This document shows, piece by piece, positions 1 through 64,000 of a DNA stretch of 64,000 nucleotides. Made by a program: the position numbers and the translations under genes. The stretch's first letter is position 1. Every line of letters begins with the position of its first letter. The notes beneath the pieces are model-generated. The model made no database searches and was not told the DNA's origin. It saw only the letters and a program-made list of their open reading frames with translations. This DNA is from Salminus brasiliensis (Eukaryota > Chordata > Actinopteri > Characiformes > Bryconidae): NCBI RefSeq assembly GCF_030463535.1, contig NC_132878.1, forward strand, positions 97,389,570 to 97,453,569, read 5' to 3'.

Positions 1-53
1 AAAAAAGCAAGGGGAGGAGCATAAGCATGTTTTATGCCGGGGAGGCACATAAA

Positions 54-478
54 CAAGAATTATTCAGTACCCACTATGAATTATTCAGTATCCACTATGA
101 ATTATTCAGTATCTACTATGAATTATTCAGTATCCACTATGAATTATTCAGTATCCACTATGAATTATTCAGTATCTACTATGAATTATTCAGTATCTAC
201 TATGAATTATTCAGTATCTACTATGAATTAAACAGTATCCACTATGAATTATTCAGTATCCACTATGAATCTAACAGTGTCCACTATGAATTAAACAGTG
301 TCCACTATGAATTAAACAGTATCCACTATGAATTATTCAGTATCCACTATGAATTATTCAGTATCCACTATGAATTAAACAGTGTCCACTATGAATTAAA
401 CAGTATCCACTATGAATCTTTCAGTATCCACTATGAATTAAACAGTATCCACTATGTATTATTCAGCATCTACTATGG
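54..478. repeat. 21-bp minisatellite
   Basis: About 20 head-to-tail copies of a 21-bp unit (ATGAATTATTCAGTATCCACT and variants). Because 21 is a multiple of three, reading frames stay open through it (repeated MNYSVST), but this is a by-product of the period. Short copies of a 'GGAGGAGCATAAGCA' motif lie just outside it (near 13, 481, 546 and 575), suggesting that an older sequence was split by array growth. Confidence 0.95.
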
Positions 479-772
479 TGGGGGAGGAGCATAAGCAAGC
501 TCCTAAAGCAGGTAGGAGCAAATGCAGCTTTTTATTGCCAGGAGGAGGAGCATAAGGAAACTGTTTTGCTCAGTGGGAGGAGCATAAGCAAATTGGTTAT
601 TAATTATTAATTAATTTATTATAATTCTCTTTTTTTTGGGGGGGGGCACTGACCTGCAGCTGCTGTCCCAGTCCGAGTCCTTGCTGATGAGGCTGCGGAG
701 GGACCAGCGTGAGCGGGAGGGGGGTAGGAGGAGTGGGGAGAATCTGCCCCCTTGCCCATCTACCCCCCTCAC

Positions 773-1033
773 CTCTTTCACCTTGTCTTTACGCTTCAGG
801 ATTTTGGGCGACAGGCTCCGCCCCCTGCTCCTCTTCTCTTTGCTGCATTCAGATAATGTCTGATCCTGAGATCTGGGTTCCAATGGGTTCTCCTGACCGC
901 GGGTTCTATGTTTCTCTTTATCGCGGGTCCGGTGGGTCCGATGAGGCCGGGGGCTGGGCGACTGAGATCGTGACTCGGTTTCAGACGACGGTGGGAAGAC
1001 AGTCAGCGTCGGAATCAGAATGGGTTTAGCCAT
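773..1033 (-). CDS. possible exon of an unrecognised basic, Ser/Arg-rich protein
   Basis: An open stretch on the minus strand encodes about 87 residues rich in Arg, Ser, Pro and Lys, with RSQSPSPRP-like and KEKRSRGRSLSP-like segments. It ends at a strong donor match (GAG|GTGAGG, donor GT at 771-772). A possible acceptor (CCTAG) lies just above 1033, and an ATG also sits at 1033, so this could be a first or an internal exon. It is non-repetitive sequence between minisatellites. I do not recognise the family. Low-complexity composition alone could give such an ORF. Confidence 0.25.
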
Positions 1034-1554
1034 AGCGCTTTCTAGGAATGCACCAATATTCGCATAGGTAGGTGGGTCCGATTAACCCCTGAAACTCCTC
1101 CAGGCCTACTGCCCAGATCTTACTCTTAAGACTTAAGACTATCGCTCTAAATCAGGGATTTGTGGATACTGTGATTTAATGATATACACTGTAAACACTG
1201 ATGCACTAAGACTGGCCAGCACTGATCAATATGCTGGATCAGGAATGCACATGATTGGTCAGGTTGATAACAGAAAATAAACAAATGTGTGACCGATTAT
1301 AGGCTCATCTGCATATTGCAGCCATCTACGATATCAGTAATATTCATGAAAAAACGACTGTGTAAACGTAGTACGAATTATTCAGTAGCTCCCATTAATC
1401 CTATAAAAGCTAATATTATTACTTCAGTCTCTACTATTAATGACTCAGTAAATACGACAAATTTAGCAGTAGCTACTACTCATAATCAAACACATTTTAG
1501 AATTAATCAGTAGCTACGGCAAATATGCAGTAGCTTACAGGACCATTTTGTAAC
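1034..1554. other. intergenic, degenerate edge of the following minisatellite
   Basis: No gene is seen. From about 1360 the sequence contains decayed copies of the TATTCAGTAxCxACT motif of the next array. Confidence 0.6.
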
Positions 1555-2083
1555 CACTGTAGATTATTGAAGATCCACTATGAATTAGTCAGTAGATACT
1601 AATATTAATTCAATATCAACTATGAAATATTCAGTACCTCTTACACATTATCCAGTATCCACTATGAATTATTCAGTATCTACTATAAATTATTTAGTAT
1701 CTACTGTAAATCATACACTATCCACTATGAATTATTCAGTATCTACTGTAAATCTTACAGTATCAACTATGAATTAATCAGTATCTACTGTAAATCTTAC
1801 AATATCCACTATGAATTATTCAGTATCTATTCCAAATCATACAGTATCCACTATGAATTATTCAGTATCTATTCCAAATCATACAGTATCCACTATGAAT
1901 TATTCAGAATCTATTCCAAATCATACAGTATCCACTATGAATTATTCAGTATCTACTGTAAATCTTACCGTATCCACTATGAATTATCCAGTATCTACTG
2001 GAAATCATACACTATCCACTATGAATTATTCTGTATCCACTGTTAATCATACAGAATCCACTATGAATTACTCAGTATAAAAC
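1555..2083. repeat. 21/42-bp minisatellite, related to the array at 54-478
   Basis: Alternating 21-bp half-units (ATGAATTATTCAGTATCTACT and a variant with TAAATCATACAGTATCCACT) form a 42-bp higher-order repeat. The half-unit matches the first array, so the two blocks share an origin. Confidence 0.92.
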
Positions 2084-2737
2084 TATGTATTTTAGTTGAG
2101 AGTGAGGAACTGAAACAGAGACTCACACACAGGACCTCAGAGTTTTAGGGGTTAATCTGTCATCACCCAGACCAGTCCAAAGAAGGCCCGTTTCACTGAG
2201 AGAGTGTACTTTCAGTAGGTCATCCTAACCGGACTGGACCGAACAACAGCGCGGGTTCTGGTCCAGCGTGGTGTTTGAGGACGAGCTTCACGTTTGGAAA
2301 TTCCACATCGTTTTAAAACAGAACTGACAGAGCAGCTCAGCAACTTCCTCACTGTCAGCTCAGCACAGGAAACAAGGGGGCGGGGCCTTCCTTTCTGGCG
2401 CAACACCTTTTAATAATCGCTTTAAAAACAAGAAATAAAAACAAGGTCCGAACAGAGGAGAGTGAGGTTTTCGTGAGTGGAAATGGAGGTTTTGCCGCAG
2501 CCCACTCTCCGAACCTCCAGCCTGTTACTCTGAGCTCGTCATCCAGCGTCCTCCTCCACAATCTGCCTGACTCTGCAGAAACCTGCACTTCCGACCAGAC
2601 CGTTATCTATGAGGTCCTGAGAAGAGGAGACAGTCTGTTCATGGTCATGTTCAACTCCACCTCCAACTCTACGCTACGCTGCAGTCAAAGATCTCTTTTA
2701 GTACAAAGGTCCTGGAATAATCCAGCAGCTGCCTTTA
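2084..2737. other. unassigned single-copy stretch with a GC box
   Basis: No reading frame here could be assigned to a family. A GC box (GGGGGCGGGGCC) lies at 2376-2387, followed by A-rich sequence and short ORFs. It could be a promoter or 5' region, but no splice structure could be followed from it. Confidence 0.35.
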
Positions 2738-3178
2738 CAGTGGAGGTGAATGGAAGCAGGCGTCAGTCGCCATGACTACAACAACACAGATACAGCCCAT
2801 AATTTCTTAATCTTCATAATCTCCTATGCAAACCCACTAGTGAAGCTACAACACAAGTCTTCTGAGTTTTATATGGAATGATGATGATGAAGATGATGGT
2901 GATGATGATGGTGGTAAAATAGTGAATAGAGAATCTGAACTAATGCAGTTCTCTTTAGGGACTACTTTCTGTAGCAGCACTACACCCTGCAGCATGTATC
3001 CCTCCACCATTTTAATGATCTGGTTCTAAAAGCAGGTTCTAGAGCCGAACTCTTCTCAGAACTCTGGTAGAACCGTGTCTCAGGCATCAGGCAGCGTCTT
3101 CATCACCATTAGGTGAAGAACTTTCTGTGAGGAGCTTTTATTAGAGCTTCAGACGTCTGCTTCCCTTCACCTCCACTG
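2738..3178 (+). mobile_element. non-autonomous Tc1/mariner-like element (MITE family A), full length
   Basis: The 441-bp element begins CAGTGGAGGTGAATGG and ends with the inverted equivalent CCCTTCACCTCCACTG. It is flanked by TA on both sides (2736-2737 and 3179-3180), the target duplication of Tc1/mariner elements. It has no transposase ORF and contains a GAT-rich stretch. Other full copies lie at 24359, 49816 (inverted) and 55065. Confidence 0.85.
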
Positions 3179-3266
3179 TAGTAGAACTTCAGCTCTGACT
3201 GGGGGAGCTTATCTAGAACCTCCACTGTAGAACTCCAGCTCTGACTGGGGGAGCTTATCTAGAACC
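3179..3266 (+). repeat. tandem tail of MITE family A
   Basis: Two copies of a roughly 45-bp unit (GAACTCCAGCTCTGACTGGG, then TTATCTAGAACC) follow the element. The same tail follows every full-length copy in the window, so it probably travels with the element or grew from its 3' end. Confidence 0.75.
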
Positions 3267-3389
3267 GAGCGTGTCCCACCAAGTCTGTTGATATCTTTAA
3301 CTTCACACTGACCATTTCAGCCATAATATTAAAACCACTGCCAGGCGAAGTCTATATAACAGCGTAAGAATCTGAGACACTTCGACAAG

Positions 3390-3610
3390 AACTGAACTGT
3401 GATGTTCTAGATAGACAACTGGGTCAGAACATCTCCAAAACATCAGGCAGGTCTTGTGGGGTGGTCAGTACCTACCAAAATGTGCTCCAAGGAAGGACTA
3501 CCAATGAACCGGTGACAGGGTCATGGAGGCCCCGCCCACCTCACAACTTACAGGACTTACTACAGGATCCACCACAGGACATCTTCAGAGATATCGTGGA
3601 GCCCATGTCT
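3390..3610 (+). mobile_element. Tc1-like transposon relic
   Basis: The segment with 'GATGTTCTAGATAGACAACT', 'GGGTCAGAACATCTCCAAAA' and 'GGTGACAGGGTCATGG' corresponds to the N-terminal coding region typical of fish Tc1-like transposases. It is fragmentary, without an open frame. A similar relic lies at 48815-48990. Confidence 0.65.
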
Positions 3611-3970
3611 CGGTGGTCAGAGCTGATTTGATGGCAGGAATTGATTGATCTACACAATATTAGGCAGGTGGTTTTAATGTTATGGCTGAGGTTGATGGTG
3701 TATGTTAGCAACATGAGAACCATGAGAACCTCAGTTAGTTATACAGGCTTCAGAACATCATGAGAAAGTAGGAGAACATCATCATCAGACCGTAGCTGTA
3801 ACACAAACACACCTCACTCAGAGAGTCCAGCGCTCACCAGAAAACACCTCGCCCTGAACCCCATCACACACTGATCAGAGGAGCAGTCCAGGAAAAAACA
3901 TCAAACAGCATCATGATTGATCACTGAGCCCAAATTCTGTTGATCAGCCAAGACGTGTCTGCTCTCTCAG

Positions 3971-4292
3971 GAGATGCTAGGCTAACATTGCTAACAAACG
4001 TAGACTGGACGTAGACTGTCACCAAAAGCATCCGTCTCCTCCAGACCTTCATTCATAAGGTGATGGATGTGCTTAAGGTGGGGCTGAAGGAGCTGAAGGC
4101 TGGAGGAACGCTGGAGGAGCCGGATCACTCCGCCCACTGCGCTACGAAGCCGGACGTAACGTAGTTCCAGCTCTAGATATGAGATTCCTGAACCTGTCCC
4201 ATCCTTCATCCTACAAGCTTTCAAATGAAGATCCTGGAAAATCGGTGACAGTCTAAGTGCAGGGTTTGTTAGCAACGTTAGCCTAGCATCTC
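3971..4292. mobile_element. short element bounded by 29-bp inverted repeats
   Basis: GAGATGCTAGGCTAACATTG at 3971 is matched in inverted orientation by a 29-bp sequence ending at 4292, with one mismatch. The 322-bp unit looks like a MITE. The 134-residue minus-strand ORF over it shows no recognisable domain and was not called as a gene. Confidence 0.6.
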
Positions 4293-4559
4293 CCGTTGTG
4301 AACCAAAGAAGCTCACGTAAGATACCGAACGAGTCTTGGTTGACGGACTGAATCTGGGCTCTGTGATCCGTCGTGAGAATTAGACTGTTGGCCAAACTGT
4401 TCCTTTAACTGGACCACCCACAGAGACCAGCAGGGTCAATCCAAAGGTCACGGTGATGCCAAACGAGCGTGAGGTCAGGGTGAGCGTTCATTTAATTTCA
4501 TTTAAGTAGATTTTTGTTAAAATGTGTCGACTAGGGCATGAACCACACAACAAACTCCA

Positions 4560-4935
4560 TAGATTTAGTATTATTAATAACATATTAAAATGTATTATTA
4601 TTATATATTAAAATGTATTATTATTATTATCATCATATATTCCCATTTATTATTTTTAATATTATTATTAACATTATCATATATTCAGTTATTATTATTA
4701 ATAATAATAATATCAGATATTTAAATGTATTGTTATTATTATTAATATTATCATATATTCAAATTTATTATTAATAATAACATTCTAGTTTTTTATTATT
4801 ATTAATATTATCATATATTCAAATTTATTATTAATAATAACATTCTAGTTTTTTATTATTATTAATATTATCATATATTCAAATTTATTATTATTACTAT
4901 TATTATTATTAATAATAATAGTAATAATAATAATA
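4560..4935. repeat. AT-rich ATT/AAT microsatellite with a 60-bp tandem repeat
   Basis: Imperfect ATT/AAT runs are interrupted by about 2.5 copies of a nearly perfect 60-bp unit (4741-4890, containing ATTATCATATATTCAAATTT). Confidence 0.85.
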
Positions 4936-5289
4936 GTTTTTTGACAATGCAGTGAATTAGAGTTAATATTAACTGGCCTGGAATAAATTCTTCCAGCTTA
5001 ATAAATTAGCCTGTAGCCGTGGATCTCAGTCTGGCAGGTTCTCCACCTTTAACCTCCATGCATTTTAAACAGGTCCAGCCGAGGAACCAGTGAAGTGTAA
5101 TAATGCGGTAATAACACACTCGGCATGGAAACACACCAGTGAGCCTTCAGACTGATGCATCACAGCCTTTCCGGCTCTGCCTGAAATAGAAGCTGCACTC
5201 GGCGCCCCCTGCTGGATCTGAGGAACCCTGACTCCACAGCTTCTCACAGTGTTTCCACATTAAAGAAATCCCAGCCATGTGGAAAAGGT

Positions 5290-5590
5290 CAGGACACCCC
5301 TACATTTATCACTCCCGAAAAACCTAAAACCATCAGACTCCTCTGCACCTCCACCCTTCTTTCTGAAGGCCTCAGAGAGCTCTCTGGATCTGACCATGAT
5401 GGTGATCTTCTTCACCACTCACTTCAACCATCAATCAAGATCTGACCAGACTAAACGTCTGAGGTTTAAATAAGACTCCAGACTCCTCCAGAATAATCCT
5501 CTCCAACCATGTTCTGAACATCTGCAGCTGGATCTGATTCTACCCTTGAAGGAGTGATAAATGAGGTCAGGGTTCAAACTTTTGACTAAA
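5290..5590. mobile_element. short inverted-repeat element relic
   Basis: CATTTATCACTCC near 5302 is matched by GGAGTGATAAATG near 5550. The interior (GACTAAACGTCTGAGGTTTA...) recurs at about 17335-17420, so it is a dispersed repeat. No coding sequence is recognised. Confidence 0.5.
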
Positions 5591-6486
5591 CTTTTCTATA
5601 AATTAATTGTATAAATGATGATTAAATGTGTGTGTGTGAGTGAGTTTAGTCAGATTACCTCCGTCTCGCAGTGAAGATCACATGAAGATCAGACCTCCAG
5701 ATGTTTGGACACGACTGTAGCAGCCCTGGAGGGTATTTCACAAGGCAGTCGGCCAGATAACTGGAGCCCAAAGTTCAGTGAGAATGACCAGGAGCTCGTC
5801 TCCAATTGGACAGGCTTTACGTTGGTGTTGAAACCGAGAGGCCCTGCTTTGTGAAATGTCCAGTCACAGGTGGTGCCGAGGTTTTAATGCATTTTCTATC
5901 CTATAAAATGATTCTATATGATTTTCACTGGTTTCCAATCTGTTAAACTGAATTAATTAATTAAATACATTAAAATCGGGTCTAAAATGTGCAGAAAAAT
6001 GTCATATTTAAGTTTCCTGTAGAGTTCACCAGCAGGGGTCATTTAAACAGGGGTGCCAAAACTTTAGCAAATGATTTTATTTAAGGAGAAGTCTAAAGAA
6101 AAGGTCAGTAACGGGTTAAAATGAATAAATCAGGCATAATTAGTGGATTCGTTTGTTGTGTGGATGACCTGTGATGGAAAACACTGGCTCATACTGGACC
6201 GTCCCTGAGTGAGAGACTGGTAAACAAACCCAATGTTTGCATTAATTTAATTTAATTAATTATTAATTGAGTATGAATCTGATCAGTCAGCCCCCAGGGT
6301 ATTAAGACTTGTTGGTGTGGCATGCTGAAGACGAGGAAAGCTAATCACAGTAACCCCCTAACGCGACCCGGCGTCTGCGGCCCGCTTTAACGTTGGTTCT
6401 GCAGCTCTTATAAAGCTCTGGTTCTGTTTTGGCTTTTTTTTTTTTAGATCGTAAAGGTTTAATGTACGATGTGGAATCACAAAATG
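5591..6486. other. intergenic, nothing recognised
   Basis: Mixed-composition sequence with only short ORFs. No tandem repeat, splice chain or RNA gene seen. Confidence 0.5.
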
Positions 6487-6690
6487 GTATTTTTTGCTCC
6501 AGGCTCCCCCTACAGGTGGGGAGTGGAATTCACTTTTACTCTACTGCAGTAAATACAAATCACGCTTTTTATTACCCCGTCATGGACAGACAGCTGTACA
6601 TATGCATTTCTGGACAAGCTGAGAGCTGAAGGTGGAGAAGCATGTGGGCTGAGGTGGTAGAGTAATACTACAGGATTTTACACTAATATG
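6487..6690 (-). mobile_element. palindromic MITE (family B), inverted copy
   Basis: In reverse complement this matches 28940-29127: a TTAGTGTAAAATCCTG start, a central CTTGTCCAGAAATGCAT, and an inverted GCAGTxGAGTAA arm. The copies are diverged, unlike the near-identical segmental duplicates. Confidence 0.65.
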
Positions 6691-6879
6691 ACTCTATGGG
6701 TTCTGCAGCGTCACACAGCAGCAGTTCTGGAGAGAGGTTCTCCTCCTGCAGCTCCACCACCAAACCTCCATAGTGCAGACTGATTAACTACAGAAAATAC
6801 AAAGACTCCACCCACAGCACGGCATACTGTGGTGACCCAAACCGGCATATTATCAACCAAACTGCCAAATAAACCCTGA

Positions 6880-7430
6880 ACAGTTTGGCCCCACCCATTC
6901 AGTCTACAGCAGTTTAGCCCCGTCCATTCAGTCTACAACAGTTTAGCCCCACCCATTCAGCCTACAGCAGTTTAGCCCCGTCCATTCAGCCTACAGCAGT
7001 TTAGCCCCTCCCATTCAGCCTACAGCAGTTTAGCCCCACCCATTCAGCCTACAGCAGTTTAGCACCGCCCACTCATTCAGCCTACAACAGTTTAGCCCCA
7101 CCCACTCAGTCTACAACAGTTTAGCCCCACCCATTCAGCCTACAGCAGTTTAGCCCTGTCCATTCAGTCTACAACAGTTTAGCCCCACCCATTCAGCCTA
7201 CAACAGTTTAGCCCCGCCCATTCAGCCTACAGCAGTTTAGCCCCGCCCATTCAGCCTACAGCAGTTTAGCCCCGCCCACTCAGCCTACAGCAGTTTAGCA
7301 CCGCCCACTCAGTCTACAACAGTTTAGCCCCACCCATTGAGCCTACAGCAGTTTAGCCCCGCCCACTCAGCCTACAGCAGTTTAGCACCGCCCACTCAGT
7401 CTACAGCAGTTTAGCCCCACCCATTCATCC
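6880..7430. repeat. 29-bp minisatellite
   Basis: About 18 copies of CAGCAGTTTAGCCCCGCCCA plus TTCAGCCTA, with C/T and deletion variants. It is GC-richer than the surroundings. Confidence 0.95.
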
Positions 7431-7493
7431 TACTGAGTACACAGTGAAAACTTGTACAGGCCCTCTAGATGCTACAGCACCCAAATCAGCCAG

Positions 7494-7495
<2 letters not shown>

Positions 7496-7543
<48 letters not shown>
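7496..7543. repeat. (CA)n microsatellite
   Basis: Uninterrupted CA dinucleotide run of about 24 units. Confidence 0.97.
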
Positions 7544-7546
<3 letters not shown>

Positions 7547-8149
7547 TTTATGAGCACGTTCACTAGCTAACCTGTAGTGGAGGTGTCCCTGTGTTTGCTC
7601 GTGTGTTTGATCAGCCCGAATCTCGGCCTCAGTTGTGTTTGCTGTAGTAATCTGAGCAGCGCTGCCCGGCGCACTTTACTGCCCCGACTATTAAACCACA
7701 GGCCATAAATCACCCAGCCAATACCTGCAAACACTGACAGCATCAGTCATTCAGTCAGAGGGACAACAGACACATGGGCATACACAGACCGTTATCTGAC
7801 CTCCATCAGATACTACTGATAAAGACCTCAGTTATAACTGATACACACACCAGCCATCAGTCAGGACACGCGCCACCACGGACACTCAACATCAACACAG
7901 AGCGTTCACCTCAATCTGGTGATATTATATATACAGCTCCTCAGTTCTCCTCAGATCAACACCTGGTTTGATGGTAAATCAGGGCTTAATGATGGTAAAT
8001 CAGGTGAGCTGCTGCTGCTGCTGCTGCTGATGGAGGTGAACACATCCTCCACGCTGTGCTGGCTGGACTGGGGGGCGTCCAGGAGAACCCTGGAGGAACC
8101 GAGCTCTGTTCTTCAGACTAGCTCAAACGAAGTGTTCTTCTAACCAACA
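7544..8149. other. intergenic, nothing recognised
   Basis: A short CTG run lies near 8009-8029. No gene or mobile element could be identified. Confidence 0.5.
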
Positions 8150-9395
8150 TCACATGTTTATGTGGGTTTATTTTAATGTCATATAGAGTTAATTACAGGT
8201 AGACACTCTCACTGACCACTGACTTTATGTTTATTTGGGTTTATTCTAATGTTATATAGAGTTAATTACAGGTAGACACTCTCACTGACCACTGACTTTA
8301 TGTTTATTTGGGTTTATTCTAATGTTATATAGAGTTAATTACAGGTAGACACTCTCACTGACCACTGACTTTATGTTGGTTTATTTTAATGGTATATAGA
8401 GTTAATTACAGGTAGACACTCTCACTGACCACTGACTTTATGTTAATTTGGGTTTATTCTAATGTTATATAGAGTTAATTACAGGTAGACACACTTACTG
8501 ACCACTGACTATGTTTATATGGGTTTATTCTAATGTTATATAGAGTTAATTACAGGTAGACACTCTCACTGACCACTGACTATGTTTATTTGGGTTTATT
8601 CTGATGTTATATAGAGTTAATTACAGGTAGACACTCTCACTGACCACTGACTTTGTTTATTTGGGTTTATTCTAATGTTATATAGAGTTACAGGTAGACA
8701 CTCTCACTGATCACTGACTTTATGTTTATGTGGGTTTATTCTAATGTTATATAGAGTTAATTGCAGGTAGACACTCTCACTGACCACTGACTTTATGTTT
8801 ATTTGGGTTTATTCTAATGTTATATAGAGTTAATTGCAGGTAGACACTCTCACTGACCACTGACTTTATGTTTATTTGGGTTTATTCTAATGTTATATAG
8901 AGTTAATTGCAGATAGACACTCTCACTGAGTGATTTTAGTGTTATATAGAGTTAATTACAGGTAGACACTCTCACTGAGTGATTTTAGTGTTATATAGAG
9001 TTAATTACAGGTAGACACTCTCACTGAGTGATTTTAGTGTTATATAGAGTTAATTACAGGTAGACACTCACTGACCACTGACTATGTTTATTAGGGTTTA
9101 TTCTAATGTTATATAGAGTTAATTACAGATAGACACTCTCACTGACCACTGACTTTATGTTTATTTGGGTTTATTCTAATGTTATATACATTCTCACTCT
9201 CACTGAGTGATTTTAGTGTTATATAGAGTTAATTACAGGTAGACACTCTCACTGAGTGATTTTAGTGTTATATAGAGGTAATTACAGGTAGACACTCTCA
9301 CTGAGTGATTTTAGTGTTATATAGAGGTAATTACAGGTAGACACTCTCACTGAGTGATTTTAGTGTTATATAGAGGTAATTACAGGTAGACACTG
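8150..9395. repeat. 72-bp / 49-bp minisatellite
   Basis: The main unit is about 72 bp (ATAGAGTTAATTACAGGTAG, then ACACTCTCACTGACCACTGA, then TTATTTGGGTTTATTCTAATG). Later copies (from about 8925) are shortened to about 49 bp with TGAGTGATTTTAGTGTTAT in place of the longer middle. The two forms alternate in blocks, showing successive expansions. Confidence 0.95.
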
Positions 9396-10640
9396 TAATC
9401 AGTGATGCTAATGGTGCAGACAGATCCAGTCTCATCACTGATTGGTTTCTAGGAGCTTGTAAACACAGTGGATCCAGTGCAGCTGCAGATCTACTGGTAT
9501 TACTGAACACAGCATGCAGACCCGCTGATATATGGGTGATAAATGGGCTGAAAGTTTCTTTCTCCATTCAACACGCAGGTCAGTGACCTGGGTCCAGTCC
9601 TACCTGCCGTTGGATGAATTCCCTCCATGTCGGTTCTCCAGGTCGGTGCGCTTGCTGTTCCCATTAATCTCCACTTTGTCGCTGGAGCACATCAGCATCC
9701 TCCTCCACTCACAGCCTGCAGTTCCGCTAGCTCTGCTAACAGCCCGGTCCACCCCAGACTCTGCTCTTTACCCCTTCCGTTAACGGCTCCTTACACACTG
9801 CCCCGTTAGCAGCGGGCTGAATGCCCCGGGCTGGTCTCAGCACGCAGCGAACTCCCCCCTGAACCGACCATCACAAGTAAACCCGCAGCGCCAGTGAACA
9901 CCCGGCCGGCCGCCCTGCGCCTGAGCTAGTCTGCGGTCTACTGAGCCGCTCGCTGTCACTACACCCCCAGCGGCCGGCTTGGGCTCTATCTCAGCCTATT
10001 TACATGAAATAGCTCCATTATCTCGAGATAAGACAATGAATGAATGCGTGATTTAATCAAATCTTTAACCCCGAACTCCTCCTGAGTAACCGCTGAACTA
10101 GCTCAGGTCTCCATTAAGTCGAAGAAAAGTTTACGAGGGGGGGACACGCACCTCACACTCAGACAAAGTACGATTCAAGCGACTGGGACGCAATTTTTAA
10201 CAGCTTTTAAAATCTATAGAGTCATAAAACAACACAATACTCGAGTTGAAGTAAATAAACGTAAGCAAACATTTACTCCCACACTCCCAAACACAGCACA
10301 GCCCCCCCCGCCCCAGTCCACTACATGGTACAGTCGACAACATGTACGCAAACAGAAAAGTAACGGATGTTTTTAACAGACAAGAGAGTCGGCCAATGGG
10401 AGGAGAGAGGAGGACTATGTGGGCGGGCTCTGCTGCACATTCGCGATACACGATTGGCTGATTAGACTCTAACTAATTTGAGTGTTAAAAACATAGGAAG
10501 CGATTTCCATAAACACGAAGGGCAACTTCACCAATAAAGTATTTATATATTAAATTTTATTGTAATTTTTAACGTTTAAACAAGTTTAATTTTAAACGCT
10601 ATTTAAGATATTACGACGCAGAAAAAGAAAACGAAGTAAA
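9396..10640. other. intergenic with a GC/CpG-richer core at about 9780-9990
   Basis: Around 9880-9960 CpG dinucleotides are frequent (CGGCCGGCCGCC and similar), resembling a small CpG island. Only short overlapping ORFs occur and no exon could be supported. It may mark a promoter of an unseen transcript. Confidence 0.3.
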
Positions 10641-11300
10641 AACAGAGCCTAGTTTTTTAAAAGCTTCGTATTAGCGAGAGAGAGAGAGAGAGAGTTCAGA
10701 GCAAAGCTCGCTCTACCATTTAGGAATATTCTTCTCGTTAGATTATTCACTTATTTATTTGATTATTATTATTAATAATAATAATAAGAAGAAGAAGAAG
10801 AAGAAAATCCAATTAAAACAGAGCCACGTTTCCCATATGGTTCATATTAGCGAGAGAGAGAGAGCGAGAGAGAGAGAGAGAGAGAGTTCAGAGCAATGCT
10901 CGCTCTACCATTTAGGAATATTCTTCTCGTTAGATTATTCACTTATTTATTTGATTATTATTATTATTATTATTATTATTAATAATAATAATAATAATAA
11001 GAAGAAGAAAATCCAATTAAAACAGAGCCACGTTTCCCATAAGGTTCATATTAGCGAGAGCGAGAGAGAGAGAGTTCAGAGCAATGCTCGCTCTACCATT
11101 TAGGAGATAATGGTAGAGATAATAATAATAATAATAATCTCGTTAGATTATAAACTTATTTATTTGATTATTATTATTTAAAAATAAGAAAACCTCATTA
11201 AAACAGAGCCACGTTTCCCATAAGCTTCGTATTAGCGAGAGAGAGAGAGCGAGAGAGTTCAGTGCAATGCTCGCTCTACCATTATACCATAATAATATTA
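10640..11300. repeat. about 190-bp tandem repeat with internal GA and ATT/AAG runs
   Basis: Four copies of a unit containing AAAACAGAGCCACGTTTCCC, ATTAGCGAGAGAGAGAG, TTCAGAGCAATGCTCGCTCT and an ATT...AAGAAG run. Copy lengths differ by the microsatellite runs inside them. Confidence 0.88.
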
Positions 11301-11910
11301 ATAATAACTATTATATATTATTATAAAAATATATTTCTACTTTTTACTATTTACCAAAGAGGAAAAAATCTTCCCTAAAGCTTCGTATCATTAGTGAACG
11401 AGATAGTGAGAGTATTCCGTGTATTTTATATTGTTATTATTTTTCTCGCTGCATTTAAGATTATTTTGGTAGAATAGCCCATTCCAACTTGCTGCTTATA
11501 GAAATTATAAATATTTAAAACCGAATTTAGTTCATCTTAATTGTGTTATTTACAATGCTTTATTTATTTATTTTTATTTTTAAGACCCACATGTTTGTAT
11601 TAATACCTCGGGGGCTTTGCTTGGTATCAAAAATGCTCTCTTAGAGGTTTAGCTCATTATAAAGTGTACTGTTAAACATAAATAGTAAGTATTGCTTACC
11701 TTCGTGCATTGCTTCACTGCTGTTGTTTAGTATTATCATGGTGCAGCTCGTGGCTAGCAGCACAGCTGGTGTTCAGTTCTGGACAAGGGTATGGTCACCT
11801 TGCTGAATGGAGAAGGAGATATAAAAGCATGCACGTGATTAAAGGTGTTATTTTATATATTTAATTAATTTAAAAAGTCTAATTAAACTGCTAAAACGTG
11901 GCAAAGTTGA
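11301..11910. other. AT-rich intergenic sequence
   Basis: No gene, tandem array or mobile element is recognised. Confidence 0.5.
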
Positions 11911-12045
11911 AGTTTGGGGTGTTTTGGGAATTTGTCCGTTCCACCTTAAATGGTGCAGCAGTTGCATTCTGGCGCCTCAGGCGCCAGAATGCAACTGCTG
12001 CACCATTTAAGGTGGAACGGACATATTCCCAAAACACCCCAAACT
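11911..12045. repeat. near-perfect 135-bp palindrome
   Basis: Two 66-bp arms meet at a 3-bp centre (TCA at 11977-11979, flanked by GGCGCC on both sides). The only arm mismatch I see is AATTTGTCC versus its partner near 12025. An arm-like sequence (CCACCTTAAACGGCGCAGCA) recurs near 30030, so it is probably a foldback MITE. Confidence 0.92.
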
Positions 12046-12103
12046 TAAGCTTCCAAACGGAGATCTTGGATAAAGCCAGACCCTATCTGGTCCTCCAACC
12101 CAC

Positions 12104-12345
12104 CTGCACCTCACTCCTCTCACTCCACTCACTCCTCTCACTCTTCTCGCGCTCTCCGTCTCGCTGCTGAATCAGTTTAACGCGATACTCCTCCCGGAGC
12201 TCGCGGACCATCTGAGCACGCGACCGCAGGGCTAAATATATATAAACACGGGCACGTGGGAGCCGGTACGGGGAAAACAGGCGCGCGTTCAGGTTAGGGC
12301 ATGCGCCAGAATCCCTTGCGTTCCTGAAGTCTGACGTCAGCATCC
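12104..12345. promoter_or_regulatory. promoter-like CpG-rich segment with CRE, E-box and TATA box
   Basis: A full CRE palindrome TGACGTCA (12332-12339), an E-box CACGTG (12253-12258) and TATATAAA (12239-12246, also an AT-rich TATA on the other strand) lie together in CpG-rich sequence. On the minus strand an ATG at 12219 opens a short frame (MVRELREEYRVKL...) with a CAG|GTGGGT donor at 12103. The TATA is so close to that ATG that the start of transcription would fall near or past it. I do not recognise the peptide. Direction is undecided. Confidence 0.35.
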
Positions 12346-12389
12346 AGGGGTCATGGTCTGCGCGCTCGTGCGCACTTGCGTTCTAAGTA

Positions 12390-14880
12390 GAACACTCGGG
12401 TAGTACATACTGGGGGGTTCTAACTGCGGTTCTAACTAGAATGCCTAGCTTGTGCGTACTGGTTGAGCTCTATCTAGAACACTTGAGTTTTGGCTAAACG
12501 TTTTAGCTAGAGTGCACTTGAGCGCTATCTAGAACACTCGGACAGTGTGCTCTTGAGTTTTGGCTAAAAGTTTTAGCTAGAGTGCACTTGAGCGCTATCT
12601 AGAACACTCAGATAGTGTGCTCTTGAGTTTTGGCTAAAAGTTTTAGCTAGAGTGCACTTGAGCGCTATCTAGAACACTCAGATAGTGTGCTCTTGAGTTT
12701 TGGCTAAAAGTTTTAGCTAGAGTGCACTTGAGCGCTATCTAGAACACTCAGATAGTGTGCTCTTGAGTTTTGGCTAGAGTGCGTTTTAGCTAGAGTGCGT
12801 TTTAGCTAGAGTGCGTTTTAGCTAGAGTGCACTTGAGCGCTATCTAGAACACTCGGCTAGTGTGCCCTTGAGTTTTGGCTAAAAGTTTTAGCTAGAGTGC
12901 ACTTGAGCGCTATCTAGAACACTCGGCTAGTGTGGCCTTGAGTTTTGGCTAAACGTTTTAGCTAGAGTGCACTTGAGCGCTATCTAGAACACTCGGCTAG
13001 TGTGCCCTTGAGTTTTGGCTAAAAGTTTTAGCTAGTGTGTTCTTTAGTTTAAGTATAATGCTTAGCTAGAGTGCATTTAAGCTCTATCTAGAACACTCGG
13101 CTAGTGTGCCCTTGAGTTTTGGCTAAACGTTTTAGCTAGAGTGCACTTGAGCGCTATCTAGAACACTTGGCTAGTGTGCCCTTGAGTTTTGGCTAAACGT
13201 TTTAGCTAGAGTGCACTTGAGCGCTATCTAGAACACTCAGATAGTGTGCTCTTGAGTTTTGGCTAGAGTGCGTTTTAGCTAGAGTGCACTTGAGCGCTAT
13301 CTAGAACACTCGGGTAGTGTGCCCTTGAGTTTTGGCTAAACGTTTTAGCTAGAGTGCACTTGTGCGCTATCTAGAACACTCGGCTAGTGTGCCCTTGAGT
13401 TTTGGCTAAACGATTTAGCTAGAGTGCACTTGAGCGCTATCTAGAACACTCGGGTAGTGTGCCCTTGAGTTTTGGCTAAACGTTTTAGCTAGAGTGCATT
13501 TGTGCGCTATCTAGAACACTCAGATAGTGTGCTCTTGAGTTTTGGCTAAACGTTTTAGCTAGACTGCACTTGAGCGCTATCTAGAACACTCGGCTAGTGT
13601 GCCCTTGAGTTTTGGCTAAACGATTTAGCTAGAGTGCACTTGAGCGCTATCTAGAACACTCAGCTAGTGTGCCCTTGAATTTTGGCTAAACGTTTTAGCT
13701 AGAGTGCACTTGAGCGCTATCTAGAACACTCGGCTAGTGTGCCCTTGAGTTTTGGCTAAAGGTTTTAGCTAGTGTGTTCTTTAGTTTAAGTATAATGCTT
13801 AGCTAGAGTGCATTTAAGCTCTATCTAGAACACTCAGCTAGTGTGCCCTTGAGTTCTGGCTAGTCATTTTAGCTAGCGTGCACTTGAGCTCTATCTAGAA
13901 CACTCAGCTAGTGTTCCCTTCATTTCTGGCTAAAACTTTTAGCTAGTGCAATCTTTAGTTCTAAGTATAATGCTTAGTTAGAGTGTATTCAAGCTCTATC
14001 TAGAACACTCAGAGATTGTGCCCTTAAAGTTCTGGCTAGTCCTTTTAGCTAGAGTGCACTTGAGCTCTATCTAGAACACTAGGCTAGTGTGCCCTTCATT
14101 TCTGGCTAGAACTTTTAGCTAGTGCATTCTTGAGTTGTAAGGGTATTGCTTAGCTCGCATGTGTTTGATATCTATCTAGAACACTCAGAGAGTGATCCCT
14201 TGAGCTATGGCTAAAACGTTAGGTAGTGCATTCTTTAGTTCTAAGTATAATGCTTAGTTAACATGTATTTGATATTTATCTAGAACACCAGAGAGTGTGC
14301 CCTTGAGTTCTGGCTAGTCCTTTTAGCTAGAATGCTCTTGAGCTCTATCTAGAACACTCAGCTAGTGTGTCCTTGAGTTCTAGCTAGACATTTTAGCTAG
14401 TGCATTCTTTAGTTCTAAGTATAATGCTTAGCTAGAGTGCATTTGAGCTCTATCTAGAACACTCAGCTAGTGTGTCCTTAATTTCTGGCTAGAACTTTTA
14501 GCTAGTGAAGTCTTTAGGTCTAAGTATAATGCTTAGTTAGAGTGTATTCAAGATCTATCTAGAACACCCACAGAGTGTGACCTTAAGTTCCGGCTAGTCA
14601 TTTAAGCTAGTCTGCCCTTAATTTCTAGCTAGAACTTTCAACTAGTGCATTCTTTAGTTCTAAGTATAATGCTTAGCTAGAGTGCATTTGAGCTCTATCT
14701 AGAACACTCAGCTAGTGTGCCGTTAATTTCTGGCTAGTCATTTAAGCTAGAGTGCACTTGAGCTCTATCTAGAACACTCATCTAGTGTGCCTTTAAGTTG
14801 TGGCTAGTGTTCTAAAGAGTGTGTACTCCTGTTCTACCTAGTCTGTCTAGCTTGTGCATACAACTTGAGTTTTATCTAGA
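12390..14880. repeat. 70-bp minisatellite
   Basis: About 35 copies of a 70-bp unit carrying GCGCTATCTAGAACACTC, GCCCTTGAGTTTTGGCTAAA and CGTTTTAGCTAGAGTGCACT. The first copies are nearly identical. From about 13800 copies diverge and new variants (AAGTATAATGCTTAGC) appear. Confidence 0.95.
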
Positions 14881-17145
14881 ACACCCAGTGCACCTTTGAG
14901 TGCTAAGTAGTGAGTACTAGAGTTCTGACCAGCATGCTTGACTAGACCGTTCTAAGGACAATGGCTAGTTAGTGTGTACTTCTGTTCTAACTAAAATGCC
15001 TAGCTTGTGCATACTCTACAAATGTTCTACATGGAACATTTAGCTGGCACACCCTGAAGTATTTTAGTCATGTACATACTACTGATGTTCTATCTAGAAT
15101 GCTGCAGTGTTATCTAGTGCATTCATCTTCTGCTCCAATTAGAAGATTTGTGAGTGAGAAGAACCTTTAGATTCTGTAGACCTTCAAATGTTTTTTGGAG
15201 CGATGCTATATAGCGATGCTATGTTCCTTATAGAACCATGTTTGTAATAGAGATGTGAGTGTGAAGAACCTTAAAGTGGTAAAGAATTTTTACATCCACT
15301 TCATTAAACCTTTAAAAGGTTCTCCACAAGCTGTTGTAGCCTCAAGATAAGCAGTGTTACTGTTTGTTCTTGAGTTCTAAGTAGAACACTCAGGTAGCAC
15401 ATATTTAAGTTCTGACTAGAACGACTAGAGTTCTGACTGCTGTTCTAACTAGAATGCCTAGCTTGTGCATACTATTTGAACTCCATCTAGAACCCCCAGG
15501 TAGTGTGCTCTTGAGTTCTGGCGTTTAGCTAGTGCATTTGTGAGTTCAAAGTGCAATGTTTAGCTAGAGCATTTGAGCCCTATCTAGAACATATTTAGAG
15601 AGTGTGCCCTTGAGTTCTGGCTAGAACTTTTAGCTTGAGTTCACTTGAGCTCTATCTAGAACATTCGGCTGCTGTACCCTTGAGTTCTGACTAGAACACG
15701 TAACCACTCTATTCTGAACACTATCTATCTAGAACACTCAGGTAGTGCGCTTTTTGAGTTCTAGATACAGTGCTTGGCTAGTGTGTATTCCTGTTCTACC
15801 TAGAATTAAGGGTTATTCGCACCACATATCTTTTATGTGTGGTTCTTTATCGAACCAAAAGTGGTTCTTCAATGGCTATGGTCATAGAACCCATTGTGGA
15901 ACCTTTACTTTGAGGAGTTTAGGGCTTCTAACCATCCTGGTGTCTGTCTCACTGTTGTGGCGTTGAGATAAGCAGTGTTACTGTTGCTGTTTCTGGAAGC
16001 ACAGATATGAGCGTTCTGTTTACATTAGAACGTCAGTAATCAGAGTTCTGCTGAAATCTGATAATGGCTGTGGTGCTGCAGCGTAGGCAAATGCACTCAG
16101 TGACGACACGTTCTGTGTTCCAGACGTTAAGCTCATTTTACTAACCTTGTGTCTGTTGTTTCGGCCTTGAGCTCAAGACTGGACAAACGGACACCCTGAG
16201 CATCAGTCCAGTGGAAACACAACACAGCCCTGCTCACCAGCCTTCAGAACCGGGGGGTGGGGTGGGGGGGGGGGGCAGCCCATCCGGATGCTGTATCTAT
16301 TAACACCTGCATCATAGTTCTAAATAGAACCCTCGGGCAGTACACAATGGACTAGAATCTAGTTCTAACTACAATACCTAGCTTGTGCATACTACTTAAG
16401 CTCTATCTAGAACTGTTAGCTAGTGCATTCTTTAGCTCTAAGTATAATCCTTAGCTAGAGAGTGTATTTGAGCTCTATCTAGAACACTCAAAGAGTGTGC
16501 CTTTGAGTTCTGGCTACAACGTTTAGCTAGTGCATTTTTTAAGTTCAAAGTGTAATGCTTAGCTATAGTGGACTTCTTGAGCTTTATCTAGAACACTCAC
16601 CTAGTGTCCTCTTAAGTTCTTGAGTTCAAATTAGAACACTTAAGTAGTGTACCCTTGAGTTCTATCTAGAACTAAAATATGACTAAAATACTTAGGTAGT
16701 GTACCTTCGAGCTTTGACTAGAACGCTTAGCTAGTGCATTTTTGAGTTCTAAGTACAATACTTAGCTAGTGCATACTTCTGTTTTAACTAGAACACTAAA
16801 CCATACTACTGGAGGTTTATCTAGAACACTCAGGTAGTGCATCCTTGAGTTCTATCTAGAACACTCAGGTAGTGCATTTTTGAGCTCTAAGTACAATGCT
16901 TAGCTAGTGCATACTTCTGTTTTAACTAGAACGCTAAACCATACCGCTGGAGTTTTATCTAGAACACTCAGGTAGTGCATCCTTGAGTTCTATCTAGAAC
17001 ACTTCTAGTGTGCTTTTGGGGTCCATTTAGAATACTTAGGTAGAGCACCCTGGTGTTCTATGTAGAACTAAAATATGACTAACATACTCAGATAGTGTGC
17101 CCTTGAGTTCTATCTAGAACACTCAGGCAGAGTGTTCTTGGGTTT
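14881..17145. repeat. decayed continuation of the 70-bp minisatellite
   Basis: Scattered, diverged fragments (TATCTAGAACACTCAGGTAG, TTGAGTTCTAAGTACAATGC) persist to about 17130. They are interrupted by unrelated stretches, including AAGAACC-type repeats at 15150-15330 and 15810-15900 and a G-run near 16256. Confidence 0.75.
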
Positions 17146-17944
17146 TGGCTAATTCTGGGGTATTTGGCTGTGGAATGAGAACACACCTGGGCATCGCAAG
17201 GTCACAGGAACACAAAAACAGACAAGAACACAGATTGAGAATTGTTCTAGATATTGGCCTAGACTCTGCCGAGACTCGGTACCTTCTTGCGTTTCTATTC
17301 TACCTGAGTAGGCAGCATTTATTAAGTTTCAGGCTCAGACTAAACGTCTGCGGTTTAAATAAGACAGACTCCTCCAGACTCCCCTCGAACCGTGTTCTGC
17401 TCATCTGCAGCTGATGTTCTGCAGCTGATGTTCTGCAGGTGGTTCTGGTTCTACACATTTGAATGGATTATGGAAGAGAACTGTGCTCCTCTAAACTGCA
17501 GGAGCGTCTCACTGTGAGCATTACAGCTGGTATTCAAACACAAAACCTTTTTGTGTATTTATTTACATAGCGCCGTCTCCGGGTACGGGTTCCGCAGGCC
17601 GTGTTTCTGGAGAACAGAGGGGCCGTCTGTGAAAGGTTTTGAATAGTTTTGCTTCCTTTTGCATCTTTTAAAACGAGCCTGAAGAGCCACAGCCTCGCCT
17701 CTGCAGTGAGGATATCTCATATCATATAAGGATCTGTGATGGGCAGCATTCTGGCAGTTATCACTGAACTCAGCTATACCTGAAGCTGGATTCATTCAGA
17801 CTAAAGCTTCGTTTAGAACAGCGTGCTGCACAGAACACAGGTGGAACCACAGTCTGGAGCTCTTCTAATACCAGTGGATAACAATGAAGTGTGTGGTTAA
17901 CCCTAACACCACTGATCACACATTTAGAATCAAAACCTTAACAC
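17146..17944. other. intergenic with a relic of the 5.3-kb repeat
   Basis: About 17330-17425 matches the interior of the inverted-repeat relic at 5290-5590. Nothing else is recognised. Confidence 0.5.
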
Positions 17945-19470
17945 CATTTTATTACATCGACACTGTGATCATCACATCAACACCGTAATCATCACATAAG
18001 TGCTGTAATCATCACATAAGCACTGTAACCATCACTTCAACACTGTATCTATCACATCAACACCGTGATCATCACATAAGCACTGTAATCACTGTAACCA
18101 TCACTTCAACACTGTATCCATCACATCAACACCGTGATCATCACATAAGCACTGTAATCACTGTAACCATCACATCAACACTGTAACCATCACATCAACA
18201 CTGTAACCATCACATAAACACTGTGACCATCACATAAGCACTGTAATCACTGTAACCATAATATCAACATTGTAACCATAACATTAACACATAAGCACTG
18301 TAATCATCACATCAACACTAACCATCACATCAACACTGTAATCATCACATCAACACTGTAACCATAGCATCAACACTATAACCATAACATCAACGCTAAT
18401 CATCACATCAACACTGTAACCATCACATTAACACCGTCACCATCACATCAACACTGTAACCATCACATAAGCACTGTAATCACTGTAACCATAATATCAA
18501 CATTGTAACCATAACATTAACACATAAGCACTGTAATCATCACATCAACACTAACCATCACATCAACATTGTAATCATCACATCAACACTGTAATTATCA
18601 CATCAACATCATAACATCACACAAGCATGGTAATCATCCCTTCAACACTGTAACCATAACATCAACACTAATCAACACATCAACACTAATCATCAAATCA
18701 ACACTGTAATCATTATATCAACAACATAATCATCACATCAACACTGTAACCATCACATCAACACTGTAACCATTACATCAACACTGTGATCATCACATCA
18801 GCACTGTAACAATCACATCAACACTGTAACAATCACATCAACACTGTAACCATCACATCAACACTGTAACCATTGCATCAACACTGTAACCATTGCATCA
18901 ACACTAATCAACACATCAACACTAATCATCAAATCAACACTGTAATCAACACATCAACACTGTAACCATCACATCAACACTGTAACCATTACATCAACAC
19001 TAATCAACACATCAACACTGTAACCATCACATCAACACTGTAACCATTACATCAACACTAATCAACACATCATCACTGTAATCATCACATCAACACTAAT
19101 CATCAAATCAACACTGTAATCATTATATCAACAACATAATCATCACATCAACACTGTAAACATCACATCAACACTGTAACCATTACATCAACACTGTGAT
19201 CATCACATCAGCACTGTAACCATCACATCAACACTGTAACCATTGCATCAACACTGTAACCATTGCATCAACACTAATCAACACATCAACACTAATCATC
19301 AAATCAACACTGTAATCATTATATCAACAACATAATCATCACATCAACACTGTAACCATTACATCAACACTGTAACCATTACATCAACACTAATCAACAC
19401 ATCAACACTGTAACCATCACATCAACGCTGTAACCATTACATCAACACTAATAAACACATCATCACTGGA
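17945..19470. repeat. 20-bp minisatellite
   Basis: About 75 copies of CATCACATCAACACTGTAAC and variants. Blocks of several hundred bases (for example 18900-19080 and 19260-19440) resemble one another, so the array grew in larger steps too. Confidence 0.95.
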
Positions 19471-20469
19471 ACATAACATCAACACCTGAACCACTTCACA
19501 ACTCCACAGGCGACAACCACCCTGGATACCACAGCAGCCTTCTTCTCTGGACGGTAGAGACAGTCACTCCAACAAAAGCAGCATCAACACTGAATGAACA
19601 GGACCATTTTCTTGTTAATGTCTCCATCTAGTGGCTTTTCTCTGTAATTGCACTCAGTGGAACTTCATTTCTGTTGTACAGGTTTTACCAAATTCTACCA
19701 AATGTAATTCTTCACCTTGTTCTCGAGCTTATATCAAACTTAATTATATAATTATAATCTAAATCAGTTTAAAATGATGATTAAATACTTACATGTTTCT
19801 CGTACTGTCCCCTCTGACCTCCACTAATGACATTCATGTGTGTTTACATTTGTACACCAACCTCTCTTTATTTCTCACTGGGCCTTTAAGACTGATTATG
19901 TAAATGAGCACTGTTCTGATTGGTGGTCTGGTACTGCGCCGCATTCAAACAGCACTTCAGGCTGAAACACTGCTTATAACTTCATAGCCTCTGATAGAAG
20001 GAGGATAGCGGACCACCGTTGGCCCACTAACGTCAAAGCTGGCGGTCCACTGGTCTTCTGCTTTTTCACCAACAGTCCAGTTTACTCCATTTTTAATATT
20101 ACTTTCATTTTTTCTTTTGTTTCTTTTCTAAACTAGTTTCAGCAACTGAATCTTAAATTCTATATTTTAGATCAGACCTGGTCATTCTTATCTTCCTTAG
20201 TTCTTATTATCTATTTATAAGTTTATTTTCTAGAATAAAAGTCTCTTTATTTTAGAAGATTAAACACCAGTTAGATCTCGCGCACATGACAGTTATCTGG
20301 GTGGTCCGAGAGTGGACCAGCAGTGGGGTGCCGACCTTATCAGACCTGCAGGCCGATATAAGCTCGCTATCTGAGTCGCTGGGTCATTAGGGCGGGGTGA
20401 AAGTACTGCAGGCTGGCTTTTCCTGCAGAATGGGCTGTTTCTGGAGCTTTCATACGTGGCCTGGGGAGT
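19471..20469. other. intergenic, nothing recognised
   Basis: Ordinary composition, short ORFs only. No supported feature. Confidence 0.5.
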
Positions 20470-20660
20470 GAACAGTACCACCTATGTACAGCGAAATGTG
20501 TCCTCCACATTTGACCCATCTGTGGTAGTGAACACACACACACACACACACACACTAGTGAACTAGGGGCTGTGAGCACACACACACACCCAGAGCGGTG
20601 GGCAGCCGAGAGGGTAGAGGGTCTTGCTCAAGGGCCCAACAGTGGCAGCTTGCTGATCCG
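20470..20660 (+). mobile_element. SINE-like fragment with CA run
   Basis: CTCCACATTTGACCCATCTG, a CA run, GAGCGGTGGGCAGCC and TTGCTCAAGGGCCCAACAGT are hallmarks of a dispersed fish SINE/LINE-tail repeat. The last motif also occurs in the tRNA-SINE at 46952-47090. Confidence 0.6.
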
Positions 20661-20679
20661 GTGTGGACCTGAGGAGGAC

Positions 20680-20815
20680 GGGTTCTTCTTTTGAGTCTTG
20701 GTTCCTCTCAAGGTTTCTTCCTCTCGACCCGAGGGAGTTTTTCCTTGCAGCTTTCAGACCCGGATCTCTGTAAAGCTGCTCTGTGACAACATTTCTTTTT
20801 AAAGCTATTTTAATA
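20680..20815 (+). mobile_element. 3' end of an L2-type LINE
   Basis: GTTCCTCTCAAGGTTTCTTC, GAGGGAGTTTTTCCTTGC and GTAAAGCTGCTCTGTGAC match, on this strand, the 3' untranslated end of the LINE at 59707-63373. Only the tail is present. Confidence 0.7.
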
Positions 20816-21691
20816 AATTCTTGATTTCTGAATGTTTACAATTTTGAATTTTTAAAAATGTGAATTTTTACATTTTAAATTTAGAAACTTTGAATGTTTT
20901 AATTTTGAATTTTAAGAAATGTAAGTGTTTAATTGTTGAATTTTTAAATTGTTACAGAATTAAATTGTTTTTAAATTTTTGAATTTTAAATTGTTTGAAT
21001 TTTTGAATTTTGTAAAATTGAAATGTTTTGAATTTTTTAAAAGTTTTGAATGTTTTGGATTTGAACTATTTTGATATTATTATTTATTTTTGTAATGTTC
21101 AATTTTTGAATGGTGGTCTGATCACTCAACACTGAAGTAAAAATATTCAAAATGATCAATATTAACAACATAAAAGTAAAATCCTTAAAAAATAAAAGCT
21201 GTTTTCATGGAACGACCCATGTAAGAACCTGACCTGTGTTCTGGACACTCTGCACCTTCTCCAGCCCAGTAAGAACAGCACCAGTGGTCAAGCCTGGATG
21301 TAAACACTGGAACATATGGGCTCTGTAATGCTGGACCCTCGCCCCAATCCTGACCGCTCGAATTCCGTCTTGGGTTGCAGTGTGAAGGGGTGTCATGTTA
21401 AGACACGAGGGTTCACACGGCCTAAATTTAGCGCACTCAAACACGAGCTGGCCTGGAGAGCTCGGCCTCGCAGCAACAGAACCTTCCCACAGTTCGGTGA
21501 AACAGCTGAAAAAGGACTGAACTACAAGTCTGACACTTTATTACACAGAGTGTTGAATCTACTGGACACTGAGAAGAGCTGACCGTCCAGGGAGGGACAA
21601 TGGGCCTGAGGCTGCAGAACAGTGGCTCCTAACGGACATCAGCAGACCCCCCAGGACACGTATTAAACTATTAGTGGAGCTTCTTCTGAAA
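20816..21691. other. low-complexity AT-rich stretch, then scn1b upstream region
   Basis: 20816-21070 is built from imperfect GAATTTTTAAAT motifs. 21150-21691 is single-copy sequence immediately before the first coding exon and presumably holds the 5' UTR and promoter; no TATA box or clear initiator was found. Confidence 0.45.
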
Positions 21692-22400
21692 ATGAGCCTG
21701 AAAACTGCATCGCTTCTGGTGTTCGCTGTGCTGCTTGTGTGCGGTGAGTTTTCCTCATACTCTTAGGGTTACTTCAATGGCAGAAGAACCACATTTGGTT
21801 CCCTAAAGAACCAGCTCCCATTTTGAAGAACTGTCTTCTAGAGAATCTCAACTAATCCAGTTCTCTTTAGGGACTACTTTCTGTAGCTGCACTACACCCT
21901 GCAGCATGTATCCCTCCACCATTTTAATGATCTGGTTCTAAAAGCAGGTTCTAGAGCCGAACTCTTCTCAGAACTCTGGTAGAACCGTGTCTCAGGCATC
22001 AGGCAGCGTCTTCATCACCATTAGGTGAAGAACTTTCTGTGAGGAGCTTTTATTAGAGCTTCAGACGTCTGCTGCCCTTCACCTCCACCGTGCCTGGGTG
22101 GATGGTGTTGTGGTGGTTCAGCTGCTGGAGCTGCTTTACTGTAGATCCCTCCTGTTGACTAGTGGCTGAAGCACAGCAGGTATCAGCACTAACAGCACAG
22201 CGCCCCCTGTCTGTCTGCACCTCATTTAACATAAATAATAAGCCAGGAAGACCCCAGCTCTCTTTACACCACTGTGACCCAGTCCCAGCATAATCTGCAC
22301 TAAAGCAAACTGAACTCTCTCCAGCACTAACCCTGATCATAATCAGACCACAGCTTTACATGTTAATAATAATAATAAAATATTAATACTGACCCCCCCA

Positions 22401-22440
<40 letters not shown>

Positions 22441-22766
22441 ATTATATAATAATATAGTTATATATTTGAATATATATAAAAAGTATGTAAATGTATGAGA
22501 GCAACTTCAAAAGTTAAAAGGAGTCTGTAAAGAACTAAATAAGTGTTCTTTGCTGCAGAACAACCACATATACGATTTCCTTCATCATAGAGCAGAAAAC
22601 CATTACTAGGTACAGAACCATTTTAATAAGTTTCCATGGTTGTATATAGAACCAATGAACCAATGAACCAATTAAGGGGCAGAGAATAAAACAATAATTT
22701 GATCTATACTTGAGTGTCTGTTATTCTATATAATATCTAATATATAGAGAAATATAATGATATTCC

Positions 22767-22800
<34 letters not shown>

Positions 22801-23176
22801 TGAGAATTTGTAGATAATCTAGGATTAAATTATCCAACCAGGTTTGAGATTTTAATTTTGTAAGATTTCAATTTGATATCTGGTGTCTGTATTATTATTA
22901 TTATTATTATTATTGTTGTTGTTGTTGTTGTTGTTATTGTTATTATGATTGTTGTTGTTATTATTATTAGAGAATCTGTACATAATCCATGATGAACTAT
23001 CATAACTGAGAATTCAATTTGATAACTGTTTGGGTGTCTGAATTATTATTATTATAATTTACTATTGTAATATTATACTATAATAATACTATTTGAGAAA
23101 CTGTAGATAATCTAGGATTAAATTATTTAACCAGGTTTGAGATTTAAAATTTATTTTGATATTTGTTTTGGTGTCT

Positions 23177-23214
<38 letters not shown>

Positions 23215-23910
23215 TGAGTTTCTATGCATAAGCTATCATCATCATTCTTTATTTAAGCTTGGATTTACATTGAGAGAGATCCTCATTTTCAGGCTGGCTG
23301 AGGGCTGGGTGTTAATGATGATGAATGCAGTAACTAAAATAACTAAAATAACAAAAATATTAGAATTCTAAAACGTCTCCTTAAACCATCACAAACAGAC
23401 CTGAAGTAAAAATCTTCAACCTTAAAGTCCATCTGTAGTGCGTCCTGCGGTAAGAGCAGACGTTTCCCCCCAGTCTCAGGAAAGACTAGGGGGCCTAACA
23501 CTGGGCCTTGTGGGACGCCTGTGGTAATGTAAAGAGGTTCAGGCTCACAGTTCCACCTGAAACGTCCACTACCGTCCATCAGAGAGGTCAAAGGCCCGGA
23601 TTATACTCTCTTCAACAGGCCTCTATCAGACTGTGAAGTGTATGGGAGAATTACTGGGTACTTGAAGAACTGTTGTCACATAAAAAAACTTGTATCTCCA
23701 AAACTGCAGCTTCACAGCTTCGATGTAGAAAGACTTTATTCCAGGTCAGTTTGGAGCGTTTCTATTGGTCCGTTCATCATGCAGTTCTGATACAGTATAA
23801 AGAACAGCTGCAGATTCACATTCTGGAGAAAAGTAAAACAAAGCAATAATGGAGATACAAGGTTTTTGGGTGACTGTGGTGATGTGTAGAGGTTTATGTG
23901 TATTTGTCCT

Positions 23911-23958
<48 letters not shown>

Positions 23959-24496
23959 CCCCTCAGTGTCATGCTGGCTGTGCGGAGGTGGACTCTATGA
24001 CTGAGGCGGTGGCCGGTCAGAGCTTCTTGCTGGGCTGCATTTCGTGTAAGCAGAGGGAGGAGGTGCCCGCAGAAACCTCTGTGGACTGGTACTTTACTCC
24101 CTCCGGGGTGAACGACTCTTATCTGGTTAGTGCCAGTCACAGTCACACACACTACATGTCCAAAAGTATCCGGACGTCTCTTCTAATGAAGAACCCGTGG
24201 CTGAAAAAGGGGAGCCTGTATAATCTCTATAGAATGGCGAATAGAACGGGACACTCTGGAGCAGGCAGCTGTGAGGGCCTGACCCCTAAGGTCACTGTGC
24301 CCTATGCCGAGCATGGCCTAGAGGAGGGGTATAAAGCTGACCCACTCTCATCTCTGTACAGTGGAGGTGAATGGAAGCAGGCGTCGGTCGCCATGACTAC
24401 AACAACACAGATACAGCCCATAATTTATCTCCTATCCAAACCCACCAGTGCAGCTACACGAGTCTTCTGAGTTTTATATGGAATGATGATGATGAA

Positions 24497-24529
<33 letters not shown>

Positions 24530-26850
24530 GGTAAAATAGTGAATAGAGAATCTCAACCAATCCAGTTCTCTTTAGGGACTACTTTCTGTAGCTGCACTAC
24601 ACCCTGCAGCATGTATCCCTCCACCATTTTAATGATCTGGTTCTAAAAGCAGGTTCTAGAGCCGAACTCTTCTCAGAACTCTGGTAGAACCGTGTCTCAG
24701 GCATCAGGCAGCGTCTTCATCACCATTAGGTGAAGAACTTTCTGTGAGGAGCTTTTATTATTAGAGCTTCAGACGTCTGCTTCCCTTCACCTCCACTGTA
24801 GTAGAACTCCAGCTCTGACTGGAGGAGCTTATCTAGAACCTCCACTGTAGAACTCCAGCTCTGACTGGGGGAGCTTATCTAGAACCTTCACTGTAGAACT
24901 CCAGCTCCGACTGGGGGAGGTTATCTAGAACCTCCACTGTAGAACTCCAGCTCTGACTGGGTATGTTTGGGAATCAGTGGATTAAAAGAAGGTTCGGAGT
25001 AAACTGGAGCAGAGAAACATGAAAATGTGGGGGACAGGGGTCTTCCAGGGCCAGGACCACTGATGTGATCTAGGCTGGGAGATCTTCAGGGCCTTCAGGA
25101 CCACAGTTTGGTCCTCTCTTCTTCTCTCTCTCCCTCTCCTGCAGATCTTCCATTATGAACACCCTCTCTCCACCATCATGGACGATCACTTTGAGGAGCG
25201 TCTGGAGTGGCAGGGGACGGAGGGATCGGCAGATGTTCAGATCGGAGCCATCTTCATCCATAATGTCACGTTCAACGACACGGGAACGTACGAGTGTGTG
25301 TTCCAGCGCACGCTTTTCCTCCCCGTGGGAGAACACAAGGTCGTCATCCAGAGGACGGTGGAGCTCACTGTGGTGCCTGAAGGTGAGAGCTGTAGTAGAG
25401 AATGAGAGTCTAAGGGATCAGACCACGCCCACTCTCTGCTCAGACCCCGTCTGCTGCCTAATTCTAGGCGTGGGCTAGAGGGGTCTAAAGCCCCCCAACA
25501 TTGAGGAGCTGTGGAGCAGTGGAAGAGCTGTGTTCTCTGAAATGATGGTGGTGGAGCTCCATCCAATACTTTTGGGATGAGTTGGGGATGATGAGGTGGG
25601 GTGTTGATCATCATCTAAAATCCTACATCCATCTTGTGGCTGAATGCAATCAAATACTCACAGCAATGCCCTTCCAAAATCTAGTAGAAAGTCTTTTTCC
25701 CTGGACAAGAGGGACAGGTACTCCAACAAATGCAGGAGAAACTTGATTTCAGAAGAAATTGTGAATAAGCAGGTGTCCCAAAACTTTTGTCCACATAGTA
25801 TAATTTATCCATGCTGTTTATTAGTAGACATGTACATATACTATATACGCTCAAATAAACCTGCATGTCTACTAATATAGATTAATAATGGCAACAACAA
25901 CAACAACAATAATAACAATTATTATTATTATTATTATTATTATTATAGCTTCTATTTTATTACCGTCATATCAGTAGTCAAATCATATTTTTTATTATTG
26001 CAGTAATTAATGTTGTTTTTACTATCTTACTATCTAACTTACTATTATTATTATGGTTGTTATTATTATAAGCAGTTTTACTATTATTGTTGTTATTCTA
26101 TATATTTCCTATCATTATTATTACTATTATTATTATTGTTGTTGTCCTTTATTTTATTCATTATTATTATTATTATTATAAATATTAGGATTAGAACTAG
26201 TATTATAGTTATTACTACTGTACTACAATAATTGTAATGATTATTAATAATAATAGTAATATAGTATTGTCATTACTATTAGATATTTTAGTGGATATTT
26301 ATTGTAGTATTAGTTGATATTATTATTGATATGCCATTGTTGTTGATGTAGTATTATTGCAGTACTGATTATTACTGTAGCAGTAGCTTTGTTATTACTG
26401 TTATTATTGTAATTACTAGTGCAGTTATTGTTGTTATTGTTGTTGTTGTTGTTGTTCCTCCTGTTATGTCCTGTCTCCTGTTGTCTGCAGCGAACCGTGA
26501 GCTGACCGCAGTGATCTCGGAGATCATGATGTACGTGGTGATTGTATTCCTGCAGCTGTGGATGATCGGGGTGCTGATTTACTGCTATAAGAAGATCTAC
26601 GCTGAGAATGAGGCTCGAGAGGCCAGGAAGGCCCTGCGCGAGAGAAACCAGTATGACCCTTTTACCCTTATGAATCCATTTACATTGGATTTACACTGCA
26701 GTTTACTGACCTCAATAATGATTGCACGTTTTTCTGAACGTTCACTGTGATTGGCTGTGATTGACCTTAATGATGTCATCCGACCTCTTGCGTTGTCTTT
26801 TCAGGCTTATTGACCCGAAGGACACCTGTGACGGGGTGCACTTGGAGTGA
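21692..26850 (+). CDS. voltage-gated sodium channel beta-1-like subunit, complete (5 exons)
   Basis: Exons are 21692-21743, 23959-24125, 25145-25382, 26491-26650 and 26805-26850, together 663 nt or 220 aa; all four introns are GT-AG and the phases join. Residues 1-19 form a hydrophobic signal peptide. About 20-150 is an Ig V-type domain with CISCK, W (DWYF) and the YEC motif. Residues about 163-184 form one membrane helix preceded by SEIMMYV, a hallmark of beta-1/beta-3 subunits, followed by YCYKK and a short tail ending DTCDGVHLE, like the ENCTGV end of beta-1. The ANR-SEIMMY region favours SCN1B over SCN3B. These are single-pass subunits that modulate sodium channel gating and act in cell adhesion. 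Human beta-1 is 218 aa, so the length fits. A second, exon-1-less copy lies at 54665-57506. Confidence 0.9.
21842..22087 (+). mobile_element. truncated MITE family A copy in scn1b intron 1
   Basis: The right part of the family (GAGAATCTCAACTAATCC to CCCTTCACCTCCACCG) without a left end or TA flanks. The 52650 duplication breakpoint corresponds to position 21944 inside this fragment. Confidence 0.75.
22370..23215. repeat. AT and TTA/TTG microsatellites in scn1b intron 1
   Basis: (TA)n at about 22408-22432, (ATT)n at about 22766-22800, a TTA/TTG mix at about 22890-22970 and (TTA)n at about 23178-23214, within AT-rich intron sequence. Confidence 0.85.
23440..23600 (-). mobile_element. reverse-transcriptase fragment of an old LINE
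   Basis: On the minus strand it encodes TTGVPQGPVLGPLVF, the conserved block of L2/CR1-type reverse transcriptases. The surrounding frame is broken and short. The same relic is in copy 2 at about 54152-54312, so it predates the duplication. Confidence 0.75.
23918..23956. repeat. (GT)n run forming the exon 2 polypyrimidine/acceptor context
   Basis: About 20 GT units end directly at the acceptor TAG of scn1b exon 2 (exon begins 23959). Copy 2 has fewer units. Unusually, the 3' splice site has alternating GT in place of a normal pyrimidine tract. Confidence 0.9.
24359..24798 (+). mobile_element. MITE family A, full length, in scn1b intron 2
   Basis: 440 bp, CAGTGGAGGTGAATGG to CCCTTCACCTCCACTG, TA on both sides (24357-24358 and 24799-24800). 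It contains a GAT run at about 24484-24530. The roughly 45-bp tail repeats follow at 24799-24962 (about 3.5 copies). Confidence 0.88.
25427..25805 (+). mobile_element. Tc1-like MITE family C relic in scn1b intron 3
   Basis: GGCGTGGGCTAGAGGGGTCT, GAGGAGCTGTGGAGCAGTGG and the terminal GGTGTCCCAAAACTTTTGTC correspond to the element at 35160-35470. The last motif is the inverted form of the GTCCAAAAGTTTGTGGACAC end seen there, so this copy keeps the right half. Confidence 0.75.
25895..26460. repeat. TTA/TTG-rich low-complexity intron sequence
   Basis: Imperfect TTA, TTG and AAC runs fill scn1b intron 3 up to the exon 4 acceptor. Leu/Tyr/Ile-rich ORFs over it are artefacts of composition. Confidence 0.85.
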
Positions 26851-26906
26851 CAGCAGCTCTGCTCTTTGTGCATTGTGATGGTAGTGGTAGATGATAGTGA
26901 GTGGTA

Positions 26907-26912
26907 AATAAA
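26907..26912 (+). other. poly(A) signal of scn1b-like copy 1
   Basis: AATAAA 57 bp after the stop codon, in GGTAAATAAAGAG. Confidence 0.75.
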
Positions 26913-27117
26913 GAGCTCTGACTGCTGAGTTTGTGCCGTTTTACTGTTCTGATTTACTTTGAGAATACTCGATTAAATACGACTTCAAAGACTAATTCAG
27001 TGTTTATTTGCTTCTGTAGCAATAAACAAACCCATAAAGCTTTGATGTTGCAGGAAAGGTGTTGCCAGTGGTGATTAGAAATGAATATAAAGCACTTCAA
27101 TAGTAATAGTATTGTAA

Positions 27118-27290
27118 CAGTGGTGAACCAATAGCGTAACTGTGATGTCAGCGTAGTGTAATTGTGATGTCACAGTAGTGTAACTGTGATGTCACAATAG
27201 TGTAACTGTGATGCTACAGTAGTGTAACTGTGATGTCACAGAAGTGTAATTGTGATGTCACAATAGTGTAATTGTATTGTAACAGTATTT
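27118..27290. repeat. about 22-bp minisatellite (VNTR)
   Basis: About 8 copies of AGTGTAACTGTGATGTCACA. Copy 2 (57787-58018) carries more units, so this is a length-variable locus. Confidence 0.88.
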
Positions 27291-27959
27291 AATATAAACT
27301 TAATCACTATTTTGCGACATTAAAATGTTCCTCTCTTCAGATCATGGTTTATGTATGATTATTTACTCATTTTTCACAATTCACTTTTTTAAAATAAATT
27401 CTTATTTTATTTTTACTTTTTAATTCAGGTTTTATTTTGGCCTCACACTTGACACATCTCCCTATTTCCTCTCATTTGTTTATATGAATGTTGACGGCTG
27501 TAGAACAATCCATCAGTCCACCCTCAAATACATGAATTAGTCATTTTAGTAATTTTCATTTTCCTGCTGTGCTGATCTAAACGTCTGTAGTACCTGAACA
27601 TCAGTCCTGACTGAACTAAGCTGCATCAGTGAAGCTGGTCTGCCCTTGAGGAGATGAATGTGGAGAGCTTCTCAGTCTGAGGACAGTTTATTGTAAAAAG
27701 ATGTTTTTCATTTTCACACAAAACAAACAATCCAACATCACTACTGGCACTTTTTCATTTCCATGGAATGCTGGTGTTCGGCCTACTGAAGCTGGACCTG
27801 TTCTAGACCCCTCCACGTTTCAGAATAACAGAACCTGCTAAGCAGAACCTGGTCGAGCAGCGCAGTGTTACTGTTCTCTGTGTGTCCTGTGGGGGAACCT
27901 TGTTGGAATATGGGGAAAATGACCGTCTACTTCATCCTGATGTTCTCGGATCCCTTACA

Positions 27960-28870
27960 GAAAACTCACATACACATACAAAGGGTTCTGTGACAATGAC
28001 AATAGTAGAACCATGTTGGTGGTGTGTAGAACCATTTTTAAAAAGTTATTTAAAAAAACAGCTTGAAAAAGTTTAAGGAACGATCTACACATACAGACAC
28101 TGAAAGGGTTCTGAAAAAGGTGCTTTAGCATTAACAATGGTAGAACCCCTTTTGGTGGTATATAGAACCACTTTCTTTAAAAACGTTTGTTAAAAACAAG
28201 TTCTTCAAAAATGACTGTTAAAAATATAACTTACTTCAATTTGAAACTGCAGAGGAACCTCTTAGTGTTTTGGGGGACCTTCATAGAACCTTTTTCTTCT
28301 AAAAACCTTTTCTTGAAGGTTCCACAAAGCACCTTATGTGTTTTCTTTGCAGTTTCAAATTGAATATCCTCCCAATATTTCTCAAGGAACAGTGTACAAA
28401 GGGTTCTAAATAGGGTTCTTTGGCAATAACAATGGTAGAACCATTTTGGTGCTCTTAAAAAACACATTTAAAAGATTGTTTAAAGAACCATCCACACATG
28501 CACATACTGAAAGGGGTTCTGAAATAGGTGCTTTAGCATTTAGAACCCATTTTGGTGGTATATAGAACCATTTTCTTTCGTTCTCTAAAAAGTTCTTTAA
28601 AAAACTGCGAAACATTCTGAAGAGCGTTCTTTGGTAACAATAGTAGAACTATTGGTGCTATTTAGGAATGTTCTAAGATGGTGGTTCTAAACACCATCTA
28701 CACACACATACAAAGTCTTCAAAGGATTCTTTGATGATAACAAGGTTTAAATATATGAAGGTTCTTTAAACCAGACCAAGCAAATGGTTATTTGAGTTGT
28801 CCTGGTTCTGTAAAGAACCACTGCCTTTACTAAAGAACCCTTGACGGACCCCTATTTTAGGAGTGTATAT
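27960..28870. repeat. cluster of GGTTCT/AGAACC inverted and direct repeats
   Basis: Recurring modules (AAAGGGTTCT, GGTAGAACCATTTTGGTGCT, TATATAGAACCATTTT) in both orientations, with potential to fold. The same module type is scattered at 15150-15330 and 15810-15900. No coding function is supported. Confidence 0.75.
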
Positions 28871-28950
28871 TTCACAGGTTATCCACAGGTGCGAAGCGTC
28901 TAAAAAACATGTTTACAGGTAAACAAGTGTGAGTGTATTTTATCATATCA

Positions 28951-29103
28951 GTGTAAAATCCTGCAGTATTACTCCACTGCCTCAGTCCACATGCTGCTAC
29001 ACCTTCAGATCAAGCTTCTGGAGCTCTTAGCTTGTCCAGAAATGCATGTGTACAGCTGCCAATGAACGTGTATTTACGGCAGTGGAGTAACAGCGAATTA
29101 CAC
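28951..29103 (+). mobile_element. palindromic MITE family B
   Basis: GTGTAAAATCCTGCAGTATT plus ACTCCACTGC is mirrored by GGCAGTGGAGTAACAGCGAA plus TTACAC, giving a 153-bp inverted-repeat element. In copy 2 of the duplication this element is split by the LINE. Confidence 0.75.
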
Positions 29104-30340
29104 TCTCCACCAGTAGGGGGAGCCCACAAGCACAAAAGAGCAGTTCTTACATAACTCTGTTTAATTCATACCATTAATCATTAACCCTTTCACGCAGTGA
29201 TGCTTAGCACACACTGGATTACTCAGTAACTACAAGGACTTCACAGATGTGTGTGAAGCTCCGCCTCCAGTAGAAATCAGCTCACAAGTGGGCAGCGTTT
29301 GGCCAGGTTAAAGCCAGGTGTGAACAGGGCCTCAGTGCAGAGAACCTTTCTGTGGTTCATGGCCCTTCATGCCCACATGTCCTGCTTGGTTCCTTGCTCA
29401 GAGAACCCATTTGTAGCACCTTTGCGTGAGAACAGTCCAGATGTGCAGACAGCTGTGTGAAGAGGCTAAAAAACACAGGTGAGTTTTCCGTAAGGGATCC
29501 GACCACTGGGAGACCTATTTGTATAAATGTAAAAAATAAAGATGCCTCAAAAGGTTCTTTGGAGTGAAGCCACCTGCTCCCTCTACAGGTTTACTGTATC
29601 CCTGAGTGTTGCTGGAGTTGGGCCACAGAACCACTGCTGTAGGGAACAGGTCAAGCCAGGTCAGGTCAACTGAAGCGTCAAGGTAACTGATTACACAGCG
29701 TTTTGTCTAATGGTCTTGTAAAGTCTTGGGTTCACTCAGGACTTTTAAAGTCGTAGTAGACAATGAAGACTGGCTCTCTCAAACTTCCTGACTGAGATTT
29801 GCAAAAAACAAATGTCCATCCACTGCACGACTTCAACCTGCTGATGAACCGAACCCAGCACCCCCCGACACATGCTTGCCTGGGGTGAGGTCAAGGGTGG
29901 AAAGTATCAGTATCAGAGTCAGCATAGCCAGTACAGACTGCAGGGGGAGCTGTGGAGGTGGGGCACAGCACAAATTAGAGGCTACCCCATGTACGAGGCA
30001 GGCGTTGGCTTCTTATACAGATTTTTCTGCTCCACCTTAAACGGCGCAGCAGTTTGGTGGTTAACTAGCGCCATGTGGCTGCTTCATCATTTTAAAATGA
30101 ACGTCAAATTAATCTAAGAAACAGGGCGGGTCTGAAAAAAACCAGCATGCTTGATATAGCTAGGTCCCTCAGAACTCACTGGAGTTCTCCACCTCTCAGG
30201 AGAACCTGCATTGTGAGTTAGGAGAACATCAGACTCAGCTAGGTGGCGCTAACTCAACAAAAACGCTGTGCAACCGGGAACAAATAGGAGTTGTGTACTA
30301 ATTAAAGGCTAATGCCCGAGCCCATAACCAGTTAGGCACC
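29104..30340. other. intergenic between scn1b and pycard
   Basis: No gene found. About 30010-30065 resembles the arm of the palindrome at 11911-12045 (CCACCTTAAACGGCGCAGCA). The rest is unassigned. Confidence 0.5.
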
Positions 30341-30346
30341 TTTATT
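30341..30346 (-). other. poly(A) signal of pycard
   Basis: AATAAA on the minus strand, 55 bp after the pycard stop codon. Confidence 0.7.
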
Positions 30347-30400
30347 TTTTTTACCAGTGGAATTTTTACCAGCTCCAGTAGTGCCATGAGCTCAGTGGTC

Positions 30401-33400
30401 TCAGCGAGCCCCCAGGTCCTGCATCATGTAGGGCTGCTGGTCCATCAGGACTTGGTACAGAGCGGCCTTCCCCAAGTTGCCACTTGCTCTTAAGGCTTCA
30501 CTAATCAAATAGCGCATCATCTTCTGGGCTATTTTCTCGGCTCTGATTTCGCTGTATTGCTCGTTGTTGATGACCTTCCTGCACAGGAGCACGTCCAAGA
30601 TTGACTCCACCCCAGTAGCTCTCTGCACCAGGTCCGCTAACTTCTCATCGATGAAGGCGGCTTTTGAGGCATCTAGAAGTGATGGTCAGAACACAGGGAG
30701 GGTGACTGTGAGGACGTTGATCTAGATTAGACTATTTTAGGTTGTTTTAGGTTCTCTGAACACACACATTACACCTACAGACACACCACACATCTATTTA
30801 CCATCAGCTGGAGTTGCTGCACTGCCGGCTCCACCTGCAGAACAGCAAGATGTTCAATCACTAGTTTGGTTAGTAAGACATGATCCATGTGAACATGCTA
30901 TCACGAACATTGAATGAGTAAATGTCTTCGGCACATCTTTTGAGAACCTTGAAGAAACGACTACAGGCCAGTCAGCCAGACTTGAGTAAGTTCTGTGGAG
31001 AGCAGACTGGTATCCTGCTAACTAAGCTAATGCTAACCAGCTTCTCTCCTGACTCAGAGCAGTTTCACATTAGCAGCTGGTTTGGCTGGTTGAGCAGCAT
31101 GGGGTGTGTTTTGATGGTTTGAATTAGCTGCTCTACAAACACGATCAACCTGACCAGACTAGACAACCAGTATGACCCGGCTTGACCACACTGGTTGGCC
31201 AGCATGATCGGCATCGACAAGCTGGTGCACCAGAATGACCAGCTTGGCTAATGCTAAATGCAACGTACACTACACTGGTCAAGAGGTGGTTCACCAGCTA
31301 GCTTCCCAGTGTATGGTATGTTCAACATGTTCAACCACCTTGACCATCAAAGGCCAGATTAAAGGCCAGATGGCCTTTAGATGTTTTTTTGTTTTTTTTA
31401 GCAGGGACAATGTGGAAGCCATGTAAATGTAGGAGCACCCATTAATAGGTACACCCTGCCCATGGTAACATCATATACCATGCTAATATTAATATTTGGA
31501 GACAGTATGACTTTACGTAAACAGCTAGTCGCTATCGTCTTAAATACAAACGCTGCTAGCTAGATTTTCAGATTAACAGGAAATACATTAGCCTTCATCC
31601 AGCTGCAAGAATAAGTAATAATAATAATAATTATAATAATAACTGAACTATTTGCAACTGTAAAACTATAGACACACCACACCACATCTACCTACCTGGA
31701 GTCGCTGCGCTGGCTGATCCACCTGCAGAACATCAACACAGGCTTTAGTTTGGGAAGTCAGACATGACCTCTGCACAATTAAATGCTAATAAAGACAATT
31801 AAAACAGCTGAAAAGGTCAGAGTCTAGATTCCAGAGAAAAACGACTGAATATGTCTACTGAGAACCTAGAAAAGAGGATCCCGAGGATCATTTGATTGTT
31901 TATGGGCCAGTTTGTGTATCTTATATATATATATATGCATACATATATATATGCATGAATATACATACAGTGTATATATATGTATATATACTGTATGTAT
32001 ATTCCATATATATAAGATACACCAACTGGCCCATAAACAATCTATATTTGTTCTATGTTCTCATTTAAAGCTAAATGTTAAGATATATTTTTGTATATAT
32101 TTGTATAGATATTAATAAATTATCATAGTATGCTAACTGAGTTTCGAAGCTCAAACTTTTGTGTGGCTGAACATATATGTAAACATAGCTGCAATGGAAA
32201 TGATTCAATCCTCATTGCCTCAATTATTTTGAGGATTTATTTGCTATCTTTACAAACTTTCAGCTGTTTGCAATCAACCAATTAAACAAGACTAATTTAA
32301 ATATCTCAACACAACTAATAGAACAAGTGTTTTCTCCAGATTCAGCACACAATACCACTTTTAACCTCCTGAGACTCGGACTTTTGCTTGCAGTGCATTT
32401 TTATTTTTTCTATTTGGGATTAGTAGGACCTAACAAGTATAAAAACTAAACTTAGTCTTTGTACAGGAAGCCGTTTTTGCAAAAAAACAAACAAACAACA
32501 ACAACAACAATGTCCTCATATGAGGCAAAAGTGTCAAAGTTTAAAAGAAATTTAGTATGATGGTGCAGAGAAGCAGAAATGTAATGTCCTAATATGAGGA
32601 CGCAGGGTCTCAAGAGGTTAATGACGACTGCAGTCTCAGAATTACTCTCCCCTTTCATCACAAGGGTCTTTAGTACTAAGTAGAGCCCAGAATCTCAGCC
32701 CATTCCTCATGGGCAGTGGCACTCTCTGATGTTTGCTGCTGCAAAATTAAAACTGAATCAAAGATTCTCTATGGGCTTCAAGTCAGGCGACTGTGACGCC
32801 CACTCCAGAATCTTCCAGGACTTCTTTTGAAACCAAGCCTTGGTGGACTTTGAGGTATGCTTGGGATCATTGTCCTGTTGCAAGGTCCAATGACGCCCAA
32901 GCTTCAGCTTCTTCTTAGAAGGAATTAGGTTTTCCTCTCCCAGGATTTCCTGATACTTGATTGATTCCATCTTTTCGACGACTCTCTTGCCATATTTCTA
33001 ACACGCAGTCAAACAACAAGCAGTCGAACGACATGCAGCAAACCCCTCCAGAACTAGTCCAGGAATTTGATGTTTTAGCTCAATCTACCTGATGCAGCTG
33101 ATAAAGCTCCTGATTTTCCACCTGATTTTGTGAAGTTGAGTTGAGGGTTGAATAATTCGGAGACTGCAGTTATTATTCTCTTAGTTGAGATTAGAGTTGA
33201 GATATTTAAAGGGTTCTTGTGCTCACAGGGTAAATATTTGGCTAGATGTGTTGATCATAATGAGGTTGCTAACGTCTTAAATATAAATACTGCTAGCTAG
33301 ATTTACAGAAAATACATTAGCCTACATCCAGCAGCAAGAACAATAAATATAAGTGAGATATTGCTTTTTATTTCTTATTTAGAAAATTTTATATGGGTCT

Positions 33401-35025
33401 TGTTTGATTGGTGTATTACAAACAGCTAAACGTTTGGATTTACATAATAAACCAAAAAAAACAATAAATAAAGATATAAAGATATATATATAATATTATA
33501 TAAACATATTATATTATATAATATAAATATTTGTTGTTTCACTCACCTGCTCCAGCAGACTGTGAGTATCCGTTTGCTAGAAAAAAAGAAAACATAATTA
33601 GTTCTGTCAGATCCCAATGGCATCATCAGCACATAAATTACAAATGTACAAAATAATTACTAAAATAAGCTACTACATTTTAGAGAACAAACGCTAAGGT
33701 AGCACAAGCATTTATTCAGTACTATAAGTTTTATTTCAGTCCTCAGTGCTGATTACATTGGATAAATATTAACTCAGTACTTTCTGTATTAATTCAGTAT
33801 TTTTGTCTAGTATTCTTAGTGCTTAACTACTAATCAAATAAGTACTAATTCAGCACTTAGTGTTTTTTGTACACATTACTTCAGTACTTTAGGTTTCATT
33901 TCAGTACTCTCAATGCTGATTAAGTAACACATTACTTCAGTACTTTAGGTTTCATTTCAGTACTCTCAGCACAGATGCAGTAGTATAATTCAGTACTCTC
34001 AGTGATAGTTAATGCATTCAGTACTTTAGGTTTCATTTCAGTACTCTCAGCACAGATGCAGTAGTATAGTTCAGTACTCTCAGTGATAGTTAATGCATTC
34101 AGTACTTTAGGTTTCATTTCAGTACTCTCAGCACAAATTCAGTAGTTTAAGCATTAGTTTAGTATTCTCTGTGCTGATTAGGTTGGATAAATGTTAATTC
34201 AGTACTTTAGGTTTCATTTCAGTACTCTCAGCACAGATTCAGCAGTAAAGGTATCAACTCAGTACTCTCAGTGCTGATTAAGTAACACATTACTTTAGTA
34301 CTTTAGGTTTCATTTCAGTACTCTCAGCACAAATTCAGCAGTAAAGGTATCAACTCAGTACTCTCAGTGCTGATTAAGTAACACATTACTTCAGTACTTT
34401 AGGTTTCATTTCAGTACTCTCAGCACAAATTCAGCAGTAAAGGTATCAACTCAGTACTCTCAGTGCTGATTAAGTAACACATTACTTCAGTACTTTAGGT
34501 TTCATTTCAGTACTCTCAGCACAGATTCAGTACTACAGGTATCAGTTCAGTACTGACTAAGCTGAATAAGTAGTCTACCCTGCCAATTCAGCAGTTGGTG
34601 TTTAACAGTCCCTCGCGCTCGTGCTTTGTATGTGTCGCTGTGGTTCTGCAGCAGAAGCAGGGGTGGACACGTCTCCACCTAAAAGTGAAACTAAAACCCG
34701 TCTGCTCGGTTTCCTCGCTCGCGCTGCCCCGTCTCTCAGGTGAATAACCAGGCTCCTCACCTGCAGCCTCCTGTTCTAGATCCTCCGCTATCTGATTGGC
34801 ACCGATGGTCCTCAGCAGCTGCGCGGTGATCTCCAGCGCGCGCTTCTCCGTGTACGTTTCTATGAGAAGGCGCGCGACGTCTCCGCGGTCTTTCCCCTCC
34901 ACGGCGCCCCTCCGCACGCGCGGCTGCAGCCCGGAGTCGGTCAGCTTAGCGGTGAACTTCTTAAACTGCTCCGAGTCCAGATCCTCCTGAGCCTCGAGCA
35001 GGATGTCCCGCACGGACTTGGACAT
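30401..35025 (-). CDS. ASC inflammasome adaptor (PYD-CARD protein), complete (5 exons)
   Basis: Exons on the minus strand are 35025-34761, 33576-33547, 31722-31696, 30834-30802 and 30672-30401, together 627 nt or 208 aa (human ASC is 195). All introns are GT-AG and all interrupt after the first codon base. Residues 1-88 form a pyrin domain ([12 protein letters not shown]..., [27 protein letters not shown]). Residues 89-118 are a Gly/Ala/Ser linker split over three tiny exons. Residues 119-206 form a CARD ([42 protein letters not shown]). ASC polymerises through its PYD on activated sensors and recruits caspases into cytosolic specks. The neighbouring PYD-caspase at 42.1-52.5 kb, same strand, is its expected partner. 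Residue 13 is Gln where both other PYD exons in the window have Leu. Confidence 0.94.
31894..32042. mobile_element. 149-bp inverted-repeat element in pycard intron 2
   Basis: GATTGTTTATGGGCCAGTTT at the left is matched by AACTGGCCCATAAACAATC at the right; the middle is an ATATGCAT-rich palindrome. A foldback MITE is likely. Confidence 0.7.
32690..33000 (-). mobile_element. Tc1-like transposase fragment in pycard intron 2
   Basis: The minus strand encodes about 70 residues with [12 protein letters not shown] and [12 protein letters not shown], the catalytic-core motifs around the second Asp and the third acidic residue of Tc1 transposases. The rest of the transposase is missing, so this is a dead relic. 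Confidence 0.85.
33700..34560. repeat. minisatellite in pycard intron 1
   Basis: Complex repeat of TTCAGTACTTTAGGTTTCAT, TTCAGTACTCTCAGCACA and GTGCTGATTAAGTAACACAT modules, related to the array upstream of the gene. Unit B (39375-40050) has fewer modules. Confidence 0.88.
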
Positions 35026-35080
35026 GGTTCAGGGCAGCTCGCGCGCGTCCGCACTGGAGTCAGAAGACGAGAAGAAAGTT

Positions 35081-35105
35081 GGCGGGGCTTCTTCTCTTCC
35101 AGGAA
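35081..35105 (-). promoter_or_regulatory. GC box and GAS-like site upstream of pycard
   Basis: GGCGGGGC (35081-35088) and the palindromic TTCCAGGAA (35097-35105, matching TTCNNNGAA) lie 56-80 bp upstream of the pycard ATG. A STAT-type site would suit an immune gene, but motif matches this short are weak evidence. Confidence 0.4.
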
Positions 35106-35159
35106 GTTAAAAACATCAGCCCACAGCTTCTGCCCCTCCTCCCTGAAGCATACGTCTAC

Positions 35160-35470
35160 ATACACTGTCTGTCCAAAAGTTTGTGGACACCCCTTTTAAG
35201 GGATGCATTCAGCTGCTTTAGGATGCACCAGTTGCTGACACAGATGTGCAAATGCACACCCAGCTTGTCTCTGTAGAGAAGAAGAACTGCCAATAGAATA
35301 GGACCATCTGCAGGAGCAGATCAACACCATGCTGCCTAATAATGCCAGGCGTGGGCTAGAGGGGTATAAAGCCCCCCAGCGTTGAGGAGCTGTGGAGCAG
35401 TGGAAGAACTGTGTTCTCTGAAATGATGATGGTGGAGGAGCTCCATCCAGTACTTTTGGGATGAGTTAGG
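35160..35470 (+). mobile_element. Tc1-like MITE family C, left part
   Basis: Starts ACTGTCTGTCCAAAAGTTTG and includes GGCGTGGGCTAGAGGGGTAT and GAGGAGCTGTGGAGCAGTGG. The right end is replaced by the following minisatellite. Unit B carries the same truncated copy at about 40651-40960. Confidence 0.8.
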
Positions 35471-37620
35471 TATTTTTGGTACTGTCAGTACTGTTAGTGC
35501 TACGTTCAGTATTATCAGTGCTGATTCAGTAGTATAGGTATTTAGTACTGTCAGTACTGTCAGTGCTAATTCAGTAGTATAGGTATTTAGTACTGTCAGT
35601 ACTGTCAGTACTAATTCAGTAGTATAGGTATTTAGTACTGTCAGTACTGTCAGTGCTAATTCAGTAGTATAGGTATTTAGTACTGTCAGTACTGTCAGTG
35701 CTAATTCAGTAGTATAGGAATTTTTCAGTACTGTCAGTGCTAATTCAGTAGTATAGGTATTTTAGTACTGTTAGTGCTGCTAGTGCTAATTCAGTAGTAT
35801 AGGAATTTAGTACTGTTAGTGCTAATTTAGTAGTATAGGAATTTGTTCAGTACTGCTAGTGCTACTTCAAGTAGTATAGGTATTTTGGTACTGTCAGTAC
35901 TGCTAGTGCTACTTCAAATAGTATAGGTATTTTGGTACTGTCAGTACTGCTAGTGCTAATTCAGTAGTATAGGCATTTGTTCAGTATTATCAGTGCTAAT
36001 TCAGTAGTATAGGTATTTAGTACTGTCAGTGCTAATTTAGTAGTATAGGAATTTGTTCAGTACTCTTAGTGCTACTTCAGTAGTATAGGTATTTTTGGTA
36101 CTGTCAGTACTGTTAGTGCTACTTCAGTAGTATATGTACTTTAGTACTTTTAGTGCTTATTCAGGAGTATAGGTATTTGTTCAGTACTGTCAGTGCTAAT
36201 TTAGTAGTATAGGAATTTGTTCAGTACTGTTAGTGCTACTTCAGTAGTATAGGTATTTTGGTACTGTCAGTACTGCTAGTGCTAATTCAGTAGTATAGGC
36301 ATTTGTTCAGTATTATCAGTGCTACTTCAGTAGTATACATATGTTGGTACTGTCAGTACTGCTAGTGCTACTTCAAGTAGTATAGGTATTTTGGTACTGT
36401 CAGTACTGCTAGTGCTAATTCAGTAGTATAGGTATTTGTTCAGTATTATCAGTGCTAATTCAGTAGTATAGGTATTTAATACTGTCATTGCTAATTTAGT
36501 AGTATAGGAATTTGTTCAGTACTGTCAGTGCTACTTCAGTATTATAGGTATTTTTGGTACTGTTAGTGCTGTTAGTGCTAATTCAGTAGTATATGTATTT
36601 TTTTCAGTACTGTAAGTGCTACTTCTGTAGTATAGGTATTTTAGTACTGTTAGTGCTGTTAGTGCTAATTCAGTAGTATAGGTATTTTAGTACTGTTAGT
36701 GCTGTTAGTGCTAATACAGTAGTATAGGTATTTTTCAGTACTGTCAGTACTAATTCAGTAGTATAGGTATTTTAGTACTGTTAGTGCTGTTAGTGCTAAT
36801 ACAGTAGTATAGGTATTTTTCAGTACTGTCAGTACTAATTCAGTAGTATAGGTATTTTAGTACTGTTAGTGCTAATTCAGTAGTATAGGTATTTTTCAGT
36901 ACTGTCAGTACTAATTCAGTAGTATAGGTATTTTAGTACTGTTAGTACTGTTAGTGCTAATTTAGTAGTATAGGTATTTTCAGTACTGTTCGTGCTAATT
37001 CAGTAGTATAGGTATTTTAGTACTGTTAGTGCTGTTAGTGCTAATACAGTAGTATAGGTATTTTTCAGTACTGTCAGTACTAATTCAGTAGTATAGGTAT
37101 TTTAGTACTGTTAGTGCTAATTCAGTAGTATAGGTATTTTTCAGTACTGTCAGTACTAATTCAGTAGTATAGGTATTTTAGTACTGTTAGTGCTGTTAGT
37201 GCTAATTCAGTAGTATAGGTATTTTTCAGTACTGTCAGTACTAATTCAGTAGTATAGGTATTTTAGTACTGTTAGTGCTAATTCAGTAGTATAGGTATTT
37301 TTCAGTACTGTCAGTACTAATTCAGTAGTATAGGTATTTTAGTACTGTTAGTGCTGTTAGTGCTAATTCAGTAGTATAGGTATTTTTCAGTACTGTCAGT
37401 ACTAATTCAGTAGTATAGGTATTTTAGTAAAGTTAGTGCTGTTAGTGCTAATTCAGTAGTATAGGTATTTTTCAGTACTGTCAGTACTAATTCAGTAGTA
37501 TAGGTATTTTCTTAGAACTGTTTGTGTTTTTCAGTACTGTTTGTGCTAATTTAGTAGTATATGTATTTTTTTGGGACTGTTGATGTTTATTACATCAGTA
37601 CAATCTGTATTAATAGGTAT
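35470..37620. repeat. about 40-bp minisatellite, unit A
   Basis: Dozens of copies of TTCAGTACTGTCAGTGCTAA plus TTCAGTAGTATAGGTATTT. It begins exactly where family C is truncated. Unit B's equivalent (40965-41500) is about four times shorter. Confidence 0.92.
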
Positions 37621-37964
37621 TCATTCAGTAATTTAGGAGTTATTGAGATTTCAGTAAAGTTGGTTCATAATCAGTAGTATATGGAGCTAACTTGCTTTCA
37701 GCCCTGCCATTGCTATTTCAGTAATCTAGGCATTGATTCAGTACCAGATGTTATTTCAGCACTGTCAGTGCTAAATCCATAGTATAGGTATTCATTCACT
37801 ATTGTTAATTGTTATATTAAATTACAGTAGGCTCTTTCTTCAGTACGTTTGGTAGTAATTAATACTCCAGGTGTTTTCAGAAGTGAAATAATTTCAGTAA
37901 TGAAGGTCAATCAGAAAATTGAGAAATAATTCACTGTGGATACTGTGCATCATTATTAAAATTC

Positions 37965-37970
37965 TTTATT
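37965..37970 (-). other. poly(A) signal after orphan caspase exon 7
   Basis: AATAAA on the minus strand, identical in context to the caspase signal at 41938-41943. Confidence 0.65.
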
Positions 37971-38102
37971 AATCACATTTATGTCACACCAGGGAGGCAT
38001 GAGGCATCATATCAGCTGTAGTGTACTTCCCTTACATGGTATTATATGTCAGTTGAGCAGAATGTAATGTAAAAGTAGGCTGATGTTGATGTCGCTCTCC
38101 TC

Positions 38103-38201
38103 TCAGAGCCCTGGGAACAGGTAGAACAACTTTGTGAGAGAAATTCGATCCTTAGACACCATCTGTCTAAAGCGCCGGAAGTTCTCAAAACGTCTCATAA
38201 C
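38103..38201 (-). pseudogene. orphan copy of caspase exon 7
   Basis: 99 nt identical to caspase exon 7 (42076-42174), with its acceptor (TTACAG), stop codon and poly(A) signal. The rest of the caspase lies more than 4 kb upstream with its own exon 7 in between, so this copy would be used only by exon skipping or by transcripts from the orphan PYD exon. In that case it would be read in a different frame. Confidence 0.88.
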
Positions 38202-38329
38202 CTGTAACAGTAAAGGAGGAACACATTACACTCTGAGCTGAGCTTAGAGACTGAAACACTGTAGACCTGATTTATAGGGCAGTGTTGTCTCATATACATA
38301 AACAGAATCCTAATGTATAGTGCACATCT

Positions 38330-39089
38330 CATTATTATAAGAGCAGCATTCCATATACAGTATATATCTCATATATATGAGCAGCATTCCATATACAGTA
38401 TATATCTTATATATTTAATATATATGAGCAGCATCCCATATACAGTATATATCTCATATATATGAGCAGCATCCCATATACAGTATATATCTCATATATA
38501 TTTAATATATATGAGCAGCATCCCATATACAGTATATATCTTATATATTTAATATATATGAGCAGCATCCCATATACAGTATATATCTCATATATATGAG
38601 CAGCATCCCATATACAGTATATATCTCATATATATTTAATATATATGAGCAGCATCCCATATACAGTATATATCTTATATATTTAATATATATGAGCAGC
38701 ATCCCATATACAGTATATATCTTATATACAATATATGAGCAGCATCCCATATACATCATATATCTCATATATATGAGCAGCATCCCATATACAGTATATA
38801 TCTCATATATATTTAATATATATGAGCAGCATCCCATATACAGTATATATCTTATATATTTAATATATATGAGCAGCATCCCATATACAGTATATATCTC
38901 ATATATATGAGCAGCATCCCATATACAGTATATATCTTATATACAATATATGAGCAGCATCCCATATACAGTATATATCTCAGATATATGTAATATATAC
39001 AATATATGAGCAGCATCCCATATACAGTACATATCTCATATATATTTAATATATATGAACAGCATCCCATATACAGTATACTGTATATA

Positions 39090-39135
<46 letters not shown>
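38330..39135. repeat. AT-rich minisatellite, unit A
   Basis: Repeats of ATGAGCAGCATCCCATATAC plus AGTATATATCTCATATAT, with variable ATTTAATATAT inserts, ending in a pure (TA)n run at about 39096-39134. ORFs on both strands are artefacts of period. Confidence 0.93.
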
Positions 39136-39137
<2 letters not shown>

Positions 39138-39206
39138 TTGAAGTGGCCTAGTAAATGGTCTAAATACTTGTCCATGTCCAAGTTTATAATATAAATATTT
39201 GTTGTT

Positions 39207-40516
39207 TCACTCACCTGCTCCAGCAGACTGTGAGTATCCGTTTGCTAGAAAAAAAGAAAACATAATTAGTTCTGTCAGATCCCAATGGCATCATCAGCAC
39301 ATAAATTACAAATGTACAAAATAATTACTAAAATAAGCTACTACATTTTAGAGAACAAACGCTAAGGTAGCACAAGCATTTATTCAGTACTATAAGTTTT
39401 ATTTCAGTCCTCAGTGCTGATTACATTGGATAAATATTAACTCAGTACTTTCTGTATTAATTCAGTATTTTTGTCTAGTATTCTTAGTGCTTAACTACTA
39501 ATCAAATAAGTACTAATTCAGCACTTAGTGTTTTTTGTACACATTACTTCAGTACGTTAGGTTTCATTTCAGTACTCTCAATGCTGATTAAGTAACACAT
39601 TACTTCAGTACTTTAGGTTTCATTTCAGTACTCTCAGCACAGATGCAGTAGTATAATTCAGTACTCTCAGTAATAGTTAATGCATTCAGTACTTTAGGTT
39701 TCATTTCAGTACTCTCAGCACAAATTCAGTAGTTTAAGCATTAGTTTAGTATTCTCTGTGCTGATTAGGTTGGATAAATGTTAATTCAGTACTTTAGGTT
39801 TCATTACAGTACTCTCAGCACAAATTCAGCAGTAAAGGTATCAACTCAGTACTCTCAGTGCTGATTAAGTAACACATTACTTTAGTACTTTAGGTTTCAT
39901 TTCAGTACTCTCAGCACAAATTCAGCAGTAAAGGTATCAACTCAGTACTCTCAGTGCTGATTAAGTAACACATTACTTCAGTACTTTAGGTTTCATTTCA
40001 GTACTCTCAGCACAGATTCAGTACTACAGGTATCAGTTCAGTACTGACTAAGCTGAATAAGTAGTCTACCCTGCCAATTCAGCAGTTGGTGTTTAACAGT
40101 CCCTCGCGCTCGTGCTTTGTATGTGTCGCTGTGGTTCTGCAGCAGAAGCAGGGGTGGACACGTCTCCACCTAAAAGTGAAACTAAAACCCGTCTGCTCGG
40201 TTTCCTCGCTCGCGCTGCCCCGTCTCTCAGGTGAATAACCAGGCTCCTCACCTGCAGCCTCCTGTTCTAGATCCTCCGCTATCTGATTGGCACCGATGGT
40301 CCTCAGCAGCTGCGCGGTGATCTCCAGCGCGCGCTTCTCCGTGTACGTTTCAATTAGAAGGCGCGCGACGTCTCCGCGGTCTTTCCCCTCCACGGCGCCC
40401 CTCCGCACGCGCGGCTGCAGCCCGGAGTCGGTCAGCTTAGCGGTGAACTTCTTAAACTGCTCCGAGTCCAGATCCTCCAGAGCCTCGAGCAGGATGTCCC
40501 ACACGGACTTGGACAT
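39207..40516 (-). CDS. orphan pycard-type PYD exon pair; possible PYD-only protein or alternative first exons
   Basis: Exon 1 copy 40516-40252 and exon 2 copy 39244-39215 keep their splice sites, the ATG and the upstream GC box/TTCCAGGAA. Exon 1 differs from pycard exon 1 at 4 of 265 bases, giving Trp6 (Arg in the others) and Leu13. If exons 1 and 2 are joined and intron 2 is retained, the frame ends two codons later (GGT GAG TGA, stop at 39207-39209), a PYD-only product of about 100 aa. Splicing on to orphan caspase exon 7 would stop after five codons (about 103 aa). Splicing to pycard exon 3 would give a full ASC with a variant PYD. Mammalian PYD-only proteins (POP1-3) regulate inflammasomes; whether this one is expressed is unknown. 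Confidence 0.55.
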
Positions 40517-40571
40517 GGTTTAAGGCAGCTCGCGCGCGTCCGCACTGGAGTCAGAAGACGAGAAGAAAGTT

Positions 40572-40596
40572 GGCGGGGCTTCTTCTCTTCCAGGAA
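40572..40596 (-). promoter_or_regulatory. duplicated GC box and GAS-like site upstream of orphan PYD exon
   Basis: Same GGCGGGGC and TTCCAGGAA pair as at 35081-35105, 56-80 bp upstream of the orphan ATG, showing that the presumptive promoter was duplicated with the exon. Confidence 0.4.
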
Positions 40597-40650
40597 GTTA
40601 AAAACATCAGCCCACAGCTTCTGCCCCTCCTCCCTGAAGCATACGTCTAC

Positions 40651-41500
40651 ATACACTGTCTGTCCAAAAGTTTGTGGACACCCCTTTTAAGGGATGCATT
40701 CAGCTGCTTTAGGGTGCACCAATTGCTGACACAGATGTGCAAATGCACACACAGCTTGTCTCTGTAGAGAAGAAGAACTGCCAATAGAATAGGACCATCT
40801 GCAGGAGCAGATAAACACCATGCTGCCTAATAATGCCAGGCGTGGGCTAGAGGGGTATAAAGCCCCCCAGCATTGAGGAGCTGTGGAGCAGTGGAAGAAC
40901 TGTATTCTCTGGAATGATGGTGGTGGAGCTTCATCCAGTACTTTTGGGTTGAGTTGGGTATTTTTGGTACTGTCAGTACTGCTAGTGCTAATTCAGTAGT
41001 ATAGGTATTTAGTACTGTCAGTGCTAATTTAGTAGTATAGGAATTTGTTCAGTACTGTCAGTACTAATTCAGTAGTATAGGTATTTTAGTACTGTCAGTA
41101 CTAATTCAGTAGTATAGGTATTTTAGTACTGTTAGTGCTAATACAGTAGTATAGGTCTTTTTCAGTACTATCAGTACTAATTCAGTAGTATAGGTATTTT
41201 AGTACTGTCAGTACTAATTCAGTAGTATAGGTATTTTAGTACTGTTAGTGCTGTTAGTGCTAATTCAGTAGTATAGGTGTTTTTCAGTACTGTCAGTACT
41301 AATTCAGTAGTATAGGTATTTTAGTACTGTTAGTGCTGTTAGTGCTAATTCAGTAGTATAGGTGTTTTTCAGTACTGTCAGTACTAATTCAGTAGTATAG
41401 GTATTTTAGTACTGTTAGTGCTAATTCAGTAGTATAGGTATTTTTCAGTACTGTCAGTACTAATTCAATAGTATAGGTATTTTCTTAGAACTGTTTGTGT
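40651..41500. repeat. family C MITE fragment and contracted minisatellite, unit B
   Basis: The truncated MITE (40651-40960) is followed by about 13 copies of the TTCAGTACTGTCAGTACTAA-type repeat. Confidence 0.88.
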
Positions 41501-41937
41501 TTTTCAGTACTGCTCGTGCTAATATAGTAGTATATGTATTTTTTTGGGACTGTTGATGTTTATTACATCGGTACAATCAGTATTAATAGGTATTCATTCA
41601 GTAATTTAGGAGTTATTGAGATTTCAGTAAAGTTGGTTCATAATCAGTAGTATATGGAGCTAACTTGCTTTCAGCCCTGCCATTGCTATTTCAGTAATCT
41701 AGGCATTGATTCAGTACCAGATGTTATTTCAGCACTGTCAGTGCTAAATCCATAGTATAGGTATTCATTCACTATTGTTAATTGTTATATTAAATTACAG
41801 TAGGCTCTTTCTTCAGTACGTTTGGTAGTAATTAATACTCCAGGTGTTTTCAGAAGTGAAATAGTTTCAGTAATGAAGGTCAGTCAGAAAATTGAGAAAT
41901 AATTCACTGTGGATACTGTGCATCATTATTAAAATTC

Positions 41938-41943
41938 TTTATT
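41938..41943 (-). other. poly(A) signal of the PYD-caspase
   Basis: AATAAA on the minus strand, about 135 bp after the caspase stop codon. Confidence 0.7.
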
Positions 41944-42075
41944 AATCACATTTATGTCACACCAGGGAGGCATGAGGCATCATATCAGCTGTAGTGTACT
42001 TCCCTTACATGGTATTATATGTCAGTTGAGCAGAATGTAATGTAAAAGTAGGCTGATGTTGATGTCGCTCTCCTC

Positions 42076-45000
42076 TCAGAGCCCTGGGAACAGGTAGAAC
42101 AACTTTGTGAGAGAAATTCGATCCTTAGACACCATCTGTCTAAAGCGCCGGAAGTTCTCAAAACGTCTCATAACCTGTAACAGTAAAGGAGGAACACATT
42201 ACACTCAGAGCTGAGCTTAGAGACTGAAACACTGTAGACCTGATTTATAGGACAGTGTTGTCTCATATACATAAACAGAATACTAATGTATAGTGCACAT
42301 CTCATTATTATAAGAGCAGCATTCCATATACAGTATATATCTCATATATATGAGCAGCATCCCATATACAGTATATATCTTATATATTTAATATATATGA
42401 GCAGCATCCCATATACAGTATATATCTTATATATATGAGCAGCATCCCATATACAGTATATATCTTATATATTTAATATATATGAGCAGCATCCCATATA
42501 CAGTATATATCTCATATATATGAGCAGCATCCCATATACAGTATATATCTTATATATTTAATATATATGAGCAGCATCCCATATACAGTATATATCTTAT
42601 ATATATGAGCAGCATCCCATATACAGTATATATCTTATATATTTAATATATATGAGCAGCATCCCATATACAGTATATATCTCATATATATGAGCAGCAT
42701 CCCATATACAGTATATATCTTATATATTTAATATATATGAGCAGCATCCCATATACAGTATATATCTTATATACAATATATGAGCAGCATCCCATATACA
42801 TCATATATCTCATATATATGAGCAGCATCCCATATACAGTATATATCTCATATATATTTAATATATATGAGCAGCATTCCATATACAGTATATATCTTAT
42901 ATATTTAATATATATGAGCAGCATCCCATATACAGTATATATCTTATATATTTAATATATATGAGTAACATCCCATATACAGTATATATCTCATATATAT
43001 GAGCAGCATCCCATATACAGTATATATCTCATATATATTTAATATATATGAACAGCATCCCATATACAGTATACTGTATATATCTCATATATATATACAT
43101 TTGAAGTGGCCTAGTAAATGGTCTAAATACTTGTCCATGTCCAAGTTTAGCTTTTCCTTTTCAATAAATTTGCAGCATTTTTAAAATTTCAGTTTTAATT
43201 TTTTTATTTGAGCACAAAGTAGCCGCAACATGACAAAATGTGAAAAACGTGAAAGGGTCTGAAGACTGCCCGAATGCAATGTGTGTGAACTGTCTCCCCT
43301 ATACAGAATGTGTCTCATAGACATGTATGATTAGAATCGCATGAGTATGAAGTGCTGCTGGACTTGCCTGTCGGAACAGCTCCTCGATGTGGTCCTTATG
43401 CGCATTAGCGTTGAACACCTCCACCAGGAATCCAATGAAGTATGCTCCGTTTTCTTCGTTCCTGAAAGATACGGTGTCTGTGGAAAACAACAGTCTTATT
43501 TAATTTTAATAAAAATTTGAACAAACAAAAAGTTTCTTCACCGACCTGAAGAACAACCTTCTCGGCATCAGTTTTAAAATTCTAGGCGTAAAAAAAAATA
43601 AAAAAATAAAAATATAGAGTCTGGAGACCAGACTTGCTTAGGCAGCTGCGTCACTCAGGAACCCGGGATCCCCTAGCCTAGCGGATCTGGAAGTTAAAAA
43701 TGGGGGCTTCTGTACAAGCGGCGGGGGGGGGGGGGCTGTTCTTTAGTAACAGAAGTATGTAATAACACTGACGGCCGGTTGGCGGCCCACAGGCTGTAGT
43801 ATCCTAATAACGGACAGTCAGGTGGTCAGGTTGCAGTGGGATGAGGGTAAACCAATGGTCACCACGAGGTCCTACTCACCGGGGGTGCAGGAGAACAGGG
43901 AGACGAAATCCTTCTCTTTATGTTCCCACACACCATCAATCTCCATGTCGTCTGATTCGCTGTCAGAGACCCACACACGCCCATGCCTGTCTACACATAT
44001 AGAATGGAGAACGTGACTGACTCCCACTCTCTGTCACCAGAGCTGAAAACACCCACCCCTTCTCCCAGACCGAGCCTGTCCCACACCTCCTTTATTAAGC
44101 TTACAGATATACACTGAGGAGGCGGAGCTACAGTCTCTCATTAGGGTGAATAATAATTAATAACACTCTAAATGTAGGTATTGTGATATACACTGAGGAG
44201 GCGGAGCTACAGTCTCTCATTAGGGTGAATATTAATAACGCTCTAAATGTAGGTATTGTGATATACACTGAGGAGGCGGAGCTACAGTCTCTCATTAGGG
44301 TGAATATTAATAACGCTCTAAATGTAGGTATTGTGATATACACTGAGGAGGCGGAGCTACAGTCTCTCATTAGGGTGAATATTAATAACGCTCTAAATGT
44401 AGGTATTGTGATATACACTGAGGAGGCGGAGCTACAGTCTCTCATTAGGGTGAATATTAATAACGCTCTAAATGTAGGTATTGTGGTATACACTGAGGAG
44501 GCGGAGCTACAGTCTCTGGTTAGGGTGAATATTAATAATGCTCTAAATGTAGGTATTGTAATATACACTGAGGAGGCGGAGCTACAGTCTCTGGTTAGGG
44601 TGAATATTAATAATGCTCTAAATGTAGGTATTGTAATATACACTGAGGAGGCGGAGCTACAGTCTCTGGTTAGGGTGAATATTAATAATGCTCTAAATGT
44701 AGGTATTGTGGTATACACTGAGGAGGCGGAGCTACAGTCTCTGGTTAGGGTGAATATTAATAATGCTCTAAATGTAGGTATTGTAATATACACTGAGGAG
44801 GCGGAGCTACAGTCTCTGGTTAGGGTGAATATTAATAATGCTCTAAATGTAGGTATTGTAATATACACTGAGGAGGCGGAGCTACAGTCTCTGGTTAGGG
44901 TGAATATTAATAATGCTCTAAATGTAGGTATTGTAATATACACTGAGGAGGCGGAGCTACAGTCTCTGGTTAGGGTGAATATTAATAATGCTCTAAATGT

Positions 45001-48000
45001 AGGTATTGTGGTATACACTGAGGAGGCGGAGCTACAGTCTCTTATTAGGGTGAATATTAATAACGCTCTAAATGTAGGTATTGTGATATACACTGAGGAG
45101 GCGGAGCTACAGTCTCTCATTAGGGTGAATATTAATAACGCTCTAAATGTAGGTATTGTGATATACACTGAGGAGGAGGAGCTACAGTCTCTCATTAGGG
45201 TGAATATTAATAATGCTCTAAATGTAGGTATTGTGGTATACACTGAGGAGGCGGAGCTACAGTCTCTGGTTAGGGTGAATATTAATAATGCTCTAAATGT
45301 AGGTATTGTAATATACACTGAGGAGGCGGAGCTACAGTCTCTGGTTAGGGTGAATATTAATAATGCTCTAAATGTAGGTATTGTGATATACACTGAGGAG
45401 GAGGAGCTACAGTCTCTCATTAGGGTGAATAATAATTAATAACGCTCTAAATGTAGGTATTGTGATATACACTGAGGAGGAGGAGCTACAGTCTCTCATT
45501 AGGGTGAATATTAATAACGCTCTAAATGTAGGTATTGTAATATACACTGAGGAGGCGGAGCTACAGTCTCTCATTAGGGTGAATATTAATAACGCTCTAA
45601 ATGTAGGTATTGTAATATACACTGAGGAGGCGGAGCTACAGTCTCTGGTTAGGGTGAATATTAATAATGCTCTAAATGTAGGTATTGTGATATACACTGA
45701 GGAGGCGGAGCTACAGTCTCTCATTAGGGTGAATAATAATTAATAACGCTCTAAATGTAGGTATTGTGGTATACACTGAGGAGGCGGAGCTACAGTCTCT
45801 CATTAGGGTGAATATTAATAATGCTCTAAATGTAGGTATTGTGGTATACGCTGAGATGTGATCAGTTTAACAGATAGTTGTTTAAAATAACTGTAGAAAA
45901 TGAACAGAAATAAATATGAAATATTAGTATTACCTCCTCTGCAGGCCTGAATCAGAATAACCTTGGGTTTGTCGCGCAGAGCCGGGCAGTTCGCTGTGTT
46001 CAGGTGTGTGTAGATATTGTCCACAGGAAGGAAATCCTTGTCATTGTCTGGTCCATGATGGACCCCCAAAATTTTGTCTTTCTTTCCATGAGACATAATG
46101 ACCACGAAGGTGCTGTCTGATTCTGCATGCTCGCTACGTCCAGCAAAGCTCCTAATCGCCTCGTCCATTTCCTGAAAAAACAACCAGTCTCAGTTTATTA
46201 CTGGTGGAGTTGTGGGCGGTAGGCGTGTTCTGTGCTAACTATGCTAACTCTTGTGAAGACAACTGAATGTAATGGACACTATTTTTAATGTCATTAAAAA
46301 GCTTTATCTGCAGTTAGCTAATTAGCTAATTAGCTTCTTTACAAATGAACGGTCAGTGATATATAAAGAAGAGGTTCTAGCAGTTATTGGATTGCAGGCT
46401 TGGTGGACCTATACTTCCTTAGGACACTTGGAGGTTCTGCATAGGGCACATTTCATCCACCCTTCCTTTCCCAACTCTTCCTGAGTTTCCAGCTGGTCCT
46501 CAATTTTTTTGAGGTCTCAGAATCCACAGCGTTAGCTTTCAACATTGGTGGGCTTCCTCCCCTTTTCATTTTATTGGTTAAGATCCTCTTTCTTCCAGTT
46601 TCGATTCCTCTTCTCTGTTCTTCCTCCATCAGTGCTTCCTTCTCTAGAGTAACAGTGAGGGTTTCTGACTGCCCGACCTTCCTGATCCTACCAGTGGTTT
46701 ACCATGGCCCTGCTTTTGTAAATAGCCACATAGGTAAAGGACAGAACACCAGACCTACAGATAACCCTGAAGTACCTGGTCCATCTGGAGCAATGGACAA
46801 TGCAGTAGGTAGGCTGGAGGAGAGGAGGTAGTCCCCAAAGGGGAAAGAGGAGGCAGTTGCCAGGTGAGCAGAGAAAGCCGTCGCCAGGTGAGGAGGGAAA
46901 CCATCCCCAGGTGAGTTGGGGGAGAGTAAGGCTGGAAAGCGGGAAAGCTTCAGGCAGTGGTGGATCATTGGTTAGAGCTCCGGGCTGTTGATGACAGGGC
47001 TGTGGGTTTGAGACCTAGGCTCGGCAAGATGTCACTGTTGGGCCCTTGAGCAAGATTCTTTACCCTCTCTCTGCTCCCCGGGTTACCGTCTTCACAATGT
47101 CATATAGGGTCGTCATCTTGAGACTCGTCTTCATCCAGGCATCACTACCAGTGTTCGCCATATTCCTACATGGGCTGTAGAGACTACAATGCAGCAGCTG
47201 AGGTTTATGGCTATAGCGGGTCAATAGCTGAGCCACTTTGACAAGGGCCAAATTGTCGGACGACAGATACCATTACAAGAACTTTGCATATCGGACGATA
47301 ACAGATACCGATTCGATTCCACTGTTTAATTAATAACCTTAAATTTACTACATTTAGTAAACTCACTTAATCAATACTTTACTAACTTAAACTATAACAA
47401 ATGAATTCAGATATTAATGAACATAATTTCTGTTTATTGGTCACTAAAATCAATAACTGTGCTGGACCTCGACACAGTGCTGTCCGGACTCAAATCTCAA
47501 AATCTGTGAGACTAAAGAGGAGCGAGCAGCCCCTCCCTTCTCGGTTCTCCGTATATGGAAGACAAGCAACAGGTGGCGATAGGCAGAGTCCTGCTGTTCG
47601 TCATGATCTGTGTATGATGTCTGTAGGTTACTCTGATCCTGGGTTATGAAGCCTAGAAAACCGAGAATCTGGTACCGTGAATGGATCAAACGTTTGGATC
47701 AGACTAATTATCCAATATTCAACCAGCAAATTTTGTTAGTATCGGGCCGATATTCGATCCTAGTATCGGATTGGTGCATCCCTAGTGGGTACATACAGAT
47801 AGAGGTCTGAGCAAGGACAGACTACCAGCTGGCAACAGGGTGTTGGGTGATAACTGGTCAGACATGAAGACCTGAGCCGTTCTGACAAGGGACACACTGA
47901 TATGTCCAGACGTCTTGATCTTGCTGCTTGTAGGCAGATTCAAGCAAGTTGTGGTGGGTAACTACCAACAGTGGGTCGAGAAGGGACAAATCACAGGGTG

Positions 48001-51000
48001 CTGGGCTACTGCAGAAGAACTCTTAACAAAAAGATGATGGTTACTGGTGGAAAAACCTCACATCACACAGTGCAGCACCCTCCTGCTACATAGCTGCAGA
48101 TCTGTTAGAGTGCCCATGCTAACCCCTGTCCACCGTCAAAAGTGCCTACAGTGGCACACCCAAGTGTTCGGACTGGACCTTAAGGCAAAGAAAGAAGGTG
48201 GCCTGGTCTGATGAGGACTCTTTTCTTTTAGGTCACTTGGTTGGGCAGGTAAGCATTCACCATTTACCTGCGGGACAGGTCGTCTCGCAACTGACAGGAG
48301 TTCAAAGATCTGCTGGAAAGGCTTTAGAGGTTTTGTAGAATGAGCTGTTTTGGTGGCACTCCTCTTGCACCCAGTGGTGGACCAGTGGGTAAAGCACTGG
48401 TTTGATGTTTGTAGATGTTACATATTTCCATCAAACTTTCGGACCTTTTCCAATTTGTCTGCCCCCTACGCTGGTGGGTCGGTGGACTTCACAGACGTTC
48501 ACCAGTGATCAAGATATATATCTAATAGCCGATGTGTTGGATGTGGGAGAAATGGTCAGGCATGAAGACCTGATGCCAACTTGAGATGTCCAGGTGTCCG
48601 GGTCAGAATATCTTCAAAACGTCGAGGCTTGTGGGGGGCTTCTTGTCAGACGTGGTGGGTAACTACCCACAGTGGACCGAGGAGGGACAAATCAAAAAAC
48701 GGTGACGGGGTGTTGGGTGCCCGAGGCTCATCAATGTATGAGGAAAACAAAGGCTATCCCATCTGGGCTAAACTGATAGACAGCGTCCCAAGTCAGGAAA
48801 AACGACAAGAGCCAAACATTGTTGATGTTCTAGATAAACGACTGGGTCAGAACATCTCCAAAACATCAGGCAGGTCTTGTGGGGTATTCCCAATGTGCAG
48901 TGGCCAGTATCTACCTACCGGCGACAGGGTCATGGACGCCCAAGGCTCACTGATGCTCATGGAGGCCCCGCCCACCTCACAACATACAGAATTTAAATGA
49001 TCGCTGCTCACGTTAGCCTTGGTGCCAGATACTACAGGACTACAGGACACCTTGTGGAGTCCATGACTCGAATGGTCAGAGCTGTTGTTTATGTCACGGC
49101 TGAGTGGTGTAAGTCACTGGTGTCCAGTTTCCAGCCCTGACAACCACCAGGTGGCATCAGAGTAAACGCTGTTATGGTCATGTGACTCCTATCTTATGCC
49201 TGATTGGTGGAAGTTGTTAAACATCTTAGCATTAGTCTCCATGTTGTTGACTCACCCGGCCAGAGAGGTTGGTGTGCTTTACTACATCATAGCCCAGACC
49301 TCTCAGCAGTGTCTCCATGTTCTCCTCGTCTATCTGAGCTCCATTCCTTCTCAAATTAGCGTTGTCAAACTCCACGTTGTTGATGAGCAGAGCCAAGCAC
49401 TTCCTTGTACCCTTATCTAGAACATGGTAAATCTGAGGAAATATATACATACATATACATATATATATTAGTTCATTGTCCTGTTTCTGACACCCCATGT
49501 TGTCCTTCAGTGGGTGGACTTTAATACATGCTTCAAAATAAGGGGGCTTTGGAGTGGTTCCACCAAGGAACCTTTTTTATTTTTTGGAGTTTAAAGAACC
49601 TCCGCATAAGAAAGAACTTTACACCCCAAATAAAAACTAATTAACCCCTTAAAACAGCTTATTTTAGCAATTTTTTAACCCCCTTTGCACAAATAACTGA
49701 ATGAGATGGTGAGTTTGCTGTGAAGCGCTCGGTTCTAGATAAGCTCCCCCAGTCAGAGCTGGAGTTCTACAGTGGAGGTTCTAGATAACATCCCCCAGTC
49801 AGAGCTGGAGTTCTACAGTGGAGGTGAAGGGAAGCAGACGTCTGAAGCTCTAATAATAAAAGCTCCTCACAGAAAGTTCTTCACCTAATGGTGATGAAGA
49901 CGCTGCCTGATGCCTGAGACACGGTTCTACCAGAGTTCTGAGAAGAGTTCGGCTCTAGAACCTGCTTTTAAAATCAGATCATTAAAATGGTGGAGGGATA
50001 CATGCTGCAGGGTGTAGTGCAGCTACAGAAAGTAGTCCCTAAAGAGAACTGGATTAGTTCAGATTCTCTATTCACTATTTTACCTTCATCATCATCATCA
50101 TCGTCATTCCATATAACCCACTGGTGGGTTTGGATAGGAGATAAATTATGGGCTGTATCTGTGTTGTTGTAGTCATGGCGACCGACGCCTGCTTCCATTC
50201 ACCTCCACTGTAAAGTCAGATTCCTACCTCCTTTCCTTTTTCTCTGAGGACGTTCTCCTTGAACTGGGGGGTGCAGTGAATGAGAGCAGAGTTGGGGTTG
50301 GGTGGAAGGGTTGGAGAATCCCCTGCAGAAGGAATTTCAGGGTCTGTGGTAACGTCAGATTGAAGTGGAGGTTCAGGTTGAGGCGCTTGGCGAACGAAAT
50401 CTGAGAACAACGACATTAGGACAGAGATTAGCTTGGTAACCAGACTGCTAAATTTCTTGATGAATGGACCAATAGAAATGATCCCAAATAACTTGGAATC
50501 CATTTTTTACACTGATGTTTTTCCTCATTATGTAAAGCTGGAATTTTGTTGATACCAGGATGTTTGACATCACAGCAACACTCGGTTTGTATACAGTCTA
50601 CAGAAACCTGCATTACAACTGCATTAACCGTGCCTTAATAGGGTGTAAATATGTATTAGGGTGTAATAGGGTGTATTAAGAATGCCATATAGGGTGTTAG
50701 GGTGTCTAAACATGGTGTAAATAGAGCGTTAGGGTGTATTTATGGTGCCTAAATATGGTGTAGTTAGGGTGTATTTAGGATGCCAAAATTAATAAGGTTA
50801 ATAAGGTTAGTGATGTTTATATATAGTATATAATGTTAATAAGGTTAATGATGTTTATATATAGTATATAACGTTAATGAGGGTAATGATGTTTATATAT
50901 AGTATATAACGTTAATTAGGGTAATGATGTTTATATATAGTATATAAAGTTAATTAGGGTAATGATGTTTATTTATAGAATATAACGTTAATAAGGTTCA

Positions 51001-52466
51001 TTATGTTTATATATAGTATGTAACGTTAATAAGGTTAGTGATGTTTATATATAGTATATAATGTTAATAAGGTTAGTGATGTTTATATATAGTATATAAC
51101 GTTAATTAGGGTAATGATGTTTATATATAGTATATAACGTTAATAAGGTTAGTGATGTTTATATATCGTATATAACGTTAATTAGGGTAGTGATGTTTAT
51201 ATATAGTTTATAACGTTAATAAGGTTAGTGATGTTTATATATAGTATATAACGTTAATTAGGGTAGTGATGTTTATATATAGTATATAATGTTAATAAGG
51301 TTAGTGATGTTTATATATAGTATATAACGTTAATAAGTTTAGTGATGTTTATATATAGTATATAACGTTAATAAGGTTAATGATGTTTATATATAGTATA
51401 TAAAGTTAACTAGGGTAATGATGCTTATATATAGTATATAAAGTTAATTAGGGTAATGATGTTTATTTATAGAATATAACGTTAATTAGGGTAATGATGT
51501 TTATATATAGTATATAACGTTAATAAGGTTCATTATGTTTATATATAGTATATAACGTTAATAAGGTTCATTATGTTTATATATAGTTAATGATGTATAT
51601 TAATCAGGTATATTGTTTATATATTATATATAGTTAATGATGTTTATATATAGTATATAAAGTTAATTAGGGTAATGATGTTTATATATAGTATATAACG
51701 TTAATAAGGTTCATTATGTTTATATATAGTATATAACGTTAATAAGGTTCATTATGTTTATATATAGTTAATGATGTATATTAATCAGGTATATTGTTTA
51801 TATATTATATATAGTTAATGATGTTTATATATAGTATATAAAGTTAATTAGGGTAATGATGTTTATTTATAGTATATAAAGTTAATAAGGTTCATTATGT
51901 TTATATATAGTATATACAGTTAACTAGGGTAATGATGTTTATATATAGTATATAAAGTTAATAAGGTTCATTATGTTTATATATAGTATATACAGTTAAC
52001 TAGGGTAATGATGTTTATATATAGTATATAAAGTTAATAAGGTTCATTATGTTTATATATAGTATATACAGTTAACTAGGGTAATGATGTTTATATATAG
52101 TATATAAAGTTAATAAGGTTCATTATGTTTATATATAGTATATAACGTTAATAAAGGTGATCAATAAAGACCCCCCCCCCTCTCCTCCCCCTCCTCCTCA
52201 CCTGCAGCCTCCTGTTCTAGATCCTCCGCTATCTGATTGGCACCGATGGTCCTCAGCAGCTGCGCGGTGATCTCCAGCGCGCGCTTCTCCGTGTACGTTT
52301 CTATGAGAAGGCGCGCGACGTCTCCGCGGTCCTTCCCCTCCACGGCGCCCCTCCGCACGCGCGGCTGCAGCCCGGAGTCGGTCAGCTTAGCGGTGAACTT
52401 CTTAAACTGCTCCGAGTCCAGATCCTCCAGAGCCTCGAGCAGGATGTCCCGCACGGACTTGGACAT
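42076..52466 (-). CDS. PYD-containing inflammatory caspase (caspase-1/Caspa type), complete (7 exons)
   Basis: Minus-strand exons are 52466-52202, 50400-50228, 49432-49256, 46171-45934, 43990-43880, 43477-43368 and 42174-42076, together 1173 nt or 390 aa. All phases join; intron 6 has a GC donor (CAG|GCAAGT). Residues 1-88 form a pyrin domain, 89-146 a Pro-rich linker ending QFKENVLREKGKE, then the peptidase C14 domain: LALLINNVEFDN, catalytic His233 in MSHG, catalytic Cys282 in QACRG, an acidic p20/p10 linker (SDSESDDMEID), and the small subunit ending FYLFPGL. ASC recruits such caspases through PYD-PYD contacts; they then self-process and cleave IL-1 family cytokines and gasdermins. Zebrafish Caspa and Caspb both have this domain order; I cannot tell orthologue from paralogue. 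Introns hold a 75-bp array, a MITE, Tc1 relics and a SINE. Confidence 0.93.
42308..43100. repeat. AT-rich minisatellite, unit B (caspase intron 6)
   Basis: Same GAGCAGCATCCCATATAC plus AGTATATATC repeat as 38330-39135, without the long terminal (TA)n run. Confidence 0.92.
44100..45850. repeat. 75-bp minisatellite in caspase intron 4
   Basis: About 23 copies of a 75-bp unit (GATATACACTGAGGAGGCGG, AGCTACAGTCTCTCATTAGG, GTGAATATTAATAACGCTCT and so on). As 75 is divisible by three, ORFs of about 418 aa (+) and 430 aa (-) run through it; these are period artefacts. Two unit types (CTCTCATT with AACGC, CTCTGGTT with AATGC) occur in blocks. Confidence 0.97.
46172..46951. other. caspase intron 3, left part, unassigned
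   Basis: No mobile element or exon is recognised. It has ordinary composition with short ORFs. Confidence 0.45.
46952..47090 (+). mobile_element. tRNA-derived SINE in caspase intron 3
   Basis: TGGTTAGAGCTC resembles an A box and GGGTTTGAGACCT a B box of a tRNA-type RNA polymerase III promoter, followed by CTCGGCAAG and GTTGGGCCCTTGAGCAAG typical of fish tRNA-SINE bodies. No intact tRNA gene is present. Confidence 0.75.
47245..47786. mobile_element. hAT-like MITE relic
   Basis: The right end GGATTGGTGCATCCCTA and internal ATCGGACGATA and ATCGGGCCGATATTCGAT resemble hAT MITEs with TAGGGATGCACCxATCC termini. The left terminus is not recognisable. Confidence 0.5.
47790..48330 (+). mobile_element. 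Tc1-like transposase relic (middle part)
   Basis: AGAGTGCCCATGCTAACCCC, TGTCCACCGTCAAAAGTGCC and AAGGTGGCCTGGTCTGATGA encode, in broken frame, the VPMLTPVHR and KVAWSDE region of fish Tc1 transposases. Confidence 0.7.
48590..49090 (+). mobile_element. Tc1-like transposon relic (5' coding part, partly duplicated)
   Basis: GTTGATGTTCTAGATAAACG, CTGGGTCAGAACATCTCC and ACCGGCGACAGGGTCATGG match the N-terminal Tc1 region, and a more diverged copy precedes it at 48590-48720. Related to 3390-3610. Confidence 0.65.
49816..50210 (-). mobile_element. MITE family A, inverted copy in caspase intron 2
   Basis: 395 bp with CAGTGGAGGTGAAGGG at the left and CCATTCACCTCCACTG at the right, and TA on both sides (49814-49815 and 50211-50212). 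The tail repeats lie at about 49728-49813. It ends only 17 bp from the donor of exon 2 (exon low end 50228). Confidence 0.88.
50640..52155. repeat. about 38-bp minisatellite in caspase intron 1
   Basis: About 37 copies of TTAATAAGGTTAGTGATG plus TTTATATATAGTATATAACG, with block-wise variants (AGGTTCATTATG, TTAACTAGGG). It ends about 50 bp before the PYD exon donor, followed by a C-rich run. Confidence 0.94.
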
Positions 52467-52533
52467 GGTTCAGGGCAGCGCGAGCGCGAGATCGAGAACT
52501 ACGGGAAATGAGGAAACACACCCGCTTACAGCC

Positions 52534-52541
52534 TGACGTCA
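52534..52541 (-). promoter_or_regulatory. CRE palindrome upstream of the PYD-caspase
   Basis: TGACGTCA, 68 bp upstream of the caspase ATG. A full consensus CRE/ATF site this close to a start is a reasonable promoter element, but it is motif evidence only. Confidence 0.45.
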
Positions 52542-53104
52542 CTGCTGCTGCTGGGTAGGTGTACAGGCACTGCAGTGCGCATGCGCACAACACACCTGTG
52601 TAGGAAGTGTGTAAGCCTGCATTACCACGTGCTTCTGCAACTGTCTGAGGCAGGTTCTAGAGCCGAACTCTTCTCAGAACTCTGGTAGAACCGTGTCTCA
52701 GGCATCAGGCAGCGTCTTCATCACCATTAGGTGAAGAACTTTCTGTGAGGAGCTTTTATTATTAGAGCTTCAGACGTCTGCTGCCCTTCACCTCCACCGT
52801 GCCTGGGTGGATGGTGTTGTGGTGGTTCAGCTGCTGGAGCTGCTTTACTGTAGATCCCTCCTGTTGACTAGTGGCTGAAGCACAGCAGGTATCAGCACTA
52901 ACAGCACAGCGCCCCCTGTCTGTCTGCACATCATTTAACATAAATAATAAGCCAGGAAGACCCCAGCTCTCTTTACACCACTGTGACCCAGTCCCAGCAT
53001 AATCTGCACTAAAGCAAACTGAACTCTCTCCAGCACTAACCCTGATCATAATCAGACCACAGCTTTACATGTTAATAATAATAATAAAATATTAATACTG
53101 ACCC

Positions 53105-53472
53105 CCCAAAAAATTATATATATATATATATATATAAAATATAGAATTATATAATAATATAGTTATATATTTGAATATATATAAAGGAGGATGTAAATGA
53201 ATGAGAGCAACTTCAAAAGTTAAAAGGAGTCTGTAAAGTACTAAATAATTGTTCTTTGCTGCAGAACAACCACATATACGATTTCCTTCATCATAGAGCA
53301 GAAAACCATTACTAGGTACAGAACCATTTTAATAAGTTTCCATGGTTGTATATAGAACCAATGAACCAATGAACCAATTAAGGGGCAGAGAATAAAACAA
53401 TAATTTGATCTATACTTGAGTGTCTGTTATTCTATATAATATCTGATATATAGAGAAATATAATGATATTCC

Positions 53473-53509
<37 letters not shown>

Positions 53510-53597
53510 TGAGAATTTGTAGATAATCTAGGATTAAATTATCCAACCAGGTTTGAGATTTTAATTTTGTAAGATTTCAATTTGATATTTGGTGTCT

Positions 53598-53632
<35 letters not shown>

Positions 53633-53894
53633 GTTGTTGTTGTTGTTGTTATTGTTATTATGATTGTTGTTGTTGTTGTTATTATTAGAGAATCTGTACA
53701 TAATCCATGATGAACTATCATAACTGAGAATTCAATTTGATAACTGTTTGGGTGTCTGAATTATTATTATTATAATTTACTATTGTAATATTATACTATA
53801 ATAATACTATTTGAGAAACTGTAGATAATCTAGGATTAAATTATTTAACCAGGTTTGAGATTTAAAATTTATTTTGATATTTGTTTTGGTGTCT

Positions 53895-53926
<32 letters not shown>

Positions 53927-53960
53927 TGAGTTTCTATGCATAAGCTATCATCATCATTCT
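53105..53960. repeat. AT and TTA/TTG microsatellites, copy 2
   Basis: Counterparts of 22370-23215 with altered run lengths. Confidence 0.85.
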
Positions 53961-54151
53961 TTATTTAAGCTTGGATTTACATTGAGAGAGATCCTCATTT
54001 TCAGGCTGGCTGAGGGCTGGGTGTTAATGATGATGAATGCAGTAACTAAAATAACTAAAATAACAAAAATATTAGAATTCTAAAACGTCTCCTTAAACCA
54101 TCACAAACAGACCTGAAGTAAAAATCTTCAACCTTAAAGTCCATCTGTAGT

Positions 54152-54312
54152 GCGTCCTGCGGTAAGAGCAGACGTTTCCCCCCAGTCTCAGGAAAGACTA
54201 GGGGGCCTAACACTGGGCCTTGTGGGACGCCTGTGGTAATGTAAAGAGGTTCAGGCTCACAGTTCCACCTGAAACGTCCACTGCCGTCCATCAGAGAGGT
54301 CAAAGGCCCGGA
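54152..54312 (-). mobile_element. LINE reverse-transcriptase relic, copy 2
   Basis: Counterpart of 23440-23600, again encoding TTGVPQGPVLGPLVF. Confidence 0.75.
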
Positions 54313-54622
54313 TTATACTCTCTTCAACAGGCCTCTATCAGACTGTAATGTGTATGGGAGAATTACTGGGTACTTGAAGAACTGTTGTCACATAAAAAAA
54401 CTTGTATCTCCAAAATTGCAGCTTTACAGCTTCGATGTAGAAAGACTTTATTCCAGGTCAGTTTGGAGCGTTTCTATTGGTCCGTTCATCATGCAGTTCT
54501 GATACAGTATAAAGAACAGCTGCAGATTCACATTCTGGAGAAAAGTAAAACAAAGCAATAATGGAGATACAAGGTTTTTGGGTGACTGTGGTGATGTGTA
54601 GAGGTTTATGTGTATTTGTCCT

Positions 54623-54664
<42 letters not shown>

Positions 54665-55064
54665 CCCCTCAGTGTCATGCTGGCTGTGCGGAGGTGGACT
54701 CTATGACCGAGGCGGTGGCCGGTCAGAGCTTCTTGCTGGGCTGCATTTCGTGTAAGCAGAGGGAGGAGGTGCCCGCAGAAACCTCTGTGGACTGGTACTT
54801 TACTCCCTCCGGGGTGAACGACTCTTATCTGGTTAGTGCCAGTCACAGTCACACACACTACATGTCCAAAAGTATCCGGACGTCTCTTCTAATGAAGAAC
54901 CCGTGGCTGAAAAAGGGGAGCCTGTATAATCTCTATAGAATGGCGAATAGAACGGGACACTCTGGAGCAGGCAGCTGTGAGGGCCTGACCCCTAAGGTCA
55001 CTGTGCCCTATGCCGAGCATGGCCTAGAGGAGGGGTATAAAGCTGACCCACTCTCATCTCTGTA

Positions 55065-55184
55065 CAGTGGAGGTGAATGGAAGCAGGCGTCGGTCGCCAT
55101 GACTACAACAACACAGATACAGCCCATAATTTATCTCCTATCCAAACCCACCAGTGCAGCTACACGAGTCTTCTGAGTTTTATA

Positions 55185-55222
<38 letters not shown>

Positions 55223-55491
55223 GGTAAAATAGTGAATAGAGAATCTCAACCAATCCAGTTCTCTTTAGGGACTACTTTCTGTAGCTGCACTACACCCTGC
55301 AGCATGTATCCCTCCACCATTTTAATGATCTGGTTCTAAAAGCAGGTTCTAGAGCCGAACTCTTCTCAGAACTCTGGTAGAACCGTGTCTCAGGCATCAG
55401 GCAGCGTCTTCATTACCATTAGGTAAAGAACTTTCTGTGAGGAGCTTTTATTATTAGAGCTTCAGACGTCTGCTTCCCTTCACCTCCACTG
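55065..55491 (+). mobile_element. MITE family A, copy 2 of the 24359 insertion
   Basis: 427 bp, same TA flanks and position as in copy 1, with a shorter GAT run; tail repeats 55492-55610 (one unit fewer). Confidence 0.88.
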
Positions 55492-56073
55492 TAGTAGAAC
55501 TCCAGCTCTGACTGGAGGAGCTTATCTAGAACCTCCACTGTAGAACTCCAGCTCTGACTGGGGGAGCTTATCTAGAACCTTCACTGTAGAACTCCAGCTC
55601 TGACTGGGTATGTTTGGGAATCAGTGGATTAAAAGAAGGTTCGGAGTAAACTGGAGCAGAGAAACATGAAAATGTGGGGGACAGGGGTCTTCCAGGGCCA
55701 GGACCACTGATGTGATCTAGGCTGGGAGATCTTCAGGACCTTCAGGACCACAGTTTGGTCCTCTCTTCTTCTCTCTCTCCCTCTCCTGCAGATCTTCCAT
55801 TATGAACACCCTCTCTCCACCATCATGGACGATCACTTTGAGGAGCGTCTGGAGTGGCAGGGGACGGAGGGATCGGCAGATGTTCAGATCGGAGCCATCT
55901 TCATCCATAATGTCACGTTCAACGACACGGGAACGTACGAGTGTGTGTTCCAGCGCACGCTTTTCCTCCCCCTGGGAGAACACAAGGTCGTCATCCAGAG
56001 GACGGTGGAGCTCACTGTGGTGCCTGAAGGTGAGAGCTGTAGTAGAGAATGAGAGTCTAAGGGATCAGACCAC

Positions 56074-56452
56074 GCCCACTCTCTGCTCAGACCCCGTCTG
56101 CTGCCTAATTCTAGGCGTGGGCTAGAGGGGTCTAAAGCCCCCCAACATTGAGGAGCTGTGGAGCAGTGGAAGAGCTGTGTTCTCTGAAATGATGGTGGTG
56201 GAGCTCCATCCAATACTTTTGGGATGAGTTGGGGATGATGAGGTGGGGTGTTGATCATCATCTAAAATCCTACATCCATCTTGTGGCTGAATGCAATCAA
56301 ATACTCACAGCAATGCCCTTCCAAAATCTAGTAGAAAGTCTTTTTCCCTGGACAAGAGGGACAGATACTCCAACAAATGCAGGAGAAACTTGATTTCAGA
56401 AGAAATTGTGAATAAGCAGGTGTCCCAAAACTTTTGTCCACATAGTATAATT
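56074..56452 (+). mobile_element. Tc1-like MITE family C relic, copy 2
   Basis: Counterpart of 25427-25805 in intron 3 of the second scn1b copy. Confidence 0.75.
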
Positions 56453-56564
56453 TATCCATGCTGTTTATTAGTAGACATGTACATATACTATATACTCTCA
56501 AATAAACCTGCATGTCTACTAATATAGATTAATAATGGCAACAACAACAACAACAATAATAACA

Positions 56565-56597
<33 letters not shown>

Positions 56598-57562
56598 GCT
56601 TCTATTTTATTACCGTCATATCAGTAGTCAAATCATATTTTTTATTATTGCAGTAATTAATGTTGTTTTTACTATCTTACTATCTAACTTACTATTATTA
56701 TTATGGTTGTTATTATTATAAGCAGTTTTACTATTATTGTTGTTATTCTATATATTTCCTATCATTATTATTACTATTATTATTATTGTTGTTGTCCTTT
56801 ATTTTATTCATTATTATTATTATTATTATAAATATTAGGATTAGAACTAGTATTATAGTTATTACTACTGTACTACAATAATTGTAATGATTATTAATAA
56901 TAATAGTAATATAGTATTGTCATTACTATTAGATATTTTAGTGGATATTTATTGTAGTATTAGTTGATATTATTATTGATATGCCATTGTTGTTGATGTA
57001 GTATTATTGCAGTACTGATTATTACTGTAGCAGTAGCTTTGTTATTACTGTTATTATTGTAATTACTAGTGCAGTTATTATTGTTATTGTTATTGTTGTT
57101 GTTGTTGTTGTTCCTCCTGTTATGTCCTGTCTCCTGTTGTCTGCAGCGAACCGTGAGCTGACCGCAGTGATCTCGGAGATCATGATGTACGTGGTGATTG
57201 TATTCCTGCAGCTGTGGATGATCGGGGTGCTGATTTACTGCTATAAGAAGATCTACGCTGAGAATGAGGCTCGAGAGGCCAGGAAGGCCCTGCGCGAGAG
57301 AAACCAGTATGACCCTTTTACCCTTATGAATCCATTTACATTGGATTTACACTGCAGTTTACTGACCTCAATAATGATTGCACGTTTTTCTGAACGTTCA
57401 CTGTGATTGGCTGTGATTGACCTTAATGATGTCATCCGACCTCTTGCGTTGTCTTTTCAGGCTTATTGACCCGAAGGACACCTGTGACGGGGTGCACTTG
57501 GAGTGACAGCAGCTCTGCTCTTTGTGCATTGTGATGGTAGTGGTAGATGATAGTGAGTGGTA

Positions 57563-57568
57563 AATAAA
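57563..57568 (+). other. poly(A) signal of scn1b copy 2
   Basis: AATAAA 57 bp after the stop codon, as in copy 1. Confidence 0.7.
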
Positions 57569-57786
57569 GAGCTCTGACTGCTGAGTTTGTGCCGTTTTAC
57601 TGTTCTGATTTACTTTGAGAATACTCGATTAAATACGACTTCAAAGACTAATTCAGTGTTTATTTGCTTCTGTAGCAATAAACAAAACCATAAAGCTTTG
57701 ATGTTGCAGGAAAGGTGTTTCCAGTGGTGATTAGAAATGAATATAAAGCACTTCAATAGTAATAGTATTGTAACAGTGGTGAACCA

Positions 57787-58018
57787 ATAGCGTAACTGTG
57801 ATGTCACAGTAGTGTTACTGTGATGTCACAGAAGTGTCACAGTAGTGTATAAATGGTGTAACAACAGTATAACAGTGATGTCAGCGTAGTGTAATTGTGA
57901 TGTCACAGTAGTGTAACTGTGATGTCACAATAGTGTAACTGTGATGCTACAGTAGTGTAACTGTGATGTCACAGAAGTGTAATTGTGATGTCACAATAGT
58001 GTAATTGTATTGTAACAG
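57787..58018. repeat. about 22-bp VNTR, expanded in copy 2
   Basis: Same unit as 27118-27290 plus an extra block (about 57808-57880) with AGAAGTGTCACAGTAGTGTA variants. Confidence 0.88.
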
Positions 58019-58689
58019 TATTTAATATAAACTTAATCACTATTTTGCGACATTAAAATGTTCCTCTCTTCAGATCATGGTTTATGTATGATTATTTACT
58101 CATTTTTCACAATTCACTTTTTAAAAATAAATTCTTATTTTATTTTTACTTTTTAATTCAGGTTTTATTTTGGCCTCACACTTGACACATCTCCCTATTT
58201 CCTCTCATTTGTTTATATGAATGTTGACGGCTGTAGAACAATCCATCAGTCCACCCTCAAATACATGAATTAGTCATTTTAGTAATTTTCATTTTCCTGC
58301 TGTGCTGATCTAAACGTCTGTAGTACCTGAACATCAGTCCTGACTGAACTAAGCTGCATCAGTGAAGCTGGTCTGCCCTTGAGGAGATGAATGTGGAGAG
58401 CTTCTCAGTCTGAGGACAGTTTATTGTAAAAAGATGTTTTTCATTTTCACACAAAACAAACAATCCAACATCACTACTGGCACTTTTTCATTTCCATGGA
58501 ATGCTGGTGTTCGGCCTACTGAAGCTGGACCTGTTCTAGACCCCTCCACGTTTCAGAATAACAGAACCTGCTAAGCAGAACCTGGTCAAGCAGTGCAGTG
58601 TTACTGTTCTCTGTGTGTCCTGTGGGGGAACCTTGTTGGAATATGGGGAAAATGACCGTCTACTTCATCCTGATGTTCTCGGATCCCTT

Positions 58690-59580
58690 ACAGAAAACTC
58701 ACATACACATACAAAGGGTTCTGTGACAATGACAATAGTAGAACCATGTTGGTGGTGTGTAGAACCATTTTTAAAAAGTTATTTAAAAAAACAGCTTGAA
58801 AAAGTTTAAGGAACGATCTACACATACAGACACTGAAAGGGTTCTGAAAAAGGTGCTTTAGCATTAACAATGGTAGAACCCCTTTTGGTGGTATATAGAA
58901 CCACTTTCTTTAAAAACGTTTGTTAAAAACAAGTTCTTCAAAAATGACTTGAGACAAATTTGAAACTGCAGAGGAACCTCTTAGTGTTTTGGGGGACCTT
59001 CATAGAACCTTTTTCTTCTAAAAACCTTTTCTTGAAGGTTCCACAAAGCACCTTATGTGTTTTCTTTGCAGTTTCAAATTGAATATCCTCCCAATATTTC
59101 TCAAGGAACAGTGTACAAAGGGTTCTAAATAGGGTTCTTTGGCAATAACAATGGTAGAACCATTTTGGTGCTCTTAAAAAACACATTTAAAAGATTGTTT
59201 AAAGAACCATCCACACATGCACATACTGAAAGGGGTTCTGAAATAGGTGCTTTAGCATTTAGAACCCATTTTGGTGGTATATAGAACCATTTTCTTTCGT
59301 TCTCTAAAAAGTTCTTTAAAAAACTGCGAAACATTCTGAAGAGCGTTCTTTGGTAACAATAGTAGAACTATTGGTGCTATTTAGGAATGTTCTAAGATGG
59401 TGGTTCTAAACACCATCTACACACACATACAAAGTCTTCAAAGGATTCTTTGATGATAACAAGGTTTAAATATATGAAGGTTCTTTAAACCAGACCAAGC
59501 AAATGGTTATTTGAGTTGTCCTGGTTCTGTAAAGAACCACTGCCTTTACTAAAGAACCCTTGACGGACCCCTATTTTAGG
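58690..59580. repeat. GGTTCT/AGAACC repeat cluster, copy 2
   Basis: Counterpart of 27960-28870. A short segment near 58940-58965 differs (GACTTGAGACAAATTTG in place of the copy 1 sequence). Confidence 0.75.
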
Positions 59581-59706
59581 AGTGTATATTTCACAGGTTA
59601 TCCACAGGTGCGAAGCGTCTAAAAAACATGTTTACAGGTAAACAAGTGTGAGTGTATTTTATCATATCAGTGTAAAATCCTGTAGTATTACTCCACCGCC
59701 TCAGTC

Positions 59707-62700
59707 AAGTCAAGTCAAGTCAAATTTATTTGTATAGCGCTTTTTACAACTGTTGTCGTCACAAAGCAGCTTTACATAATTATTACTTAATAAAGAACAG
59801 AGACAGAGAAGAAAGAAGAAATAACATGAAGCGTCAAAGACCCCCGTGAGCAAGCCAACGGCGACAGTGGCAAGGAAAAACTCCCTCAGAGCTGGAGGAA
59901 GAAACCTTGGGAGAAACCAAGACTCACAAGGGGGACCCATCCTCCTCTGGCCAGACTGTTTTAAACATTAATGATAAAAATTACCAAACCAGGTACAACA
60001 GAAAGTTAATAGTTGTGATATTAATAGTGTCAGACAGGCACGAGTCCATCTAGGTTTCAGCACGGCCACCAAACAGGCAGCAGCGGCTGGCGGGTGAGCC
60101 ATGGGTGGTGGCGGGTTGGGGGGGACCCGCTGGCTGGACTGGTAGGTGGCAGCTGGTTAGATGCAGGTAGAGGGGACCTCAGCGGGCAATCTTCCTGCAG
60201 ATCGGGCTGGGTGGCCATTTACTCGGGGAAGGTAAAGAGAGAGAAGTTAGTTCTAAGAGGAATTTTATGGAGTGCAGAGAATGTTGATCATCAGCATCTG
60301 GGTATGTCTGATGACTCCGGCAGGTCTGATTATCACAGCATAATTAAAAGGAGAGAGCCAGAAGGTAACACGGACACGGGCGTACCCTGAGAACACCAGC
60401 ATCTATCTGCTCCACCGTCAACAAACCTGAGTGATCGCGTGTAAGCAGCGAGACGACAGCTCCAGCATCTCAGAGTACTACAATTCCCTGGGTCCGCGAA
60501 CCCCTGGACCTGCAGCCCTTATCTAAGAAACATTAATTACCAAAAGCTAAACTAAACATATAAGTTTTCAGTTTAGATTTAAAGATTGAGACTGTGTCTG
60601 AGTCCCGAACATTATCTGGAAGGTTATTCCAGAGCTGGGGGGCTTTATAGGAAAAGGCTCTTCCCCCTGCTGAGGTTTTCAGAATTTTGGGAACGCGTAA
60701 GAGGCCAGCACCCTGAGATCTAAGTAGTCTTGATGGTTCGTAATATACTATAAGATCCTGCAGGTACTCAGGAGCGAGGCCATGTAGGGCTTTATATGTT
60801 AATAAAAGAATTTTGTATTCAATACGGAATTTAACTGGGAGCCAATGAAGTGCTGATAGAACTGGACTGATATGGTCAAATTTTCTAGTTTTAGTAAGGA
60901 CCCTGGCTGCAGCATTTTGCACCAGCTGAAGTTTATTGAGGTTCCTGCTGGAACAACCTGACAGTAATGCATTACAGTAATCTAGCCTTGAGGTAATAAA
61001 AGCGTGTACTAGCTTTTCTGCGTCTTGTAGTGATAAGGAGTTTCTTAGTTTGGAGATGTTCCTAAGCTGCATAAAGGCTGTTCTACTAATATTAGCTATA
61101 TGTTGCTCAAATGATAAATCTGAGTCGAATGTGACGCAAAAATTTTTGCTGCTAAACCAGGAATGATGGAAGAATCAGCCAAGTCTAACATTAAGTCTGA
61201 TAGTTTATTTCTAGAGTCTTTTGGACCTAAAAGGAGAACTTCGGTTTTGTCACTGTTAAGGAGAAGGAAGTTATGTGACATCCAGAGTTTTATATCCTTT
61301 ACACAGTCCTCCATTTTCTGTAATCTAAATTTATCGTCAGGTTTGGCTGATATATAGAGCTGTGTGTCATCTGCATAGAAATGGAAATTAATGCCATGTC
61401 TGCTTATAACTGAGCCCAGTGGTAACATGTATAATGTAAATAATAGTGTTCCTAAAATTGAGCCTTGCGGAACTCCATATCTTACTTCTGTGTAGTTTGA
61501 AGATAAATCATTTATCTTTACAAATTGGAAGCGTCCCATTAGATATGATTGGAACCATGATAGGGCTGTCCCTGTGATTCCAACCATTTTCTCTAATCTT
61601 TCTAGTAATATAGAATGATCTATTGTATCAAAGGCTGCACTAAGGTCTAGTAGGACTAATAAAGATACGTAGCCTTGATCAGAGGCAAGAAGGAGATCAT
61701 TCGTAATCTTCACTAGGGCTGTCTCTGTGCTGTGATTGAGTCTAAATCCAGACTGGAATTTCTCATACATGTCATTTTTACTCAGGTATAAGCAGAGTTG
61801 TTGGGCCACAGCTTTTTCTAATATCTTAGATACGAATGTTAAGTTTGAGATGGGTCTATAATTAGATAATACGCTAGGATCAAGATTTGGTTTTTTGATT
61901 AAAGGTTTTATAACTGCTATTTTAAGGGTTTGGGGTACATGCCCAAGACTAAGGGATGAATTTACAATTGTTAAAAGAGGTCCGATTATAATTGGGAGAA
62001 TTTCTTTTAGCAATTTAGAGGGAATCGGGTCGAGTGTACATGTTGTACAATTAGCTGAGGATATAATTTTTTCTAGTTCTGGCTGTGGAAGTGGGTAGAA
62101 GGCTTCCAGCCTTTGTTCTACAACTAAGTTTTGTTCTAAAGCAACTACATCGGGTGACGGCCATGTTTGATTTAATAAGCAGGGTTGGATTTGTTGTCTA
62201 ATATTTTCTATTTTATTATTAAAATAGTCCATAAAAACATGACTAGTTAAAGATGTTGGGATCTGGGGTTGAGTATCTGCCTGGCTTTTAGTAAGTTTAG
62301 AGATCTCATTAAAAAGAACTCTGGGATTGTTTTTGTTTTTCTCGATCAGCGAGGCCAGATACGCTGAGCGAGCTTTAGTGAGTGCCTTTCTATATTGACT
62401 AAGGCCGTCCTTCCACGCAGAGTGGAACACCTCTAGTTTGGTCGTCCGCCATTTACGCTCTAGTTTCCGCACTGTTTGTTTTAAGGTACGAGTTTGATCA
62501 CTGTACCACGGTGCAAGCCTTTTTTGCCTCATCATTTTATTTTTGAACGGTGCTACTTTGTCTAAGGTTGATCGGAGGGTATTCTCTAGATCGTTTGTTA
62601 ATTTGACGAGCTCCGTTTGGTCTGACGGAGTGTAAGCTAAGGTCGATAGGGGTGGGAGATTTTTAGTAAACTGTACAGTTGTCATTGGTGTTATTGTGCG

Positions 62701-63373
62701 TTTTAGGCAGTGTTGGGGAGAAGAATTTACATTTTGCCTTAGATGTAGCTCAAAGGAGATTAGATAATGATCTGATATCACTGAGCTTTGAGGTAGAATA
62801 TTTAGCTGATCAATGCTAACACCCAGGGTCAGGACTAAATCTAGGGTATGATTACAGTAATGTGTGGGTCCAGTTATGTTTTGTATAATGCCGACAGAAT
62901 CTAAAATTGATACAAACGCCTTTGTTAATGGATCGTCTGCTTTTTCAAAGTGAATATTAAAATCTCCTACTATTATAACTTTGTTGCTGCACACTGCCAA
63001 GTCTGCAGCAAAATCACTAAATTCTTTTAAAAATTCAGAGTAGGGCCCTGGAGGCCTATAAATATTAATCAGTGAGAAAACATTTTTATTTGTGGCTGGA
63101 TTTGATATATTAATGTAGATAAGCTCAAAAGAAGTGAAGGTGTTACAGTGTTTTTGAATAATCTCTAGTGTTTTCTGATAGATTATACATACTCCACCTC
63201 CTCTGCCTGATAATCTAGGGCTATGTACATATTTATAGCCTGCGGGGGTGGCTTCATTTAGAGCTATATATTGATCAGGTCTAATCCAGGTTTCGGTTAG
63301 GCAGAAAACATCTAGTTTCTGATCACATATCATTTCATTCACGATCACTGCTTTTGAGGTTAGTGATCTAACT
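59707..63373 (-). mobile_element. L2/CR1-type LINE, 5'-truncated, inserted in copy 2 only
   Basis: A 3667-bp insertion interrupts MITE family B. Its 3' end on the minus strand is a (TTGAC)n tail after AAGCGCTATACAAATAAAT, as in fish L2-like LINEs. Copy 1 has the empty site (CCTCAGTCCACATG at about 28980-28993), so the limits are exact to about 3 bp (shared GTC, at most a 3-bp target duplication). Confidence 0.93.
60533..61072 (-). pseudogene. LINE ORF2 C-terminal part, after a frameshift
   Basis: The 179 residues with SRLDYCNALL, AARVLTKTRK, LHWLPVKFRIEYKI and LWNNLPDNVR form the usual C-terminal region of L2/CR1-type ORF2 proteins. It is out of frame with the larger upstream part; the shift lies in the A5/T5 run at 61138-61147. 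Confidence 0.88.
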
Positions 63374-63381
63374 GTCCACAT
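61096..63381 (-). pseudogene. LINE ORF2: endonuclease plus reverse transcriptase, truncated and frameshifted
   Basis: A 761-residue frame covers an AP-type endonuclease (LTETWI, GDFNIHF and SDHYLISF blocks present; the extreme N-terminus with the usual catalytic Asn is missing) and a reverse transcriptase (LSNYRPISNL, QSGFRLNHSTETAL, LDLSAAFDTIDH, YGVPQGSILG and the YADD catalytic box). Its first ATG (63379-63381) lies outside the LINE, in host sequence that is also present in copy 1 at the empty site, so it is not the native start. The frame breaks at about 61140. The element cannot be autonomous as it stands. Confidence 0.92.
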
Positions 63382-64000
63382 GCTGCTCTACCTTCAGATC
63401 AAGCTTCTGGAGCTCTTAGCTTGTCCAGAAATGCATGTGTACAGCTGCCAATGAACGTGATTTGTATTTACGGCAGTGGAGTAACAGCGAATTACACTCT
63501 CCACCAGTAGGGGGAGCCCACAAGCACAAAAGAGCAGTTCTTACATAACTCTGCTCAATTCATACCATTAATCATTAACCCTTTCACGCAGTGATGCTTA
63601 GCACACACTGGATTACTCAGTAACTACAAGGACTTCACAGATGTGTGTGAAGCTCCGCCTCCAGTAGAAATCAGCTCACAAGTGGGCAGCGTTTGGCCAG
63701 GTTAAAGCCAGGTGTGAACAGGGCCTCAGTGCAGAGAACCTTTCTGTGGTTCATGGCCCTTCACGCCCACGTGTCCTGCTTGGTTCCTTGCTCAGAGAAC
63801 CCATTTGTAGCACCTTTGCGTGAGAACAGTCCAGATGTGCAGACAGCTGTGTGAAGAGGCTAAAAAACACAGGTGAGTTTTCCGTAAGGGATCCGACCAC
63901 TGGGAGACCTATTTGTATAAATGTAAAAAATAAAGATGCCTCAAAAGGTTCTTTGGAGTGAAGCCACCTGCTCCCTCTACATGTTTACTGTATCCCTGAG
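63374..64000. other. intergenic sequence right of the LINE, copy 2
   Basis: Continues the right half of MITE family B and the sequence equivalent to 28987-29606. No gene found. Confidence 0.7.

What the first reader, a model, noticed from the sequence alone, without database searches (positions are those of the whole stretch)
34761..52466. PYD exons of ASC and its partner caspase are almost identical, and only the exon is
Caspase exon 1 (52202-52466) and pycard exon 1 (34761-35025) differ at 2 of 265 bases by direct comparison (one silent, one Leu13 to Gln). Similarity ends about 8 bp into the intron and about 13 bp upstream of the ATG. Adaptor and effector PYDs must bind each other, so exon-limited conversion would keep the interface matched as it evolves.
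Basis: partly seen in the sequence, partly recalled or inferred. Interest (0 to 1): 0.85.

Follow-up and report, generated by a model that had tools for sequence, protein, structure and literature searches.

The report
Shared binding exon in inflammasome partners
In this fish-like genome, two immune genes whose products are expected to plug into each other, the adaptor ASC and an inflammatory caspase, carry almost the same copy of the plug exon although the rest of the two genes is unrelated, most likely because the exon is copied between neighbouring genes by gene conversion.

Summary
Pycard exon 1 (34761-35025) and caspase exon 1 (52202-52466) differ at 2 of 265 bases; similarity stops 8 bp into the intron and 13-22 bp above the ATG, and flanks are at chance, 22-27%. 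The genome search listed five copies: three with pycard flanks (34761, 40252, 68964), two with caspase flanks (52202, 86381); 68964 and 86381 lie beyond the window in a second unit of a tandem block duplication. No site separates the types; two of six variable sites need parallel change if types never exchanged after the duplication (simulated P about 0.001 or less). Cross-type dS is 0-0.047; caspase 1 and an older neighbouring caspase differ at dS 0.44-1.72 in four other exons. Best explanation: ectopic, probably repeated, gene conversion confined to the stretch where homology remains. A caspase catalytic exon shows the same signature between two caspases (96.75% over 277 bp), so exon restriction needs no adaptor-effector interface. 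Interface matching is untested. No other fish could be compared. Conversion of single domains, pyrin domains included, is known; between ASC and its effector I found no report in nine searches.

The parts
34761..35025 (-). PYD exon 1 of pycard A (88 codons + 1 base, Gln13)
   Evidence: Pfam PYRIN
52202..52466 (-). PYD exon 1 of caspase 1 (Leu13), 99.2% identical to pycard A exon 1
40252..40516 (-). Extra pycard-type PYD exon 1 in unit 1, pycard flanks and donor; no CARD exon of its own listed
34753..35047 (-). Whole homogenised tract on the pycard side (295 bp: 8 bp intron, exon, 22 bp 5'UTR)
52194..52488 (-). Whole homogenised tract on the caspase side (295 bp)
30410..30655 (-). CARD match of pycard A; its exon joins in phase to PYD exon 1 (splice inferred)
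50225..50431 (-). Caspase 1 linker exon (approximate ends)
49256..49432 (-). Caspase 1 p20 exon a (codons compared)
45932..46171 (-). Caspase 1 p20 exon b (SHG and QACRG motifs; codons compared), second homogenised exon
45929..46205 (-). Second exon-limited tract: 96.75% identical to the third caspase (window-frame 93040-93316, outside the window); about 34 bp of it is upstream intron
43878..43988 (-). Caspase 1 p10 exon a (codons compared)
43368..43475 (-). Caspase 1 p10 exon b (codons compared)
21944..52650 (.). Unit 1 of a tandem block duplication; unit 2 is window-frame 52650-86829 and runs out of the window
52644..52797 (.). Dispersed repeat at the unit 1/unit 2 junction (related copies at 21839-22088 and, outside the window, 86858-87337)

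Best explanation
The PYD exon is exchanged between tandem pycard (ASC) and PYD-caspase genes by ectopic gene conversion. Introns and promoters of the two genes have no detectable homology left, so conversion can act only on the exon, where selection on the protein keeps homology; the tract (about 295 bp) ends where homology ends. A unit holding one pycard and one caspase was duplicated in tandem, probably by unequal recombination between dispersed repeats, and exchange went on afterwards, leaving five mosaic exon copies with no type-specific site. Shown: exon identity, unrelated flanks, near-zero cross-type dS, block duplication, absence of type-fixed sites, a second exon-limited tract in a caspase catalytic exon. 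Inferred: DNA-mediated conversion and continued exchange; its direction is unresolved. Plausible consequence, not shown: adaptor and caspase keep matched PYD surfaces, while a neighbouring caspase that escaped may bind ASC less well.
For: 99.2% exon identity with chance-level flanks. Cross-type dS over six pairs 0, 0.015, 0.015, 0.031, 0.031, 0.047, against dS 0.99 (linker), 0.86 (p20a), 1.72 (p10a), 0.44 (p10b) and 0.65 (PYD) between caspase 1 and the third caspase. Type-fixed differences 0; the 6 variable sites need 8 steps when types are kept apart, 2 sites homoplastic; frequency of 2 or more homoplastic sites 0, 0.0013, 0.0013 in 1,500 simulations each with CpG rate x5, x10, x20. Mean cross-type difference 16/6 = 2.7 sites, less than between pycard copies (4, 4, 4), though the two caspase copies differ at only 2. 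The tree with the PYDs of caspase 1 and the third caspase held together is rejected (AU p 0.0003). Same-strand genes with first exons 17.4 kb apart. A second exon-limited tract at p20b includes about 34 bp of intron.
Against: Only six variable sites; one of the two homoplastic sites is a CpG (codon 6 CGG/TGG). The simulation's tree shape, branch proportions and total of 8 expected changes were my choice. Alleles already present when the block duplicated could mimic later exchange. The AU test was run after the tree had been seen. No other species, reads or expression data were available, so recurrence over long time is inferred. High GC3 of the exon gives no support, since the third caspase PYD has it too.
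Confidence: 0.82

Rival explanations
1. One single exon replacement, at or shortly before the block duplication, and no exchange since; the mosaic sites are recurrent mutation or old alleles.
For: Cross-type distances (2-4 of 265) are close to the age of the block duplication (0.23-1.21% substitutions in seven non-PYD stretches). One homoplastic site is a hypermutable CpG.
Against: Two homoplastic sites among six are unlikely by mutation alone (about 0.001 or less); of the three pairs among the sites at codons 6, 45 and 55, two hold all four combinations (read).
Confidence: 0.13
2. Selection to keep ASC and caspase PYD surfaces identical is the cause: converted alleles are favoured because mismatched pairs signal poorly. 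(This can hold together with the best explanation.)
For: PYD-PYD contact is how inflammasome parts assemble (PMC9978379, passages); one paper states that zebrafish ASC interacts with caspy and not with caspy2 (PMC6076302, passages). Here one neighbouring caspase carries a different PYD.
Against: A caspase catalytic exon is homogenised in the same way between two caspases and has no such pairing need. Exon restriction follows from loss of intron homology. A review says that ASC is needed to recruit caspy2 as well (PMC9978379, passages). No test of selection was possible.
Confidence: 0.27
3. Conversion by a spliced or reverse-transcribed RNA copy, which would limit the tract to the exon.
For: The PYD tract is nearly exact to the exon.
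Against: Eight intron bases are shared at the PYD exon (though they include the splice donor), and about 34 upstream intron bases at the p20b exon.
Confidence: 0.04
4. Assembly artefact: the caspase PYD exon is a misplaced copy, or unit 2 is the other haplotype laid in tandem.
For: Units differ by only about 0.7% in substitutions (99 in about 13.6 kb, seven stretches); no reads were available.
Against: Two caspase copies carry the same exon-flank joins with different exon variants; the join is in phase with the caspase linker exon; block junctions sit in a repeat as unequal exchange predicts, and the only N run in the 144 kb lies outside the blocks. Within unit 1 alone the exon pair stands.
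Confidence: 0.04
5. Purifying selection alone keeps an old exon identical.
For: The protein is conserved between copies, 3 variable residues of 88.
Against: Silent sites are also nearly identical (dS 0-0.047), whereas the third caspase PYD stands at dS 0.65-0.70 and 45-47% protein identity under the same fold constraint.
Confidence: 0.01

Closest known systems
Mammalian PYHIN pyrin domains (PMC3458909, passages read)
   Same: The authors infer gene conversion or domain shuffling that kept pyrin-domain sequences alike within a species while the HIN domains differ; the same domain type as here.
   Different: All members are PYHIN sensors of one family; here the exon is shared between an adaptor and a protease that are expected to bind each other.
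CEACAM paired receptors (PMC2832619, passages read)
   Same: In most pairs shown, highest similarity is limited to the N domain exon, barely entering the flanking introns; exceptions are one opossum and one dog pair.
   Different: The paired receptors share an outside ligand; whole genes are paralogues.
SIGLEC11/SIGLEC16 (PMC5701461, abstract and passages read)
   Same: Repeated conversion in a region with the binding-domain exon between neighbours about 9 kb apart, in every primate examined.
   Different: Tract about 2 kb in the human lineage with several exons and upstream sequence.
Zebrafish NLR-B30.2 family (PMC4852459, passages read)
   Same: A single-domain exon homogenised across gene groups by conversion while another exon diverges (between groups 1, 2a and 3a median dS about 0.06 for B30.2, about 1.5-1.8 for NACHT).
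   Different: Sensor family of hundreds of genes; the exon is for recognition, not for adaptor-effector docking.
Round goby ASC and caspase-1 expansion (PMC6988351, passages read)
   Same: 20 ASC-type and 18 caspase-1 genes, PYD and CARD caspases in one genome; the authors call recurrent re-acquisition of PYD a valid scenario.
   Different: No conversion of an exon between ASC and caspase is described in the passages that I read.
Zebrafish caspy, caspy2 and ASC (PMC6076302, PMC2779465, PMC9978379, passages read)
   Same: Caspases with an N-terminal PYD in place of CARD; caspy is activated through ASC.
   Different: No caspy or caspy2 sequence could be compared here, and the sources disagree on ASC and caspy2.

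Membership tests
ASC / PYCARD adaptor | PYD followed by CARD in one open reading frame | tested here: met
   Exons joined in phase give PYRIN 60.3 bits and CARD 47.1 bits; best solved match of the CARD is the ASC CARD of entry 5gpq (that 5gpq and 5gpp are zebrafish ASC is recalled, the tool does not print the species). The splice is inferred, no RNA.
PYD inflammatory caspase (caspy type) | PYD exon spliced in phase to a caspase-1-like peptidase with catalytic His and Cys motifs | tested here: met
   PYRIN 62.5 and Peptidase_C14 166.4 bits for exons joined by me; best solved match caspase-1; SHG and QACRG present (motif roles recalled). C-terminal end after p10 exon b not modelled; the splices are inferred, no RNA.
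PYD inflammatory caspase (caspy type) | Binds ASC through the PYD | not testable with these tools
   Needs a binding assay; reported for zebrafish caspy (PMC6076302, passages).
Gene conversion between paralogous exons | Local silent-site identity far above that of neighbouring sequence | tested here: met
Gene conversion between paralogous exons | Mosaic sites that contradict the gene tree | tested here: met
   0 type-fixed sites of 265, 2 of 6 variable sites homoplastic; few sites.
Concerted evolution across species | Within-species similarity greater than between orthologues in several species | not testable with these tools
   The collections hold no other fish genome. One hint: the ASC PYD of 5gpp (zebrafish by recall) is 58% identical to the third caspase PYD and 41% to this genome's own ASC PYD, but the AU test does not reject the orthologue grouping (p 0.106).

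The most novel reading that the evidence does not exclude
In fish with tandem pycard and PYD-caspase genes, adaptor and effector docking domains evolve as one unit: conversion repeatedly overwrites the PYD exon, so ASC and its partner caspase change together within each species, and a caspase that falls out of the exchange (here the third caspase) is thereby loosened from ASC and free for another role.
Probability: 0.27. Interest if true: 0.82.

Novelty: new variant of a known kind. Interest (0 to 1): 0.62.

Why it matters
How two proteins that must bind each other keep matching while pathogens drive them to change is an open question. Here the match is maintained, or at least reset, at the DNA level: the binding exon is nearly the same sequence in both genes. 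The locus gives a natural test, because one neighbouring caspase carries a diverged PYD. If the pattern recurs in other fish, ASC-effector pairing might be read from exon identity, and trees built from whole ASC or caspase proteins would be misleading.

Tried and rejected
GC-biased conversion signature: PYD exon GC3 is high (0.81-0.82), but the third caspase PYD, not part of the exchange, is higher (0.89), so it says nothing. Direction of conversion: the PYD tree groups the 5gpp ASC PYD with the third caspase (93/89, below the star level), but AU tests reject neither alternative (p 0.106 and 0.103); direction left open. Recent gain of a PYD by a caspase without one: unlikely, since the third caspase has the same order of PYD, linker, p20 and p10 exons, but not formally excluded. 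Another PYD exon as donor: the PYRIN search listed 35 matches, a lower bound; I read translations of 26; besides the five copies and the third caspase, none of the other 20 looked by eye like this PYD; nine matches of 35.7-49.1 bits, above the cut-off, were not fetched. Other fish: none in the collections. Whole-genome searches for further copies of the p20b exon and for PYDs like that of 5gpp did not complete. GENECONV was not run; a shuffle test of identical runs and a simulation stand in for it. Papers: nine searches showed no report of pycard-caspase exon conversion: 3 papers; 4; 10; 3; 89, 20 listed; 33, 15 listed; 66, 15 listed; 83, 12 listed; 5. I opened eight papers and saw passages only (for PMC5701461 the passages include most of the abstract). 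Most subscription papers are not in that library.

Changes made on checking: reading PMC3458909 added a closer precedent, and PMC9978379 a statement against caspy2 being free of ASC; I lowered the interface rival and the novel case from 0.30 to 0.27 and interest from 0.64 to 0.62 for these. The intron part of the p20b tract was recounted from about 36 to about 34 bp.
Full report
Observation. The two exons differ at 2 of 265 bases: a silent change at codon 45, and codon 13, Gln in pycard 34761 and Leu in the caspase. The genes run on the minus strand. Identity continues for 8 bases of intron and for 13 bases of 5'UTR (22 with two mismatches); beyond, flanks are at 22-27%. A BLASTN of the two gene regions finds no other match below E 0.05.

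Setting. The window lies at 97.39-97.45 Mb of a 99-Mb contig of a 1.07-Gb genome. The search listed five copies of the exon, a lower bound. In window-frame coordinates these are 34761, 40252, 52202, 68964 and 86381; the last two lie outside the window. Flanks sort them into a pycard type (34761, 40252, 68964) and a caspase type (52202, 86381). They lie in a tandem block duplication: unit 1 about 21944-52650 (31 kb), unit 2 about 52650-86829 (34 kb). The junctions coincide with copies of a dispersed repeat, as expected for unequal recombination. Substitutions between units are 0.23-1.21% in seven stretches, 99 in about 13.6 kb. Each unit has one pycard with a CARD exon and one PYD caspase with p20 and p10 exons. 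The exon at 40252 is an extra first exon for which no CARD exon was listed. A third caspase lies beyond unit 2 (PYD start at window-frame 100349), with the same exon order but a PYD 46.5% identical in protein to that of caspase 1.

Gene identity. Joined exon translations match PYRIN plus CARD, and PYRIN plus Peptidase_C14. The CARD is closest to the ASC CARD of 5gpq (zebrafish by recall) and the peptidase to caspase-1. Splices are inferred from phase and splice signals; there is no RNA.

Silent sites. Over the six cross-type pairs dS of the PYD exon is 0, 0.015, 0.015, 0.031, 0.031 and 0.047. Between caspase 1 and the third caspase dS is 0.99 (linker), 0.86 (p20a), 1.72 (p10a), 0.44 (p10b) and 0.65 (PYD). 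Purifying selection on protein cannot explain the PYD match across types.

Mosaic. Six sites vary among the five copies. None separates pycard from caspase copies. If types had not exchanged since before the block duplication, the six sites would need eight steps and two sites (codons 6 and 55) would be homoplastic. In 1,500 simulations for each of three CpG rates, two or more homoplastic sites arose with frequency 0, 0.0013 and 0.0013. Limits: few sites, one is a CpG, tree shape and rates were mine, and alleles already present at duplication could add to it. Cross-type differences average 2.7 sites, below the 4 between any two pycard copies, above the 2 between the two caspase copies.

A control inside the locus. 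The caspase p20b exon, with the catalytic motifs, is 96.75% identical over 277 bp between caspase 1 and the third caspase, dS 0.071, with flanks at 24-25% and about 34 bp of upstream intron in the tract. So exon-limited conversion occurs here in an exon with no adaptor-effector pairing. It tells against reading exon restriction itself as adaptive and points to a simple cause: only exons are still alike enough to recombine.

Interface matching. It remains possible. One paper says that zebrafish ASC interacts with caspy and not with caspy2 (PMC6076302, passages); a review says that ASC is needed to recruit both, and also describes an ASC-independent route for caspy2 (PMC9978379, passages). The prediction for this locus, that the two caspases sharing the exon bind ASC and the third binds it less, is untested. 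The 5gpp ASC PYD is 58% identical to the third caspase PYD and 41% to this genome's own ASC PYD, which hints at earlier exchange or at fast joint change of the pycard-caspase pair; AU tests do not settle it.

Known relatives of the pattern. PYHIN pyrin domains are inferred to stay alike within species by conversion or shuffling (PMC3458909). CEACAM paired receptors show similarity mostly limited to the N exon (PMC2832619). SIGLEC11/16 show repeated conversion at the binding exon (PMC5701461). Zebrafish NLR genes show conversion of a single-domain exon (PMC4852459). The round goby paper raises re-acquisition of PYD by caspase 1 (PMC6988351). In nine searches (listings partly capped) I found no report of conversion between ASC and its effector. 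I therefore call it a new variant of a known kind.

Noticed in passing
45929-46205 (and window-frame 93040-93316, outside the window): Caspase p20b exon nearly identical between two otherwise diverged caspases; a second exon-limited tract.
   Followed up: yes
40252-40516: A second pycard-type PYD exon 1 about 5.2 kb upstream of the first, with intact donor and frame; could be an alternative first exon for the same CARD exon.
   Followed up: partly
34988 (codon 13 of the 34761 exon): Gln13 only in this copy; the other four have Leu. By the alignment it faces Leu12 of the ASC PYD in 1ucp, so it may weaken this PYD.
   Followed up: no
21839-22088, 52644-52797 and window-frame 86858-87337: Copies of one dispersed repeat at the three junctions of the tandem block, as unequal recombination would leave.
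   Followed up: partly
50637 to about 52.1 kb, and 44006-45884: Minisatellite arrays (38-bp and 75-bp units) in the caspase introns; the 75-bp array is much longer in unit 2.
   Followed up: no
window-frame -4999 to 0 (in L011): A 5-kb run of N just before the window, gap or withheld stretch.
   Followed up: no
G000 contigs C15, C20, C21, C9 and C1 near 98 Mb: Further clusters of PYD exons, NLR-like by eye (not annotated), among 35 PYRIN matches listed genome-wide.
   Followed up: partly
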